Positions 1 through 59,148 of a DNA stretch of 59,148 bases are shown here, one piece after another. The notes beneath the pieces are model-generated. The model searched no databases, had not been told where the DNA came from, and saw only the letters and a program-made list of their open reading frames with translations. Location: contig JAAFHT010000006.1 in NCBI GenBank assembly GCA_013297625.1, forward strand, positions 1-59,148. Reading direction: 5' to 3'. The position numbers and the translations under genes are program-made. The stretch comes from Actinomycetota bacterium (lineage in GTDB: Bacteria > Actinomycetota > Actinomycetes > Actinomycetales > Microbacteriaceae). Positions within the stretch are counted from its first letter, which is position 1. The number at the start of each line of letters is the position of its first letter.

Positions 1-2
1 GC

Positions 3-239
3 GCGGGCATTCTCATGACGATGGGCAGCGACCTCGCGGGCCGCACCGACCCCGCCCTCTTTCTCGGTGCGTGGCGCTTGATTCTGGATGCCGGCGGAGC
101 CGGGGCTCCCCTGCTGCTCGCCGCGCTCACCGCATCGTTCTCACTCGCCGTGGGCGCGGGCGTGCTCGGAACCCTCGGGCTCGTCGGCGCCGGCATGCTC
201 GCGTGGATGATCCCTCGCTACTTGCCCCGCGACCGGTAA
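3..239 (+). CDS. C-terminal end of a multi-pass membrane protein, probably an MFS transporter (5' partial)
   Basis: The reading frame is open from the left edge of the window to a stop at 239, so only about 78 C-terminal residues are visible and the start lies outside. The visible part has two hydrophobic stretches, one around APLLLAALTASFSLAVGAGV and one around LGTLGLVGAGMLAWMIP, followed by a short basic tail ending in PRDR. A transmembrane pair with a short cytoplasmic tail is typical of the last helices of MFS permeases. The assignment rests on this topology only, since no family signature lies in the fragment; another polytopic transporter is possible. Confidence 0.45.
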   Translation, partial: AGILMTMGSDLAGRTDPALFLGAWRLILDAGGAGAPLLLAALTASFSLAVGAGVLGTLGLVGAGMLAWMIPRYLPRDR

Positions 240-254
240 CCGATCAGCGGCCGC

Positions 255-974
255 TTAGGCGCTCGCGGTCGGCAGGCCCTGGAACGCGCTCGAGGCGAGG
301 TCTTTCTCGTCGGCGCGCACAGCATCCAGAATGCGCGTGACGACGGCGGCGGGCGCGTAGCCGACGGGAAACGCTGGGCGCTCACCCGCGAGCGGGTGCT
401 TCGAGAGCTCGGTTTCGGTGTGCCCGGGGCGAGCATCGAGCACGCGGATGCCCGAGCGGCGTAGCTCGCGCGCGGCCACCTGGTGCGCCGCCGCCTGGGC
501 AGCCTTGACGGCGCTGTAGGCACCGATGCCGGCGGTAGGGGTCTCGGCGACCACTCCGCTGATCGACACGACGAACGGTGAGCCCCCGCTCGTCGCGCTC
601 GCGGCGAGCGCCGGGGTGGCTGCGCGCAGCACGCGCAGGGGCGCGAGCACGTTGATGGCCCAGAGGGCTTCGAGCGTCTCGTCGCTCGTGTCGACGAGCG
701 CGCCGAAGGCGACAGCGCCCGAGGCGACGATGACGCCGTCGACGCGGCCGTGGGCCGTGATCGCCGCGGCGACGACCTTCTCGGCCTGGCCCGCTTCGGT
801 GAGGTCAGCCGGAATCAGGGCCGCTCCCGCGATGTCGAGGTCATCGAGCGCAAGCATCGAGCGACCCGTGAGCGTCAGGTGGGCACCCGCGGCGGCCAAC
901 TGCCGCGCGAACTCACGGCCGAGACCGCCCGTCGCGCCGAGGACGATGATGGATGCTCCCGCAAGCTCAGTCAT
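255..974 (-). CDS. SDR-family NAD(P)-dependent oxidoreductase
   Basis: A classical short-chain dehydrogenase/reductase of 239 aa, the usual length. The Rossmann glycine motif is GATGGLG at residues 13-19, the catalytic serine lies in VSISG (Ser139) and the YxxxK pair is Tyr153/Lys157 in GAYSAVK. The substrate cannot be read from sequence. I chose the ATG at 974 rather than an upstream in-frame start at 1007, because the conserved beta-strand begins right after MTELAGA and because a TAGCGT -10 box ends 7 nt before this ATG, suggesting a leaderless message. It is a single-gene unit downstream of the amidotransferase, with its own promoter in the gap. Confidence 0.9.
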   Translation of the reverse strand: MTELAGASIIVLGATGGLGREFARQLAAAGAHLTLTGRSMLALDDLDIAGAALIPADLTEAGQAEKVVAAAITAHGRVDGVIVASGAVAFGALVDTSDETLEALWAINVLAPLRVLRAATPALAASATSGGSPFVVSISGVVAETPTAGIGAYSAVKAAQAAAHQVAARELRRSGIRVLDARPGHTETELSKHPLAGERPAFPVGYAPAAVVTRILDAVRADEKDLASSAFQGLPTASA

Positions 975-981
975 GCCCCCA

Positions 982-987
982 ACGCTA
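982..987 (-). promoter_or_regulatory. -10 box (TAGCGT) for a leaderless SDR transcript
   Basis: On the reverse strand TAGCGT is followed by 7 nt and then the ATG of the SDR gene. There is no room for a ribosome binding site, so transcription probably starts at or next to the start codon. Several other genes in the window show the same spacing. Confidence 0.5.
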
Positions 988-1074
988 CTTCGACTCTCTG
1001 GGAGCATGCAGAGCGCGCCCAGCGAACATCCTGCTCGCCCATAGTCACGAACTGGATGCGCGAGCGCGAGTGAC

Positions 1075-1827
1075 TCAGTCCCGCTGCGCGTAGCTCAGCG
1101 CTTGCTGCGCAAAAGCCGCGCCGACCTCGAGCGTTTGCTCGCGGTAGCGCCGCCAGTTCTCGTGGCTCAAGCGCTCGTGCTCGTCGGGGTCGAATCCCTC
1201 GCGCTCGTAGACACTGCGCCCGCCGGCAATCCACGAAAGCTGCGAGGCGAGCCCGACCTCGAGGTGAAACTGCAGGCCCCAGGCCGCGTCGCCGAGTCGG
1301 TAGGCCTCGATGATGCCGTTGGTCTCGCCGAGCAACACGGCGCCCTCGGGCAGCTCGTGGCTGTCGAAGTGGTAGTGGTACACGGCGACCTCGCCGTCGT
1401 CGCTCGAGCGCGCGAGAGCGCCGACGACGGGGTCGGCGGCGGCTTCGTCGGTCAAGCGAACAGTCGTCCACCCGAGTTCGGGCACGGGTGAGGGCTTGAA
1501 CGGCGCTCCGGCAGCGGCGGCGAGCAACTGCGAGCCGAAGCAGAGACCCAGAGTGGGCATCCCGATCTCCAGGGCGCGTTCGAGGATGAGCTTCTCGTGG
1601 GTCATCCAGGGGTTTTCGGCCTCCTCGGTCACACCCGCATAGGCGCCGAGCGAGATGATTCCGCTGAAGCGCTCGAGAGCATCCACCGCAGGGGCGGAGT
1701 CGGGGTCGCGCTTGACATCCCACGTGACGATGCGCAGGCCGGCTTCGGCGAGCGGCGCTGCGAGCTCATTGAGGTTGTCATCGGGATCGTGAATCACGAC
1801 GAGCACTTCGGGGGCGGCGGTGCTCAT
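1075..1827 (-). CDS. class I glutamine amidotransferase-like protein (GMP synthase-like GATase domain)
   Basis: A 250-aa stand-alone type 1 glutamine amidotransferase. The full triad is visible: nucleophile Cys96 in GLCFGSQ, and His188 and Glu190 in LQFHLEV. The protein is a GATase domain with a C-terminal extension of about 50 aa (REGFDPDEHERLSHENWRRY), as in the GMP synthase-like amidotransferases of unknown acceptor. It would release ammonia from glutamine or act as a gamma-glutamyl hydrolase. Its ATG overlaps the TGA of the upstream 445-aa gene (ATGA), so the two are translationally coupled and probably act together. The acceptor substrate is unknown. Confidence 0.88.
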   Translation of the reverse strand: MSTAAPEVLVVIHDPDDNLNELAAPLAEAGLRIVTWDVKRDPDSAPAVDALERFSGIISLGAYAGVTEEAENPWMTHEKLILERALEIGMPTLGLCFGSQLLAAAAGAPFKPSPVPELGWTTVRLTDEAAADPVVGALARSSDDGEVAVYHYHFDSHELPEGAVLLGETNGIIEAYRLGDAAWGLQFHLEVGLASQLSWIAGGRSVYEREGFDPDEHERLSHENWRRYREQTLEVGAAFAQQALSYAQRD

Positions 1828-3161
1828 GAGTGCACCTCTTGCATGGCACGGATGTAGTCGCGAATCGTCGGCACGCCCTCGAGTTTGTCACGGAAGAAGG
1901 TGTTGACGAGGTTGATCACGCGCGCCTGCGCGGCCTCGACCTCGGCCGTGCGGCGCTCCCCCGCCTCTTGGTCTTCGAGAGTTCGGCGCAAGCTCAACAG
2001 CGCCGAAACGATCTCGGTCTCTTCATCACCATCGAGCATCTGGATGACCTGAATCATGAGCGCGTCGGCCTGGTCTCGCACCGCCTCGATGGGGATGCTC
2101 GTGCCCGCCTGGGTCGCATTGTCGAGCGTCGAGATGAGCGACCACACCTGGTACAGAATCGTGGCCGGCTCGTCGAAGAGCTCGCGCACGTACGCGGCAT
2201 CCATGTGCCGGCCCGACAGCCGGAAGATGTTGTACATGCGCTTGGCGGCTTTTCCGTAGTTCACCTGCTTGGTGAGGTACTTGCGCACCTCATCTTCAAG
2301 CCGCTCGACATACTCATCGAGCGCGTCGTCGCTCACGTGCTGCACGACCTTCGTGAACGTCGGCAGGTCATCGGCTTCGAGGTAGACCTCTTGAAAGTAG
2401 GCGTCGAGGTAGCCATCGAGAGCGACGATCTCGCCGCTCGGGGACTCCCACGTGACGTCGATGACGTTGCTCGCGTTCGAGAGCGACTTGCGCGAGGGGT
2501 CGGTGACGACCCAGTCGAGCTTGCACCAGCCCGGGTCGAGCGCGGCCTCCTGCCAGGTGATCGTCTGCACCGTGCCGTCGGCGAGGGTGAGTTCGATGCG
2601 CTCGACCTCGATCTCGGCGGGCGTCCACGTGATGGGGCTACCGTGTTTGCGCGCCACCCCGTTGTGCACGCAGTCGGCGGGGTAGCTGCCGAACTTGCCC
2701 TCGAGAAACTGGAACGCGTCGCCGGTATAGGTGCGGCGTGCGGCCGCCCGCATGAGGTCGGCCATGATGCGGCACGCTTCTTCGCGCGTCGGCGCCTTGA
2801 TGTTGAGGCGCTGAAAGTAGTCGCAGTCGCCGGGGAACGACTGAATCTTCGACTGCGCTGCCGAACCGCTCAGTGCCAGAGCGCTCTCGGCGATCTCGGG
2901 CGGGCCCGTGACCTCAACGACCTGGCCAATGCGCCGAAAACGTTCGAGGTCACGCGGCGCGAAGTCGAGCATGCTCACGCGGTGACCGAAGGTTCCGCTC
3001 TCGTGCGACACGATGTGGTCGTCGCTCGAGGCGTCGGCCGCGATGGCCGCGAGCCACTGCAGCGCCGCCTCTTCGTCGAGCTGCACCCCAAGCCGAGCGG
3101 CGGCCTCGCGAATGCGCTCAATGTCGTCGGCAGGGCTCGGCTGATCAGGCTGCTCGGTCAT
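1824..3161 (-). CDS. uncharacterised 445-aa protein with a nucleotidyltransferase-like GS...DxD signature
   Basis: I do not recognise this as a named family. Residues 98-117 read SGSAAQSKIQSFPGDCDYFQ: a GS pair (99-100) followed by an acidic DxD (Asp112, Asp114). That spacing resembles the active-site strand and turn of polymerase-beta-type nucleotidyltransferases, so an NTase fold is a reasonable inference but not proven. The protein is soluble, with no signal peptide. The second half is helical and charged. It lies between a DEDDh exonuclease gene (26 nt upstream) and a glutamine amidotransferase (4-nt ATGA overlap downstream), so the three likely form one operon. The ATG at 3161 follows a GAGGCACC stretch that can serve as ribosome binding site. 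Confidence 0.75.
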   Translation of the reverse strand: MTEQPDQPSPADDIERIREAAARLGVQLDEEAALQWLAAIAADASSDDHIVSHESGTFGHRVSMLDFAPRDLERFRRIGQVVEVTGPPEIAESALALSGSAAQSKIQSFPGDCDYFQRLNIKAPTREEACRIMADLMRAAARRTYTGDAFQFLEGKFGSYPADCVHNGVARKHGSPITWTPAEIEVERIELTLADGTVQTITWQEAALDPGWCKLDWVVTDPSRKSLSNASNVIDVTWESPSGEIVALDGYLDAYFQEVYLEADDLPTFTKVVQHVSDDALDEYVERLEDEVRKYLTKQVNYGKAAKRMYNIFRLSGRHMDAAYVRELFDEPATILYQVWSLISTLDNATQAGTSIPIEAVRDQADALMIQVIQMLDGDEETEIVSALLSLRRTLEDQEAGERRTAEVEAAQARVINLVNTFFRDKLEGVPTIRDYIRAMQEVHS

Positions 3162-3187
3162 AGTGGTGCCTCTCGGTGCGAGATGGA

Positions 3188-3769
3188 TCAGGGGCGCGCG
3201 GCGACCTCAGCGCGCACGGCCCGGAAGAGGGCCGCTTGGTCGCGCGCATCGTCGAGTGCATTATGCGTCAGCGTGATGTCGAGCCCATAGCGTTCGGCGA
3301 CAAAGTTCATGCTCGTGCCCGCCCAGCTTGAGCCTGTCGCTCCGAGGTAGAAGGCTTTGATGTCGAGCGCGGAGTGGCCGAACGGGTTGTGGCCGAGATA
3401 GCGGTGGAAGTAGTCGGCCACGAACATCCAGTCAAATACTGCATTGAAACCCACCATGACGGGCCGGTGCCCCGCAGGCGTGACCGCCGCGACCCAGTCG
3501 GCGAACTGCTGCATCGCCGCTTCGGGCGCGGTTCCGGATGCTCGCAACCCGTCGAGCGTAAAGCCCCCGACACTCATCGCCGCCTCGAGCACTCCCTCGC
3601 GGTCGGGCTGCAGTTCAACATAGAACCCCGGCTCGGTGTCGGGAGCATCGACGACGCAGGCTCCGATCGAGAGCATTGCGTAGCCGCTCGGGCTCGGGCC
3701 CGCCGCTTCAATGTCGACGCTGATGTAGGTGACGGGTTTCTCGCGCCGCTCGGCGGTGTCAGAACTCAC
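3188..3769 (-). CDS. DEDDh-type 3'-5' exonuclease
   Basis: A 193-aa exonuclease of the RNase T / DNA polymerase III epsilon superfamily. Motif ExoI is Asp19-x-Glu21 in YISVDIEAAG, ExoII includes Asp113 in GFNAVFDW, and ExoIII is His169...Asp174 in THNALDDA, giving the complete DEDDh metal-binding set. It should hydrolyse single-stranded nucleic acid 3' ends using two metal ions; whether RNA or DNA is unknown. The open frame extends to 3898, but the extra N-terminus is basic and low quality and would overlap the divergent lipoprotein gene, so I place the start at the GTG at 3769. It is the first gene of the three-gene operon ending at 1075. Confidence 0.85.
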   Translation of the reverse strand: MSSDTAERREKPVTYISVDIEAAGPSPSGYAMLSIGACVVDAPDTEPGFYVELQPDREGVLEAAMSVGGFTLDGLRASGTAPEAAMQQFADWVAAVTPAGHRPVMVGFNAVFDWMFVADYFHRYLGHNPFGHSALDIKAFYLGATGSSWAGTSMNFVAERYGLDITLTHNALDDARDQAALFRAVRAEVAARP

Positions 3770-3852
3770 GGGGCCATTCTGCCGTGGTGCACGGCGAGTC
3801 CAACGCGACAACGGGTATCGCCTAAGAATTACCTGTGCACTATCGTGCGACC

Positions 3853-4974
3853 ATGGCTCGTTTTCTTGGCGCTTCGGCGCTCGTTGCTGTCGTGGCACTC
3901 ACCGCATTGCTCGCTGGCTGTACGCCTGAGGCGGGACCGATCGCCGGCCCAACTCCGGTACGCAGCGCGACGCCGGCGGTGACCGAGTCCGCTGAGCCAG
4001 CCCCGCGACCCCTTGCGAGCTTCGACGTCGGGTGCGCTGACCTGCTCACGCTTGCCGACGTGCAGGCGCGGGTCACGAACCCCATCGAGATTCACCGGGA
4101 TGAATCGAATGTTTCTGGCGACTACCTCACTGTCGGCGAGATTCAACAGGGTGCTCTGAGTTGCATTTGGAGCCGCGGGGATCGCACCACTCGTCTGGGC
4201 GACGACGGGGTTGAGCTTTTCGTCAAGAGCGACAGCGCCGAAACGTACGGTTTTCGTTCTGCGGGCGAGGACTTCTCGACCTTTACTGTGAGCGGAGCCG
4301 ATGACGCCCGCCGAATCTGCTTTTTCACTGGCCAGGCCGACGGCAGTCTGTCGCAGGGCGGGTGCACCCTCTTCGCTCTCGTCGATACCACCTTGATCGA
4401 GCTCACCTTCTGGGATCAACAGCCGGTGTTTCCGTCAGAGCAAGCCGTCGCGGATGTCGCGGCCGGACTCATGCAGCTCGTGGTCGACCGCATCCGCAGC
4501 GCGAACAGCCAAGAGCAGTTGTGGGTGGCCAACCCGGCCGCTCCGGTGGCCGATGCCGCCTTCTGTGCCGACATGGGGGCAGCGACGGTCGCCGCGCTCG
4601 GGGTGCCGTCGAGCTCGGGTGGGGTGAACACCGGCTTTTTCGAGCCGGGGTTGAGCGGGTGCGAGCACTATGGCCCGAGCGACTCGTTTCCGATGATCAA
4701 ACTGTTCGTTATTCAGTCGGGGGCCTGGGCGATCGGCGTGGAGCACACCGAGACACCTGGGTACAACGACCCCTTCGCGCGTCGCACCACCGCCTCCGGA
4801 GCCCAGTGGTGGGTAAGCGTGACCGATCAGACGGTATACGGTCGGGCTGCTGTCGGTGGCAGCTTTGTTGAGGTGCACATTTACCCACCGACCGCTGGGG
4901 TGAGCGTTGCGCAGGCCGAAGCCGCGATGGTCGCCGTCATGGAACGGTACGCCGAGGTGCCGCCGGGCAGCTGA
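3853..4974 (+). CDS. secreted lipoprotein of unknown function
   Basis: The product has 373 aa. The N-terminus has a typical lipoprotein signal: a short MARF n-region, a hydrophobic core and a lipobox LLAGC with the acylated cysteine near residue 24, followed by a Pro/Thr/Ala-rich linker. The mature part contains two similar-looking halves, each with a short Cys-containing segment (FDVGCADLLTLADV and DAAFCADMGAATVAAL), hinting at an internal duplication. No enzymatic motif is seen. I chose the ATG at 3853 because it gives a compact signal peptide; an ATG at 3835 would add six residues. Divergent from the exonuclease operon. Confidence 0.85.
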   Translation: MARFLGASALVAVVALTALLAGCTPEAGPIAGPTPVRSATPAVTESAEPAPRPLASFDVGCADLLTLADVQARVTNPIEIHRDESNVSGDYLTVGEIQQGALSCIWSRGDRTTRLGDDGVELFVKSDSAETYGFRSAGEDFSTFTVSGADDARRICFFTGQADGSLSQGGCTLFALVDTTLIELTFWDQQPVFPSEQAVADVAAGLMQLVVDRIRSANSQEQLWVANPAAPVADAAFCADMGAATVAALGVPSSSGGVNTGFFEPGLSGCEHYGPSDSFPMIKLFVIQSGAWAIGVEHTETPGYNDPFARRTTASGAQWWVSVTDQTVYGRAAVGGSFVEVHIYPPTAGVSVAQAEAAMVAVMERYAEVPPGS

Positions 4975-4980
4975 CGGGCG

Positions 4981-5466
4981 TCAGCCGAAGACGCTGCGGC
5001 TCGTTGCCGTGACCTGCAACGGGATGCCCTCGGGCACGAACAGGCTCAACACGGGTGGCGCCCACACGGCCGCGAGGGTCACGCGGGCGCTCAGGCCGTC
5101 GGGTGTTGTCGCCGAGACGAGTCGCAGGCCATCGAGCCGAGAGCCGGGGGCCCGCTCGAGGTAGTCGGCCGCGGCGGTCACGACCTGCTTATCGGTCAGG
5201 CGCGGGCGCAACTCACCCTCGGGCGTCGGCCGCACCGACGAGAGCTCGAACGACTCGGCCGCGACGAGTGCAGCGCCGTCGGCGAGCGTGAAGAGTCGCG
5301 CGCGTTCTAGGTAGAGCGAGGTTGCCGCGCTCACGAGCAGCACGACACCGAGCGCGAGGGCTCCGAAGCCGGCGATGAGCGGCAGGATCGAGCCGCGGTC
5401 GTCCTGCAGGGCGTCAATGAGCAGCCGGTCGGTGCGCGGACGCGCGGGCCTGCGCGCGGCTGTCAC
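4981..5466 (-). CDS. TadG/TadE-like pilus-locus membrane protein
   Basis: A protein of 161 aa starting at a GTG that overlaps the TGA of the upstream TadE-like gene (GTGA). After a short basic N-terminus it has DDRGSILPLIAGFGALALG, a single hydrophobic helix preceded by an acidic-Arg-Gly junction like the prepilin-like cleavage region. The helix leads into the LERARLFTLADGAALVAAES segment typical of the TadE-like proteins found in actinobacterial secretion neighbourhoods. Glu at +5 after the Gly is absent. It ends 6 nt from the convergent lipoprotein gene. It is the last gene of the four-gene pilin/minor-pilin operon 6494-4981. Confidence 0.75.
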   Translation of the reverse strand: MTAARRPARPRTDRLLIDALQDDRGSILPLIAGFGALALGVVLLVSAATSLYLERARLFTLADGAALVAAESFELSSVRPTPEGELRPRLTDKQVVTAAADYLERAPGSRLDGLRLVSATTPDGLSARVTLAAVWAPPVLSLFVPEGIPLQVTATSRSVFG

Positions 5467-5948
5467 CGCGCGCCCCAGAACCGTGAGACCTGCTGGGTCG
5501 CACTCGCCTCCACCGGCACGGCAAGCGGAACGCGCAGGTCGAACAACGGGGGCACGAGCGGCAGCGGCACGCGCACGGCAACCTCCACGGTGACCCAGCC
5601 CCTCCGGGTGTGACACTGCCCGGGGTTGGGGGTGCAGCTGATGCTGAGGGCGACGTCGCTCGCCTCGAGTCCGTGGTCGGCGATGGCAAGGTCGAGGGCA
5701 CGTTCCGCTGCCGCGACCCCAGCCGCGGTCGTGGGCGCTTGCACGAAAACCCGCGCCGCCTGCCGAGCAGCTCCCTCTGTCGCCAGGGCTGCCGACTGGA
5801 TCGTGCCGAGCGTGAGGATCAGATACACGAGCGGAACGAGCATCAGCAGACCCGCGGTGAGAAACTCGAGCGAGGCCGAGCCGCGGTCACCGCATCCGTC
5901 GCCGCGTTCTGCGCCTGGGCGGTTATCGCAGGGGCTCGAGGGCCGCAC
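5463..5948 (-). CDS. TadE-family minor pilin-like protein
   Basis: The product has 161 aa. The N-terminal part carries GDRGSASLEF followed by LTAGLLMLVPLVYLILTL: a Gly, then Glu at +5, then a single transmembrane helix, which is the TadE/pseudopilin signature. The C-terminal part contains two cysteines (SCTPNPGQCHT) that could form a disulfide outside the membrane. I chose GTG 5948 because GGAGGT lies 8 nt upstream; an ATG at 5972 is an alternative. It overlaps the upstream TadE gene by about 26 nt and the downstream gene by 4 nt, so translation is coupled. It would be a low-abundance pilus component or assembly factor. Confidence 0.8.
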   Translation of the reverse strand: MRPSSPCDNRPGAERGDGCGDRGSASLEFLTAGLLMLVPLVYLILTLGTIQSAALATEGAARQAARVFVQAPTTAAGVAAAERALDLAIADHGLEASDVALSISCTPNPGQCHTRRGWVTVEVAVRVPLPLVPPLFDLRVPLAVPVEASATQQVSRFWGAR

Positions 5949-6321
5949 GGCCGCTGACCTCCAGGGTGTCATCGAAGCCGATCATGCCGATGAGCGGCAG
6001 CGGCGAACGCACGGTGATGATGACGACCGGATGCCCGCCGTACGCCCCCGTGCCCGCCGAGATGCTCTGCGCGTAGCTCGGCCCCAGGGCCGCGGTGATG
6101 AGTTCGCGACTCCGCTCGATGCCGGCGGGCAGGGAGCTATCAGCGAGCGCCGCGAACCGCGCACCCTCGGCCGCCGCATCGATGAGAGTTGTGCGTACGT
6201 GCAGGGCGAACGCCACCTGCAGCACGCTCAGCGTCACGAGAGTGAGCAGCACGCCGACGAGCACGAACTCGACGGCGGCCGAGCCGCGGTCGTCGTGCAT
6301 CCGTCGGAGCGCGACCCGCAT
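5923..6321 (-). CDS. TadE-family minor pilin-like protein
   Basis: A 132-aa TadE-type protein. The motif DDRGSAAVEF is followed by the helix VLVGVLLTLVTLSVLQVAFAL: Gly before the cleavage site, Glu at +5 and a hydrophobic segment, all as expected for prepilin-peptidase substrates of Tad systems. The rest is a small exported domain. The ATG at 6321 overlaps the TGA of the upstream small membrane protein gene (TGATG); the longer open frame up to 6390 has no membrane-type sequence and is rejected as coding. Second gene of the pilin operon. Confidence 0.82.
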   Translation of the reverse strand: MRVALRRMHDDRGSAAVEFVLVGVLLTLVTLSVLQVAFALHVRTTLIDAAAEGARFAALADSSLPAGIERSRELITAALGPSYAQSISAGTGAYGGHPVVIITVRSPLPLIGMIGFDDTLEVSGRAALEPLR

Positions 6322-6494
6322 CAGAAGCCGGTGACGCGGTCGATCGCTTGCTGAAACACGCCCTGAAGCGCGGGGCCCGCGAGAGCCCAAATGAGGATGA
6401 CGAGCCCTGCCGTCATGAGGGTGATGAGCACCCAGCCGGGCACATCGCCGCGTTCGTCGTTCGTTCGGCGAAAGAAGTCGAGGAATCTACGCAT
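6321..6494 (-). CDS. small membrane protein in the Flp pilin position of the Tad locus
   Basis: A 57-aa protein starting MRRFLDFFRR, with a basic N-terminus, an NDERGD junction and one hydrophobic helix (WVLITLMTAGLVILIWALAG). Size, topology and position upstream of two TadE genes match an Flp-type prepilin. However, after the Gly the sequence is DVPGW and there is no Glu at +5, the residue normally needed for prepilin processing and assembly. It may therefore be a non-canonical pilin or a membrane accessory protein. I chose the ATG at 6494 over the longer frame to 6584 because pilin leaders are short and basic. Confidence 0.65.
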   Translation of the reverse strand: MRRFLDFFRRTNDERGDVPGWVLITLMTAGLVILIWALAGPALQGVFQQAIDRVTGF

Positions 6495-6600
6495 GCGCGC
6501 GATTCTGGCCCGAGACCGCGCATCGCGGCCGCGGCTTTCCACAACGACGCAAGCGCTCTCGGGGTTCGCCAACCGACCCCACACCGGGCATGCTTAACCC

Positions 6601-8358
6601 GTGACCGAGACCCGTGCGCCCGCGACCGTGTCGCTTGAGCGTTTGCGGGCCTCGCTCGCCGACGTGGGCCTGAGCCTGCACCTCGACGGCATCGTCGAAC
6701 AGCGCGACGCCGCGGCGGCGGCCGTGCGGCAGATCGACGACTACATTCGCCCGCGGCTCGCCGACCTCGATGCACCTCTGCTGGCGGTCGTCGGCGGCTC
6801 AACCGGGTCGGGCAAGTCGACCATCGTCAACGCGCTGCTGGGCGTCGCGACGACTCGCGTGGGGGTCATCCGCCCGACAACACGGCAGCCGATTCTCGTG
6901 CATTCCCCCGTGGATGCCGGCTGGTTCGCGAGCGACCGCATTCTTCCCGGACTCGCGCGTGTGCGCGGCCGGGTGAGTGCGCCCGGCACTCCCGCGAGTT
7001 CGGCGGGCGACACTCCCGAGGCCGCGCGCATTAGCGAGCTGATGCTGCTCGAGCACGAGAGCGTTCCGCGCTCGCTCGCCATCATCGACGCCCCCGACAT
7101 CGACTCGGTCGCCGACGAGAACCGGGCGCTTGCCGCCCAACTGCTCGCCGCCGCCGACCTGTGGCTCTTTGTGACAACCGCTAACCGCTATGCCGATGCG
7201 GTGCCGTGGCGATTGCTCGAGGGAGCCGCCGCACGGCAGATCACGGTGGGCGTCGTGCTGAACCGCGTGCCGCCCAAAGCCACCGACGAAGTGCTGCCCG
7301 ACCTGCGCGCCATGCTCGAGGCTCGCGGGCTCGCCGACGCGCCCGTGTTCACGATCGACGAGCAGCCCCTCGATGACCTCGGCATGCTGCCGGCGAGCGC
7401 GGTAGCTGGGCCGCGCGCGTGGCTCGAGGGCATTGCGGGCGACCGCGCATCCCGAGCCCGCATTGCGGCGCGCACCCTCAGCGGAGCCATCGGCGATCTC
7501 GACCGACGCGTCGCGCGCATCGCGGATGCTCGCCAGCAGCAACTCGACTGGCTCGACGGTGCCGAAGCCGCCGCCGATGCGCACTACCAAGCAGCGATCG
7601 ACGCCGTCGATGCCGCGACGAGCGACGGGGCGCTGTTGCGCGGCGAGGTGCTCGCGCGGTGGCAAGACTTCGTCGGAACATCCGACTTCTTTCGATCGGT
7701 CGAGTCGTGGTTCTCGCGCACGCGCGACAGCGTCACGGCGTGGGTGACCGGCAAGCCGAGCCCCGTCATCGAGGTCGAGACGCAGATCGAGACGGGCCTG
7801 CAGGCCGTCATGGTTGACCAAGCGGGGCGCGCGGCCGCCGCGGCGTGGGCCGACCTCGAGCGCACGCTGCCCGGCCGCATGGTCGCCGAACTCAACCCGC
7901 ACCTTGCAGCCGAGAGCCCCGAGCTGCGTGACCGCGCCTCGGCGATGATTCGCGAGTGGCAGGGTGCGCTCATGCAGCTCATCCACGACAACGCGGGCAA
8001 CAAACGCATTCGGGCGCGCGTCGTGTCGTTTGGCCTCAACGCCGTGACGGTCGCGCTCATGATCGTGGTGTTTGCGTCGACGGGCGGGCTCACGGGTGGC
8101 GAGCTTGCGATCGCGGGCGGCTCGGCCGTCATCGGCCAAAAGCTGCTCGAGACGATCTTCGGCGAAGACGCCGTGCGGCGGCTTGCGGCCGAAGCGCGGC
8201 TCGACCTGCAGCGCCGGGTTGAGGCACTCTTCGACTCTGAGGCCGACCGTCTGAGCACGGCGCTCGAACCCCTGCGGTTTGGCGCCGAGCCTGCGGTGTT
8301 GCGACGCGAGTCACAGACGCTGCTCGACGATGTGGCGCGGGCGGCGGCAGACGCGTGA
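6601..8358 (+). CDS. dynamin-like P-loop GTPase with C-terminal membrane segment
   Basis: The product has 585 aa. The G1 P-loop GGSTGSGKST is at residues 65-74, the G3 region is AIIDAPDIDSV, and a G4-like NRVP motif follows. C-terminal to the GTPase domain is a long helical region, then a hydrophobic stretch around residues 475-520 (LNAVTVALMIVVFASTGG) and another amphipathic tail. This architecture resembles bacterial dynamin-like or YfjP/Era-like membrane GTPases, often misannotated as ABC transporter subunits. The GTG start at 6601 fits the conserved N-terminus. Its stop overlaps the start of a second, related GTPase by 4 nt, so the two are coupled and may form a heteromer on the membrane. 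Confidence 0.85.
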   Translation: MTETRAPATVSLERLRASLADVGLSLHLDGIVEQRDAAAAAVRQIDDYIRPRLADLDAPLLAVVGGSTGSGKSTIVNALLGVATTRVGVIRPTTRQPILVHSPVDAGWFASDRILPGLARVRGRVSAPGTPASSAGDTPEAARISELMLLEHESVPRSLAIIDAPDIDSVADENRALAAQLLAAADLWLFVTTANRYADAVPWRLLEGAAARQITVGVVLNRVPPKATDEVLPDLRAMLEARGLADAPVFTIDEQPLDDLGMLPASAVAGPRAWLEGIAGDRASRARIAARTLSGAIGDLDRRVARIADARQQQLDWLDGAEAAADAHYQAAIDAVDAATSDGALLRGEVLARWQDFVGTSDFFRSVESWFSRTRDSVTAWVTGKPSPVIEVETQIETGLQAVMVDQAGRAAAAAWADLERTLPGRMVAELNPHLAAESPELRDRASAMIREWQGALMQLIHDNAGNKRIRARVVSFGLNAVTVALMIVVFASTGGLTGGELAIAGGSAVIGQKLLETIFGEDAVRRLAAEARLDLQRRVEALFDSEADRLSTALEPLRFGAEPAVLRRESQTLLDDVARAAADA

Positions 8359-9971
8359 GTACAGCCAAGCCGACCCTCGACGAGCGCATCGCCGCTCTGC
8401 GCACGGTGACCGAGGCGGGGGCCGGGCGCATCCCGAGCGCGATCGCCGACGAAGCGGCCGCGTTGCTGCAGCAAGCCGAGGCGCGGCGCTCGCGCTCGCC
8501 CGAGCACACCGTCGTGGGCGTCTTCGGCGCGACCGGGTCGGGCAAGTCGAGCCTCGTCAACGCGCTCGTCGGCGATGAGGTGGCGAAGGCGCACGTGCGG
8601 CGGCCGACAACCTCGCAGGCCCTCGCCGTGACGTGGGATGCCACGGGCGCCGCCGAGCTGCTCGACTGGCTCGAGATTCGCGAGCGCGTCGAGCGCGCGC
8701 AGCCCATCGACCCGCGGGCGGGCAAGCTCGTGCTCGTTGACCTGCCCGACGTCGACTCGATCGAGGCTGGTAACCGCGCAATCGCCGAACGCCTTGCCGG
8801 TCAAGTGGATGCCCTGCTCTGGGTCGTCGACCCCCAGAAGTATGCCGACGACGTGTTGCACGCGCAGTTCATCGCGCCGCACGCTCGGCACGCGGAGGTC
8901 ACGCTCGTCGTGCTGAACCAAGTGGATTTGCTCGCGGCGGGAGACCGAGCATCCGTCGTCAAATCGTTGCAGTCGATCGTGGCGCGCGATGGCCTGCCGC
9001 GCGCCCGCGTGCTCTCGGTGAGCGCGCGCACGCTCGAGGGCATTGACGCGCTGCGCGCGGCCATCGGTGACCTCGCCGCTTCCAAGGCCGTGCGCGATGC
9101 GCGGCTCACCGCCGATGTGCAGACCCTCGCGGCGCGCATCGACGAGCCGGGGTCCGCCGCGAAGCTTGACGCGAAAGCCTCGCTGCGCGTGCGCGACGAG
9201 GTCGGCACCGCCGCGGGCGTCGAGGTCGTTGCCGCCGCGGTCGCGAGCTCGTATCGCAAGCGCGCCGCTCAGGTCACGGGCTGGCCGCTCGTCTCGTGGA
9301 TCGGCCGCCTGCGCGCCGACCCGCTCACGCGCCTGGGGCTCGGGCCGAAGCGGCGCGGCTCTGGCAAGGGCGATGACCCCGACGTGCACCGCACGAGCAT
9401 GCCGCTCTTGAGCGCAGGCGCTCAGGCCAAGCTCTCGCTCGCCGTGCGCTCGTTCGCCGACACTGCCGCCGCAGGGCTCGCCGGCCCGTGGAAGGCCGCC
9501 GTGCGCACCGCCGCCGAGGGCGCCCTCGAGAAGCTGCCCGCCGACCTCGATCTCGCAATCGCGCGCACTCCGCTGCCCGCCCGCGGTTCGTGGTGGTGGG
9601 CGATCATCGGCATCGTGCAGTGGGTCACGATCGTGGCCGGCGTCGGCGGTGCGCTCTGGCTCGTCGGCGCCTCACTGCTTCCGACGTTCGGGATGCCCGC
9701 TCTGCTCATTCCCCGCGTCGAGTCGGGCCCGCTCGAGGGCTGGGCTATCCCGACGCTCGTGATCATCGCGGCCGTGCTCGTCGGAGTGCTGCTCGGGATC
9801 ATCTCTGCCGTGCTCAGCGCGCTGACCGCCGCCGGGCGCCGGCGTCGCACGCGCAAACGCTTGCTCGCATCCGTCGACGAGGTCGTGCAGCGAGACGTGG
9901 TGCAGCCCGTCAGTACCGAGCTCGACCGCGCCCGCGCGGTAGCCGCGGCGCTCGCGGTTGCCCGCCGCTAA
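8355..9971 (+). CDS. second dynamin-like membrane GTPase (partner of the upstream gene)
   Basis: This 538-aa protein has P-loop GATGSGKSS at residues 58-66, G3 in LVDLPDVDSIE and G4 NQVD in VVLNQVDLLAAG. The C-terminal half contains two membrane segments, one in WWWAIIGIVQWVTIVAGVGG and one in IPTLVIIAAVLVGVLLGIIS, followed by a basic tail. It overlaps the upstream GTPase at GTGA. Paired dynamin-like GTPases are known to work as two-component membrane remodelling machines in other bacteria, so a similar role is a fair inference here; a direct link to the surrounding Tad pilus genes is speculative. Confidence 0.85.
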   Translation: MSTAKPTLDERIAALRTVTEAGAGRIPSAIADEAAALLQQAEARRSRSPEHTVVGVFGATGSGKSSLVNALVGDEVAKAHVRRPTTSQALAVTWDATGAAELLDWLEIRERVERAQPIDPRAGKLVLVDLPDVDSIEAGNRAIAERLAGQVDALLWVVDPQKYADDVLHAQFIAPHARHAEVTLVVLNQVDLLAAGDRASVVKSLQSIVARDGLPRARVLSVSARTLEGIDALRAAIGDLAASKAVRDARLTADVQTLAARIDEPGSAAKLDAKASLRVRDEVGTAAGVEVVAAAVASSYRKRAAQVTGWPLVSWIGRLRADPLTRLGLGPKRRGSGKGDDPDVHRTSMPLLSAGAQAKLSLAVRSFADTAAAGLAGPWKAAVRTAAEGALEKLPADLDLAIARTPLPARGSWWWAIIGIVQWVTIVAGVGGALWLVGASLLPTFGMPALLIPRVESGPLEGWAIPTLVIIAAVLVGVLLGIISAVLSALTAAGRRRRTRKRLLASVDEVVQRDVVQPVSTELDRARAVAAALAVARR

Positions 9972-9974
9972 GGT

Positions 9975-10421
9975 CTACCCAACCCCGGCGAGCACCGTCG
10001 CCCACGCTGCGTCATCGGCGGCCCCGAGTGCGGATCCATACCCAATCCAGTTGGGCGCGGCGAGGGTGCCCGAGACGCTGCAGAAGACGTGCACGGGGTC
10101 AGACGGCGTGCCCGACACACCGATGAGCGCGTGCCAGATGCCGTCGACTTGCTCGACTCGGCTTCCGCCTAGCGGCTGATAGACGTAGTCGCTCGCCGAG
10201 AGACCCTCGAACCCGAGGTAGGGCAGCGTCTGGGTCTTGCACAGTTCGTAGACGTCGTTCGCGGCGAGCGACGCAATAGGGGCCTCTACCGCCGGCTCTG
10301 TTGCCGCCGTTTCGCTGGGGGTGGGAGTTGGGGTGGGGGTACGTGCCTCCGATGACGCGGCCGGCGCACTCGGTGACGGCGACGCGCTCGGGGCTTCTGC
10401 GCATCCCGCGGTGATGATCAC
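9975..10421 (-). CDS. lipoprotein-like exported protein with no normal start codon
   Basis: The C-terminal 110 residues look like a normal exported domain with two cysteines (ELCKTQT and HVFCSVSG), preceded by a Pro/Thr/Ser linker (EARTPTPTPTPSE). The frame upstream of GTG 10421 reads KKNLAATAIALAVIITAGC, a clear lipoprotein signal, but between that and an in-frame TAG at about 10470 there is no ATG, GTG or TTG. Starting at GTG 10421 would leave only VIITAGC, too short for export. Either a CTG (at the Leu of KKNL) is used, or the 5' end carries an indel. It converges on the GTPase gene with a 3-nt gap. Confidence 0.6.
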   Translation of the reverse strand: MIITAGCAEAPSASPSPSAPAASSEARTPTPTPTPSETAATEPAVEAPIASLAANDVYELCKTQTLPYLGFEGLSASDYVYQPLGGSRVEQVDGIWHALIGVSGTPSDPVHVFCSVSGTLAAPNWIGYGSALGAADDAAWATVLAGVG

Positions 10422-10632
10422 GGCGAGCGCGATGGCGGTCGCGGCCAGGTTCTTCTTCGTTGGGCAATGCTAGGGACCCCGTCGACTGTGAGCCACCCTT
10501 TGGCCGCACGATCAGCGCGTCGCGGGCTCGTCGAGTTCGAACATCGACTTGCACTCGGTTCGGTAATGAAGGATGCTCGTGAGCAGTCGCTCTCCCCTTG
10601 CCGATCCCGGCCCAACTCGAATAAGGAACGCT

Positions 10633-11145
10633 GTGGACATCACTCCCGTCTTGGGCTTGATCTCTCTTGCCGTGATCATCGTGATCGCCGTCATCTTGGT
10701 GCGTCGATCTCGCTCGCTGCGCGAAAAGGAGTTCGCCGCGTGGCGTGAGAACTATGAAGCCTCGACCACCGAGCCCGAGACGGATCCCAATGTGTTGCGT
10801 ACGTTGTGGACGAACGATCTCTCCTCGCGAGACCTCGCTAATCGTGAAGCAGCGCTCGCACAGACCAACCCTGAGCTCTTGGCACAGGCTGCAGCCACGG
10901 GAACCCCGGCATCTGTTCTCGCTCAGCAAACCCGCACGAACGCGCTCGCCGTGCTCGCGCTCATCTTTAGTATCTTGGGCGGCTGGATTGGGGTCTTGCT
11001 GGGCCACATCGCGTTGTGGCAGATCAAGAGGTCACGAGAGCGCGGACGCTGGATGGCCGTCTCGGCACTCATCATCGGATACGGCTGGATCGCCATCTAT
11101 CTCAGCTTCATTATCACGGGGATCGTTACTGCGTTTGCGCGCTGA
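10633..11145 (+). CDS. DUF4190-like small membrane protein
   Basis: The product has 170 aa. One N-terminal transmembrane segment (VLGLISLAVIIVIAVILV) is followed by a charged soluble stretch and then a pair of helices, LAVLALIFSILGGWIGVLLG and a final one ending IITGIVTAFAR. The pattern TNALAVLALIFSILGGW...GHIALWQIKRSRERGRWMA resembles DUF4190, a membrane domain of unknown function common in actinobacteria. I chose GTG 10633 because AAGGA lies 5 nt upstream; the longer frame from 10573 has no supporting site. No function can be inferred. Confidence 0.78.
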   Translation: MDITPVLGLISLAVIIVIAVILVRRSRSLREKEFAAWRENYEASTTEPETDPNVLRTLWTNDLSSRDLANREAALAQTNPELLAQAAATGTPASVLAQQTRTNALAVLALIFSILGGWIGVLLGHIALWQIKRSRERGRWMAVSALIIGYGWIAIYLSFIITGIVTAFAR

Positions 11146-11267
11146 GGCCGAGGTCGGGCGGCGCCAAGAACGGAGCTGGATAGCGATCTGTCCGCCCTGA
11201 TGAAGGGGCCTGGAGTCTCACGAAGGAGCGTAGCTAGGCTTGCGCTTGGCTGATCGGAAGGGCAGAC

Positions 11268-11882
11268 ATGCGGGAGTGGATTCGGAGTAGGAAAGGGCAG
11301 GCGATCGTTCTCGTCGCTCTTGCGGTGATCGCAATCCTGACGACGTCCGCCCTCCTCGGCCCAGGCCGGATCGGCGCCCCGACCGAGACGGCGTCCGTCG
11401 CCGAATCACCAGGTGTTGCCAAGCCGACGCCCACGCACACAGGCACTCCGCGTCCGACGCCAACCCCGTCTACGACCATTGCCCCCGATGCCTCCGCGCC
11501 GCCCGAGCAGTCGGCAGCGGGAGAACCACCCGCGCCGCAGCCAGCCCCGCCTCAGACTGACGGCGAACTGCCGGCGATCATCGGGATGGACCTCGGGCCA
11601 TCGACCGGGTGCGGCGCGGACCCAACCGGGCAGACCGACTATCTGACCTTTTCGTGGGGCGCCCGGGACGGCAACACCGTCGACGTCTATTACGCCCTGA
11701 CCGACACCGACGTGCAAGCGTCGAGCGGCTTCATTCTGCTCGGCTCAAGCCTGGCGACGAACGGCTCAGTGCAGATCCCCCGGACCTGTCCGAACGGCAC
11801 TGAGCCTCCTCCCTACTTGACGATCAAGGTGGTGGCGAACAACGCCTACGGGTCGGCGGCCGCCTTCTACTGGGGACTCTGA
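11268..11882 (+). CDS. membrane-anchored exported protein with Pro/Thr linker
   Basis: The 204-aa product has a basic N-terminus MREWIRSRKG, one hydrophobic segment (AIVLVALAVIAILTTSALL) acting as an uncleaved anchor or signal peptide, a linker rich in Pro, Thr and Ala (residues about 38-100), and a C-terminal beta-type domain with two cysteines (STGCGADP and PRTCPNG). A good ribosome binding site, GGAAGGGCAG, precedes the ATG. The layout anchor / PT-linker / small Cys-containing domain is shared with the protein encoded at 33325-34242, though the sequences are not obviously similar. Function unknown. Confidence 0.78.
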   Translation: MREWIRSRKGQAIVLVALAVIAILTTSALLGPGRIGAPTETASVAESPGVAKPTPTHTGTPRPTPTPSTTIAPDASAPPEQSAAGEPPAPQPAPPQTDGELPAIIGMDLGPSTGCGADPTGQTDYLTFSWGARDGNTVDVYYALTDTDVQASSGFILLGSSLATNGSVQIPRTCPNGTEPPPYLTIKVVANNAYGSAAAFYWGL

Positions 11883-11929
11883 TCCGCAGCTTGCGCGAGC
11901 TCCCACGCGCTGCGCTCTGCCCCAGGCAC

Positions 11930-12868
11930 TCAGAACCCGAGCTGCAGCACCATGAGCCCCGGCCAGACGGCGAAGAGCACCGTGACCGGCAGAATGAGGA
12001 ACACGAGCGGCACGAGCATGGCGACCTCGCGGGTTCCGGCGGCTTCGAGCAGGCGCCGCTTCGACTCGTCGCGCGCGTCGAGGGCGTGGGCGCGCAGCAC
12101 CTCGGCGAGTGGAGTTCCGCGGTCGAGAGCCGCGAGCACCTGGTCGATCAGCCGGCCGACGGCGGGCACGGCGAGGTCGTCGCGCAGCTCGGCGAGCGCA
12201 ACAGCGAGCGGCTGGCCCGCGGCGGTGCGCTGCACGACGCGGTCAAGCTCGCCCGCGAGCTCTCCCGACCCGGTGCGGGCAACGCGACGCAGAGCCTCAA
12301 GGATGCTTTCGCCGGCTGCCACGCTGAGGGCGAGAAACTCGACCACGGTCGGAAACTCTTCGGCGATGCGCGCCGAGCGTCGGCGGGCACTGCGCGCGAG
12401 CAGAGCATCCGTCGCCGCAATGCCGCCGATGCCACCCGCTGCCACCGCGCCGATCGCCGCCGGAACGAACGGCACGCCGTCACGCGCCACGAGCAGGGCG
12501 AGCGCGATGCCGGATGCCGCGCCGAGTAGCGCCCCGAACAGTTGCCGCGTGCGGTGGCCCTGAACGGTCAGCGCCGAGCCCGATTGCCGCAGGCGGGTGC
12601 GGATGCTCGCCTCACCCCCGAGCACGGTGTCGAGCATGCCGCGCGCGGCCTCGGCAGCGGGGGCAAGTAGGGCTCCGAGAACGGGCAGCGGGTCAGACCG
12701 CCGCGCAGAGGTCATGGCGCGCGCCTCAGCCGAAACATCGACGAGATACGGCGCGAGTCGGCTGGTCAACCGTGGGCGCCCCAGCCGGGGCGCGGTCGAC
12801 ACGAGCACCCACAGCCCCACCCCGAGTCCTAGGCCCGCGAGCACGGCGGCGCCGAGCAGCGGCGTCAT
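11930..12868 (-). CDS. tadC: TadC-type inner-membrane platform protein (type II secretion F domain)
   Basis: The product is 312 aa. It has an N-terminal helix (LLGAAVLAGLGLGVGLWVLV), a central helix pair and a C-terminal helix (LVPLVFLILPVTVLFAVWPG), with the T2SSF domain between (EEFPTVVEFLALSVAAGESI...ALRRVA). TadC with TadB forms the membrane platform on which the TadA ATPase drives pilus assembly. Its ATG overlaps the tadB stop (ATGA at 12865-12868). The longer open frame reaching 13069 is out of the tadB frame and is spurious. Confidence 0.88.
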   Translation of the reverse strand: MTPLLGAAVLAGLGLGVGLWVLVSTAPRLGRPRLTSRLAPYLVDVSAEARAMTSARRSDPLPVLGALLAPAAEAARGMLDTVLGGEASIRTRLRQSGSALTVQGHRTRQLFGALLGAASGIALALLVARDGVPFVPAAIGAVAAGGIGGIAATDALLARSARRRSARIAEEFPTVVEFLALSVAAGESILEALRRVARTGSGELAGELDRVVQRTAAGQPLAVALAELRDDLAVPAVGRLIDQVLAALDRGTPLAEVLRAHALDARDESKRRLLEAAGTREVAMLVPLVFLILPVTVLFAVWPGLMVLQLGF

Positions 12869-13728
12869 CGAAACCACCGCCCCTCTTCGGGCAAGCGACC
12901 GAGCGCGATCATCAACCGGTACGCCACAAGCGTGGCGGCGAGACCGCCCACGACGAGCACCGCACCGCCCGCCGAGTTGTAGGCAGCGGCGGCTTCGGGG
13001 CGGGTTCCGAGCATGAGCAGCACGATCCACGGGGCGACCACGCCGAGGCGCGCGGCGGTGCGCACCCACGACTGCCGGGCATCCACCTCGGCGCGCACCG
13101 CCGCGTCGGCTCGCAAGTAGTGCGAGAGCGAGCGCAGCACGCTGGGCAGCTCGGTGCCGCCGACCTCGCGCGCCATGCGAAGCGTCTCGACGATGCGATC
13201 GGCGACGGGGTCAGCGAGAGTCACCTTGAGCGAGTCGAGGCACTCGGTGAACTGCGCCGTGCGCAGATAGTCACGCCGAAAGGCTCGGAACGGCGCCCGC
13301 ACGGGCTCGGGCGCGGTGTCGGCAAGCGCGGCGATCGCTTGCGGCAAGCTCAGGCCCGCGCGCACGCCCGAGAGCAAGAGGTCGACGACGTCGGGCCACA
13401 CGGCCCGCAAAGCCCGCCGACGCGCGGCAGCGCGGGCGCACAGCACGAGCACGGGCACGGTTGCCGCCACCGCCGCCGCGACGGGCGCGAGCGCGACGAC
13501 TGGAACGAGCAGCAGCGTGAGGGCTCCCCCGGCCAACCCGGCGATCACGATGACCGCGACGAACACGAGGGGTGAGATGCTCGGCACCCCGGCGCGGGCG
13601 AGCAGGTCGGCCACGGGCGCGAGCGGGTCGCGGGCGCGGGCCCGGGCCTCCTCGCGGCGCGGCCACAGCCACGGCGACACCACAAGCAACACTCCCGCGG
13701 CGAGCAGCAGCCCGACAGCGAGCGTCAT
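12865..13728 (-). CDS. tadB: TadB-type inner-membrane platform protein
   Basis: This 287-aa protein has hydrophobic segments at the N-terminus (LAVGLLLAAGVLLVVSPW), two more in the region 50-100, and two at the C-terminus. The T2SSF domain is recognisable in VWPDVVDLLLSGVRAGLSLP and the following AREVGGTELPSVLRSLS. It pairs with TadC. The start overlaps the tadA stop by 4 nt, so tadA-tadB-tadC are translationally coupled in that order, the standard actinobacterial arrangement. Confidence 0.88.
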   Translation of the reverse strand: MTLAVGLLLAAGVLLVVSPWLWPRREEARARARDPLAPVADLLARAGVPSISPLVFVAVIVIAGLAGGALTLLLVPVVALAPVAAAVAATVPVLVLCARAAARRRALRAVWPDVVDLLLSGVRAGLSLPQAIAALADTAPEPVRAPFRAFRRDYLRTAQFTECLDSLKVTLADPVADRIVETLRMAREVGGTELPSVLRSLSHYLRADAAVRAEVDARQSWVRTAARLGVVAPWIVLLMLGTRPEAAAAYNSAGGAVLVVGGLAATLVAYRLMIALGRLPEEGRWFR

Positions 13729-15005
13729 GCGCGCACCCCACGACCCGTGCTCGCCGTGGCGCCCGCGGGCACATCCCGCTGCAACAGGATGCTCGGGTCA
13801 AGCCCCGCGCCCGCAAACCTCTCGGCGCGCGCGGGCAGGGTGCCCGTCGGCTCGAGCACTCCCTCGCGCACCACGAACAGCGACTCAGCCTCGATCGCCC
13901 CGGCAACCACCGAACCCGTCGGCGCGACGATCTCGGCCACCCGGCGCGAGCCGCCCTTCACAAGTTCGCAGTGCACGACGAGGTCAATCGCGCTCGCGAC
14001 GGTGGGCACCACAAACGCCGAGTCGATGTTGCGGCCCGCCAATAGTGGGAGGGTCGAGAGCTTGACGAGGGCATCCCGAGCGCTGTTGGCGTGGATGGAA
14101 CACATGCCCGGCAGCCCCGAGTTGAGAGCGATCAAGAGGTCGAGCGACTCGGCCTCGCGCACTTCGCCGACCACCAGGCGGTCGGGGCGCATCCGCAACG
14201 CCTCTTTGATGAGGCGGCGCAGAGTGATTTCGCCCGTGCCCTCGAGGTTGGGAGTGCGGCACTGCATCGCCACGACGTCACCCGCCGCGAGATCGAGCTC
14301 AAAGGTCTCCTCGACCGTGACAATGCGGTCGGCGGGGCGGGCGCTCGCGAGCATGGCGCCGAGCAGGGTCGTCTTACCCGAGTGCGTGGCACCGCTGACG
14401 AGGATGTTGCTGCCGGCGAGCACGCTCATGCGCAGAAACTCCGCCGCGAGTGGGGTGAGTGACCCGAGCTCGACCAAGCGCGCGAGGCTACCGATGCGCT
14501 GCGAGAACTTGCGCACGTTGACGGCCCAGTGCTGCCGCGTGACGTCGGGAATGACGACGTGCAAGCGCGAGCCATCGGGCAGGCTCGCGTCGACGAACGG
14601 ACTACTCAGATCAACCCGGCGGCCCGTGCTCTGCAGCATGCGCTCGACGAGGGTGCGCACCTGCTCGTCGGTGAGGCGAGCATCCACGCGCTCGGTGATT
14701 CCGGCGCGGGCAACGAAGACGGCGTCGGGAGCGTTGATCCAGATCTCTTCGACCTCGGCGTCATCGAAGTAGGGCTGCAGCGGGCCGTAGCCGGTGAGGT
14801 CGGCGAGCACGCGGCCGAGCGCCACCTGCTCGTCGCCGAGGCTCGGCAGGCTGCCAGCGAGTGAGCGCTCGGCATAGTCGCGCAACTCATCGCGCACGAG
14901 CCGCTCGACCGTGGTCGGGTCGGCACTCACGTCGAGGCGCTCGGCGCGCACACGCTCGCGCACACGCTCGGTAATGACGCTGTGGGCGGCAGACATGCGG
15001 GTCAT
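13725..15005 (-). CDS. tadA: TadA/CpaF-family pilus assembly ATPase
   Basis: The product is 426 aa. It is a secretion/pilus ATPase with Walker A GATHSGKTT at residues 205-213, a Walker B region RLVVGEVREAE and the His/Asp boxes typical of the VirB11-like TadA group. The N-terminal domain (LTGYGPLQPYFDDAEVEEIW) is also typical. It would form the hexameric motor for Tad pili. Two in-frame ATGs, 15005 and 14996, are equally possible; the far longer frame to 15311 runs back through the divergent ZIP gene and is rejected. A partition-like tadZ/ssd gene, usually upstream of tadA, is not found here; the neighbour is a divergent ZIP transporter. Confidence 0.9.
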   Translation of the reverse strand: MTRMSAAHSVITERVRERVRAERLDVSADPTTVERLVRDELRDYAERSLAGSLPSLGDEQVALGRVLADLTGYGPLQPYFDDAEVEEIWINAPDAVFVARAGITERVDARLTDEQVRTLVERMLQSTGRRVDLSSPFVDASLPDGSRLHVVIPDVTRQHWAVNVRKFSQRIGSLARLVELGSLTPLAAEFLRMSVLAGSNILVSGATHSGKTTLLGAMLASARPADRIVTVEETFELDLAAGDVVAMQCRTPNLEGTGEITLRRLIKEALRMRPDRLVVGEVREAESLDLLIALNSGLPGMCSIHANSARDALVKLSTLPLLAGRNIDSAFVVPTVASAIDLVVHCELVKGGSRRVAEIVAPTGSVVAGAIEAESLFVVREGVLEPTGTLPARAERFAGAGLDPSILLQRDVPAGATASTGRGVRA

Positions 15006-15096
15006 TCTGGTGAGGGGGCGCTGGGAGGGTGAGGGATTCTCCACAAGCCAATGCGTTCTAGGCTGAGCGGCGAACCCTGACCACCTGGAGGCGCGC

Positions 15097-15873
15097 ATGC
15101 TCGACGCACTGGCCGCCGGAGCCGTCGGGCTCGGCGCCGCGAGCTTTCTCGTCGTGGGTGCCGCCATCGGATGGTTCGTGCGCGTGCCGACCGGAGTGGT
15201 GGCGGGCATCATGGCGTTCGGCGCGGGCGCGCTCATCTCGACGCTCGCGTTCGAGCTCGTCGGCGAGGCGCACGAGGTCGGCGGGCTCGTGCCGACCATT
15301 GCCGGGTTCATCAGCGGTGCCGTGATCTATGTGCTGGCTGACCTCGCGCTCGCGCGCCGGGGAGCGCGAGCGCGCAAGCAGTCCATCGCTCTGCAGAGCG
15401 AGCCGGGGGTGCACGCGGCTCCGGCCGCCGCAGCCAGCGCGAGCGTTGGACTCGCTGTGGCCATTGGGGCACTGCTCGACGGGGTGCCCGAGAGCCTCGT
15501 GCTGGGGCTGTCGATTGCGCAGGGAGGCGTGGTGAGCATCCCGCTGCTCGTTGCGGTTGCCGTGTCGAACATTCCGGAAGGGCTCTCGAGCGCAGCGGGC
15601 ATGAAGCACGAGGGCCGCAGCGCCCGCTACGTGTTTGGCGTGTGGGGCGGCATTGCGCTGGTCTCGGGCGTTGCCGCGATGCTTGGCTTCGTGCTGCTCG
15701 CGACCGCACCACCCGAAGCCGTGGCCGCGGTCACGACCATCGCGGCGGGCGGCATTCTGGCGATGATCGCCAACACGATGATTCCCGAGGCTTTCGCGGC
15801 CGACCGCTCATTCACGGGGTTGTGGTCGGCACTCGGCTTTTCGCTCGCTTTTGCGCTCTACCAGCTCGGCTAG
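15097..15873 (+). CDS. ZIP-family metal transporter
   Basis: A 258-aa transporter with about seven to eight hydrophobic segments. The ZIP metal-binding helices are clear: DGVPESLVLGLS on one and VSNIPEGLSSA on the next, each with the conserved polar/acidic Pro-Glu pair used for Zn2+/Fe2+ coordination. The His-rich loop of many ZIPs is replaced by a basic Arg/Lys stretch (LARRGARARKQS). A CTGGAGG ribosome binding site precedes the ATG. Divergent from tadA; followed by a double hairpin before gabD. Likely imports divalent metal (Zn, Fe or Mn) into the cytoplasm; the metal is not predictable. Confidence 0.88.
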   Translation: MLDALAAGAVGLGAASFLVVGAAIGWFVRVPTGVVAGIMAFGAGALISTLAFELVGEAHEVGGLVPTIAGFISGAVIYVLADLALARRGARARKQSIALQSEPGVHAAPAAAASASVGLAVAIGALLDGVPESLVLGLSIAQGGVVSIPLLVAVAVSNIPEGLSSAAGMKHEGRSARYVFGVWGGIALVSGVAAMLGFVLLATAPPEAVAAVTTIAAGGILAMIANTMIPEAFAADRSFTGLWSALGFSLAFALYQLG

Positions 15874-15885
15874 TCAACGAAGAGA

Positions 15886-15923
15886 TCCGCTGCCGGGCGG
15901 CCACCACAGCGCCCGGCAGCGGA
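15886..15923. terminator. bidirectional hairpin between the ZIP gene and gabD
   Basis: A perfect 13-bp inverted repeat, CCGCTGCCGGGCG at 15887-15899 and CGCCCGGCAGCGG at 15910-15922, plus one more T-A pair outside, with a 10-nt loop. It lies between two convergent genes. There is no run of T on either side, so if it terminates it does so without a classic U-tract. Confidence 0.6.
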
Positions 15924-15930
15924 AGAGGAT

Positions 15931-15954
15931 GCCGTCGGGCTCACGCCCGACGGT
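15931..15954. terminator. second hairpin downstream of gabD
   Basis: A perfect 9-bp stem, CCGTCGGGC (15932-15940) and GCCCGACGG (15945-15953), with a 4-nt loop, 9 nt after the first hairpin and just before the gabD stop codon at 15961. Tandem hairpins between convergent genes suggest a strong two-way stop. Confidence 0.5.
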
Positions 15955-15960
15955 CACGAA

Positions 15961-17421
15961 CTAACTCTTTGGTACGAAGGTGTACTTCGTCGTGAGGTAT
16001 TCGTCAATGCCCTCGAGCGAGCCTTCGCGGCCGATGCCCGACTGCTTGACGCCACCGAAGGGCGCCGCAGCGTTCGAAATGACGCCCGCGTTGAGGCCCA
16101 TCATGCCCGTCTCGAGGCGGTCGATCATGCGCATGCCGCGGCCGAGGTCTTGCGTGTAGACGTAACTGATGAGCCCGTACTCGGTCGCGTTGGCGAGCTC
16201 GACGGCCTCGTCTTCGGTGTCGAAGGGAACGATCGCGAGCACGGGGCCGAAGATCTCTTCTGTCAGCAATCGCGTGCCGGTGGCAACGCCCGTGATGACC
16301 GTGGCCGGGTAGAAGTGGCCGGCGCCATCGGGAATCTGGCCGCCCGTCGTGACGGTGGCCCCGCGCGACACGGCATCCTGAACCAGCTCGTGTGAGCCCT
16401 TCACGGCGTTGTCGTCGACAAGCGGGCCGATCTGTACGCCGTCTTCGGTGCCGCGGCCCATCTTCATGGCGGCGACGCGCTCGGTGACGCGGCGGCTGAA
16501 CTCGTCGGCAACGTCACGCTGAACGAGGATGCGGTTGGCCGCCGTGCAGGCCTGGCCAATGTTGCGGAACTTGGCGAACATGACGCCGTCGATCGCCTTG
16601 TCGAGATCGGCATCGCCGAAGACGACGAAGGGGGCGTTGCCGCCGAGCTCCATCGAGGTACGCAGAATGCCGTCGGCGGCCTGCTTCATGAGCACGCGAC
16701 CCACCTCGGTCGAGCCCGTGAAGCTGAGCTTGCGCAAGCGCGGGTCGGCGATGATCTCGGCCGACAGCGCGCCCGACTTGGCGGTCGTCACGACGTTGAC
16801 CACGCCCTTGGGCAACCCAGCGTCTTCGAGCGTCTTGACGAAGTACATCGTCGTGAGCGGCGTGAGCGCAGCGGGCTTGATGATCGAGGTGCAGCCAGCC
16901 GCGATCGCGGGAGCGATCTTGCGGGTGGCCATGGCGAGCGGGAAGTTCCACGGGGTGATGAGGAACGACGGGCCGACGGGGGCGTGTGACACCACGATGG
17001 TTCCGGTGCCCTCGGGGTTCGAGCCGAAGCGCCCATTGATGCGCACGGCCTCTTCGCTGAACCAGCGCAAGAACTCGGCACCGTAGGTCACTTCACCGCG
17101 CGACTCAGCGAGGGGCTTGCCCATTTCGAGCGTCATGAGCAGAGCGAACTCGTCTGCGCGCTCGATGACGAGCTCCCACGCCTTGCGGAGCAACTCGCCC
17201 CGCACGCGAGGCGCGGTCGCGGCCCAGCTTGCCTGGGCGGCGGCCGCGGCATCCATCGCCTTCTTGGCGTCGGCAACCGAGGCACTCGCAATCTCAGCGA
17301 TCACGTTTCCGTTCGAGGGGTCGCTGACCGTCATGGTCGCGCCACCCTCTGCGTCGACCCACTGGCCGTCGATGTAAAGGCCGCGGGGAACCTTGGCGAG
17401 CAGTTCTGCTTCGGTGATCAT
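15961..17421 (-). CDS. gabD: NAD(P)-dependent succinate-semialdehyde dehydrogenase
   Basis: The product is 486 aa, the normal length. Catalytic Cys292 lies in NIGQACTAANRI, the general base Glu258 in SMELGGNAPF, and the NAD(P)-binding FTGSTEVG motif is intact. It oxidises succinate semialdehyde to succinate, completing GABA catabolism. An AAGGACT ribosome binding site precedes the ATG. It lies 46 nt downstream of gabT on the same strand, so gabT-gabD is likely one operon controlled from the gabT/pucR intergenic region. Confidence 0.92.
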   Translation of the reverse strand: MITEAELLAKVPRGLYIDGQWVDAEGGATMTVSDPSNGNVIAEIASASVADAKKAMDAAAAAQASWAATAPRVRGELLRKAWELVIERADEFALLMTLEMGKPLAESRGEVTYGAEFLRWFSEEAVRINGRFGSNPEGTGTIVVSHAPVGPSFLITPWNFPLAMATRKIAPAIAAGCTSIIKPAALTPLTTMYFVKTLEDAGLPKGVVNVVTTAKSGALSAEIIADPRLRKLSFTGSTEVGRVLMKQAADGILRTSMELGGNAPFVVFGDADLDKAIDGVMFAKFRNIGQACTAANRILVQRDVADEFSRRVTERVAAMKMGRGTEDGVQIGPLVDDNAVKGSHELVQDAVSRGATVTTGGQIPDGAGHFYPATVITGVATGTRLLTEEIFGPVLAIVPFDTEDEAVELANATEYGLISYVYTQDLGRGMRMIDRLETGMMGLNAGVISNAAAPFGGVKQSGIGREGSLEGIDEYLTTKYTFVPKS

Positions 17422-17467
17422 GAGAGTCCTTGAGTGAGTGGTGGCCGTGCTCAGTGAGGTCGCGGGT

Positions 17468-18820
17468 CTAGTTGGCGGCGAGCGCTTCAGCGATGACGCT
17501 GATGCCTTCGCGCAGCAGGTCGTCGCCGATCGAGAGCGGCGGCAGCAAGCGGATGACGTTGCCGTCGGTACCGCACGTGAGCACGATCACGCCGTTGACG
17601 TGGCAGTGCTTGGCGACCTTGCCGGTGAGCGCGGCGTCGGGCTTTCCGTTGGCGTCAACGAGCTCGATCGCCATCATGGCGCCGCGCCCGCGAATGTCGC
17701 CGATGCGGGCATCCGTCGACTGCAGGGCGGTGAGCTCGTGACGGATGATCCCCTCGAGCTCGAGCGCCCGCGCGAGCAGATCGTGCTCGTCGTAGGCCTG
17801 GAGTGCGCCGAGAGCCGCGGCAGTGGCGATGGGGTTGCCGCCGTAGGTGCCGCCGAGGCCGCCCGCGTGCGGAGCATCCATGATCTCGGCCTTGCCGGTG
17901 ACAGCCGCGAGCGGAAGCCCGCCCGCGATGCCCTTGGCGAGCGTGATGAGGTCGGGGACGACACCCTCGTGCTCGCTCGCGAACATCTGGCCCGTGCGCG
18001 CGAAGCCCGTCTGAACTTCGTCGGCGATGAAGACGACGTTGTTGGCGTTGGCCCACTTCTGCAGCGCGGGCAAGAAGCCCTCGGCGGGCACAACAAAGCC
18101 GCCCTCGCCCTGAATGGGCTCGATGATGATGGCCGCGATGCGGTCGACGCCGATCTGGCGGTCCATCATGTGGATCGCGCGCTCGGCCGCCTCAGCGCCA
18201 CTCAAGCCGTCGCGGTAGGGGTAAGACATGGGTGCGCGATACACGTCGGGCGCGAACGGACCGAAGCCCGCCTTGTAGGGCATGGCCTTGGCGGTGAGCG
18301 CCATCGTGAGGTTGGTGCGGCCGTGGTAGCCGTGGTCGAACGCGACAACCGCCGACTTGCCCGTGTAGTAGCGGGCGATCTTGATGGCGTTCTCGACGGC
18401 CTCGGCACCTGAGTTGAAGAGGGCAGTGCGCTTGGCGTGGTCGCCCGGCGTGAGGCGGTTGAGCGCCTCGGCCACCTCGACATAGCCGTCGTAGGGCGTG
18501 ATCGTGAAGCACGTGTGGGTGAAGCGCTGCACCTGCTCGATGACGGCCGCGGTGACATGCGGGTCGGCGTTGCCGACGTTCGTCACGGCGATGCCCGAGC
18601 CGAGGTCGATGAGCGAGTTGCCGTCGACGTCGACGATGACGCCACCGCCGGCAGCAGCCGCGTAGACGGGCATCATGGTGCCGACGCCGGCCGAAACGGC
18701 GGCCTGCTTGCGGGCAATGAGCGCTTCGCTCTTCGGGCCCGGGATGCTCGTCACGAGTCGACGTTCTTGCGGCAGGCTCGGCCCGCCCTGCAGCGTCGGG
18801 GCATCAATGGTCATGCTCAT
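17468..18820 (-). CDS. gabT: 4-aminobutyrate aminotransferase (class III, PLP-dependent)
   Basis: The product is 450 aa. It is a class III aminotransferase with [16 protein letters not shown], the EPIQGEGG segment, [13 protein letters not shown] (the Asp that contacts the PLP nitrogen) and the PLP-lysine in [12 protein letters not shown]. It moves the amino group of GABA to 2-oxoglutarate, giving succinate semialdehyde for the downstream GabD. Start at ATG 18820 (MSMTIDAP) is preferred because a TACTCT -10 box ends 6 nt before it; the open frame runs on to 18934 but crosses the promoter region. The regulator gene is divergent. Confidence 0.92.
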
Positions 18821-18826
18821 TCGGCA

Positions 18827-18832
18827 AGAGTA
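18827..18832 (-). promoter_or_regulatory. -10 box (TACTCT) of the gabT-gabD operon
   Basis: On the reverse strand TACTCT is followed by 6 nt and then the gabT ATG, implying a leaderless transcript. With a 17-nt spacer the -35 region would fall at about 18850-18855, at the edge of the inverted repeat 18852-18874. Confidence 0.5.
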
Positions 18833-18851
18833 CGACCGCGCGGGTCGCCTG

Positions 18852-18874
18852 CGCATGTACGAGCTGTACATGCG
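18852..18874. promoter_or_regulatory. perfect 9-bp inverted repeat, operator candidate for gabT/pucR
   Basis: CGCATGTAC (18852-18860), a 5-nt spacer GAGCT, then GTACATGCG (18866-18874). It is the only perfect long inverted repeat in the gap between the divergent gabT and the PucR-type regulator and overlaps the expected gabT -35 region. A dimeric regulator, most simply the adjacent PucR protein, is the natural candidate ligand. Confidence 0.55.
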
Positions 18875-18926
18875 GGTGCCGCCATCTCGACGCTTCGTAT
18901 AGCGGGGCGATAGTGTTTCGGAGACA

Positions 18927-18943
18927 CTCCCCAATCGAAGGAA
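18927..18943 (+). repeat. CTCCCCAATCGAAGGAA motif (third copy of the 54126/54183 repeat)
   Basis: This 17-nt sequence, which includes the pucR ribosome binding site (GAAGGAA), is identical to the two arms of the inverted repeat in the fbiC-cofC gap at 54126-54183. A 17-nt match 35 kb away is not expected by chance. Confidence 0.7.
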
Positions 18944-18948
18944 GTCCG

Positions 18949-20078
18949 ATGCCCGTCACGCTCGACGCCGTGCTCGCCCGACGCGAGCTCGACTTGCGCG
19001 TTGTCTGGGCCGACGGCGCGGCCCGCGCACGACCGTGGGGTTGGGTGCACTCGAGCGACCTCGTCGACCCCACGCCATTTCTCTCACCGGGCGATGCCCT
19101 GCTCACGACGGGCACGCAGTGGGCGAACGACGACGACATTGCTCCGTGGGTCGCTCGACTCGCGGCCGCTGGCGTGCCCGCCGTCGGCTTTGGCACCGAA
19201 GTGATTCGCGATGGCACACCCGATGCCCTCGCCGAGGCGTGCACCGCACACGGCATCGCCCTGCTCGAAGTGCCCTACCGCACGCCCTTCATTGCCGTTG
19301 CTCGCACGGTCGCTGACCTCGAGACCGAAGAACGCTTCGCCCGCGTGCGCTGGACGCTCGAGACGCAGCGCGCGATCGCCGTCGCCGCCCTGCGACCCAC
19401 GGGCCTCACCGCGGTCGTCGCCGAGCTCGCCCGACGCATCGGCGCCGATGCGGGCATCGTCGACCCGATCGGCAGCGTGCTCGGCAGCACTCCACCAGCG
19501 GCCGTTCTCGACGAAGCGCTCGGCATGCTCACGGCGGGGCGACGCGCTGCCCGCACCCTCGACGACTGGAACCTGCAAACGGTCGGCGCCGCTACGGCCC
19601 TCACGGGCGTGCTCGCGATCGGCCCCGGCTCTGTGCACGACGACGCCGAGCGCGCGGTCATCACGAGCGTCGTCGCTTTGGCGGGCCTCGCGGGCATTGC
19701 CGATCGGGATGCACACGCCGCGTCAGCCGCCGACACCGCCGCGCGCCTCGCGGCCCTGAGGTCGGCCGTGCAGGCGGCACTCGTGGCCAGCGAGCCATCC
19801 CCCGCCGTGGTCGCCGAGCCCCTCGACCCCAGTGATCCGGCTGCGCTCGTGCAGCCCCTGCTCGAGCACGACGCCGCGACCGGCGACGACCTCGTCGGCA
19901 CGCTCGGCACGTGGCTGCGGTGCGATGCAGTGGCCGAGGCGGCGGCGCTGCGGTTGGGCATCCACCGTCACACCGTGCGCGCCTGCGGCGCGCTGCCGAG
20001 TTGCTCGATCGTGACCTCGACGCGTTTCCGGCGCGGGCCGAGGTGTGGGCGGCGCTGCACGCCATCGGTCGGGCGTGA
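18949..20078 (+). pseudogene. PucR-family transcriptional regulator with a frameshift in the C-terminal HTH
   Basis: The first 345 codons encode a PucR-type regulator: an N-terminal PucR domain (LARRELDLRVVWADG...LLTTGTQW), a middle domain and the start of the HTH_30 helix-turn-helix, LGIHRHTVRA. At about 19979-19983 the frame is lost in a GC-alternating stretch. The expected continuation RLRRAAELLDRDLDAF...WAALHAIGRA is present in the next frame and stops at 20078. As written, the original frame runs on through the tRNA-Leu gene to 20244, which is clearly artificial. Either one base is missing in the sequence or the gene is a recent pseudogene. Start ATG 18949 has GAAGGAAG upstream. It is the likely regulator of gabT-gabD. 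Confidence 0.75.
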
Positions 20079-20103
20079 GTCGCTCGCTAGACTGACGGCA
20101 CCA

Positions 20104-20185
20104 GCGGGAGTGGTGAAATTGGCAGACACGCAGGATTTAGGTTCCTGTGCCTTCGGGCGTGAGAGTTCAAGTCTCTCCTTCCGCA
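20104..20185 (+). tRNA. tRNA-Leu, anticodon UAG
   Basis: The acceptor stem GCGGGAG (20104-20110) pairs with CTTCCGC (20178-20184), with one G-U. The anticodon stem CAGGA/TCCTG encloses the loop TTTAGGT with anticodon TAG at 20138-20140, reading CUA. A long variable arm (TGCCTTCGGGCG) marks a class II tRNA, and the T arm is GAGAGTTCAAGTCTCTC. The discriminator is A; the 3' CCA is not encoded. It sits 25 nt after the pucR end and 55 nt before dedA. Confidence 0.95.
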
Positions 20186-20240
20186 CGGAGCGTCGGGGTA
20201 CCCTGAGCGCACTTGTTCTTTCGACCGACGGAGCCGCCCA

Positions 20241-21038
20241 ATGATGCCCATGGACCTCGGACTTTTCGACGTCGAAGCGTGGATCACCGGCGCGGGCCAA
20301 TGGGGCCTCTTGCTCGTGTGCGTCATCGTCTTCGTCGAGACCGGCTTGCTCATCGGGTTCTTGTTGCCCGGCGACACTCTGTTGCTCATCACGGGCATCT
20401 TGACCTTCACCGGCGTGATTCCGCAGCCGATCTGGGTCGTGGTGCTGAGCATCTTCGTGGCCGCCGTTTTGGGTGACCAGTTGGGCTACTACATCGGCCT
20501 CAAGGGCGGGCCGCCCGTCTTCGAACGAAAGTCGGCGGGCTTCTTCAGCAAGAAAAGCGTCGCGCGCACCGAGTACTTCTTTGCCCGCTACGGCGGCTGG
20601 GCCGTGACGATCGCCCGGTTCATCGGTGTCGTGCGCACCATCGCGCCGGTCGCCGCGGGCGTGGGCAAGATGCCCTACCGCAAGTTCTTGTTCTTCAACG
20701 TGCTCGGCGCCTTCTTGTGGGGCGTTGGCCTGCCGCTTATCGGGTGGTGGGCCGCCCACATTCCCGGCGTCGCCGAGGTTGTGACCGAGTACATCGAAGT
20801 CGTCTTCCTCATCGTCATCGGCATGGCCGTGGCGGGCATCGCCTGGCACTTGGGCCACGAGCAGTGGGAAAAGCGCAAAGAGGCCAAGGCCGCGGCCGCG
20901 GGCGAGCCCGTGCCCGAGGTCGAGATCTGGGTTGACGAAGCCGCGCACGAGGGCCGCCACGAAGTCGAGCACCACAAGGCCGGGTACGGCGTTGGCCCGC
21001 ACGACGGCAAGCACGAGAAGAAGGCGCCGGGCGCGTAG
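20241..21038 (+). CDS. DedA-family integral membrane protein
   Basis: The product is 265 aa. It has the DedA/VTT fold: re-entrant segment VETGLLIGFLLPGDTLLLI, the conserved GDQLGYYIG stretch, the family signature ARFIGVVRTIAPVAAGVGKM with its conserved arginines, and two C-terminal helices. DedA proteins are thought to act as flippases or transporters for undecaprenyl phosphate or lipids in the inner membrane. The tail after residue 215 is long, hydrophilic and rich in His, Glu and Lys (HEGRHEVEHHKAGYG), unusual for the family. GGAG lies 8 nt before the start; ATG codons at 20241, 20244 and 20250 are alternatives. Confidence 0.88.
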   Translation: MMPMDLGLFDVEAWITGAGQWGLLLVCVIVFVETGLLIGFLLPGDTLLLITGILTFTGVIPQPIWVVVLSIFVAAVLGDQLGYYIGLKGGPPVFERKSAGFFSKKSVARTEYFFARYGGWAVTIARFIGVVRTIAPVAAGVGKMPYRKFLFFNVLGAFLWGVGLPLIGWWAAHIPGVAEVVTEYIEVVFLIVIGMAVAGIAWHLGHEQWEKRKEAKAAAAGEPVPEVEIWVDEAAHEGRHEVEHHKAGYGVGPHDGKHEKKAPGA

Positions 21039-21095
21039 CCGCTCGGCCGTCGGGCGCTGAAGGGTCGGACTACGGGCGCAATCGCGCTGGGTCGG

Positions 21096-22355
21096 CTAGC
21101 CCCCGAGGGCGAGCAGCACGAGCAGGGTGACGTTGAGCGCGATGAGCAGGCCGGCGCAGACGATGGCGAGGGCCGTCGTGAGCATCCGGTTGACCGATTC
21201 GCCCATGAGAGCGCGGTCGGCCGTGAGCCGCACGAGCGGGATGAGCGCGAACGGAATGCCAAAGCTCAGCACGACCTGACTGAGCACGAGCGCGAGCGTC
21301 GGGTCAACGCCGATAGCCAAGATGGCCAGGGCGGGAATGATCGTGATGGCGCGCCGCACAAACAGCGAGATGCGCACCTTCAGCAGGCCCTTCATGATCT
21401 CGGCGCCCGCGTAAGCGCCGACCGAGGTCGAGGCGAGTCCGCTCGCGAGAAGGGCGATCGCAAACAAAATGGCGACCGTCGGTCCGAGTCCGGCAGCCAG
21501 CGCCGCGAATGCGCCCTCGAGCGAGTCGGTGCCCTCGACGCCCTGCAAGTTTGCAGCGGCGACCAGCAACATGACGACGTTGACCGAGCCGGCGATCGCG
21601 AGCGCAATCGTCACGTCGATCTTGGTGGCGCGCAGAACGGTGGCGCGTTCGGCTCCGGCGGCGACCTGGCCGAAGCGGTCGCGCGTGAGGGCCGAGTGCG
21701 CGTAGATCGCGTGCGGCATGACCGTGGCGCCCAGGATGCTCGCCGCGAGCAACACGCTCTCGGTTCCCTCGAACCGAGGGACCAGACCAGCCGCGGCTGC
21801 CGCGGGGTCGGGCGGGCCGATCACGAGCCCCGCACAGAAGCCGACGACGATCACGAGAATGAGCCCGGTGATGACGCGCTCGAAGATGCGCACGCCGCCG
21901 CGTCGGCTCTGCACGACGAGCAACAGCATCGACACGATGCCCGTAATCACGCCGCCCACGACAAGCGGCAGACCGAAGAGCAAGTACAGCGCCACCGCAC
22001 CGCCGATGACCTCGGCGACGTCGGTCGCCATCGCGACGAGCTCGGCTTGCCCCCAATAGGCGAGCCGAGCGGGGCGTCGGCGAAAACGTTGGCCGAGCGC
22101 CTCGGGCAGGCTGAGCCCCGTCACGATGCCGAGCTTGGCCGAGAGGTACTGGATCAGCCAGGCCATGATGTTGCCCGTCACGACGACCCACACGAGCAAG
22201 TAGCCGAAGAGTGCCCCCGCCGTCATGTTGGCCGCAACGTTGCCCGGGTCGAGGTAGGCCACGCCCGCCACCATCGCTGGCCCGAGCATGGGAACGACGA
22301 TAAGGCCGCTGCGAGCGGCGGTCACGCGGGGGTCACGGGGCTCGGCGTTCGTCAC
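21096..22355 (-). CDS. mntH: Nramp-family Mn2+/H+ symporter
   Basis: The 419-aa protein has about eleven transmembrane segments. The metal-binding DPGN of TM1 is at residues 36-39 (AYLDPGNVAAN) and the TM6 motif is MPHAIYAHSAL, both diagnostic for Nramp/MntH. It imports Mn2+ (or Fe2+) by proton symport. The GTG at 22355 is preceded by a TATCGT -10 box with 6 nt between. It is 39 nt downstream of the DtxR/MntR-type gene on the same strand, with an inverted repeat in the gap that is likely the MntR operator. Confidence 0.92.
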   Translation of the reverse strand: MTNAEPRDPRVTAARSGLIVVPMLGPAMVAGVAYLDPGNVAANMTAGALFGYLLVWVVVTGNIMAWLIQYLSAKLGIVTGLSLPEALGQRFRRRPARLAYWGQAELVAMATDVAEVIGGAVALYLLFGLPLVVGGVITGIVSMLLLVVQSRRGGVRIFERVITGLILVIVVGFCAGLVIGPPDPAAAAAGLVPRFEGTESVLLAASILGATVMPHAIYAHSALTRDRFGQVAAGAERATVLRATKIDVTIALAIAGSVNVVMLLVAAANLQGVEGTDSLEGAFAALAAGLGPTVAILFAIALLASGLASTSVGAYAGAEIMKGLLKVRISLFVRRAITIIPALAILAIGVDPTLALVLSQVVLSFGIPFALIPLVRLTADRALMGESVNRMLTTALAIVCAGLLIALNVTLLVLLALGG

Positions 22356-22361
22356 GCTCCG

Positions 22362-22367
22362 ACGATA
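22362..22367 (-). promoter_or_regulatory. -10 box (TATCGT) of mntH
   Basis: On the reverse strand TATCGT is followed by 6 nt and the mntH GTG, suggesting a leaderless mntH transcript separate from the mntR transcript. Confidence 0.5.
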
Positions 22368-22375
22368 GCACCGAG

Positions 22376-22393
22376 ATTTCGGTGCGCCGAAAT
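22376..22393. promoter_or_regulatory. palindromic operator candidate for MntR upstream of mntH
   Basis: ATTTCGG (22376-22382), spacer TGCG, CCGAAAT (22387-22393): a perfect 7-bp inverted repeat lying just upstream of the mntH -10 box, over the spacer and -35 zone. A second overlapping repeat GCACCGA...TCGGTGC (22368-22384) covers the remaining space. The site is between the MntR-type regulator gene and its obvious target. Confidence 0.6.
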
Positions 22394-22394
22394 T

Positions 22395-23099
22395 TCAATA
22401 TTCGGGGCGCGGTTCGAGCCAGACCGAACCCGCGACGGCCGGCGAGACGACGACCTCCGTGCCCGCGCGACGCAGCAGAGCAACCCCGGCACCGCCCTCC
22501 GGCGACTCCCCCACCCACACCGGCTCGTCGAGCGCGATGCCGAGCTGGTCGAGCACGCGCAACACATCGGGGTCGCGGTCGCTAATGCGCACAACCCGGC
22601 CCGCGAAACCGAAGGGGGCGTGGTCGAGGCGCACGGCATCCGGCCGGCGAAGCGAGCCGTCAGCGGCGGGGATGATGTCGCCGTGCGGGTCGCGCTGTGG
22701 ATGCCCGAGCTCGACATCGATCGCATCGAGCAGTCGATCGCTCAGCGCGTGTTCGAGCACCTCGGCCTCATCGTGCACTTCGTCCCAGCCGTAGCCGTGC
22801 ACGCGCACGAGCCAGGTTTCGATGAGCCGGTGCCGGCGCAGCATCGCGAGCGCGCGTTGCTCACCCGCGAGCGTGAGCGTGATGGGGCCATAGGGCCGGT
22901 GATCGACGAGCCCAGCCGCGTGCAGCTTCTTGACCATTTCGGTAACACTCGAGGGAGCGAGGCCGAGTCGGGTGGCGAGCTGGTTGGGCGTGATGGGGTC
23001 GGGCTGCCACTCGGTGTGCGAGTAGATCGTCTTGAGGTAGTCGTCGGCGGCATCGACCGTGGTGCGAGGCACCGTGCGGGCGAGGGGCGGGGTCGACAT
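22395..23099 (-). CDS. mntR: DtxR/MntR-family metal-dependent transcriptional regulator
   Basis: The product is 234 aa. The N-terminal winged helix is typical of DtxR/MntR (DYLKTIYSHTEW, ITPNQLATRLGLAPSSVTEMVKKLHAAGLV). The dimerisation domain carries metal ligands in the WDEVHDEAEVLEHALSDRLL stretch, and a C-terminal SH3-like/FeoA-type domain follows (RVVRISDRDPDVLRVLDQLG). Next to mntH it is almost certainly the manganese sensor MntR, although an iron role cannot be excluded by sequence alone. A TAGGCT -10 box ends 6 nt before the ATG, and a 7-bp inverted repeat overlaps that box. Confidence 0.88.
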   Translation of the reverse strand: MSTPPLARTVPRTTVDAADDYLKTIYSHTEWQPDPITPNQLATRLGLAPSSVTEMVKKLHAAGLVDHRPYGPITLTLAGEQRALAMLRRHRLIETWLVRVHGYGWDEVHDEAEVLEHALSDRLLDAIDVELGHPQRDPHGDIIPAADGSLRRPDAVRLDHAPFGFAGRVVRISDRDPDVLRVLDQLGIALDEPVWVGESPEGGAGVALLRRAGTEVVVSPAVAGSVWLEPRPEY

Positions 23100-23104
23100 G
23101 GCTC

Positions 23105-23121
23105 CAGCCTATGAGGCTGGG
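23105..23121. promoter_or_regulatory. mntR promoter: TAGGCT -10 box overlapped by an inverted repeat
   Basis: The reverse-strand TAGGCT (23106-23111) ends 6 nt before the mntR ATG. It lies inside CCAGCCT-ATG-AGGCTGG (23105-23121), a perfect 7-bp inverted repeat. This could be an autoregulatory site, or a hairpin ending the rdgB transcript. Confidence 0.45.
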
Positions 23122-23140
23122 CCGGAGAACGCGGGACGGT

Positions 23141-23746
23141 CTAGCTCGCGCCGTACCGCTCAGCGAGCACGCGAGAGAGCGCCGCGAACGCACGGCCGCG
23201 GTGACTGATCGCGTTCTTCTCGTCAGCGCTGATCTCGGCGCTCGTGACGCTCAAGCCCTCGGGAATGAAGATGGGGTCGTAGCCGAAGCCGCCGACTCCC
23301 GCGGGTTCGAGTGCGATCGCGCCGGGCCACACGCCGAGCTCGACGTGCTCGAAGGCGACGCCGTTCTCGTCGACCTCGAGTGGGTCAACGAGGGCTGCCG
23401 CGCACGTGAACTGCGCGGCACGATTCGACTCGGTGCCGAGGTTCTCAAGCACGAGGTGCAGGTTGGCCGTGTCGTCCCGGCGACCTGAGTAGTGCGCGCT
23501 GTCGACGCCGGGGGCGCCGGCGAGGGCATCCACACTCACGCCCGAATCGTCGGCAATGGCCGGCAGGCCCGTGTGACCCGCGGCGGCGCGCGCCTTGATG
23601 AGCGCGTTCTCGGCGAACGTACCGCCGTCTTCGACCGGCGCGGGGCCGTCGTAGGGCAAGAGTTCGAGGGCCGGCAGGGCGACCGACAGGATGCGCTGCA
23701 ACTCCGCGACCTTGTGCGCGTTGTGCGTCGCGACGACGACCCGCAC
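23141..23746 (-). CDS. rdgB: non-canonical purine NTP pyrophosphatase (Ham1/RdgB)
   Basis: The product is 201 aa, normal for the family. The N-terminal VVVATHNAHKVAELQRIL motif, ADDSGVSVDALAGAPGVDSAHY and GFGYDPIFIPEG with SHRGRAF near the end are all RdgB hallmarks. It hydrolyses dITP, ITP and XTP to monophosphates, keeping deaminated purines out of DNA. The GTG at 23746 lies 4 nt after the rph stop; the longer frame to 23851 overlaps rph and is rejected. Third gene of the murI-rph-rdgB operon. Confidence 0.93.
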   Translation of the reverse strand: MRVVVATHNAHKVAELQRILSVALPALELLPYDGPAPVEDGGTFAENALIKARAAAGHTGLPAIADDSGVSVDALAGAPGVDSAHYSGRRDDTANLHLVLENLGTESNRAAQFTCAAALVDPLEVDENGVAFEHVELGVWPGAIALEPAGVGGFGYDPIFIPEGLSVTSAEISADEKNAISHRGRAFAALSRVLAERYGAS

Positions 23747-23750
23747 GCGG

Positions 23751-24512
23751 TTAGGCCCCGAGCACAGCACGCTGCTGCCCCGCCAAGTCGACACAACCCG
23801 CGAGCGCGAGATCGAGCAGTGCGTTGAGCTCGGCGCGGTCGAAGGGAGCACCCTCGGCCGTGCCCTGCACCTCGACGAATTGGCCCGAGCCCGTGACGAC
23901 GACGTTCATGTCGGTCTCGGCGCGCACGTCTTCGACGTAGGCCAAGTCGAGCAACGGAACACCGTCGATGATGCCCACGCTCACGGCACTCACCGAGTCT
24001 TTGAGGGCCACGGCCTTCTTTGCGATGAAGCCTTGCGCGCGACCCCACTCGATGGCGTCGGCGAGCGCGACGTAGGCACCCGTGATCGCCGCCGTGCGCG
24101 TGCCGCCGTCGGCCTGCAGCACGTCACAGTCGATCACGATCGTGTTCTCGCCGAGAGCCTTCATGTCGACGACGGCCCGCAGGCTGCGGCCAATGAGGCG
24201 CGAGATCTCGTGCGTGCGTCCGCCGACCTTGCCCTTGACGGCCTCGCGGTCCATGCGGTCGTTCGTCGAGCGCGGCAGCATGCCGTATTCAGCCGTGACC
24301 CAGCCCTTGCCTTTGCCAGTCAGCCAGCGCGGCACACCGTTGGTGAAGCTCGCCGTGCACAGCACCTTGGTGTTGCCGAAGCTGATGAGGGCGCTGCCCT
24401 CGGCCTGCGCGCTCCAGCCGCGTTCGATCGTGATGGTGCGCAACTGGTCGGCCGAGCGGCCGTCGGCTCGCTTCGTCGAGCCGAGGCCCGTGGATTCGGC
24501 GATCGTGGTCAT
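23751..24512 (-). CDS. rph: ribonuclease PH
   Basis: The 253-aa phosphorolytic 3'-5' exoribonuclease has the full family sequence: [19 protein letters not shown] at the N-terminus, [13 protein letters not shown]-like ([17 protein letters not shown]), [20 protein letters not shown] and [17 protein letters not shown] at the C-terminus. It trims tRNA 3' ends with phosphate. The ATG overlaps the murI stop (ATGA at 24509-24512), so translation is coupled. Confidence 0.95.
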
Positions 24513-25354
24513 GAGGTGCCCTTCGGGGTTTGGGCCGGGATCGTCCCGGTGGGAAAAGACTCGACGTGCCCGATCTCGGGGCCGAGAAAACGGTGGGCGA
24601 GCTGCCGAAAACGCGCGGTGTCGGGGCCTGTTGCTTCGAAGACGTGGCTCGGAGCATCCGTCGCCGTGGTTTCGAGGCCGTGCGCGACGAGCTGACGGTA
24701 AACGTCGTAGGCCGTCTCTTCCGCGCTCGAGACGAGCGAGACCTCGGGGCCCATGACGTACTGAATCGCGCCAGCGAGCAGCGGGTAGTGCGTGCAGCCA
24801 AGCACGAGGGTGTCGATCTCGGCGGCCTTCAGGGGCGCGAGGTATTCCTCGGCGACGGCGAAGAGTTCGGGCCCGCTCGTGACGCCCGCCTCGACAAAAT
24901 CGACGAAACGCGGGGCCGCGGCGCTCGTGAGCGTGATCTCGGGGTCGGCGACGAACGCGTCGGCGTATGCCCCCGATCGGATCGTGCCCGCGGTGCCAAT
25001 CACGCCGATGCGCTTCGTGCGCGTGCGACGCACGGCCTGGCGCACGGCGGGCTGGATGACTTCGACCACGGGGATGCCGTGGCCTTGCTCGAAACGCTCG
25101 CGGGCATCCCGAAACATCGCGGCACTCGCGGTGTTGCACGCGATCACGAGCGCCTTGACGCCCTGGTCGACGAGCTCGTCCATGATGCGCAGAGCATGCT
25201 CGCGCACCTCGGCGATCGGCAGCGGGCCGTAGGGGCCGTTCGCGGTGTCGCCCACGTAGATGAGGCGCTCGCGCGGCAACTGGTCGATGATCGCGCGGGC
25301 CACGGTGAGTCCGCCGACTCCTGAGTCGAAGACTCCAATCGGCGCAGTGCTCAC
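24509..25354 (-). CDS. murI: glutamate racemase
   Basis: The product is 281 aa. The two catalytic cysteines are Cys73 in IACNTASA and Cys187 in LGCTHYPLL; the N-terminal [14 protein letters not shown] and GDTANGPYG motifs are also typical. It makes D-glutamate for peptidoglycan. The GTG at 25354 is preceded by a TAGACT -10 box with 7 nt between, so the murI-rph-rdgB message probably begins leaderless. A 50-bp palindrome lies 41 nt upstream of the start codon. Confidence 0.95.
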
Positions 25355-25361
25355 GGGGGCC

Positions 25362-25367
25362 AGTCTA
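25362..25367 (-). promoter_or_regulatory. -10 box (TAGACT) of the murI-rph-rdgB operon
   Basis: On the reverse strand TAGACT is followed by 7 nt and the murI GTG. The upstream palindrome 25396-25445 begins 28 nt further upstream, beyond the -35 zone. Confidence 0.5.
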
Positions 25368-25395
25368 GGCGCGAGCGTCAGGTGGGTGCCCTCGT

Positions 25396-25445
25396 TCGGC
25401 TTGTGTGAAACCGCTTTGACGTCAACGCGGTTTCACACAAGCCGA
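25396..25445. repeat. 50-bp near-perfect palindrome between the photolyase gene and murI
   Basis: The arms TCGGCTTGTGTGAAACCGC (25396-25414) and GCGGTTTCACACAAGCCGA (25427-25445) are perfect over 19 bp. The 12-nt centre itself contains the palindrome TTGACGTCAA (25416-25425), so the whole element is symmetric about 25420.5 with one mismatched pair (25415/25426). It sits downstream of the photolyase gene and upstream of murI, both on the reverse strand. It could be a terminator, though no T-run follows, a protein-binding site or a mobile repeat. Confidence 0.85.
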
Positions 25446-25502
25446 GCAGATACGCCGACCGAATCGGCGGCCGCCCAACGGCCAGCCTGCGGGCGAGCAC
25501 GT

Positions 25503-26999
25503 CTAGAGCGGGCCGCGCTTCCTCTCCTGCTCGACGACCTGCTCGCGGTCGGCGAGGCGGCGCAGCCCCGCGAGTGGTTGCGCCATGCGGTGATTGCCGC
25601 GGATGCTCGGCTCGACCCGATCGAGAAACGCCCAGTACCCCGCGGTGAACGGGCAGGCATCCGGGCCGAGGCGCACTTTCGGGTTGAAGCGGCACGAGCC
25701 GCAGAAGTCGGACATGCGCGCGATGTACGCCCCGCCCGCGGCATAGGGCTTGGTCGCCACGACTCCCCCGTCGGCCCACTGGCTCATGCCGACGACGTTG
25801 GCGGGCATAACCCAGGGGGTGCCGTCGACGAACGCGCCCTGAAACCACTCCGTGAGCTCAGCAGGGTCGTAGCCGCGCTGCAGAGCGGCATTGCCCAACA
25901 CCATGAGGCGCGGAATGTGGTGCGCATAGCCCGAGCCGCCGACCGTGTCGAGGGTGTGCGACAGGCAGCGGGCATCCGTCGCCGATCCGTCGAGCGCCCA
26001 CCAGTGGGCGGGCAGTGGTTCGTGGGCGGCGAGCGAGTTGCTGCGGCGGGTGTAGTCGGGGCCGAGGTGCCAGTAGAGGTGCCAGACCCAATCCCGCCAG
26101 CCAATGAGCTGCCGCACGAGGCCCTCGACGCTGCCGAGCGGCGCACGACCCGCGGCGTATTCGGCGACCGCACGCTCGACGACCTCGAGCGGGTGCAGCA
26201 GACCGAGGTTCATCGGCACGCTTAGGCGCGCGTGCGCCATGGCGTCGTCGCCGAGCATCATCGCGTCTTCGTAGGGGCCGAAGTCGTTGAGCCTCGTCTC
26301 GACGAAGTCGTCGAGGGCGGCGAGCGCCTCGGCCCGCGTCCCCGCAAACTGGCGCGGCCCGTCACGGCCGAGAAAGCGCACGCCGTCGGCTTCGAGACGG
26401 TCAAGCTCGGCGCGCACCTCGGCGTCGATGTCGTCTTCGACCGGCCGCCACGGCGCGGGCAGGCCCAAGTTTGCGGCACCCTTCGGCGGAGGCTGACGAT
26501 TATCGGCATCGAAGCTGAACTGGCCGCCGACCGGCTGGCCGCCCTCCATGAGAATGCCGGTGCGCTCGCGCACCTCGCGATAGAAGCGATCCATGACGAG
26601 TTGGGTCGGTTTGCGGCCCTTCGCCCAGGCGGCGAAGTCTTGCTCGCTCGTCACGAACCCGCGAGCGGGCAGGATGCTCGCTCCGAGCTCGCGCACCAGG
26701 CGCCGTGCGGCCCACGACGGCGGGTCGATCGACTCGAGCGCGCCGCCCGCGAGCCCAGCATCCGTCAGCACCGCGCTTGTCAGAGCCGCGCGGTAGCTGC
26801 TCGCCTGCAGAAAAGTGCCCCGCTCGCCCAGCTCGCGAGCCCGGTGCCGCAGCGCCGTGAGGTACAGGTGCGCCTTTTGCCGATGCGTGGGGCGACGGCG
26901 AAACACCGCCGTGTTCTCGACGAGCACGATCGGTCCGCCGTCGTCGAACGCCGGCCCGAGTTGCTCGGCCGTCAGCCACCGGGTGAGCGCGCTCGTCAT
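25503..26999 (-). CDS. iron-sulfur cryptochrome/photolyase (FeS-BCP, PhrB-like)
   Basis: The product is 498 aa. Four cysteines, Cys345 (DARCLSH), Cys433 and Cys436 (DFCGSCRFNP) and Cys449 (DACPFT), have the same spacing (88, 3, 13) that I recall for the [4Fe-4S] ligands of Agrobacterium PhrB, the prototype (6-4) photolyase of bacterial cryptochrome type. The FAD-domain segment HTLDTVGGSGYAHHIPRLMV is also characteristic. It should repair UV (6-4) photoproducts or act as a photoreceptor. A TAGTCT -10 box ends 7 nt before the ATG. Divergent from pncB. Confidence 0.9.
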   Translation of the reverse strand: MTSALTRWLTAEQLGPAFDDGGPIVLVENTAVFRRRPTHRQKAHLYLTALRHRARELGERGTFLQASSYRAALTSAVLTDAGLAGGALESIDPPSWAARRLVRELGASILPARGFVTSEQDFAAWAKGRKPTQLVMDRFYREVRERTGILMEGGQPVGGQFSFDADNRQPPPKGAANLGLPAPWRPVEDDIDAEVRAELDRLEADGVRFLGRDGPRQFAGTRAEALAALDDFVETRLNDFGPYEDAMMLGDDAMAHARLSVPMNLGLLHPLEVVERAVAEYAAGRAPLGSVEGLVRQLIGWRDWVWHLYWHLGPDYTRRSNSLAAHEPLPAHWWALDGSATDARCLSHTLDTVGGSGYAHHIPRLMVLGNAALQRGYDPAELTEWFQGAFVDGTPWVMPANVVGMSQWADGGVVATKPYAAGGAYIARMSDFCGSCRFNPKVRLGPDACPFTAGYWAFLDRVEPSIRGNHRMAQPLAGLRRLADREQVVEQERKRGPL

Positions 27000-27006
27000 G
27001 GTGCCG

Positions 27007-27012
27007 AGACTA
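27007..27012 (-). promoter_or_regulatory. -10 box (TAGTCT) of the FeS photolyase gene
   Basis: On the reverse strand TAGTCT is followed by 7 nt and the ATG at 26999. The divergent pncB -10 box is only 17 nt away, so the two promoters lie back to back. Confidence 0.45.
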
Positions 27013-27029
27013 AGCGGCCTCGCCGCGCC

Positions 27030-27035
27030 TAGGCT
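27030..27035 (+). promoter_or_regulatory. -10 box (TAGGCT) of pncB
   Basis: TAGGCT is followed by 6 nt (GAGCGC) and the pncB GTG. No ribosome binding site can fit, so a leaderless transcript is implied. Confidence 0.5.
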
Positions 27036-27041
27036 GAGCGC

Positions 27042-28361
27042 GTGACGACCGCGCTGCGCACCGATCGCTATGAGCTCACGATGGTCGAGGCCGCCCTGCG
27101 CTCGGGGCGCGCGGGCCGCGACTGCGTATTCGAGGTGTTCGCGCGCCGACTGCCTGGCGAGCGCCGCTTCGGCGTGGTCGCCGGCACCGGCCGCGTGCTC
27201 GACGCCATCTCAGCGTTTCGGTTCGGGATGCCCGAGCTCGACTTTCTCGCCGACCACCACATCGTCGACGACGCCACCCTGGAATTTCTCGCCGACTACC
27301 GCTTCACCGGCCAGGTCGAGGGCTACCGCGAGGGCGAGGTCTACTTTCCGGGCTCGCCCGTGCTGACCGTGCGCGGCACCTTCGCCGAAGCCGTGCTGCT
27401 CGAAACGGTCGTGCTGAGCGTGCTGAACGACGATTCGGCCGTGGCCACGGCGGCGGCACGCATGGTCGCGGCGGCCGACGGGCATCCGATCGCCGAAATG
27501 GGGTCGCGCCGCACGAACGAGTCGGCCGCCGTGGCTGCGGCTCGCGCGGCCTACATCGCGGGCTTCAGCGCGACCTCGAACCTCGAGGCGGGGCGCTCGT
27601 GGGGCATTCCGACGATGGGCACCGCGGCGCACGCCTTCACGCTGCTGCATGACTCCGAAGAAGAAGCCTTTCGTGCGCAAGTAGCTGCGCTCGGCGTCGG
27701 CACGACCCTGCTCGTCGACACCTACGACGTGCGGCAGGGCGTCGAGACGGCAGTACGCGTTGCGGGCCCCGAGCTCGGCGGCGTGCGGCTCGACTCGGGC
27801 GACTTGCCGTCACTGGTGCGCGAGGTGCGCGCACAACTCGACGCGCTCGGAGCAACCGCCACGCGCATCACCGTCACGAGCGACCTCGACGAACACACGA
27901 TCGCAGCCCTGCGCGGCTCGCCCGTCGACGCATTCGGCGTCGGTACCTCGGTCGCCACGGGGTCGGGCTCGCCCGCCGCGGGCTTTGTCTACAAGCTCGT
28001 CGCTCGGCGCGATGGCGGTTCCGACGAGTGGATCCCCGTGGCCAAAGCCTCGACCGGCAAAGCCTCCGTTGGCGGATCCAAGCGCGCCGAACGGCTGCTG
28101 CGCGATGGCGTCGCCGTCGCCGAACGCATCGTCATCGATGATGACCGCGACGGACTGCCCGAAGCCCCCACACCCGCCGACCTCGCCGCGCGCCGGCTCA
28201 CGGTCGCGCTCATGACCAATGGCGAGGCGGATGCGCGCTGGCTCGGCCCCGCCGCCGTCGCCGCGGCGCGCGAGCACTGCGCCGCCGCGGTCGCGGAGCT
28301 GCCCGTCGCCGCCCTGCGCCTCAGCCGAGGTGAGCCCGCCCTGCCGACGCTCGCGGTCTAG
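27042..28361 (+). CDS. pncB: nicotinate phosphoribosyltransferase
   Basis: The 439-aa enzyme has the family N-terminus LRTDRYELTMVEAAL, a substrate region AEMGSRRTNESAAVAAARAAYIAGF, and MGTAAHAFTLLHD with the His that is phosphorylated during the ATP-stimulated cycle. Further on come RLDSGDL and GVGTSVATGSG, which bind PRPP phosphate. It makes nicotinate mononucleotide for NAD salvage. The GTG at 27042 is fixed by the -10 box 6 nt upstream. It converges on smc with a 6-nt gap. Confidence 0.94.
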   Translation: MTTALRTDRYELTMVEAALRSGRAGRDCVFEVFARRLPGERRFGVVAGTGRVLDAISAFRFGMPELDFLADHHIVDDATLEFLADYRFTGQVEGYREGEVYFPGSPVLTVRGTFAEAVLLETVVLSVLNDDSAVATAAARMVAAADGHPIAEMGSRRTNESAAVAAARAAYIAGFSATSNLEAGRSWGIPTMGTAAHAFTLLHDSEEEAFRAQVAALGVGTTLLVDTYDVRQGVETAVRVAGPELGGVRLDSGDLPSLVREVRAQLDALGATATRITVTSDLDEHTIAALRGSPVDAFGVGTSVATGSGSPAAGFVYKLVARRDGGSDEWIPVAKASTGKASVGGSKRAERLLRDGVAVAERIVIDDDRDGLPEAPTPADLAARRLTVALMTNGEADARWLGPAAVAAAREHCAAAVAELPVAALRLSRGEPALPTLAV

Positions 28362-28367
28362 CGCCGG

Positions 28368-31300
28368 CTAGGTCGAGCGCTCGTCAGGGGATTGCACGCG
28401 CTGCCCCACGACCGCGCTCACGCCGTCTTGGCGCATCGAGACGCCGTAGAGAGCATCCGCAATCTCCATCGTGCGTTTTTGGTGCGTGATGATGATGAGC
28501 TGCGAGCTCTGCCGCAGGTCGCGGAAGATCGTGAGCAGGCGGCCGAGGTTGGCATCGTCGAGCGCCGCCTCGACCTCGTCCATGATGTAGAACGGGCTGG
28601 GGCGCGCCTTGAAGATGGCGATGAGCAGCGCCACCGCCGCGAGCGAGCGCTCGCCACCACTCAGCAGGCTCAAGCGCTCGATCTTCTTGCCCGCAGGCTT
28701 CACGGTGACCTCGATGCCCGTCGTGAGCATGTTGTCGGGGTCGGTGAGCGTGAGGCTGCCGACACCACCCGGGAAGAGGATCGGGAAGACGACATCGAAC
28801 GCCGCCTGGGTGTCGGCAAACGCAGCGGCGAAGATCGTCTGCATCGTCGCGTCGACTTCGTCGATGATCGTCAGGAGGTCGCGGCGCGTGTTGGCGAGGT
28901 CGGTCAGCTGTTCGGTGAGGAACTTATGGCGCTGTTCGAGCGCCGCGAACTCTTCGAGCGCGAGCGGGTTAACGCGGCCGAGTTGGCTGAGCTTGCGCTC
29001 GGCGCGCGCGAGGCGCGCCTGCTGCTCGGCACGGTCGAACGGCTTGCCCGCGGGCACGGCGGTCGGCAGAACGTCACCGCCGGCACCGTTCGGGTCGTCG
29101 GCGCGCGATTCTGCAGACGTTCGTGCTCGCAGGCCTGCAGGGTGCGAGGCGGCATCGGCAATGAGCTCGGCAACCCGCGCCGACTCTTCGTCTGAGGTCG
29201 GGTCAAACGCTGGGGCGTCAGGGTCAGGGTCAACGCGCGCGGCTGCTTCGGCGGCGATCGCGTCGGCGACGGCGCGCGCGGCCTCGGTGAGGGCGTCATC
29301 GTCGGGCACGGGAACCTCGGGCCCGTACTCAGCCACAAGCACGTCTTCGACGAGACCGAGCTCATCACCCGCGCGCTCGAGCAATTGCGAGAGGTGCAGC
29401 TTCTTCTCGTAGATCTGCAGCTCGAGGCCGTGCACGCCCTCGGTGATCGCAGCGAGGCGCTCGCGCAGCGAAGCCTCGGTGCGGCGCAGCTCGAGTAGCT
29501 CATCGTTCTGGGCCGTTCGCTCACTCTCGCGCTGCGCGAGAGCAACCCGGGCGTCGGCCACCGAGCGATCAATCGCCGATTGCACAGCGGGCAACGCGGC
29601 AGCCACCGTCGTCGCGCGCTGCACTTGACGCTGACGCAGCACCGCGCGACGTGCCGACTCATCAGCCGCAGCCTTCTCGGCAATGCGGCGCTTATCGAGC
29701 TGCTCGGCCGCGTCGGCGGCCGCACGCACGCGCTCGCGCACCGTCTCGAGCTCGATTCGACGTTCGAGTTCGGCGGCGCGCGCGGCTTCGAGATCAGCCA
29801 GCAATCCATCGCGCGAGCTCGCGTCGAGCATGGGCCGGGGGCGGCCGGCGAACTCTTCGTGCTCGGCTTGAGCCCGCTCAACGCCCGACTCGGCCTCGCG
29901 CACGGACTCGTGGGCAGAATCCACCCCGAGCGCGAGTCGAGCGGCCTCGCCCTCTGCGGCCTCGGCCTGGGCGCGAGCGCGCGAGACTTGCTCGCTGCGG
30001 GCTGCACGCTGAGCATCCTGATCGCGCACGGCGGCGAGGGCGTCGGTCGCTGATTGCTTCGCGGTCGCGAGTGCCGCGCGAGTGTCGTCGAGGGTTCCGC
30101 GGGCGCGTTCGATCGCGGTGGCGACGTCGGTGAGGGCGACGGATGCTGCATCGCGCTCCGCCGTCAACTCGAGCCTGCTGCGCCCCGCGCCCGATCCCCC
30201 GCGCAAGACGGAGCGCGTGAGCACGTCGCCCTGCCGGGTCACAACGCTCACCGAGTCGACCGTGTCGAGCTTCTCAATCGCGGGCCAGGCGGATCGAGCG
30301 GCCGCAAGATCATCGGCAATCAACGTGCGGGCGAGCAGCGCCTGAACGCCCGCGGGGGCGGTGACGACGTCAACGGCCGGGGTGAGCCCGCCGACACTCG
30401 CGAGCGAGTCGGTCGCCCGCCCGCCGACTTCGGCGAGCACAACATCGACGCGTCCTGCTTCGGCGGCGTGCGCGCGCTCGAGGGCCTTGAGTCCGGCGTC
30501 GAGGTTGTCGGCGAGGGCCGCATCGGCGAGCGTGCCGAGAGCTGCGGCAATGGCGGCTTCGAATCCGGCGCGCACCTGAAGGTGATCGCTCACGAGGCCG
30601 CGAATGCCCGAGCTGCCGACGAGCCCCGTGGCGCCGTCGCCCGAGTCGACCGCTTGTGAGAGGGCGCTGACGCGCGCGGCAAGGGCATCGCGTTCACGCT
30701 CGAGGGCGTGCAGCGCGTCGCGCTCGGTGTCGATGCGCGTGCTGAGTTCGGTGACGCGCGCATCGGCCTCGGCGAGCGCAGCGTCGAGACTGCGCGTGGC
30801 TTCGCTGCCCTCGCCGTCGTCGAGCGCGGGCAGGGCTGCCAACTCGGCGCGCGTCGCCTCTTGCCGTTGCACAGCCGCCTCGAGCGCGTTCTGCTGGCGC
30901 AGCAGTTCGCCGCGCGCGGCCGCGAGGGTCGAACGCGCAACGTCGACGCGGCTGGCGAGCGCCGCGAGTTGCAGATCGTGCTGGGAGACCAAGGCACTTT
31001 GCGCGGCGATCTCGTCGTCGAGGGCGTCGAGCGTGGCACGCGCTGTCGCCGTGCGCGCGGCGACCTCGCCCACGAGTCGCTCGGCAGCAGCAACGCTGTC
31101 GCGCAAGGCAATCGCATCGGCCCGGGCCTCATCGACTTGCGCTTGCGTGATAGTCAACGAGAGTCCGGGCAGCTCAGTTTGCTGGCTCAGCAGCGTGAGC
31201 TTTTGCTGCGTGAGGCTCGAGAGGCTGCGCACGCGCTCTTGCACTTGCTCGAGCTCGAAGGCCACGCGGCGAGCGTCGTCGACCGCGTCACCCACTTGCT

Positions 31301-32123
31301 GCGATTCGATGCGCTGTACACGCAAGCGAGTCTGGTCGAGCTGGCTCTGCACGACGATGCGCTCGCTCGTGCGTTCGCTCTCGGTGCGGGCGTGATCGGC
31401 GAGGGCCGTGCGCAGGGCAACGACTTCGTCGGCCAAGAGGCGGGCGCGGGCATCCCGAACGATCGCGGCGATCGTCTGCGCTTCGCGCGCGATTTCGGCC
31501 TGACGACCGAGCGGCGTCAACTGGCGCCGAATCTCGCCGGCCAAGTCGCTCAAGCGCGTGAGGTTCGCCTGCATGGCCTCGAGCTTGCGCACGGTCTTCT
31601 CTTTGCGGCGGCGGTGCTTGAGAATTCCGGCGGCCTCTTCGATGAAGCCGCGGCGGTCATCGGGGCTCGCGTGCAGCACGGCATCGAGCTGGCCCTGGCC
31701 AACGATGACGTGCATCTCGCGGCCGAGTCCCGAGTCGCTCAGCAGCTCTTGCACGTCGAGCAAACGGCACGCGGTGCCGTTGATCGCGTACTCGCTGCCG
31801 CCGTTGCGAAAGAGCGTGCGCGAGATCGTGACTTCGCTGTACTCGATCGGCAGAGCGCCGTCGGCGTTGTCGATCGTCAGCTGCACTTCGGCGCGGCCGA
31901 GCGGCCCGCGCGTGGTCGTGCCGGCGAAGATGACGTCTTCCATCTTGCCGCCGCGCAAGGTCTTGGCACCCTGCTCACCCATGACCCAGGCGAGCGCATC
32001 CACAACGTTCGACTTGCCCGAGCCGTTGGGCCCAACGATGCAGGTGACGCCCGTCTCGAACTGGAACGTGGTCGGCTGCGCGAACGACTTGAAGCCCTTG
32101 ATGGTGAGGCTCTTGAGGTGCAC
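28368..32123 (-). CDS. smc: chromosome segregation protein SMC
   Basis: The product is 1251 aa, slightly longer than most bacterial SMCs. Walker A GPNGSGKSN is at residues 31-39; two long coiled coils flank a hinge near residues 510-640 (GIRGLVSDHLQVRAGFEAAI...RSVLRGGSGAG). The C-terminal head has the ABC signature LSGGERSL and Walker B FYIMDEVEAALDD. It forms the condensin ring with ScpA and ScpB, which are not in this window. A strong AAGGGGGG ribosome binding site precedes the GTG or ATG at the N-terminus. An insert rich in Asp and Ala (EAAARVDPDPDAPAFDPTSD) in the C-terminal coil explains part of the extra length. Confidence 0.95.
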   Translation of the reverse strand: MHLKSLTIKGFKSFAQPTTFQFETGVTCIVGPNGSGKSNVVDALAWVMGEQGAKTLRGGKMEDVIFAGTTTRGPLGRAEVQLTIDNADGALPIEYSEVTISRTLFRNGGSEYAINGTACRLLDVQELLSDSGLGREMHVIVGQGQLDAVLHASPDDRRGFIEEAAGILKHRRRKEKTVRKLEAMQANLTRLSDLAGEIRRQLTPLGRQAEIAREAQTIAAIVRDARARLLADEVVALRTALADHARTESERTSERIVVQSQLDQTRLRVQRIESQQVGDAVDDARRVAFELEQVQERVRSLSSLTQQKLTLLSQQTELPGLSLTITQAQVDEARADAIALRDSVAAAERLVGEVAARTATARATLDALDDEIAAQSALVSQHDLQLAALASRVDVARSTLAAARGELLRQQNALEAAVQRQEATRAELAALPALDDGEGSEATRSLDAALAEADARVTELSTRIDTERDALHALERERDALAARVSALSQAVDSGDGATGLVGSSGIRGLVSDHLQVRAGFEAAIAAALGTLADAALADNLDAGLKALERAHAAEAGRVDVVLAEVGGRATDSLASVGGLTPAVDVVTAPAGVQALLARTLIADDLAAARSAWPAIEKLDTVDSVSVVTRQGDVLTRSVLRGGSGAGRSRLELTAERDAASVALTDVATAIERARGTLDDTRAALATAKQSATDALAAVRDQDAQRAARSEQVSRARAQAEAAEGEAARLALGVDSAHESVREAESGVERAQAEHEEFAGRPRPMLDASSRDGLLADLEAARAAELERRIELETVRERVRAAADAAEQLDKRRIAEKAAADESARRAVLRQRQVQRATTVAAALPAVQSAIDRSVADARVALAQRESERTAQNDELLELRRTEASLRERLAAITEGVHGLELQIYEKKLHLSQLLERAGDELGLVEDVLVAEYGPEVPVPDDDALTEAARAVADAIAAEAAARVDPDPDAPAFDPTSDEESARVAELIADAASHPAGLRARTSAESRADDPNGAGGDVLPTAVPAGKPFDRAEQQARLARAERKLSQLGRVNPLALEEFAALEQRHKFLTEQLTDLANTRRDLLTIIDEVDATMQTIFAAAFADTQAAFDVVFPILFPGGVGSLTLTDPDNMLTTGIEVTVKPAGKKIERLSLLSGGERSLAAVALLIAIFKARPSPFYIMDEVEAALDDANLGRLLTIFRDLRQSSQLIIITHQKRTMEIADALYGVSMRQDGVSAVVGQRVQSPDERST

Positions 32124-32248
32124 GCGCTGCCCCCCTTTCCGGCACGGTCGTCAACGGCGACCGTCGCGATGCGAAAACCGGTCAGGGCTACCGTATCGGT
32201 TCGCGCGGGGCTATTCTGGCGGGCTGCCCACCTGCAGAAGGAGCCCTC

Positions 32249-33328
32249 ATGTCTGCCATCACGATCACCGAGGTCGTCATTCCCGAGACCCTCGACGCGC
32301 CCGACGCCGCCGAGTTTCTGGCGTGCGTCGACCTGCGCAATGCGGTAGACCGGTTCGACTCGGGCACCGACGATAACCACTACACCGCGGCCGAGTTGCT
32401 ACCCGGCTGGCAAAAGACCTCGTTCGAACCGAAGCGCCTCTTTGCGGCCCGCCTCGACGGCCGATTGGTCGGTCGCGGCATCTATGAAACGCGCATCGAG
32501 GAGGCCGCCGACACGGCGTGGATGCACGTCGAAGTGCTGCCGGATGCCCGAGGCCACGGCGTCGGAGAAGCCCTCGCGCGGCGCCTCGAGGCCGTGGCGC
32601 TCGACGAGGGTCGCACGCGCGCGATCGTCTACGCCCCGTCCTGGAAAACCGGGGGTATTCGCATCCCCGCGCCCACGGGATTCGGCTCGGTGCCCGCCGG
32701 CACGCCCGAAGTGCGGCTGTTGCAGAGCATGGGTTACCGCCTTGAGCAAGTCGAGCGCGGCAGCCGCCTGACGCTGCCGTCGCCCGAACTGCCCGAGCTG
32801 CTGCAAGCCGCGCGCGAAGCCGCCGGGCCCGACTACCGCGTGCACACCTGGTCGGGCGCAACCCCGCCCGAGTGGCGAGAAGACATCGCCCACCTGCTCA
32901 CGCGCATGAGCACCGACGCGCCCACGGCGGGCCTCGAAGAACCCGAAGACCCGTGGACCGTCGAGCGCTTGCTCGAAGACGAAGCGCTCGAGGCGTCGAG
33001 CCCGCGCACTCCCGTGATCGCAGCCGTCGAGCATGTTCCCTCCGGCAGGCTCGTCGGCTTCACCGAGCTCACCGTGCCCGCCGAGAGCGACCGGCCCGCA
33101 GCGCAAGAAGACACCATCGTCTTGCGCGAGCATCGTGGTCATCGGCTCGGCATGCTGCTCAAGGCCGCGAACCTTGTCTGGCTAGAACAGGTCTCGCCCG
33201 GGCACCCCTCGGTCATCACCTACAACGCCGAAGAGAACCGGCACATGCTGTCGGTCAACGAGGCGCTGGGCTTCGTGCCTTTTGTGTATGAGGGCGCGTG
33301 GCGAAAGGACCTTGCTGCGACCCCTTAG
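32249..33328 (+). CDS. GNAT-family acetyltransferase with two GNAT domains
   Basis: The product is 359 aa and consists of two tandem GNAT folds. The first contains VEVLPDARGHGVGEALARRLE (residues about 92-112) with the R/QxxGxG/A acetyl-CoA loop; the second has VLREHRGHRLGMLLKAANL (about 290-308), another RGHRLG loop, and the C-terminal YNAEENRHMLSVNEALGF. The tandem layout resembles MshD (mycothiol synthase), but the second-domain end is more like aminoglycoside or generic acetyltransferases, so the substrate is left open. GAAGGAG lies 7 nt upstream of the ATG and a TATTCT -10 box is visible at about 32211. Its stop overlaps the convergent gene's stop by 3 nt. Confidence 0.88.
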   Translation: MSAITITEVVIPETLDAPDAAEFLACVDLRNAVDRFDSGTDDNHYTAAELLPGWQKTSFEPKRLFAARLDGRLVGRGIYETRIEEAADTAWMHVEVLPDARGHGVGEALARRLEAVALDEGRTRAIVYAPSWKTGGIRIPAPTGFGSVPAGTPEVRLLQSMGYRLEQVERGSRLTLPSPELPELLQAAREAAGPDYRVHTWSGATPPEWREDIAHLLTRMSTDAPTAGLEEPEDPWTVERLLEDEALEASSPRTPVIAAVEHVPSGRLVGFTELTVPAESDRPAAQEDTIVLREHRGHRLGMLLKAANLVWLEQVSPGHPSVITYNAEENRHMLSVNEALGFVPFVYEGAWRKDLAATP

Positions 33329-34242
33329 CCGACGCGCACTTGTGTCATCCAGTTGCCGCCGGGCCCGTAGTAGGTCGTGCCCTGGTAGATGACCTCGAGT
33401 CGGTAGACGACGAGGTAGGGCGGAGCGTACGCGCCAATCCGGCCCGGCGTCTGAATCTGATGGTTAGCAACGGTGCAGGTGAACGGAGCAGTGCCGCCTC
33501 CTGACGTCGTGCATGGGGTCGAGACCCAGCCACTGAACGACCCGGTGTCACCGGGGCGCACATTGACCTGCACGTTGACGATCGCCCCACCCGGTGAGAT
33601 GCCCGAGCCGGTGAAGGTGCTGTTCCAGTCCGTTGCCCCCTGCGTTCTCGAGACCGAGCCAGCGAACACCGGCGGTGTTGTCGGTGTCGGGGTCGGAGTC
33701 GGGGTGGCCGAAGGTGGGGTGCTCGGAGACGCCGTTGGCGTCGCGGTTGGCACCGTCGATGCGATCGGAGTCGGCGTCGCGGTCGGAGTAGCGGTGGGCG
33801 TCGCCGTCGGCATCGGTGTTTCCGTCACGACGGGCGACCCCGATTCGGCGACAACCGTTACAGTCACCGCCCGAAGGTCATCGTCGTCGGCGCCGAGCAG
33901 CGGCTGCAGAACGTAGGTGCCCGGTTCGAAGTCCCACGTGAACTCGCCCATCCATGCGGCACGGCCGGGCGCCTCAATGAGCCGTTCGAGAGTGTCGTCT
34001 CCGGGCGCCCCGACCTGCTGACCGTCGCGGGTAATGACGAGTCGAACAAGTGGCGCGGCATCGCGAAGGTGCACCCGGATGCTGTGCTCGCCCTCCACGA
34101 GCACCGCGCCGTCGAGCGGCTGGTCGAACCAGATTCGTGCCGGCGGTGTCGCCGCGGGCACGATGATCGCCGCACCCAACCCGATGGCGCCGACGACGGC
34201 CGCGCCGATGGCGATTCGCGAGACGAGCAACCCGGCGATCAC
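33325..34242 (-). CDS. membrane-anchored exported protein with a long Thr/Pro linker
   Basis: The 305-aa product has an N-terminal hydrophobic anchor (RIAIGAAVVGAIGLGAAIIV), an Ig-like segment (IRVHLRDAAPLVRLVITRDG...WDFEPGTYVLQPLL), a linker of about 55 residues made of TPTAT and similar repeats, and a C-terminal domain with two cysteines (STPCTTSG, FTCTV) and many aromatic residues. I do not recognise the family. The GTG overlaps the stop of the 1126-aa gene (GTGA at 34239-34242), so it is coupled to it. Last gene of the putative three-gene envelope operon. Confidence 0.8.
   Translation of the reverse strand: MIAGLLVSRIAIGAAVVGAIGLGAAIIVPAATPPARIWFDQPLDGAVLVEGEHSIRVHLRDAAPLVRLVITRDGQQVGAPGDDTLERLIEAPGRAAWMGEFTWDFEPGTYVLQPLLGADDDDLRAVTVTVVAESGSPVVTETPMPTATPTATPTATPTPIASTVPTATPTASPSTPPSATPTPTPTPTTPPVFAGSVSRTQGATDWNSTFTGSGISPGGAIVNVQVNVRPGDTGSFSGWVSTPCTTSGGGTAPFTCTVANHQIQTPGRIGAYAPPYLVVYRLEVIYQGTTYYGPGGNWMTQVRVG
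33672..33830. repeat. low-complexity coding repeat (Thr-Pro linker)
   Basis: A run of GTCGG-type units (reverse-strand ACC/CCG codons) that encodes the TPTAT-like linker of the 305-aa protein. It is a coding tandem repeat, prone to length variation, and not a regulatory or CRISPR structure. Confidence 0.7.
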
Positions 34243-37200
34243 GGGGTGTCCGTCAATCCGTATTGGGGGTAGTAGTACGCCACACCCCGAGCATCGGTGA
34301 CGAAGGCCCGGATGCCCGGCTCAAACCGCGCGCGCGTGAACGTCACCGTCTCGCCAAAGCAGGGCGAGTCGACCTGCACGGTCAGATAGGGGGAACCCGG
34401 TGCGGCCTGGCTGATCGAGCGCACGAGCGACGAGGGCGGGCCCGAGGCGAAGTCCCAGTCAGGGAGCACCGGCAAGGGAACGGTTCCGCTCCAGGTGGAG
34501 GTGATGCCCGCCACTTGCTCGTAGCTCGCTGAGCGCCGCACGACCGCCGACTCGATCGCCGGCGCAAGCTCGTAGGCGCGTCCGTTCATGACCAGGGTCG
34601 TGTTGGCGGTGATCGGGCACGCGGTGCCGTTGGCGAGCTGACCGGGTACGCCGCCCGTGACGACGATCGTCGGCTGGGCATCCCCGACCGGTCGATACAC
34701 GAGGCCGGGAATGTAACCCACCCGGTACGCACTCGAGATGAGCTTGCCCTGCTCCGTCTCGAGTCCGCGTCGAACGGTCGAATACAGCACGCTGGCGAAC
34801 GCCTGGCACGCCGACAGTGAGCCGTCCGGGGCGGTAGCGGCTCCGAGTGTTGCCTCGACGTCGGGATCACCGTAGAGCTCGGCCGCCGCCGCGAGGTCGT
34901 CGGCAGAGTCAGCGGGCACGGTGAACGTGTCGCAACTGAGTCCGGCCTGCGACAGGGCGTAGTCCATCGCAGCGACGAGCAGCGCCTTCATGTTGCCCGA
35001 AGCGACGGCCGCCACGTTTTCGTGCATGGGCACCTGCGGAGGAAGTCCCGTCGCATAGGTGAAGGCGACCGCAACCGCCATATTGGTCACCGAGTCGCAG
35101 GCTTTCTTGGCATCAGGTGACGCGGCACCGGCCGCGAGGCACACCGGATTGATCGCATCAAGCACGTCGATCGCGGTCGAGTAGATCTTGTTGTAGATGC
35201 CCGCGACGGTGTCCCACAACTCGGTGAGCGCCTCGTACAGACCGGGAGAGATCGTGCTGACCAGCCCGGCTCCGAGACCGATCGACGCCCCGACGAAAGC
35301 GCCGGCGGGGCCTCCGACGAGAAACCCGACGAAGGCTCCCATGAGGGTCGTCTGCAGCACACACACGAACCCACACTTCGGCTTCGACTTCTGTTCGGCG
35401 TCATAAATGCCGAGTTCGGCACTGTTCCTGAAGTCGGTACGGGCCTCTTCGCAGTAGATCCAGTCGGCTGTCGGATACGAGGCGAGCGCGAGCCCGAGGT
35501 CGCTCCGCGCGAGGTTGCCGGTCGATACCACCGTGTCGCCGGGTTCGGGGAGGCCGGAGTAGGTGATTCCCAACGGGGTTTTGGCGGTCGGTCCTGCCCA
35601 CGGCTCGGCGAGCCAGACCTCGGCGGGTGGGTAGCTCTGGATGTCGAAGCACGAGCCCCGGTACGCCTGATCCGTGGCGGTCTGCGCGATCCCTTGCCGA
35701 AACTCCACCTGAGGGTCGACCAGCTGAGGGGCCGTCTCATCGGTCAAGAGAGCGGTCTGGGTCATGTCGATCGCGATTGGTCGCGAGGCGTAGCCCTCGC
35801 TGCTGGATCCATTCGCGCCGCCGACCGCGAGCGCCCGCACCGAGAGGTCGGTAATCAGGCCGTCGTTCGCCTCGAGGGTGGCCGCAGCGAGAGAGGCCGC
35901 GACAGCATCCTCCAGCGCCAGGGAACCAACATCGGCGAGATTCTCAGCGTCGTCGCCCGCCTTCAGTGAGCGCCACTGCCAGGGCCGGATGGTCGTCGTG
36001 CCGGCGGAACCCTCCGCGGTCTCCGACAGCGACACACGGATCGTGCGCAACACTCCCGCCGTCGGCAACGCCGTCGAGGCGGGGCTGATTCTTGCCATCG
36101 ACACTTGCACGAAAGCCGTGCGCAACGCCGGGTCAAGGCTTTCGATGGTGAGAGTGACGGGCGCATCCGTCGCCAGGTTGACCGCCTGCTCGACGAGCGG
36201 GTCTGTCGGGACGCTGAGATACGCATCCGCTCCTGAGACGTCGCCGAGCGAGGCGGTGAGCGTGAGCGACTGAGCGGGCGCTGACGTGCCCGGTGGGCTG
36301 GCTCCGGCCGGTTGACACGGACCGCCCGAACCGGTCGATCCATCTGTCGATGGCGGCTGGATGCTCGCCCGGCAGAACAGCCCCGACCCCACCTGCACGG
36401 CCTCCGTGCCGTCGCGGTGCCACAGCTCAAGATCGACCTGGTCAGAGAGTTCGACCGAGACGAAAGACCGCAGGTCGGCCGCGACGCTCGACGGCAAGAA
36501 CTCGCCCTCAGCCGCCGGAATGCGGTGCCACGGGCCGCGGTCGATCGAGACGTAGAGGTACGGATCGGGAACGTCGATCGACGACGACAGCACCCCATTG
36601 ACGATGATCGCGTCGCCTGACCACCCGAGGTCGGCGCACTCTTCTGGCAAGGTGACCGAGATCGGTACCGACGGACCGTTGAGCCCACTCACGTCGTCGG
36701 TCACGCGAGGCAGGAAGGCCACGAGCGTGAGCAGGCCGATGGGCAGACCACTCAGTCGCGTTGCGAGGCCATCACGAACCTCACCGACTTTGCGGAGTTC
36801 AGGCCCGGCGTAGATCCACAACTCGTCGGCTGGATCGGCAGCTGCCACAACGACGTCGCAGCCCTCGACCGTTGCCGTAATGCGCTCAAGCCACGAGCTG
36901 GTCGGGAGCACGTAGCGCGAGGGGTCATCCGCGATGGCAAGCGAGGCGACGGGCGCCACCACGGGCGTTCCGGGGGTGAGCACGGTGTCGTACGAATCCA
37001 CCCGCACGCTCGGCAGCAGTTGGTCGGGCGTCAACGCGAGACGGCCGGCGATCGAGGCCAGAGTGTCGCCGGGTGCTGCGCGCAATCGCGTGACGGGTGC
37101 CGGGGCATCCGTCGTCGACGTCAGGCGGGCATTGAGGCCCAAGTCGCCCGGCAGATCGAGCACGGACGTGGGCAGCAAGGCGGAGTGCGCCGCGGTGCCC

Positions 37201-37619
37201 GTGGCGGTAATCGCACGGGCGAGCAGCGGCCGATCTCCCGCAATCGTCGGAACATGATCGAGTTCGAGCGAGAGTGCGAACGAGCCGTCGCTCAGTTCTG
37301 TCTCTTCCACGTCGTGAATCGAGAGCACGAGTCGGTCGGCGTCCCAGAGTTCAACCGTGTCAATCGGCTCGGGCGACTGACCGTTGAGGGCCACACTGAT
37401 CGTGCCGCCGCGCTCCACGGCGGGCGACGAAACCGCGGTGAGACTGAGCGGAAACGCACTCGGCGCCCGCTCTGCTTGCGCCGTTGGCGCGTCGAGGGGC
37501 CAACCGAACTTAGTCACGGCGACGACCCCCGCCGCGACCAGCAGGCTCATGGCAACCACCACGGCAGTCACCGCGAACCACGGCCGCTCGATCGCGGACC
37601 GCTGACGGTCGGTCGACAC
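34239..37619 (-). CDS. 1126-aa membrane-anchored surface protein with a strict glycine zipper
   Basis: Not recognised as a named family. One N-terminal helix (WFAVTAVVVAMSLLVAAGVV, residues about 14-34) anchors it; nearly everything else is predicted outside. Regions: an Ig-like domain at 55-155, a LysM-like stretch at 176-222 (LRAAPGDTLASIAGRLALTP), several beta-rich segments with cysteines up to 660, then a glycine zipper at 761-785 with Gly at 761, 765, 769, 773, 777, 781 and 785. This is followed by an amphipathic helical region (LYEALTELWDTVAGIYNKIY) and a C-terminal domain to 1126 with more cysteines. The GTG lies 3 nt after the stop of the upstream lipoprotein and the stop overlaps the downstream gene, so the three form a unit. 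A cell-surface or secretion role is likely; a pore or toxin-like role of the zipper is speculation. Confidence 0.8.
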   Translation of the reverse strand: MSTDRQRSAIERPWFAVTAVVVAMSLLVAAGVVAVTKFGWPLDAPTAQAERAPSAFPLSLTAVSSPAVERGGTISVALNGQSPEPIDTVELWDADRLVLSIHDVEETELSDGSFALSLELDHVPTIAGDRPLLARAITATGTAAHSALLPTSVLDLPGDLGLNARLTSTTDAPAPVTRLRAAPGDTLASIAGRLALTPDQLLPSVRVDSYDTVLTPGTPVVAPVASLAIADDPSRYVLPTSSWLERITATVEGCDVVVAAADPADELWIYAGPELRKVGEVRDGLATRLSGLPIGLLTLVAFLPRVTDDVSGLNGPSVPISVTLPEECADLGWSGDAIIVNGVLSSSIDVPDPYLYVSIDRGPWHRIPAAEGEFLPSSVAADLRSFVSVELSDQVDLELWHRDGTEAVQVGSGLFCRASIQPPSTDGSTGSGGPCQPAGASPPGTSAPAQSLTLTASLGDVSGADAYLSVPTDPLVEQAVNLATDAPVTLTIESLDPALRTAFVQVSMARISPASTALPTAGVLRTIRVSLSETAEGSAGTTTIRPWQWRSLKAGDDAENLADVGSLALEDAVAASLAAATLEANDGLITDLSVRALAVGGANGSSSEGYASRPIAIDMTQTALLTDETAPQLVDPQVEFRQGIAQTATDQAYRGSCFDIQSYPPAEVWLAEPWAGPTAKTPLGITYSGLPEPGDTVVSTGNLARSDLGLALASYPTADWIYCEEARTDFRNSAELGIYDAEQKSKPKCGFVCVLQTTLMGAFVGFLVGGPAGAFVGASIGLGAGLVSTISPGLYEALTELWDTVAGIYNKIYSTAIDVLDAINPVCLAAGAASPDAKKACDSVTNMAVAVAFTYATGLPPQVPMHENVAAVASGNMKALLVAAMDYALSQAGLSCDTFTVPADSADDLAAAAELYGDPDVEATLGAATAPDGSLSACQAFASVLYSTVRRGLETEQGKLISSAYRVGYIPGLVYRPVGDAQPTIVVTGGVPGQLANGTACPITANTTLVMNGRAYELAPAIESAVVRRSASYEQVAGITSTWSGTVPLPVLPDWDFASGPPSSLVRSISQAAPGSPYLTVQVDSPCFGETVTFTRARFEPGIRAFVTDARGVAYYYPQYGLTDTP

Positions 37620-37622
37620 GGG

Positions 37623-38141
37623 CTACTCGGTCAGCGCGTACTGCACGCAGATACGACCGATCACGGTGGTGGTCGTGTCGATTGTCACCTCGATGTCGAG
37701 GAACCCCGCGTACGGTCCGCCATCGATGCCCGCAACGGCCTCGGGGCCGACAAAGGTAAAGACTCCGTCGACCTCGTCGAAGAAGAACGATCCCGTTGAG
37801 GGAGCCACATCGCCCTCTGAGGTGATGTAGGTCGACAACCACCCATAGGTCGGGTACGCGTCGCCATTGTGCGCCGCATAGGTGAACGAGATCGTGTCTC
37901 CCGCTTCGAGTGGGTACACATCGAGCGCGGGTTCAACCGTCAACGCGGGGTCGAGAAACAGGTCATAACCCTCGGTCGTCGCGGCCGAGCAGTCGAGCGC
38001 TCCCCCGGTGTCGGTTGATTCGCCCGCCGTCGTGCCGCCGTCGGCACCGCTCTCGGCAGGCGCGCCGGTCGTGCATCCGGCAAGAGCAAGGGCGCTCACG
38101 AGTGCGAGGGGAACGAAGACTGCGAGTTTCGACGTGGCCAT
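37623..38141 (-). CDS. secreted lipoprotein, first gene of the envelope operon
   Basis: The product is 172 aa. It has a textbook lipoprotein signal (MATSKLAVFVPLALVSALAL) with lipobox LAGC and the acylated Cys near residue 23, then a Gly/Thr/Ser-rich spacer and a beta-type mature domain with two cysteines (LDCSAAT and GRICVQY) that may pair. No similarity to a known family is evident. It lies 3 nt upstream of the 1126-aa gene and 48 nt downstream of the LuxR-type gene, which suggests joint expression. Extracytoplasmic, membrane-attached. Confidence 0.82.
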   Translation of the reverse strand: MATSKLAVFVPLALVSALALAGCTTGAPAESGADGGTTAGESTDTGGALDCSAATTEGYDLFLDPALTVEPALDVYPLEAGDTISFTYAAHNGDAYPTYGWLSTYITSEGDVAPSTGSFFFDEVDGVFTFVGPEAVAGIDGGPYAGFLDIEVTIDTTTTVIGRICVQYALTE

Positions 38142-38189
38142 GTCGCCAGTGTGTGGCGAGTTAGGTCACACCGACAGTGGGGTTGCGGC

Positions 38190-39932
38190 TTATTCGTTCT
38201 CGTTCGGGATGCTGCGCACACGCCGCGCGATCCCCACGCGTGACCCGGCCTGCCAGCGACGCTGAATCTCGGCAATGTACTTCTCGACCGTTTTGGTACT
38301 CACACCCACCTGTTGGCCAATCTCCGCATTGCCGAGACCATCAGCAACCCGCACCGCCACGGCCATGAGTTGCGGGGTGAGCGGTACCGACGGAGGCTCC
38401 AGCTCACCCGGAAACAGTTCGGCCATGCGCGCCGCGACGACGAATCGAGTCGCGGCGCCAAACGCCGCGAGCACGCGCGAGACATGGCCGCGCACCGTGT
38501 GCTCACTCACGTGCAGCGCCGCGGCAATCTCGACGTTGCGCAACCCGTCCGCCACCATGAGCGCGACGTCCCGCTCGCGCGGCGAAAGGCCGTCCCAGCC
38601 GACGCCGGCCTTGGGCGGTAGGCGACGACCCGAGGCTCGGAGCTCGCGCACCGCTGCCTGCCGAACAGACACGTGACCGGTGTTCTCCGCTGCGGCCGCG
38701 AGCGCGACAAGGCGTGCTGAGCCCGAGTCGGGGTCGGCGACCTCTCGGCGCGCTCGGGCCGCGAGCACTTCGGCTTGAGCCTCTTCGACGACGCGACCGT
38801 CAGTGCGCGCAAGATCGAGGGCGCGCTCGGCAAAGATGAGTGCGCTCTCCGGGTCGCCGGCGAGCAGCGCCGTTCGGGCGCAGATTCTCTGTACCGTCGA
38901 GGCCGCGATGGGGTCGTCGTCGAGCGGGCGCGCGAGCGCAGCCCAGGCCTCGGCCGCATCCCGATCGCCCTCGTCGGCGGCCACGGTCACGAGCAGTTCG
39001 AGGCAGAGTGCGCGGTCGACCGTCGTGAGCTGCGACACGGCGAGGTCACCGCCCGCCGTGAGCGCGAATCGGGCTGCGCGTCGGGTGTCGCCGAGAGCAA
39101 CGAGACCGAAGGCCGCGAGCAAGAAGCACCCCCGCGTCAGGTAGTCACGCGGAACCGGACTCGCGGCGTCGAGGCCGTCGGCCAAGGCCCGCACCTGAGC
39201 GCGTTCCGCGGCATTGCCGCGCACGAGGATCTCGGTCGCCGAACGCAATTGGTGAACGAGCACGGGCGCGGTGTCGGGCAGCTCGGCGACAAGAAGCTTG
39301 GCTTCGGAGACGCGACCGCGAAACGTCAGAATGCGCACGGTCAGAATCTCGAGCACAGAACCATAGTCGTGAGCGATGCCATCGACCTCGAGGAAAGAAC
39401 GACGGCCCTCGGGAGGCCCGGCGCGACCGTCGAGTACGGCAGCGCCCGCCGTCAGTGCCTCGTCTGCTCGATCGAGTCGGGCGCCGGCGAGTGCCGCCTC
39501 GGCAACCAGGTAACACGCGAACCGCACGAGGTCGATGTCGTCGCCCCCTACGTCGCCGTCGAGTGACGGCAGAGCGTCGAGAGCCTCGCGGAGGGGGTCG
39601 CCCGTCACCGTCGACGTGGGGGCCGTCGCCGACCAGCCTCCGGCGAGTCCGAGCGGAAAAGGTCGGCCCGCTTGCGCGAGGGCGCGCGCGGCGAGCGCCG
39701 TCACGTGAACCACGGCGTCGTCGGGCGGGCAGAGCGCGAGGGCAGCATCCGCCCTCTCGGCCGCGGTGTCAAACTGCGCCGCCATAAAGAGCGCGACACA
39801 TTCGAGCGCGAGCAGATACGCCTGATCGGCCGGAGTCGCCGTGCGCGGGGCCCGACAGTAGTCAACGGCCGCGTCGGGCTCAGACGCGATGATCGCGTCG
39901 AGCACGATTGACAGATCGGCGCGCCGGGTCAC
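38190..39932 (-). CDS. LuxR-family regulator with two tandem C-terminal HTH domains
   Basis: The product is 580 aa. The N-terminal 440 residues are helical and TPR-like (AAQFDTAAERADAALALCPP and similar), with no Walker A ATPase motif. Two LuxR-type HTH domains follow: HTH1 at 449-505 (LSPRERDVALMVADGLRNVE) and HTH2 at 518-573 (LTPQLMAVAVRVADGLGNAE), each with a full recognition helix. HTH2 lacks the Glu of the canonical LxxRE motif. Two DNA-binding domains in one chain is unusual for LuxR proteins. The GTG start (39932) overlaps the mutM stop by 4 nt, so it is coupled to a DNA repair gene. The longer open frame to 40241 overlaps mutM and is rejected. The three envelope genes downstream are its plausible targets. 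Confidence 0.85.
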   Translation of the reverse strand: MTRRADLSIVLDAIIASEPDAAVDYCRAPRTATPADQAYLLALECVALFMAAQFDTAAERADAALALCPPDDAVVHVTALAARALAQAGRPFPLGLAGGWSATAPTSTVTGDPLREALDALPSLDGDVGGDDIDLVRFACYLVAEAALAGARLDRADEALTAGAAVLDGRAGPPEGRRSFLEVDGIAHDYGSVLEILTVRILTFRGRVSEAKLLVAELPDTAPVLVHQLRSATEILVRGNAAERAQVRALADGLDAASPVPRDYLTRGCFLLAAFGLVALGDTRRAARFALTAGGDLAVSQLTTVDRALCLELLVTVAADEGDRDAAEAWAALARPLDDDPIAASTVQRICARTALLAGDPESALIFAERALDLARTDGRVVEEAQAEVLAARARREVADPDSGSARLVALAAAAENTGHVSVRQAAVRELRASGRRLPPKAGVGWDGLSPRERDVALMVADGLRNVEIAAALHVSEHTVRGHVSRVLAAFGAATRFVVAARMAELFPGELEPPSVPLTPQLMAVAVRVADGLGNAEIGQQVGVSTKTVEKYIAEIQRRWQAGSRVGIARRVRSIPNENE

Positions 39933-40897
39933 CTCGACACCGACCGGCCGCGCGAGATGCGCTGGCAGCGCGGGCAAAAGTGCGAGCCGCGGTTCATGAA
40001 CTGTTCGCGCACGATGGGGCGCTCGCAGCGCGGGCACGGCTTGCCTTGCTGACCGTAGGCGCGCAGTGAGTGGCTGAAGTAGCCCGACGCGCCGTTGACG
40101 TTGACGTATTGCGCGTCGAAACTCGTGCCGCCCTCGTCGAGCGCGCGGCGCAGCACGAGGCGCACCTCCTCGAGCAGCTCGCGGGCCTTGCGCGTCGAGA
40201 GCGTCTCGGTCGGCTGGTCGTAGTGCACGCGCGCCGCCCACAGCGCTTCGTCGGCATAGATGTTGCCGATGCCGCTCACGAGGGTCTGGTCGAGCAGCGC
40301 GCGCTTGACGGTCGTGCGCTTGCCCTGCAGTCGGCGCACGAAGGCGCGCTCGTCAAACGCGGGGTCGAGCGGGTCGCGCGCAATGTGGGCAACCTGGCTC
40401 GGGATGCTCGCGAACGGCAATCCGTATCCCGCCGCCGCGCCGTCGCGCGTCGGCAGCAGCGCGTCCACCGCCATCGACCCGAAGATGCGCTGGTCGACGA
40501 AGTCGACCCGCAGCGGGCCGTGCTGCGGATGCGTCAGCGAGAACCTGATGCGCGTGAGCGCCGCGGCCTCGGCCGCAGGGTCACGCAGCAACACTTGCCC
40601 GCTCATGCCGAGGTGGGCGACGAGGGCTTCGGCAGGGGCATCCGTCGCCGCGTCGAGGCGGGACGGATCGGTTTCGGCGCCCGAGCCTGACGGGGCGAGC
40701 GGCACCCAGAGAAACTTGCCGCGCCGAACCGCCCCGAGCAGCCGCGCCCCCGTGAGGCGTTCGATGAAGTCTTCGGCGGGGCCGTCGTGGCGTTTGAGCG
40801 AGCGCTCGTCGAGAACTTCGACGGCGGTGATCGTGGCGCCCGTAACGGCGGGGTGCAGGCCGTGGCGCACGACCTCGACTTCGGGCAGCTCGGGCAC
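39929..40897 (-). CDS. mutM: formamidopyrimidine-DNA glycosylase (Fpg/MutM)
   Basis: The product is 322 aa. After the initiator it begins PELPEVEVVR with the catalytic Pro2 and Glu3; the lesion-recognition SGIGNIYADEALW segment and the C-terminal zinc finger CPRC...CPRC are complete. It removes 8-oxoguanine and formamidopyrimidines and cleaves the strand (AP lyase). There is an insert of about 15 residues after the KFLWVPL stretch (SGSGAETDPSRLDAATD), lengthening it beyond the usual 270-290 aa. The GTG at 40897 follows the rnc stop by 7 nt. The frame extends to 41005 but overlaps rnc. Confidence 0.93.
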   Translation of the reverse strand: MPELPEVEVVRHGLHPAVTGATITAVEVLDERSLKRHDGPAEDFIERLTGARLLGAVRRGKFLWVPLAPSGSGAETDPSRLDAATDAPAEALVAHLGMSGQVLLRDPAAEAAALTRIRFSLTHPQHGPLRVDFVDQRIFGSMAVDALLPTRDGAAAGYGLPFASIPSQVAHIARDPLDPAFDERAFVRRLQGKRTTVKRALLDQTLVSGIGNIYADEALWAARVHYDQPTETLSTRKARELLEEVRLVLRRALDEGGTSFDAQYVNVNGASGYFSHSLRAYGQQGKPCPRCERPIVREQFMNRGSHFCPRCQRISRGRSVSR

Positions 40898-40904
40898 GGG
40901 GCGC

Positions 40905-41597
40905 TCAGCGCCGCGCTTGCAACACGGTGCACGCTTCGAGCGCGGCAGCCATTTCGGCCTGCTTCTTGCTCGTGCCGTCGCCCGTGGCGATGGCGTCGGC
41001 GGCAATCATGACCGTGGCGGTGAAGACCTTGGAGTGGTCCGGGCCGTTCTCGGCGATGGCGTAGACCGGGGCGGCAATGCCGAGAGCCGCGGCGAGTTCT
41101 TGCAGGGCCGTCTTCGGGTCCATGGACGTGCCGAAGCGGTCGGGGTCGGCCATGAGCGAGTCGACGAGCCGCAACACGAGCGCCGTCGCTTCGTCGGCGC
41201 CACGGTCGAGGTACACGGCGCCAATGAGCGCTTCGACCGTGTCGGCGAGAATCGACGACTTCTCTCGGCCTCCCGTGAGCTCTTCGCCCTTGCCGACCTT
41301 CAGGTGCTCGCCAAGACCAATCGACCGCGCCACTTCGGCGAGCGCCGCCGATGACACGAGCGATGCACGACGCTTCGCGAGGTCGCCCTCGGGCAAGTCG
41401 GGGTAGCTCTCGTAAAGCATGACCGTGACGGCCTGGCCCAAAATCGAGTCGCCCAAAAACTCCAAGCGCTCGTTGGTCGCGACTCCGCCGTTCTCGTAGG
41501 CCCACGAGCGGTGCGTGAGCGCCAGCTCGAGCAATTCGGGCGCGATTGTTACCCCGAGCTCACGCTCGAGGGCAGAACGATCATCTGACGGCGTCAT
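40905..41597 (-). CDS. rnc: ribonuclease III
   Basis: The product is 230 aa. The RIIID signature ERLEFLGDSILG (with the metal-binding Glu and Asp) and the second acidic site ADTVEALIGAVYLD are present, followed by a C-terminal dsRBD (KTALQELAAALGIAAPVYAI...KKQAEMAAALEA). It processes rRNA precursors and double-stranded RNA. ATG 41597 is chosen; the frame extends to 41708 across the rpmF end. Part of the conserved yceD-rpmF-rnc-mutM block. Confidence 0.95.
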   Translation of the reverse strand: MTPSDDRSALERELGVTIAPELLELALTHRSWAYENGGVATNERLEFLGDSILGQAVTVMLYESYPDLPEGDLAKRRASLVSSAALAEVARSIGLGEHLKVGKGEELTGGREKSSILADTVEALIGAVYLDRGADEATALVLRLVDSLMADPDRFGTSMDPKTALQELAAALGIAAPVYAIAENGPDHSKVFTATVMIAADAIATGDGTSKKQAEMAAALEACTVLQARR

Positions 41598-41610
41598 GCC
41601 GACAGCGAGA

Positions 41611-41814
41611 TCAAACGTCGGCGACCTTACGGCCCTTGTACTCCATGTACAGAGGCGTGCCAGCGGAGTCTTCGACCACGCGGGCGCGGTGGGGAAGGCT
41701 GTAGACAACCTTTCCGTTCTCGACGGTCTTCACCAGGGTCGGCACAGATGCCTTCCACTGCGAGCGGCGCGAGTTCGTGTTCGAACGCGACATCTTCCGC
41801 TTGGGAACAGCCAT
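41611..41814 (-). CDS. rpmF: 50S ribosomal protein L32
   Basis: The 67-aa protein has the L32 N-terminus [20 protein letters not shown] and ends GRKVADV. The Cys pairs of zinc-binding L32 (CPxC) are absent, so this is the zinc-free (C-minus) form. It binds 23S rRNA in the large subunit. An AGAGAAGAA stretch lies upstream. It is between yceD and rnc, as in most actinobacteria. Confidence 0.95.
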
Positions 41815-41840
41815 GGTGGTTCTTCTCTCTGTCAGACCTG

Positions 41841-41854
41841 CACGCGCGCGCGTG
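41841..41854. other. alternating CG palindrome in the yceD-rpmF gap
   Basis: CACGCGCGCGCGTG, a 14-bp palindrome of alternating purine and pyrimidine, lies in the 69-nt gap between yceD and rpmF. It could form a small hairpin or a Z-DNA-prone segment; no clear role can be assigned. Confidence 0.3.
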
Positions 41855-41883
41855 CCGGTGAGGTTGTGGGGTGCAGCGCAGCC

Positions 41884-42411
41884 CTAGTTTTCGTCAGCCT
41901 CGCGAGCGAGACCTTCGAGCGCCGCCCAGCGAGGATCGAGCACCTCGCGGGGCTCTCGCGGGCCGGCATCTACGAGGCGCTCACCGGTCTCAGGGTCGAG
42001 ACCAGGGCAATCTTCGCGACACACCGGCTGGAACGGGAGCGACAGCACGACAGCGTCTCGAACCACCGGTTCACAATCCACGTGATCATCGTGAACCAGG
42101 TAGTCGTACGCGTCGTCTTGAGAATACGCGAAAAGTTCCTGGAATTCGACTTCGACCGCGAGCGTCACGGGGTCGAGGCATCGCACGCACTCGCCCACGG
42201 CGGTCGTGCGCACCGACGCTGAGACCAAGATGCCGTCGTGCAGACCCTCGAGGCGCAGGTCGAGCTCGAGCTCGGTGCCCGTCGTCACGACAGCGGCACC
42301 CGCTCCTAGCTGCTCAGGAACATCGAACGTCAGCTGCTTCTCGCGCATTTCGCCGGGGCGGTGCATCAGGTCGCGAACGTTCACGCGGTAGGGGTTCGTC
42401 GAAGAAGACAT
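41884..42411 (-). CDS. yceD: DUF177 / YceD-family protein
   Basis: The product is 175 aa. It has the YceD/DUF177 features: N-terminal VNVRDLMHRPGEMREKQLTF, the CVRCLDP pair and a second CREDCPGLDPETG pair near the C-terminus, spaced to coordinate a metal. The family is genetically linked to rpmF everywhere and has been tied to 23S rRNA accumulation. A TACGAT -10 box lies 8 nt upstream of the ATG. First gene of the yceD-rpmF-rnc-mutM run. Confidence 0.93.
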   Translation of the reverse strand: MSSSTNPYRVNVRDLMHRPGEMREKQLTFDVPEQLGAGAAVVTTGTELELDLRLEGLHDGILVSASVRTTAVGECVRCLDPVTLAVEVEFQELFAYSQDDAYDYLVHDDHVDCEPVVRDAVVLSLPFQPVCREDCPGLDPETGERLVDAGPREPREVLDPRWAALEGLAREADEN

Positions 42412-42477
42412 AGCCCCCCATCGTACCGCCGCGCGGCTGACCGACGGTCGGCGGTGCGGGTGCGGTTAACGTGAAGC

Positions 42478-42521
42478 GGCCGCGAGCATCCCTCGCCCGA
42501 TCGCAAGAGGTGCCCGCGGCC
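42478..42521 (-). terminator. hairpin downstream of the aminotransferase gene
   Basis: GGCCGCG (42478-42484) pairs with CGCGGCC (42515-42521), and several further pairs continue inside with a few mismatches. It lies 17 nt after the aminotransferase stop on the reverse strand and before yceD. No T-run follows. Confidence 0.45.
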
Positions 42522-42538
42522 ACCGCAACGGTACGTCG

Positions 42539-43906
42539 CTAGTTCTGCGCAACCGCCGTGAAAGCGCCGTCATATGCCTGCAAGGCGACTGCGACTTGCT
42601 CGGGAGTCACGATGCACGGCGGCACGACGTGAATGCGGTTGTCGGCCGCGAAGGGCAGCACCTTGCGCGCCATGAGCTCTGACTTGAGGCGGCCGATGAC
42701 GTCGGCACCCACGGGCTGGCGCGTGGCGCGGTCGGTTACGAGGTCGAGGGCCCAGAAAACGCCCAGCCCGCGCACCTCGCCGATCATGGAGTGCTTCTCG
42801 GCGAGCGCCCGCAGGCCGGGGCCGAGGTGCTTCTCGCCGATCATCGTGGCGTTCTCGACCACACCCTCGTCGGTCATCGCGTGAATCGAGGCGACGATCG
42901 ACGCCATGGCGAGCGGATGCCCGCTGTACGTGAGTCCGCCCGGAAAGATGCGGTCGTCGAAGGCCGCCGAGATGCTCGGGCTAATCACCACGCCACCCAC
43001 GGGCACGTAGCCCGAGTTGACGCCCTTGGCGAAAGCGATGAGGTCGGGGGCAACTCCCTCGGGGTTGACCGCGGCACCCTGCCAGGCGAACCACTCACCC
43101 GTTCGGCCGAAGCCGGCCATGACCTCGTCGGCGATCCAGACGATGCCGTACTTGTCGCACAGGGCGCGCACACCCGCGAGATACCCGGCGGGCGGGGTCA
43201 GTACCCCGGCGGTGCCCGGAACCGACTCGAGGAGAATCGCGGCGATGGTGCCGGGGCCTTCGGACACGATCGTGCGCTCGAGGTGCTGCAGCGCGCGCTC
43301 GCACTCTTGCTCGGGCGAGTCGGAGAAGAACTCGCTGCGGTAGGCGAAGGGGCCGAAGAAGTGCACGTGGCCGTAGGCGTATTCGTTGGGCATGCGCCGC
43401 CAGTCGCCCGTGGCGGCAATGGCCGCACCCGTGTTGCCGTGGTAGCTGCGGTAGGTCGAGAGCACCTTGTGCTTGTGGGTCGTGAGGCGCGCCATGCGAA
43501 TGGCGTTCTCGATCGCGTCGGCACCACCGTTGGTGAAGAAGACCTTGGCGAAGCCCGGTCCCGCTTTCTCGACGATGCGCTTCGCGGCCTCGCCGCGCGC
43601 GAGGTTCGCGTGCGAGGGGGCCACGGTGGCGAGCTCAGCGGCCTGCTTCTGAATCGCCGCAACGATCTTGGGGTGCGAGTGCCCAATGTTGGTGTTGACG
43701 AGCTGGCTCGAGAAGTCGAGGTAGGTCTCACCGTCGTAGGTGAAGACCTCGCAGCCCGCGGCGCTCGCCACGACAAAGGGGTTGAGAGCGCCCTGCGCGC
43801 TCCACGAGTGGAAAACGAACTCGCGGTCGAGGTCATAGGCGCGAACGCCATCGGCCGGGTCGTGAGCAGGGGCGGTAGAGAGTGACCGGTTCAGAATGTC
43901 GGTCAT
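42539..43906 (-). CDS. class III aminotransferase (aspartate aminotransferase family; beta-alanine/omega-transaminase type)
   Basis: The product is 455 aa. The class III features are FTNGGADAIENAIRMAR, STYRSYHGNTGAA, IADEVMAGFGRTGEWFAW and the PLP lysine in LIAFAKGVNSGYVPVG. The group includes beta-alanine:pyruvate and related omega-amino acid transaminases. Its neighbours to the right include a dihydropyrimidinase and a ureidopropionase-type amidohydrolase, whose end product beta-alanine would be a logical substrate. ATG 43906 has AAGGACT upstream; the open frame to 44344 runs through the divergent small gene and is rejected. Followed by a hairpin. Confidence 0.88.
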   Translation of the reverse strand: MTDILNRSLSTAPAHDPADGVRAYDLDREFVFHSWSAQGALNPFVVASAAGCEVFTYDGETYLDFSSQLVNTNIGHSHPKIVAAIQKQAAELATVAPSHANLARGEAAKRIVEKAGPGFAKVFFTNGGADAIENAIRMARLTTHKHKVLSTYRSYHGNTGAAIAATGDWRRMPNEYAYGHVHFFGPFAYRSEFFSDSPEQECERALQHLERTIVSEGPGTIAAILLESVPGTAGVLTPPAGYLAGVRALCDKYGIVWIADEVMAGFGRTGEWFAWQGAAVNPEGVAPDLIAFAKGVNSGYVPVGGVVISPSISAAFDDRIFPGGLTYSGHPLAMASIVASIHAMTDEGVVENATMIGEKHLGPGLRALAEKHSMIGEVRGLGVFWALDLVTDRATRQPVGADVIGRLKSELMARKVLPFAADNRIHVVPPCIVTPEQVAVALQAYDGAFTAVAQN

Positions 43907-44044
43907 GAATATCAGTCCTTGAGTCGAAGGAATGGGAATCTGCCCATTATCGCCGGTCAGGCTCGATTTCTTGCTCGCGCAGAAGTGCATTGCGCGACCT
44001 GATGAACTCTCGATGAACGCGCTCAACTCGCCACTACGTGCGAG

Positions 44045-44050
44045 TAGCGT
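44045..44050 (+). promoter_or_regulatory. -10 box (TAGCGT) upstream of the 69-aa membrane protein
   Basis: TAGCGT is followed by GAGGTC and then ATG 44057. The GAGG could also serve as a weak ribosome binding site. Confidence 0.4.
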
Positions 44051-44056
44051 GAGGTC

Positions 44057-44266
44057 ATGAGCGTCGTCATCCCTACCGTCGCAATACTCGGGTTCATGGT
44101 TTTCGCTGTGGTCTGGGCCGCGCTCGACCGAGCCAAGAACCGCGAGCAGGTTCGCGACGAGACTCTCCGTGTCGGGATGGCACCGAACGCCGAACCCGGT
44201 CGCGCAGCCACGCGCGCTCAAGGTGTAACGGCATGGGCTCGCAGGTCTGACTCGTCTGGTCTCTAG
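44057..44266 (+). CDS. small single-pass membrane protein, function unknown
   Basis: A 69-aa protein with one N-terminal hydrophobic helix (VIPTVAILGFMVFAVVWAAL) followed by a basic, hydrophilic tail. A -10 box and GAGG lie just upstream of the ATG, and the codon use is in keeping with neighbours. It converges on the photolyase-like gene with a 4-nt overlap. No family is recognised; the short length means it could still be non-coding. Confidence 0.5.
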   Translation: MSVVIPTVAILGFMVFAVVWAALDRAKNREQVRDETLRVGMAPNAEPGRAATRAQGVTAWARRSDSSGL

Positions 44267-45447
44267 AGCCTCAGTAGTGCCGGTATCTGCTCGCGGAACG
44301 GAAAAAAGCCGCGGGTGGCGTGCGGCCACGCGTGGGCATCCCACGGGCGCAGCACGCGCGTGAGCGTCACGCCCTCGGGGGCGAGGTCGCGCTCGAGGTG
44401 GTCGAGCGCATCGCGCACCGGGCCGATGGGCGCGTAGGGGGTCACGAGCTGGGTCACGGTGTGCACCTGAAGCCAGGGCAGAATCGCGGATGCCGTGATC
44501 CCGTCGAGCGCGCTAGCCTCCGCTGCGTAGTGCACGCCGGCTCGCTCGCGGCCATCGGCGAGCGCCCCGGCGACGAACTCGGCCACGAGCGGCGCGGAGC
44601 CCGGTCGCGACGTCGACCGCGGGCTCGCCACGGCCACGACCTCCGCGCCGCCCAGGTCGAGGCTCTCGGCGTGTAGGTCGTCGTCGTGCGCTAGAAGGGC
44701 GATGCGGCCGGTCGGCACCGGGTGCGGTCGCGGTGCCGGGCCGGGGGCGGGCAGCGGCGCGTCGTCGTCTACAGACGGAGCCACGGTCGCCAGCCCGCGC
44801 GGACTGAAGCGGCCCTCGGTGGCGAACTCGATGTTCTGCGTCGTGGCGAGGTAGGTCTTGCCGACCGTCTGCAGGCCCGCGACCCACCGCCAACTCAACG
44901 TGTTCGAGGCCGGGTCGCCATCGAGCAAGTGCCGCAGAAAGAAGTCGGCGCCGAGTTGCCAGGGCAGGCGCAGCGTGAAGATCCAGATGCTCGCGAACCA
45001 CATGCGCGCGTGGTTGTGCAGGTAGCCGGTGGTGACCAGCTCACGCGCCCAGTCGTCGAAGCCCTCGATGCCCGTTCGGCCGGCGATCGCGTCGTCGAAG
45101 GCAGCGCGCTCGGCGGCGCTCAACGCGTCGAGCGCCGGCGCCACCGCGGCGGTGTAGCGCGTCCACACGCTCGGCCGCAGTTCGAGCCAGCCCTTCCAGT
45201 AGGTGCGCCAGTAGACCTCTTGCACGAACTTGCCCGCCGCGTCGAGCGAGTGCCGCTGAAGAACGGCCTCGACGATCTCGCGCTCGGTCACGAGGCGGTG
45301 CCGCACCCAGGGCGAGAGGGTCGAGACGTTCGAGCGATCCCCCGGACCGCGGTCGGTGTTGCGTTCGGCCGCGTAGGCCCGCCCGGCGCGGGGAACAAAG
45401 TCGGCGAGCCGGGCCAGCCCTGCCGCGCGCGTGGGGTCGAACGTCAT
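44263..45447 (-). CDS. photolyase-like protein with the FAD domain first
   Basis: The product is 394 aa. The N-terminal 230 residues are a photolyase/cryptochrome FAD-binding helical domain: LSPWVRHRLVTEREIVEAVL, VQEVYWRTYWKGW, TGYLHNHARMWFASIW and LDGDPASNTLSWRWVAG, which carries the FAD contact Asp-Gly-Asp...Asn. There is no normal alpha/beta antenna domain in front of it. Instead a Rossmann-like domain follows the FAD domain (RIALLAHDDDLHAESLDLGG...LPWLQVHTVTQLVTPYAPIG), as if the two photolyase halves were swapped. ATG 45447 is chosen; an in-frame GTG is at 45465. Function may be light-driven repair or signalling. Confidence 0.82.
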   Translation of the reverse strand: MTFDPTRAAGLARLADFVPRAGRAYAAERNTDRGPGDRSNVSTLSPWVRHRLVTEREIVEAVLQRHSLDAAGKFVQEVYWRTYWKGWLELRPSVWTRYTAAVAPALDALSAAERAAFDDAIAGRTGIEGFDDWARELVTTGYLHNHARMWFASIWIFTLRLPWQLGADFFLRHLLDGDPASNTLSWRWVAGLQTVGKTYLATTQNIEFATEGRFSPRGLATVAPSVDDDAPLPAPGPAPRPHPVPTGRIALLAHDDDLHAESLDLGGAEVVAVASPRSTSRPGSAPLVAEFVAGALADGRERAGVHYAAEASALDGITASAILPWLQVHTVTQLVTPYAPIGPVRDALDHLERDLAPEGVTLTRVLRPWDAHAWPHATRGFFPFREQIPALLRL

Positions 45448-45510
45448 GCGCCCATCGTGCGCCACGGTGGCTGGGAGGGGGCGGGATGCTCAGCGCGAGC
45501 ATCCCGTGCC

Positions 45511-46527
45511 TCACACGCGCGCGGCCTTGTTGCCCTTCATCGCGGGGATGACGTGCTCGCCGTAGACGCGCAGCGTCTCTTCTTTGTTGTCGTGCTGCAG
45601 GTAGCCCGCGAACTGATCGACGCCGAGGTCGCGCAGGGCCTCGAGCTTTTCGATGTGTTCTTTCGCGGTGCCGAGCACGCAGAAGCGGTCGACGATCTCG
45701 TCGGGCACGAAGTCGACATGGTCGTTGCCGGCCTTGCCGTGGGTGTTGTAGTCGTAGCCCTGGCGGCCCGCGATGTAGTCGGTGAGCGCCTTCGGAACAT
45801 CGCTGCTCTCGCCGTGCTTGGCCACGATGTCGGCCACGTGGTTGCCGACCATGCCGCCGAACCAGCGGGTCTGGTTGCGCATGTGGTCCCAGTCGCTGCC
45901 GATGTACATGGGGGCCGCGACGCAGAACTTGATCGACATGGGGTCGCGCCCGACGTTGTCGGCCGCCGTTCGTACGGTCTCGATCATCCACTTCGCAATG
46001 TCGAGGTCGGCCAGCTGCAAGATGAAACCATCGCCCACCTCGCCCGTGAGCTTGAGGGCGAGCGGGCCATACGCGGCCACCCACACCTCGAGCTCGCTGC
46101 CGTGGCTCCACGGCAACTGCAGCATCGAGCCGTTGTACTCGACCGCCCGCGAGTTGCCGAGCTCACGAATGACGTGAATCGCCTCGCGCAACTCAGCGAG
46201 CGTCGTGGGCTTGCCGTTCGTCACCCGCACGGCGGAGTCGCCGCGGCCGATGCCGACGATCGTGCGATTGCCGTAGAGCTCGTTGAGCGTGGCGAAGACG
46301 CTCGCCGTGACCGTCCAGTCCCGCGTGGCGGGGTTGGTCACGAACGGCCCGACCGTGATGCGATGCGTCTCAGCGAGGATCTTCGAGTAGATGACGTAAG
46401 GCTCTTGCCACAGGATGTGGCTGTCGAAAGTCCACACGTGACTGAAGCCATACTGCTCAGCCAGCTTGGCGAGGTGCACCGTGCGGCTGGCGGGCGGGTT
46501 GGTCTGCAGAACAGCGCCGAAGTCCAT
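45511..46527 (-). CDS. LLM-class flavin/F420-dependent oxidoreductase
   Basis: The product is 338 aa. It is a luciferase-like TIM barrel: MDFGAVLQTNPPASRTVHLA, the bulge region FSHVWTFDSHIL, VGPFVTNPATRDW, IVGIGRGDSAVRV, and the C-terminal FCVLGTAKEHIEKLEALRDL. Such proteins use F420 or FMN to move hydride to or from organic substrates. It lies 28 nt downstream of the hydantoinase gene on the same strand, making it part of a catabolic operon 48880-45511. F420 synthesis genes begin 2.5 kb away, so F420 is the likely cofactor. It may reduce a pyrimidine or similar ring before hydrolysis; this is inference. Confidence 0.85.
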   Translation of the reverse strand: MDFGAVLQTNPPASRTVHLAKLAEQYGFSHVWTFDSHILWQEPYVIYSKILAETHRITVGPFVTNPATRDWTVTASVFATLNELYGNRTIVGIGRGDSAVRVTNGKPTTLAELREAIHVIRELGNSRAVEYNGSMLQLPWSHGSELEVWVAAYGPLALKLTGEVGDGFILQLADLDIAKWMIETVRTAADNVGRDPMSIKFCVAAPMYIGSDWDHMRNQTRWFGGMVGNHVADIVAKHGESSDVPKALTDYIAGRQGYDYNTHGKAGNDHVDFVPDEIVDRFCVLGTAKEHIEKLEALRDLGVDQFAGYLQHDNKEETLRVYGEHVIPAMKGNKAARV

Positions 46528-46555
46528 GGATGCTCGTCTCTCGTCTCTCGCGGGC

Positions 46556-48019
46556 TCAGACCAGGTACTGGCTCAGGCCGCGGCGCAAGTACTGCCCGTG
46601 CCCAGCCCGCCCGTGGAACTGGTCGTTCTGGATGACCACCGAACCCCGGCTGATGACCGTGTCGACCTTGCCGTCGATCTCGAAGCCCTCCCACGCCGCG
46701 TGGTCCATGTTCATGTGGTGCTTGCGGCCGGTCGGCTTGCCGTTCTCGTCAACGGGCATGCCGATCGAGGTGTGGCCGTTGGGGTCGTAGACCACGATGT
46801 CGGCGTCGGCTCCGGGCGCGATGACGCCCTTCTTGCCGTAGAGGCCGAACATGCGCGCGGGCGTGGTCGAGGTGATCTCGACCCAGCGCTCGAGCGTGAT
46901 CTGGCCGGTGACAACGCCCTGGTACATCAAGTCCATGCGGTGCTCGACCGAGCCGATGCCGTTGGGAATCTTCGAGAAGTCGCCGAGGCCGAGCTCTTTC
47001 TGGTCTTTCATGCAGAACGGGCAGTGGTCGGTCGAGACCATCTGAATGTCGTTCGTGCGCAGGCTCTGCCACATGTGGTCTTGGTGGCCCTCAGCGCGCG
47101 AGCGCAGCGGTGTCGAGCACACCCACTTGGCACCCTCGAAGGCTCCGTACTTTTCGCTCACCGCGCCCAGTTGCTCTTCAAGCGAGAGGTAGAGGTACTG
47201 CGGGCACGTCTCGCCGAACACGTTTTGGCCGATGTCGCGCGCGGCGGCGAGCTGCTCGACCGCTTGCTTGGCGCTTACGTGCACCACATAGAGCGGAGCA
47301 CCCGTGAGGTTCGCGAGCATGATCGCTCGGTGGGTCGCCTCTTCTTCCATTTGCCAGGCGCGCGCGACCCCGTGGTAGTACGGGTCGGTCTTGCCCTTGG
47401 CGAGCAACTGGGCGACGAGCACGTCGATGGCCGGGCCGTTCTCGGCGTGCATCATCGTCATGAGTCCGTGCTCGGCGGCCACCTGCATCGCGCGGAGAAT
47501 CTGCGCGTCATCGGCATAGAAGACGCCCGGGTAGGCCATGAACATCTTGTAGCTCGTGATGCCCTCGTCGATGAGCTTGGGCAGCGCGGCGAGCGAGTCG
47601 TCGTCGACGCCTCCCACGATCTGGTGGAACCCGTAGTCGATCGCGCAGTTGCCGCCGGCCTTCTCGTGCCACGCAGCGAGCCCGTCGAACACCTTCTGGC
47701 CCGCCGTCTGCACGGCGAAGTCGATGATGCTCGTCGTGCCGCCCCACGCGGCGGCGATCGTGCCCGTCTCGAAGGTGTCGACGGCAGCCGTGCCACCGAA
47801 CGGCAGCTCCATGTGGGTGTGGGCGTCAATGCCGCCCGGAATCACATACTTGCCCGAGGCATCGATGACCGCGTCGACGGATGCGGCCAGGTCGTGCCCG
47901 AGCAACGTCGAGCCCGGGGCGAGCACCGCCACAATCGTCTCGCCGTCAATCAAGACATCAGCCGCGCCGCGGCCCGTGGCCGACACAACCGTGCCGCCGG
48001 TGATGAGGGTGGTAGCCAT
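46556..48019 (-). CDS. hydA: dihydropyrimidinase / hydantoinase
   Basis: The product is 487 aa. Cyclic amidohydrolase features: metal-binding His-x-His at 67-69 (GIDAHTHMELPFGG), carbamylated Lys158 in GITSYKMFMAY, further His ligands in DYGFHQIVGG and YVVHVSAKQA, and the catalytic Asp in a STDHCPF region. It opens 5,6-dihydrouracil, dihydrothymine or 5-substituted hydantoins to N-carbamoyl amino acids. An AAGGAGAG ribosome binding site precedes the ATG. It sits between the amidohydrolase and the LLM oxidoreductase. Confidence 0.92.
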   Translation of the reverse strand: MATTLITGGTVVSATGRGAADVLIDGETIVAVLAPGSTLLGHDLAASVDAVIDASGKYVIPGGIDAHTHMELPFGGTAAVDTFETGTIAAAWGGTTSIIDFAVQTAGQKVFDGLAAWHEKAGGNCAIDYGFHQIVGGVDDDSLAALPKLIDEGITSYKMFMAYPGVFYADDAQILRAMQVAAEHGLMTMMHAENGPAIDVLVAQLLAKGKTDPYYHGVARAWQMEEEATHRAIMLANLTGAPLYVVHVSAKQAVEQLAAARDIGQNVFGETCPQYLYLSLEEQLGAVSEKYGAFEGAKWVCSTPLRSRAEGHQDHMWQSLRTNDIQMVSTDHCPFCMKDQKELGLGDFSKIPNGIGSVEHRMDLMYQGVVTGQITLERWVEITSTTPARMFGLYGKKGVIAPGADADIVVYDPNGHTSIGMPVDENGKPTGRKHHMNMDHAAWEGFEIDGKVDTVISRGSVVIQNDQFHGRAGHGQYLRRGLSQYLV

Positions 48020-48031
48020 TGTCGACTCTCC

Positions 48032-48880
48032 TTAGGGCTTGACCGTCGCGGTGTACGACTCGGGACGACGGTCGCGGTAGAACTGCCAGTTGTTGCGCAC
48101 CTCGCGAATGACGTCGAAGTCGATGTCGCGCACGACGATCTCGGTCTGGTCTTGGCTTGCGACGTCACCGACGTAGTTTCCGCGCGGGTCGACAAAGTAG
48201 CTCGACCCGTAGAACGTCACAGCGAGGTCGCCGAACTCGTCGCTCTCGGTGCCGATGCGGTTGTTGGCCGCGATGAAGTACTGGTTGGCGGCGGCCGCGG
48301 CGGGCTGTTCGAGCTCCCACAGGCGGTTCGAGAGGCCGGGCTTGGTCGCGCTCGGGTTGAACACGAGCTGGGCACCGTTGAGGCCGAGCTCGCGCCATCC
48401 TTCAGGGAAGTGGCGGTCGTAGCAGATGTACACCCCGACCTTGCCCACGGCCGTATCGAACACGGGGTAGCCGAGGTTTCCGGGGCGGAAATAGAACTTC
48501 TCCCAGAACCGGTCGAGGTTCGGGATGTGGTGCTTGCGGTACTTGCCGAGAACCGTGCCGTCAGCATCCACGACCACGGCGGTGTTGTAGTACACGCCGG
48601 GCATGTCTTCTTCGTAGATCGGGAGCACGATGACGAGCTTGAGTTCTTTCGCGAGCTTCGCGAAGCGCTGCACGATGGGGCCGTCGGCGGGCTCGGCGTA
48701 GTCGTAGTACTTGGCGTCTTCGATGATGCCGAAGTACGGGCCGTAGAAGAGTTCTTGGAAGCAGATGATCTGTGCACCGTCAGCAGCGGCATCGCGCGCG
48801 AACTGCTCGTGCTTGGCGATCATCGACTCTTTGTCGCCCGTCCAGGTGGTCTGGGTGATGGCGGCCCGAATAGTGGTCAT
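48032..48880 (-). CDS. nitrilase-superfamily amidohydrolase (beta-ureidopropionase / N-carbamoyl amino acid type)
   Basis: The product is 282 aa. The catalytic triad is Glu43 (FQELFYGPYF), Lys116 (KYRKHHIPNL) and Cys153 (ICYDRHFPEGWRELG), in the form typical of beta-ureidopropionases and D-carbamoylases. It would hydrolyse N-carbamoyl-beta-alanine or another carbamoyl amino acid, the product of the adjacent hydantoinase, to the amino acid plus CO2 and NH3. The ATG at 48880 gives the correct N-terminus; the open frame to 48955 is spurious. First gene of the operon, divergent from cofD. Confidence 0.9.
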   Translation of the reverse strand: MTTIRAAITQTTWTGDKESMIAKHEQFARDAAADGAQIICFQELFYGPYFGIIEDAKYYDYAEPADGPIVQRFAKLAKELKLVIVLPIYEEDMPGVYYNTAVVVDADGTVLGKYRKHHIPNLDRFWEKFYFRPGNLGYPVFDTAVGKVGVYICYDRHFPEGWRELGLNGAQLVFNPSATKPGLSNRLWELEQPAAAAANQYFIAANNRIGTESDEFGDLAVTFYGSSYFVDPRGNYVGDVASQDQTEIVVRDIDFDVIREVRNNWQFYRDRRPESYTATVKP

Positions 48881-49001
48881 CGGTGGTGGTTCCCCTCTGC
48901 GACTGTGAACAGGGGTCAGTCTGCGCTCGCGCTGTTTCCGGCGCGTTTCGCCCACTGACGTCTCGTGTCACACGCTATGGCGCATCCGCGCAGGTGAACA
49001 G

Positions 49002-49015
49002 ATGTGCGCGCACAT
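49002..49015. promoter_or_regulatory. 14-bp perfect palindrome upstream of cofD
   Basis: ATGTGCGCGCACAT at 49002-49015 lies at the expected -35 zone of the cofD promoter and in the gap to the divergent amidohydrolase operon, so it could be an operator for either. Confidence 0.4.
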
Positions 49016-49035
49016 GAGCACGCGGCGAGCGGCAC

Positions 49036-49041
49036 TAGCGT
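49036..49041 (+). promoter_or_regulatory. -10 box (TAGCGT) of cofD
   Basis: TAGCGT is followed by 7 nt (GGGGCTC) and the ATG of cofD. Leaderless transcript implied. Confidence 0.5.
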
Positions 49042-49048
49042 GGGGCTC

Positions 49049-50038
49049 ATGAGAATCGTCGTGCTCGCGGGTGGGGTCGGAGGCGCGCGTTTTGTGCGCG
49101 GGCTACGCGAAGCGGTGCGGCGCGCGCCCGCCGGGTCAGAGCTCGCCGACGCCTCGATTGACGTCATCGTCAACACGGGCGACGACTGGTGGCTCGCGGG
49201 CCTGCGCATCACGCCCGACCTCGACTCGATGCTGTACACGCTCTCCGGCCAGAACGACGAGGTGCGCGGCTGGGGTCGCGTGGGCGAGAGCGAACGCGTC
49301 TCGGGCGAGCTACAGGCCTATGGGGTGACTCCCGAGTGGTTCACGCTCGGCGACCTCGACCTCGGCACGCACATCGCGCGCTCGGCATGGCTGCGCGAAG
49401 GGCTCACGCCGTCTGACGTGGTCGCGCGGCTACACGACCGCTGGGATCTCGGCGGAGTACGCCTGCACCCCGCGACCGATCACGAGATCGACACCCACGT
49501 GTGGGTTGCGTCAGACACCGGGGCCGAAGAAGACATGCACTTTCAAGAGTGGTGGACGCGCTACCGCGCCCAAGTGCCCGCGCTGCGGTTTGAGCAGCGC
49601 GGGGTGGAGCGTGCGACTCCCTCCCCCGGCGCGCTTGCGGCTCTCTCGGCGGCCGACGTCGTGCTCATCGCGCCGTCGAACCCGGTGGTGTCGATTGGCA
49701 CGATTCTGGGCATCCCGGGCATGCGCGATGCCGTGCTCGCGGCGAATGCCCCGATCGTGGGTGTCTCGCCCATCATCGCCGGATCCGCCGTGCGCGGCAT
49801 GGCCGACGCGTGCCTCACGACGATCGGTGTGGCGACGGATGCCGCTGCGGTCGCCCGACACTACGGCTCCCGGTCTGAGGCAGGGCTGCTCGATGCGTGG
49901 CTCGTGGGCGTCGAAGACGAGTCGCTCGTGGCCGAGTTGCGCGCGGACGGCATCGCCGCCGCCGCGGTGCCTCTCTGGATGCGCGACCTCGACACCGCGG
50001 CCGCTCTCGCCGAAGCGACAGTCGAGGCTGCGCGCTAG
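49049..50038 (+). CDS. cofD: 2-phospho-L-lactate (phosphoenolpyruvyl) transferase, F420 biosynthesis
   Basis: The product is 329 aa, also called FbiA in actinobacteria. The N-terminal [20 protein letters not shown] and INTGDDWW-like ([19 protein letters not shown]) motifs, the middle [14 protein letters not shown] stretch and the C-terminal [14 protein letters not shown] and [14 protein letters not shown] are all CofD hallmarks. It joins Fo to the phospholactyl or phosphoenolpyruvyl guanylate product of CofC. ATG 49049 is chosen over the GTG at 49004. The other F420 genes fbiC and cofC lie 1.3 and 4.3 kb downstream; fbiB/cofE is not in the window. Confidence 0.93.
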
Positions 50039-50102
50039 ACGGCGAAACTTCAGCGCCCCTGTTCAGTCGCAGTGGCTCCCCTGGGCGGAGTGGCCGCTCG
50101 CT

Positions 50103-50129
50103 CATAGAAATAGCATAGAAAGCGCATAG
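50103..50129 (+). promoter_or_regulatory. three CATAG direct repeats with 11-bp period
   Basis: CATAG occurs at 50103, 50114 and 50125, exactly 11 bp apart, and the first two copies extend to CATAGAAA. An AT-rich island in GC-rich DNA, 71 nt upstream of the secreted protein gene. Direct repeats at one helical turn are typical of OmpR/PhoB-type response regulators. Confidence 0.5.
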
Positions 50130-50199
50130 CTTCGAGGTCGACGGTGGGGTCTTGTCACCGCACGCGCTGCATCCGCAGCTCGAACCGAAGGAGTTCACA

Positions 50200-50748
50200 A
50201 TGCGAAAGACGACCCGAACCATCACCACGCTCATCGCCGCCGGAACGCTCACCGCGTTCGGCCTCGCGCTCGCCCCGGCCGCCATGGCCGCGACGACGGC
50301 CACCGACTCGTCGGCGTCGAGCTCGACGTCGACGTCCGAGCGCGGTCGCGAGGGCCACGGCCCCCGCGGCGAGCGCCCGGGGCTCGAGACCGTCATGACG
50401 GTTCTCGACCTCACCGAAGACGAGCTGAAGGCGGCACGCGAGGCGGGCACGACGCTCGCTGAGCTGGCCGAGCAGCAGGGCGTCGAGGTCGCTGAGCTCA
50501 TCGACGCACTCGTTGCCGACGCCGAGGAGCACATCACCGAGCACGTCGCCGAGGGCGACCTGACGCAAGACGAGGCCGAGGAGCGTCTGGCCGAGATCGA
50601 GCAGCGCATCACCGACCGCGTCAACGGCATCAAGCCGGCCGAGGGCGATCGCCCCGATCGTGGTGACCGCCCCGATCGCGGCGAGCGCGGCCCCGGCGGC
50701 CATGGCCCGCACGGCCCCGCCGACGAGGATGCTGCTGCCGACGAGTAG
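50200..50748 (+). CDS. secreted helical protein with a Gly/Arg/Asp-rich tail
   Basis: The product is 182 aa. A Sec signal peptide (MRKTTRTITTLIAAGTLTAF...) with an AMA-A cleavage site near residue 30-31 is followed by a Ser/Thr spacer, a basic Gly-rich stretch, a charged helical domain (LTEDELKAAREAGTTLAELA) and an acidic helix, and it ends in GDRPDRGDRPDRGERGPGG, a degenerate repeat. The helical core resembles the small exported proteins with EL/AL repeats whose role is unknown. AAGGAG lies 7 nt upstream of ATG 50200. CATAG repeats upstream and a strong hairpin downstream make this an independent transcription unit. Confidence 0.8.
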   Translation: MRKTTRTITTLIAAGTLTAFGLALAPAAMAATTATDSSASSSTSTSERGREGHGPRGERPGLETVMTVLDLTEDELKAAREAGTTLAELAEQQGVEVAELIDALVADAEEHITEHVAEGDLTQDEAEERLAEIEQRITDRVNGIKPAEGDRPDRGDRPDRGERGPGGHGPHGPADEDAAADE

Positions 50749-50779
50749 CCCCCGTCGCGGTTTATCGCCGCCGCACACT

Positions 50780-50823
50780 GATCCCCCGCCGGGCGCTCGT
50801 CGCCCGCGGGGGATCTTGTGTTT
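50780..50823 (+). terminator. intrinsic terminator after the secreted protein gene
   Basis: GATCCCCCGC (50780-50789), one bulged C, GGGCG, a loop CTCGT, then CGCCC and GCGGGGGATC, forming a 15-bp stem with one bulge. It is followed by the T-rich stretch TTGTGTTT, the clearest rho-independent terminator in the window. Confidence 0.8.
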
Positions 50824-50929
50824 CGTCTACGGATTGATGTCGCGTGGCGACGAGCGTCGTCCCCTTGACGGCGCGGGTAATGTGGCGCGCAGAAACGACT
50901 GTGCAGCCCCGGAAGAGAGTCCAGAGCCG

Positions 50930-51184
50930 ATGAGCGTGGCAACCGCAATGACTTTCGTCTCTATCGCCTTCGGCGCTGTCGTCGTCATCGCCATCATCGT
51001 GCGCCTCGTGGTTGGTCTCGCTCGGCGCCGTGGTCGTGCGGCTTTGCGTGACATCGGGGGCGCGTTGACCGGAGCGGGCAGCGTGCAGTCGTCCGCATAT
51101 GGCTGGGCACCCGGCGCCCTCGCTCCGGCTGACCCGCCCGCTGCCGAGTGGCACGATTCCGAAGAATCGCGTGACAGCAGATAA
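50930..51184 (+). CDS. small single-pass membrane protein, function unknown
   Basis: An 84-aa protein with an N-terminal helix (FVSIAFGAVVVIAIIVRLVV), a basic stop-transfer stretch (LARRRGRAALRD), and a Gly/Ala/Pro tail ending DSEESRDSR. GGAAGAGAG lies upstream of ATG 50930; the longer frame back to 50660 crosses the terminator. It lies between cofD and fbiC but has no known F420 role. Confidence 0.65.
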   Translation: MSVATAMTFVSIAFGAVVVIAIIVRLVVGLARRRGRAALRDIGGALTGAGSVQSSAYGWAPGALAPADPPAAEWHDSEESRDSR

Positions 51185-51317
51185 CGGCGACCTGCGCGAG
51201 TAGGGTAGGCGCACAACGTGTTGCGCCCGGTCTGGGGTGCGGCGTGGCGCCACTCGTGAGGTGCCCGACCCGGCGGGTTCAGCGTGCCCGCCGTCGCTCG
51301 GCCTGCCAGGAGCATCC

Positions 51318-53993
51318 ATGACGGAGACCACCCCACAGAACACGCCCGTGCGCGCGACGGGCGCGCCGACCAGCACGACGGCGGGGTTTGTGCCCAGCGC
51401 GTCGGCGATCTCGCGCGCGCTCAAGCGGGCCGAGTCGGGCGTCACGCTCGACGCGACCGAAGCCGAGACGCTGCTGCACTGCCGGCATGACGACCTTGAG
51501 CGGCTGCTGACCGTCGCGAGCCGCGCTCGGGATGCGGGGCTCGAGAAAGCCGGACGCCCCGGCGTCATCACGTACTCACGCAAAGTGTTCATTCCGCTCA
51601 CGCACCTGTGCCGCGACCGCTGCCACTACTGCGTGTTCGTGCAGACCCCCAACCAGCTCGCCGCGCAGGGCAAAGCGCCCTTCCTCTCCCCCGACGAGGT
51701 GCTGGAGATTGCACGCGCGGGCGCCGCGCTCGGGTGCAAAGAGGCCCTCTTCACGCTCGGCGACCGGCCCGAAGACCGTTGGCCCGCCGCTCGTGAATGG
51801 CTCGACGCCCGCGGCTACGACTCGACGATCGACTACCTACGATCGGTCGCGATTCTCGTGCTCGAAGAGACCGGACTGTTGCCGCACCTCAACCCCGGCG
51901 TCATGACCTGGCAAGAACTGCAGCGGCTCAAACCCGTCGCTCCGAGCATGGGCATGATGCTCGAAACCACGAGCAAGCGGCTGTTCGAGACCCGCGGCCT
52001 CGCCCACTTCGGCAGCCCCGACAAAGACCCCGAGCTGCGCTTGCGGGTGCTCGAAGACGCCGGCCGCAGCGCCATCCCATTCACGACGGGCCTGCTGCTG
52101 GGCATCGGCGAGAACTACGCCGAACGCGTCGACGGCATGTTCGCGATTCGGGCAACCTCACGGCGGCACGGGCACGTGCAAGAGGTCATCATCCAGAACT
52201 TCCGCGCGAAGCCGCGTACGGCCATGCGCGCCACCGACGACCTCGCGCTGCAGGAGTACGTCGCGGCCGTCGCCGTCAGCCGCCTCGTACTCGGACCGAG
52301 CGCGCGCGTGCAAGCGCCGCCGAACCTCACCGACGCCGAAGAACTGGGCCTGCTGGTTCGCGCGGGCATCGACGACTGGGGCGGCGTGAGCCCGCTCACC
52401 CCCGACCACGTCAACCCCGAGCGCCCCTGGCCGCAGATCGACGAGCTCGCGCGCCTCACGAGCGAATCAGGGTTCACGCTGCGCGAGCGTCTGACCGCGC
52501 ATCCCCACTATGTGCGCGCGGAAGAACCGTGGCTCGACCCGCGCATCGTTCCGCACGTGCGGGCCCTGGCCGCAGCCGATGGGCTCGCAAATGAGGCAGC
52601 CGTGCTGCGGGGCATCCCGTGGCAAGAGCCCGACCCCGATTGGGCGAGCCGCGCCGGCACCGGGCGCACCGACTTGCACGTTGAGATCGACACCGAGGGT
52701 CGGCGCACCGAAACTCGCAGCGACTTCGACGACGTCTACGGCGACTGGGCCGAGCTGCGCGAAGCGACGAGCGGCGCTCGCGAGCGCACCGTCGCCGTGA
52801 GTACGGGCGTCGCGGCGGTGCTGCGTCGGGCCGAGGATGCCCCCGCCGGCTTGAGCGACGACGACTACCTGACCCTGCTGCAGGCCGACGGCGCCGACCT
52901 CGACGCGCTCGCCGACCTCGCTGACCGAGTGCGACGCGACACCGTGGGAGACGAGATCGGCTACGTCGTCAACCGCAACATCAACTTCACGAACGTCTGT
53001 TACACGGGCTGCCGGTTCTGCGCGTTCGCCCAACGGCGCACCGATGCTGATGCCTTCACGCTGTCGATGCAGCAGGTCGGCGACCGGGTCGATGAGGCGT
53101 GGGCGCTCGGGGCGACCGAGATTTGCATGCAAGGCGGAATCCACCCCGACCTGCCCGGAACGGCCTACTTCGACCTTGCGCGCGAAGTGAAGAAGCGCCA
53201 GCCGGGCATTCACTTGCACGCGTTTAGTCCGATGGAAATCGTGAACGGAGCATCCCGAACCGGGTTGTCGTTCGCCGACTTCTTGACTGCGGCGAAAGAG
53301 GCGGGGCTCGACACGATTCCGGGCACGGCCGCCGAGATTCTCGACGACGAGGTGCGGTGGGTGCTGACGAAGGGCAAGCTGCCCGCCGCCGAGTGGATCG
53401 AGATTGTCAGCACCGCGCATCGCCTGGGCATTCGGTCGTCGAGCACGATGATGTACGGGCACGTGGATGCTCCCCACCACTGGGTCGGCCACCTGCGCAC
53501 CCTCGCGCGCGTGCAAGACGAGACCGGAGGTTTCACCGAGTTCGTGCTGCTGCCGTTCGTGCACGCGAGCTCGCCTGTGTACCTCGCGGGCGTGGCGCGA
53601 CCCGGCCCGACGCCGCAAGAGAACCGTGCGGTGCACGCGGTCGCACGTCTGATGTTGCACGGCCGCATCGATCACGTGCAGACCTCGTGGGTGAAGCTCG
53701 GCACCGAGGGCACACAGCTCATGCTGCGCGGCGGGGCCGACGACGTGGGCGGCACGCTCATGGAAGAGACGATCAGCCGCATGGCGGGCGCCGACAACGG
53801 TTCTGAGAAAACGGTCGCTGAGCTCGAAGAACTGGCGAGTTCGATCGGACGCGTCGCGCGCCAGCGCACGACGACCTACGGAACGCCCGACCCAGAACGC
53901 GTCGCGGTCGCCCAGTCGCACCGAACCGAGGGCTACGCGGCCACGGGCCGGCGGCTCTCGCTCACGGTCGCCGAGGTGCGCTCGGGCTCGTGA
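51318..53993 (+). CDS. fbiC: 7,8-didemethyl-8-hydroxy-5-deazariboflavin (Fo) synthase, fused CofG-CofH
   Basis: The product is 891 aa and is a fusion of two radical-SAM enzymes. The CofG half has the CxxxCxxC cluster Cys98, Cys102, Cys105 ([12 protein letters not shown]). The CofH half has Cys561, Cys565, Cys568 ([11 protein letters not shown]). Each binds [4Fe-4S] and SAM; together they make Fo, the F420 chromophore, from 5-amino-6-ribitylaminouracil and tyrosine. AGGAG lies 6 nt upstream of ATG 51318; the frame extends to 51237 without support. The gene is followed by a 354-nt gap with a palindrome and a long inverted repeat. Confidence 0.96.
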
Positions 53994-54347
53994 CGGAGCT
54001 CAGGCCCGCGGGCCTGCATGCCGGCGTGCCCTCCGCCCTGGGTGCCGCCTGCCGACCCGCCCGCCCTGCTCGCTGCAGGCCTGACTCCCTGCCCGCTTAC
54101 CGAGCCGACCAATCCTTTCGCACGCCTCCCCAATCGAAGGAACTTTGGGAGCAAAGTCGTTGAAGGTTCCTTCGATTGGGGAGCGTCACGATAGGGATCC
54201 TCGACCCGGGATCACGGTCCACACCGCCGACCTGTGCTCACGGCATGAATCGCCAACCTGAGTACACGATGGAGACCTCAGCTGGTGGGCACGGCGGGTT
54301 GGGGGAAGCTCGCGGGCGCGTCAGATCGACGGCAGCTCGCGGGGGCG
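53994..54347. other. 354-nt gap between fbiC and cofC (convergent genes)
   Basis: The only long non-coding stretch in the window. It holds a 16-bp perfect palindrome CAGGCCCGCGGGCCTG at 54001-54016, just after the fbiC stop and a possible terminator; an inverted repeat at 54126-54183 whose arms also occur at 18927; and a tandem duplication at 54307-54351 that includes the cofC stop. Open frames here are short and without homology. Confidence 0.6.
54126..54183. repeat. 58-nt inverted repeat with 18-bp perfect arms
   Basis: The arms are CTCCCCAATCGAAGGAAC (54126-54143) and GTTCCTTCGATTGGGGAG (54166-54183). The spacer begins TTTGGGAGCAAAGT; together with the last bases of the left arm it contains a smaller hairpin ACTTTG...CAAAGT. 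The first 17 bases of the left arm occur once more at 18927-18943 at the pucR start. A dispersed repeat, recombination site or regulatory element is possible. Confidence 0.75.
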
Positions 54348-54351
54348 TCAG
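54307..54351. repeat. tandem 18-bp repeat at the cofC 3' end
   Basis: AGCTCGCGGGCGCGTCAG at 54307-54324 and AGCTCGCGGGGGCGTCAG at 54334-54351 differ at one base and are 27 bp apart. The second copy contains the cofC stop codon. Probably a small local duplication. Confidence 0.6.
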
Positions 54352-54974
54352 GCCAGCAGCAGCGCGCGCGTGCGGGGGCCGAGCAACACGACGCCAGTGT
54401 CGGCGAGGGCGGCGAGGGTCGTGAGTTGTTCGAGCGTGTCGACGTCGCGGCGCAGGCCGGAGTGCTCGCGCACGGTGAGTTCGACATAGCCCGCGTCGCG
54501 GTGCTGCTCGGCCGAGTCGGCGCCGAACCGCAATGAGTGCGGCAGCCCGGCGGCGGCGACGATGAGCGTCGTGCCCTCCCCCTCGGCGTCGGGCACGAAA
54601 GCCCAGTGGTGTTCGCTCGCCGCGACGAGGGCGGCGTCGAGGTCGGCTGGCTGCAGCGCCGGCAGGTCACCGAGCAAGACCGCGGTGGGCGCTGCGGGGT
54701 CGGCCGCCGCGATCCCCGCGCCGATCGCGACGAGCAAGCCATAGCCCGGATCGTCGACCACGCGCACTCCGTCGAGGGGTTCGGCGAGCGAACCGACGAC
54801 GATGAGTTCGCCGACCTCGCGCGCGGCGCGGGCGGCGGCAACGGTGTCGAGGGCGATCGCGGCGGCGAGGGATGCCCGCCGGGCCTGCGCGTCAGCCCCT
54901 CCCCCTTCGGCAAGGCGACTCTTCGCGCTCGCGGCATCGCGCACAGGCACGATGAGCGACACGAGAGCAGACAT
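54348..54974 (-). CDS. cofC: 2-phospho-L-lactate guanylyltransferase, F420 biosynthesis
   Basis: The product is 208 aa, also called FbiD in actinobacteria. It is a small nucleotidyltransferase of the MobA-like fold: N-terminal LIVPVRDAASAKSRLAEG, DDPGYGLLVAIGAGI, VLLGDLPALQPADLDAAL and GTTLIVAAAG. It activates phospholactate or phosphoenolpyruvate with GTP for CofD. A TAGGCT -10 box ends 6 nt before the ATG and overlaps the stop codon of the transglutaminase gene, so cofC has its own promoter. It converges on fbiC. Confidence 0.92.
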   Translation of the reverse strand: MSALVSLIVPVRDAASAKSRLAEGGGADAQARRASLAAAIALDTVAAARAAREVGELIVVGSLAEPLDGVRVVDDPGYGLLVAIGAGIAAADPAAPTAVLLGDLPALQPADLDAALVAASEHHWAFVPDAEGEGTTLIVAAAGLPHSLRFGADSAEQHRDAGYVELTVREHSGLRRDVDTLEQLTTLAALADTGVVLLGPRTRALLLA

Positions 54975-54980
54975 CGGATC

Positions 54981-54986
54981 AGCCTA
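54981..54986 (-). promoter_or_regulatory. -10 box (TAGGCT) of cofC
   Basis: On the reverse strand TAGGCT is followed by 6 nt and the cofC ATG. The box overlaps the TAG stop of the upstream transglutaminase gene. Confidence 0.5.
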
Positions 54987-57278
54987 AGCCGAGAGCGCGT
55001 CGGCGATCAGCCGCTCGTCGGCGGGGGTTGGGTCGAGCAACGAAACGGGCGCGATCGTCGCGAGCACGCGACGCCACAGGGGTTGCGAGCGACGGAGTGA
55101 TCCCAGCGCGAGGTCGAGGTCGTCACGTGCCGCGGGGCGTTCGACGGCACTGTAGGCGCGGGCCTCGAGGGCCGAACGCACGCGGTCGATCGCCGCGGCA
55201 CCGTCGGGCGCAAGGCGCGACGCCCACGCGGCCGCGAGCTCGCGGGGCGTGCGGGTGTCATCGGCGGGCAACCCCAGGTCGCGCGCCGTGTCGCGGAGTT
55301 CGCGCCAGTGGTCGAGCGCATCCGGCGACCGGCGGCGGGCAGCGCGGCGACGCAGCCGCCACAGGCCCGGCAGCACGAGCAGCAGCACGAGCAGGCTGAG
55401 GGCGAGAGTGACGAGCGCGCGAGCATCCACGGGCACTCCATTCGACCCCGTGCCGAGGGCGCCGTCGAGCGAACCATCGGCGCCACCGTCAATGAGGTCA
55501 CTGGGGTCGAGGGCTTCGCCGCTGGGGCTCGTGTCGGGGTCGAGCTCGTCGGGGTCGGGTGCCGCGGTCGCGTCGGGCGTGGGCGCAAGAGTTTCGCCCG
55601 TGACGGGGTCGATGGCCGGTTCTTCGCCCGGCGCCGGAACGTCGTCGGTCGCGTAGGCGGGCACCGCGCCACGCGAGGGAGTCGGCTCGAAGCGCACCCA
55701 TCCGAGCTCGTCGAAATGCAGTTCGGGCCACGCGTGCAAGTCGTCGGTCGTCACGACGAACTCGCCGGGAACGTTCTCGCTCGCGGTTCCGGGCACGAAC
55801 CCCACGGCGATTCGCGCGGGAATGCCGAGCGTGCGCGCCATGAGCGTCATGGCCGCCGCGTAGTGCACGCAGTAGCCCGCGCGGGCCTCAAGAAACACCG
55901 CGACGATCTCGGCACCGGTGCCGTCGTAGCCCTGCTCGACGGGGGCGTCTTCTGAATACACAAAGTCGCCGCTCGTGAAGAACCTCTGCAGCGCCAACGC
56001 TTGATCATAGGGCGACGGGCCGTCGGCACCCTCGGCCACTTGCGCTGCCGTGCGCGCGACGATGGGGTCGAGGCCCTCGGGCACCGCTCGATAGCGGTCG
56101 AGGCCCGACGCATCGACGGTGGCTGTGCGCAACTGCAAGGGCGTTGGTGACGCGACGAGGCTCTCAACCTGATACGAGCCGTTACGGAACGTGCCGTCGA
56201 CCGTGCTCACCGTCACGCCCTCGGCATCGACCACCCACTCGCCCGTCAGCCCCGTGATCTCGACGGGCGCTGAGGGCAGCGGCACCCAGCGCGACCGCAC
56301 ATTCTGCAGTCGGATGCTCGTCGCCACTTGCTCGGTCGCCACCTCGCTGCCCAGCCACGACGGCGGACCCACCACGTCAGTCGCCGTCGCGACGCCGCCG
56401 ATCACGGGCTGCACGCTTTGCCCCTCGAAGTCGGCGAGGTGCGAGAGAGTCAGATAGAGCCCCCCCTCGGCATCGGTCGAGTAGCGCAACGCCTCGACGG
56501 GAGTGTTGCGCCGCAGGTCGTTGCCGAGGTCGAGCACGGGGTTGACCCCCGCCACGAGTCCGCCCACGCCCGAGCCGGGCAGCGCCTCGCCCGCGATCAC
56601 GGGAGGCAGCAGCGGCGGAACGAGCAGCGCGGTCACGAGCACCCCCGCCGCCACCCCGAGGGCGCGCGCGGCGGCCGCGGCTCCCCCGCTCGCGGCGGGG
56701 CGGTGCAGCGCGAGCACGAGCAGATAGGCCGCAGCCGTGGCGAGGATCGAGACGATCGGCAACAGCCCCGGCGCGAGCACGACGGGCACGGCCAGAATGC
56801 CCAGGAGCGGAATCGCCGCAAACGCCGGCCGGCGGCCGTGCACGAGCACGGCGTCGGTCAGAATCGCGAGGCCCGCAACCCCCGATGCCATGAGAAAGCG
56901 GATGCCGTCGTCGGCGACCGCAGGAATCGTCTGCTCGGCAATCGAGAGTTCACCCGCTCCGATCAGGAGGGCGAATCGCTCGGCCGTGGCCGGGAGCGGC
57001 ACAATTCCGAGCAGAGCGGTGTCAGCCGCGAACAGCAGGGTCAGGGCGAGCACCGCCGCGGCGACCGCCGCCACGAGCGCCCAGGCGGCCGCCCATCGCC
57101 GCACGAGCAGCCGCACCGCGACGGCCGCCCCCACAGCCGCCGCCGCAACCACGAGCACGGCCGGGCCCCATTGCCCTTCGTCGAGCACCGCCGAAAAACT
57201 CGTCGACGCCGCAGCAACCGCGAGAAACCCTGCCGCGCTCAAGCCCGCCGTGCTGCGGGGCCGCACCGACTCACCCAT
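54984..57278 (-). CDS. transglutaminase-domain membrane protein (TgpA/DUF3488 type)
   Basis: The product is 764 aa. About six transmembrane helices occupy the N-terminal 210 residues; a large extracytoplasmic region holds a transglutaminase core with the catalytic Cys in ARAGYCVHYAAAMTLMARTL and the His in DDLHAWPELHFDELGW. A linker rich in Asp, Pro and Glu, a further helix (LVTLALSLLVLLLVLPGLW) and a cytoplasmic tail with a DUF4129-like region follow. It acts outside the cell on unknown proteins or peptidoglycan. Its ATG overlaps the DUF58 stop by 8 nt. The MoxR-DUF58-transglutaminase trio is widely conserved. Confidence 0.9.
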   Translation of the reverse strand: MGESVRPRSTAGLSAAGFLAVAAASTSFSAVLDEGQWGPAVLVVAAAAVGAAVAVRLLVRRWAAAWALVAAVAAAVLALTLLFAADTALLGIVPLPATAERFALLIGAGELSIAEQTIPAVADDGIRFLMASGVAGLAILTDAVLVHGRRPAFAAIPLLGILAVPVVLAPGLLPIVSILATAAAYLLVLALHRPAASGGAAAAARALGVAAGVLVTALLVPPLLPPVIAGEALPGSGVGGLVAGVNPVLDLGNDLRRNTPVEALRYSTDAEGGLYLTLSHLADFEGQSVQPVIGGVATATDVVGPPSWLGSEVATEQVATSIRLQNVRSRWVPLPSAPVEITGLTGEWVVDAEGVTVSTVDGTFRNGSYQVESLVASPTPLQLRTATVDASGLDRYRAVPEGLDPIVARTAAQVAEGADGPSPYDQALALQRFFTSGDFVYSEDAPVEQGYDGTGAEIVAVFLEARAGYCVHYAAAMTLMARTLGIPARIAVGFVPGTASENVPGEFVVTTDDLHAWPELHFDELGWVRFEPTPSRGAVPAYATDDVPAPGEEPAIDPVTGETLAPTPDATAAPDPDELDPDTSPSGEALDPSDLIDGGADGSLDGALGTGSNGVPVDARALVTLALSLLVLLLVLPGLWRLRRRAARRRSPDALDHWRELRDTARDLGLPADDTRTPRELAAAWASRLAPDGAAAIDRVRSALEARAYSAVERPAARDDLDLALGSLRRSQPLWRRVLATIAPVSLLDPTPADERLIADALSA

Positions 57279-58581
57279 TCGTGACCACCGCCGGCACCGC
57301 CCACTCGGTCAACGGCTCGGCATCGCCACCCAGCAGAGCAAGCCACGCGTCGTCGGGCGATCGCGTGATCGAGACGCGCGCCACGCGCCACCCCGCACGC
57401 TCGAACGCCGTGCGCACAGGGTCGGGGTCGAGCAGAGCATCGTCGGGGTTCGCTCCACTCGCGCGCCGCGAGGCGGCACGCGCGGGCTCGGCCGGGCCGG
57501 CGAGCAGGGCGACCGCGGGGGCGCGCGATGACCGCTGGGCGAGCATCCACCGCAGAGTCCGATCGTCGGGAGCGCCGGCGAGCACCACCACGGGTGTCGA
57601 GCCCGACAGCGCCCGCTCGTCAAGTTCGGCCGACGCCGTCGCGAGGGTCACGAGGGCAAGCTCGCCGAGCACGTCACCCACCGGGCCGTCGGCAATGGGC
57701 GCATCAGCGATGCGCTCGGTCGGCGTGACGAGCTCGACCGAGTATCCGCGCTCGGCCAAGTGCACGGCCGACGAAGCCGCCATGCGCACGAGCCACTCGA
57801 AGGTGGCGCTCGTGGCAGTTCGGCCTGCCGGCGCCGCAGCATCACGAGCGAGGCGAGCGTCGAGATACCCCCGTGACTGCGTATCAACGATGAGGCGAGC
57901 GTGCGGGCCCGCCTGCGGTTCGTCGTTGCGCACCATCAGCTCGCCCTGCCGCGCCGTCACGCGCCAGTGCACACGCCGCAGTGCGTCGCCGTCGCGATAC
58001 TCGCGCGTCACGACATCGTCGTCGGCGCGCTCGCGCGAGCGCGACGTGCGCGGCCCGGCCTCGCTCGACGGGTCGGGCACCGGTCCGGGGGTGAGCGGCG
58101 TCACCTGCGGCAGCACGAGTTGCGCGACCATCGCGCGCGTGTCGACCACCCGCACGGCGAGCGCAAAGGGGTCACGGTCTTCGATCAACAGCGGGCCGAC
58201 CGACAACAGTCCGCGGTGAGTCGGCCAATAGCGATAGCCAATGCTCGCGGGCCGCGAGGCCGTAACCTCGCGCAACCGCCCCGGGCCGGCGAAGCCCGGC
58301 ACCATGGGCACACGCTCGACCCACTCGGCCGCGCGAGCGCGCCCACTCACGGTCACGCGCACCTGCACGGGCTCACCCTCGGTCGCCACGACCGGCTCGA
58401 GCTGCCGCGTCACGCGCACGCGCGGTCGAGAACTCGCCACCATGCCGAAAGCCAGGAGCGGTGCGGCGACGGCGATGGCGGCGATCGTCAGCAGCTCAGG
58501 GCGCTCGAACACATACGCGAGCACCCCGATGCCCACCGCGGCCACAAGGAACGCGATGCCGCGGGCCGTCAGCCGGGGCAC
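57271..58581 (-). CDS. DUF58-domain protein
   Basis: The product is 436 aa. Two N-terminal transmembrane helices (FLVAAVGIGVLAYVFERPEL, IAAIAVAAPLLAFGMV) are followed by a beta-rich part, then the DUF58 signature REYRDGDALRRVHWRVTARQGELMVR and a vWA-like C-terminal part. DUF58 proteins are partners of MoxR ATPases. The GTG at 58581 is 9 nt after the MoxR stop; the stop overlaps the transglutaminase start. Function in envelope assembly is inferred from the family, not from sequence. Confidence 0.9.
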   Translation of the reverse strand: MPRLTARGIAFLVAAVGIGVLAYVFERPELLTIAAIAVAAPLLAFGMVASSRPRVRVTRQLEPVVATEGEPVQVRVTVSGRARAAEWVERVPMVPGFAGPGRLREVTASRPASIGYRYWPTHRGLLSVGPLLIEDRDPFALAVRVVDTRAMVAQLVLPQVTPLTPGPVPDPSSEAGPRTSRSRERADDDVVTREYRDGDALRRVHWRVTARQGELMVRNDEPQAGPHARLIVDTQSRGYLDARLARDAAAPAGRTATSATFEWLVRMAASSAVHLAERGYSVELVTPTERIADAPIADGPVGDVLGELALVTLATASAELDERALSGSTPVVVLAGAPDDRTLRWMLAQRSSRAPAVALLAGPAEPARAASRRASGANPDDALLDPDPVRTAFERAGWRVARVSITRSPDDAWLALLGGDAEPLTEWAVPAVVTNG

Positions 58582-58590
58582 AAGCGCCGC

Positions 58591-59148
58591 CTAGTCGCGC
58601 GCCATCGGTACCGGCACGGCGGTGGCCGCCACAATACGGTCGACCACCTCGTCGACGCTGCGCACCGTGCTGCCATCGGGATGCTGCGCGCGCGGCACAA
58701 GCACCATGCGGTGCGAGAGCACCGTGGTCGCGAGAGCGTCGATGTCGTCGGGCAGCACGAAGTCGCGACCATCGAGTGCCGCGCGAGCGCGACTCGCGCG
58801 CACGAGCTGCAGCGTCGATCGCGGGCTCGCGCCCAAGCGCAAGGCCGAATCGTCGCGTGTCGCCTGAACAATCGCAACGGCGTACCGCTCGACCGCGGGG
58901 CTCACGTAGACCTCGCGCACCGTTGCAATCATGCGCCGCAGACCAGCGACATCGACGACGGGCGTGAGCCGCTCGAGCGGACTCCCGTGCTCGCGGTCGC
59001 GCACCATGAGCGCTTCGCTCTCGGCGTCGGGATAGCCGATCGAGATACGGGCCATGAAGCGGTCGCGCTGTGCTTCGGGCAGGGCGTAGGTGCCCTCCAT
59101 CTCGATGGGGTTTTGCGTCGCGACGACGAGAAACGGCGTCTCGAGGTG
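58591..59148 (-). CDS. MoxR-family AAA+ ATPase, 5' end missing
   Basis: Only the C-terminal 185 residues lie in the window; the Walker A and the start are beyond 59148. Visible are the sensor-1 region VVATQNPIEMEGTYALPEAQ, the RDRFMARISIGYPDAESE arginine-finger region and the C-terminal lid with LGASPRSTLQLVRASRARAA. MoxR ATPases remodel or load cofactors onto partner proteins, often with vWA/DUF58 partners, as here. First gene of the MoxR-DUF58-transglutaminase operon. Confidence 0.93.
   Translation of the reverse strand, partial: HLETPFLVVATQNPIEMEGTYALPEAQRDRFMARISIGYPDAESEALMVRDREHGSPLERLTPVVDVAGLRRMIATVREVYVSPAVERYAVAIVQATRDDSALRLGASPRSTLQLVRASRARAALDGRDFVLPDDIDALATTVLSHRMVLVPRAQHPDGSTVRSVDEVVDRIVAATAVPVPMARD

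Follow-up and report, generated by a model that had tools for sequence, protein, structure and literature searches.

The Pyd pathway of reductive pyrimidine breakdown uses a flavin/Fe-S reductase of the DHODH type (PydA, PreTA or DPYD), together with a dihydropyrimidinase, a carbamoyl hydrolase, a transaminase, a semialdehyde dehydrogenase and transporters. A Pyd variant with another electron donor is the ferredoxin-dependent enzyme of Clostridium chromiireducens, which is still a PydA homologue (PMC7332683), and in Chloroflexota uric acid clusters a putative F420-dependent reductase of the luciferase family has been proposed from genome context (PMC12507026). The clusters described here share the partner genes of the Pyd pathway, but the DHODH-type reductase is not found in them and an LLM-fold, probably F420-dependent enzyme is present instead, so that, unlike in C. 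chromiireducens, the fold itself differs. They resemble the Chloroflexota proposal in that an F420 LLM enzyme would replace a PydA-like or YgfK reductase beside ring-opening hydrolases, although the substrate there is purine-derived (yanthine) and the LLM protein is not established as a member of TIGR03842. The LLM protein described here is a clear member of that family (F420_CPS_4043), a hypothetical equivalog in NCBIfam; the entry names no substrate, and one is proposed here.

The window, which is the whole 59,148-nucleotide stretch of DNA that was analysed, contains an operon of three same-strand genes that exactly fill positions 45511–48880 on the minus strand. The CN-hydrolase gene (48032–48880, with an ATG at 48880; nitrilase superfamily, PF00795, 218 bits) codes for a probable beta-ureidopropionase; it matches TIGR03381 with 254 bits, under the cut-off of 410, and in comparisons with structures N-carbamoylputrescine amidase and beta-ureidopropionase score about equally; its exact specificity is inferred. 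A gap of 12 bp separates it from a PydB/HydA-type dihydropyrimidinase gene (46556–48019; TIGR02033, 523 bits, cut-off 393), the product of which has D-hydantoinases and dihydropyrimidinases as its nearest PDB chains, and a further 28 bp separates this from the gene for the LLM-class oxidoreductase (45511–46527; TIGR03842, 581 bits, cut-off 295). The LLM product is likely to be an F420H2-dependent uracil/thymine (dihydropyrimidine) reductase, with both the activity and F420 binding being inferred. No dihydropyrimidine dehydrogenase gene lies inside the operon.

A class-III aminotransferase gene (42539–43906, minus strand) is located downstream, 1.6 kb beyond the end of the LLM gene, with a likely ATG at 43906 that was chosen by inspection; it matches PRK06062 (NF004718; 706 bits, cut-off 472), a model described merely as a hypothetical protein, and it probably codes for a beta-alanine/beta-aminoisobutyrate transaminase, a specificity that is inferred. 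On the other side, and transcribed divergently, the F420 biosynthesis gene cofD (2-phospho-L-lactate transferase; 49049–50038, plus strand; TIGR01819, 312 bits, cut-off 257) starts 0.17 kb past the operon, and is followed by fbiC, coding for the bifunctional FO synthase CofG-CofH (51237–53993, plus strand; PRK09234, 1459 bits, cut-off 1018). We note that the true start of fbiC may be downstream of 51237. The genome as a whole carries fbiC, cofD, cofE, an F420-glucose-6-phosphate dehydrogenase and, outside the window, a (methyl)malonate-semialdehyde dehydrogenase (TIGR01722, 698 bits, cut-off 449), each above its curated cut-off. The sequence-only reading had reported an operon of amidohydrolase, hydantoinase and LLM oxidoreductase, F420 genes about 0.2 kb past it and a beta-alanine-type transaminase 1.6 kb away; the first two held, as did the position of the third.

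We consider it likely that this operon encodes the central part of a reductive route for pyrimidine degradation, in which the first step is performed by an F420H2-dependent uracil/thymine reductase in place of PydA, although the reductase activity and the use of F420 are inferred. The LLM enzyme would reduce uracil or thymine with hydride taken from F420H2, giving dihydrouracil or dihydrothymine; judged by family membership, the dihydropyrimidinase would then open the ring and the CN-hydrolase would cleave off the carbamoyl moiety, leaving beta-alanine or beta-aminoisobutyrate, subject to its inferred specificity. The class-III transaminase is predicted to form malonate or methylmalonate semialdehyde, which the CoA-acylating semialdehyde dehydrogenase, whose gene lies outside the window, may convert to acetyl-CoA or propionyl-CoA. 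Uracil and thymine are favored over hydantoins because many of the clusters hold nucleobase or NMT1-type transporters, a transaminase and (methyl)malonate-semialdehyde dehydrogenase.

A conventional enzyme for the first step was not detected. The only match to the DHODH family (PF01180) in the 97%-complete genome is a quinone-type PyrD, with no PydA/PreA-type reductase; PreA was found in none of 295 genomes of the class in a search with 14 controls, of which E. coli and Deinobacterium were positive, and there were no PreA or PreT matches within 10 kb of the LLM gene at the 140 cluster loci described below. The LLM protein is thus a good candidate for a non-homologous replacement of PydA/PreTA, as inferred from strong genome evidence and with its enzyme activity likewise inferred.

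The LLM protein has a Mer-like fold and is closest to F420-dependent enzymes, as shown for the fold model; that it binds and uses F420 is inferred from gene co-occurrence. In a search of NCBIfam (E 0.001, 25 matches) F420 families gave the best-scoring models, no RutA model was among the matches, and the match to the Mer model TIGR03555 (139 bits) is under its cut-off of 349. The structure model has a mean pLDDT of 84, with low confidence in loops 37–40 and 264–268, and Foldseek ranks 1–14 are occupied exclusively by F420 enzymes (Mer, FGD1/FGD2 and F420 alcohol dehydrogenase); the FMN enzyme SfnG is at rank 15, above some F420 glucose-6-phosphate dehydrogenase chains. The closest solved fold is that of F420-bound Mer, the F420-dependent methylene-H4MPT reductase (PMC11094777), with 26% identity in the fold alignment. 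The LLM residues D97 and Q171, which align with its contact residue Asp96 and with position 178, are invariant (each 146/146 rows), but the site of the catalytic Glu6 is Val, Thr or Cys, and never Glu, in all 145 rows of the alignment with a residue there, and the gene context is unrelated to C1 metabolism. Residue 178 of Mer is Gln according to PMC11094777 and Asn by count in the sequence used here; both are carboxamides, and the discrepancy is unresolved.

The arrangement of the operon is real and far beyond chance, because the partner genes recur across Actinomycetota. Four samples were compared, totaling 140 loci (137 distinct, with three present twice): two of 80 and 20 loci from relatives of the window's organism, the larger being biased toward close relatives, and 20 each from the class and the phylum; neighbors within 10 kb of the LLM gene were counted by reference-based phmmer censuses. 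A dihydropyrimidinase and a carbamoyl hydrolase are both present at 133 of the 140 loci (79/80, 20/20, 18/20 and 16/20 in the four samples, and on the LLM strand at 79, 20, 18 and 13). NMT1/THI5-type or NCS1 transporters are found at 61/80, 16/20, 12/20 and 12/20 loci, (methyl)malonate-semialdehyde dehydrogenase (at least 400 bits) at 30/80, 4/20, 6/20 and 5/20, and class-III transaminase (at least 250 bits) at 58/80, 19/20, 7/20 and 2/20, with few strong matches outside the relatives. The score thresholds lowered some counts, from seven to five for the semialdehyde dehydrogenase in the phylum sample, from 11 to seven and 11 to two for the transaminase, and from 62 to 61 for the transporters. 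The order of the partner genes varies between loci, and non-homologous proteins can stand in for partners: the semialdehyde dehydrogenase gene sits between the dihydropyrimidinase and LLM genes at five loci (L130, L133, L143, L144 and L146), and Zn-dependent amidases of the hydantoinase/carbamoylase type are used in L098 and five phylum loci. There is no dihydropyrimidinase within 10 kb of the TIGR03842 gene in L128, L151, L153, L156 and L161, the last of which is on a short contig.

TIGR03842 also co-occurs with F420 biosynthesis genes, in counts that are not corrected for phylogeny. In the class, 249 of 295 genomes have cofD, including all 90 with TIGR03842. In the family set a strong cofE is present in all 27 TIGR03842-positive genomes, and TIGR03842 is above cut-off in none of the 27 genomes lacking a strong cofE. 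An above-cut-off cofD is present in 23 of the 27 positive genomes; the other four all have cofE, with cofD split in one (G009) and not found in three (G002, G022 and G041). CofH (FO synthase) is undetectable in 14 of the 27, which weakens the F420 link in those genomes, and together with the four lacking an intact cofD this leaves F420 supply there unproven; a literature search gave nothing relevant to FO synthase loss in Microbacteriaceae. Physical linkage is more restricted: in the two samples of the window's relatives cofD lies no more than 10 kb from the LLM gene at 36/80 and 11/20 loci, and across the class and phylum samples (other families and classes) none of 40 loci has F420 genes at that distance. 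F420 genes thus adjoin the cluster in some of the window's relatives and in alphaproteobacterial islands only.

These islands are known here from plasmid records only, not whole genomes. Two Leisingera plasmids each carry one that contains an NCS1 nucleobase symporter, a dihydropyrimidinase, a Zn-dependent hydrolase, a transaminase, a transhydrogenase, cofGHDCE, npdG (NADPH:F420 reductase) and TIGR03842; the Zn-dependent carbamoyl hydrolase differs from the CN-hydrolase of the window. In a Paracoccus island TIGR03842 occurs together with F420 genes, but the stretches examined contain no annotated dihydropyrimidinase.

Other readings of the cluster can be considered. It could degrade hydantoins or other cyclic ureides, with the LLM protein converting some other compound of that route, and this is consistent with the dihydropyrimidinases and hydantoinases forming one family and with the hydantoinase/carbamoylase-type amidases noted above. 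We think this unlikely, as the transaminase and (methyl)malonate-semialdehyde dehydrogenase inside many of the clusters suit the beta-amino acids from uracil and thymine and not the alpha-amino acids from hydantoins, and the Leisingera permease is a nucleobase symporter. It is similarly improbable that the LLM enzyme does use F420 but works at a late step, for instance as a malonate-semialdehyde reductase, with uracil reduced by an unrecognised enzyme elsewhere. An alcohol dehydrogenase and sugar-phosphate dehydrogenases are indeed among the F420 LLM enzymes, but no PydA/PreA candidate was found in this genome or in the 295 class genomes, many clusters already contain a semialdehyde dehydrogenase, and the nearest relative, Mer, reduces a pterin-borne C1 unit and not a carbonyl (PMC11094777).

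Two further explanations have very little support. One is an FMN-dependent, RutA-like monooxygenase that opens uracil oxidatively: RutA is an LLM-fold uracil enzyme, and FMN enzymes such as SfnG share the fold. Against this stand the F420 families among the best NCBIfam models without RutA, the F420 enzymes filling the top Foldseek ranks, the requirement of dihydropyrimidinase for a reduced ring, and the co-occurrence with F420 genes. That TIGR03842 is a generic F420 enzyme, such as a folate or pterin reductase, with coincidental neighbors, could draw on Mer being the closest solved relative and on the few TIGR03842 genes without partners, but is hard to reconcile with the recurrence of the partners in varied orders and with substitutes, or with the consistent replacement of Glu6.

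For F420H2-dependent uracil/thymine reduction, the sequence-only reading had proposed an F420-driven pyrimidine or hydantoin route lacking a flavin-NADPH dihydropyrimidine dehydrogenase, to be refuted by a conventional dihydropyrimidine dehydrogenase in the genome or by LLM homologues in organisms without F420. Both checks favored it, with the caveats on CofH and cofD given above: the search of the genome gave no such dehydrogenase, and TIGR03842 followed the F420 genes. The pyrimidine half is supported by genome evidence, with ring reduction by F420H2 only inferred, and the hydantoin half is less supported.

A bolder reading, toward which the evidence tips only slightly, is that TIGR03842 constitutes a new type of dihydropyrimidine dehydrogenase, run on F420H2 and non-homologous to PydA/PreTA, and is the main reductive entry for uracil and thymine in Actinomycetota, and that the Leisingera plasmids carry the F420 biosynthesis set, NADPH:F420 reductase and transhydrogenase with TIGR03842 through acquisition of F420 there for pyrimidine use. 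The proposed F420-dependent route, if correct, would assign a role to TIGR03842, a widespread family for which no substrate has been named, although Yin et al. 2019 (PMC6816092) may already have noted this gene context. It would account for the initial reaction that is missing from reductive pyrimidine breakdown in Actinomycetota, and dihydropyrimidine dehydrogenation would gain both another electron donor and a second protein fold. For Alphaproteobacteria it would also identify a specific use of F420, a cofactor reported there at trace levels in two species and with a role that is minor or confined to a niche (PMC8498797).

A gene with similarity to the photolyase FAD domain (44263–45465, minus strand; PF03441, 78 bits) is located between the LLM and transaminase genes. 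Among the compared loci its homologues are confined to the close relatives L045 and L047, plus the window's own copy (L018), and it probably lies outside the pathway.

The three genes that the sequence-only reading had taken for an operon of amidohydrolase, hydantoinase and LLM-class oxidoreductase held; separated from one another by 12 and 28 bp, they fill positions 45511–48880 of the minus strand exactly. The CN-hydrolase gene starts at 48880 (minus strand), the second gene of the three codes for a dihydropyrimidinase (minus strand; NCBIfam TIGR02033, 523 bits, cut-off 393), and the LLM gene occupies 45511–46527 (minus strand; NCBIfam TIGR03842, 581 bits, cut-off 295). A cofD gene starts at 49049, divergent from the operon (NCBIfam cofD, 312 bits, cut-off 257), FbiC is matched at 1459 bits (cut-off 1018), and a transaminase gene starts at about 43906. 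The CN-hydrolase scores 254 bits with the N-carbamoylputrescine amidase model, under the curated cut-off of 410, and solved N-carbamoylputrescine amidases and beta-ureidopropionases match it about equally well. Between the LLM and transaminase genes there is a photolyase-like gene instead of a transporter; its product (44263–45465, minus strand) has a partial PF03441 FAD-binding domain (residues 80–220 of 400), and among the loci compared its homologues are present only in the close relatives L045 and L047. Among the loci returned, LLM identity is highest to Micrococcales bacterium 32-70-13 (94%) and to two Microcella records (93 and 92%), which suggests that the source organism belongs to the Microbacteriaceae and resembles Microcella.

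Four samples of TIGR03842 loci were compared: (1) the best 80 of at least 583 confirmed contig matches, (2) 20 of the 27 TIGR03842-positive Microbacteriaceae genomes, (3) 20 of the 90 TIGR03842-positive class genomes, picked to spread across families, and (4) 20 of the 60 positive genomes of the phylum outside the class. Three loci fall in two samples, giving 137 distinct loci. Neighbours within 10 kb were sought by phmmer (E 1e-10) with queries taken from the window, from Leisingera and from other loci, plus E. coli preTA, and recounted with score thresholds; a separate, earlier count that applied a 350-bit cut to the LLM had lacked loci L022 and L023. Gene content and order are directly observed, with dihydropyrimidinase plus a carbamoyl hydrolase at 79/80, 20/20, 18/20 and 16/20 loci (samples 1–4), and on the LLM strand at 79, 20, 18 and 13. 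Transporters of the NMT1/THI5 or NCS1 type occur at 61/80, 16/20, 12/20 and 12/20, a class-III transaminase (≥250 bits) at 58/80, 19/20, 7/20 and 2/20, a semialdehyde dehydrogenase (≥400 bits) at 30/80, 4/20, 6/20 and 5/20, and cofD at 36/80, 11/20, 0/20 and 0/20.

The exceptions are few. No carbamoyl hydrolase was found within 10 kb at L068 and L136 (both short contigs), no dihydropyrimidinase at L151, L156 and L161 (the last a short contig), and neither at L128 and L153. L128 (genome G082) codes for a clear TIGR03842 protein at 9449–10431 (minus strand; 504 bits), with no partner genes in its 20 kb. At L098 and five phylum loci a Zn-dependent hydrolase replaces, or at some loci accompanies, the CN-hydrolase, and at L130, L133, L143, L144 and L146 the semialdehyde dehydrogenase gene lies between those for dihydropyrimidinase and LLM. 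L098 (Arthrobacter sp. MYb23) has dihydropyrimidinase, TIGR03842, Zn-dependent hydrolase, a second LLM, cofD, cofE and fbiC on a single strand at 8251–17974. At L160, L163 and L169, which come from phylum members outside the class, TIGR03842 adjoins a Zn-dependent hydrolase, and the other strand carries an NMT1-type ABC transporter and a dihydropyrimidinase that is not the usual one. This layout of the shared components looks independent.

Two findings would refute an F420-dependent ring reduction: a conventional dihydropyrimidine dehydrogenase, or LLM homologues in organisms without F420. For the former, PF01180 covers PydA, PreA and the dihydroorotate dehydrogenases, and its single match in the window's genome, to which the scan was restricted (the 295 class genomes are outside its scope), is a quinone-dependent PyrD (NF003648, 511 bits, cut-off 433); no PydA was thus found there, and the PreA model is absent from the matches of this PyrD at E 1e-20. 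That model, against which E. coli PreA scores 688, and for which E. coli and Deinobacterium were positive among 14 controls, matched none of the 295 class genomes at E 1e-60. Neither PreA nor PreT was found by phmmer with the E. coli preTA references within 10 kb of the LLM gene in any of the four samples.

Co-occurrence with F420 genes is also shown. In the class set (295 genomes, each at least 95% complete), 90 pass the TIGR03842 cut-off; cofD is matched at E 1e-15 in 249, of which 244 exceed its cut-off, and the cofD set takes in all 90 TIGR03842 genomes (hypergeometric 9e-9, uncorrected for phylogeny). Among 60 Microbacteriaceae genomes TIGR03842 is above cut-off in 27, cofD in 28 and both in 23; of the four TIGR03842 genomes outside the cofD set, G009 has cofD split in two pieces, and cofD was not found in G002, G022 and G041. 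Strong cofE matches (E 3.2e-48 or lower) are present in 33/60, among them every one of the 27 that have TIGR03842; in the 27 family genomes that lack such a match, TIGR03842 never passes its cut-off. The CofH part of FO synthase was detected in only 14/60 family genomes and 13/27 of those with TIGR03842, which speaks against a simple co-occurrence picture. In this family strong cofE and cofD are far commoner than CofH, and the window's genome has fbiC; many F420-bearing Microbacteriaceae may scavenge FO or employ an unknown FO synthase.

The fold is predicted by an AlphaFold model (mean pLDDT 84, pTM 0.87), whose closest structure is Mer with F420 (8qpl; TM 0.79, 26% identity); F420 enzymes take ranks 1–14 of the fold search, followed at rank 15 by SfnG, an FMN enzyme. 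Mer has Glu6 as its catalytic proton donor; its Asp96 is in contact with the pterin's pyrimidine ring, and a carboxamide at position 178 lies close to both F420 and pterin, the ternary complex being itself a model (PMC11094777). These align with LLM residues 6, 97 and 171. In a census of 146 rows, with some genomes represented twice, Asp97 and Gln171 are invariant and Cys283 is present in 145, whereas residue 6 is never Glu: 131 rows have Val there, nine Thr and five Cys, with a gap in one. We therefore infer that LLM shares with Mer a pyrimidine-facing part of the pocket but has lost its catalytic acid.

By analogy with dihydropyrimidine dehydrogenase, LLM would deliver the hydride of F420H2 to C6 of the uracil or thymine ring while C5 is protonated, and ring opening, decarbamoylation, transamination and a CoA-acylating oxidation would follow. 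Because these end steps handle beta-amino acids, uracil and thymine are favoured over hydantoins, and the hydantoin alternative that the sequence-only reading had allowed is disfavoured. The open-access literature searched contains no mention of TIGR03842 or CPS_4043, nothing on F420 and pyrimidine catabolism, and nothing on this cluster under F420/hydantoinase/luciferase-like monooxygenase or PydA/actinobacteria themes. A ferredoxin-dependent PydA has been reported (PMC7332683), and a luciferase-family F420 reductase has been proposed to replace YgfK/UacX in Chloroflexota uric acid clusters (PMC12507026). We therefore take the operon to be a variant form of an established pathway, and the Chloroflexota proposal to be its published analogue for a purine substrate.

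The same parts are found on plasmids. Searching 72,556 plasmid records by tblastn with two TIGR03842 protein queries returned full-length copies annotated TIGR03842 in ten Leisingera records and one Paracoccus, a fragment in Caballeronia, and a Streptomyces copy with the CN-hydrolase/dihydropyrimidinase/LLM triad. There are 39 plasmid records with cofD alone, and thus most plasmid F420 islands are without TIGR03842. In Paracoccus, TIGR03842 is accompanied by cofGHDCE, npdG and an ABC transporter, whose match to NMT1 reaches only 68 bits, and no annotated dihydropyrimidinase was found in the two stretches examined. In the two Leisingera records examined, one arm codes for an NCS1 symporter, dihydropyrimidinase, Zn-dependent hydrolase, transaminase and transhydrogenase, and the divergent arm includes cofG, cofH, cofD, cofC, cofE, npdG and TIGR03842 (506 bits). 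Here the CN-hydrolase is replaced by the Zn-dependent hydrolase, which is an amidase of the hydantoinase/carbamoylase family (401 bits with TIGR01879, cut-off 204). Like these islands, the actinobacterial locus L140 (genome G289) has NAD(P) transhydrogenase genes, here adjoining the triad, a possible hint of F420H2 supply from NADPH.
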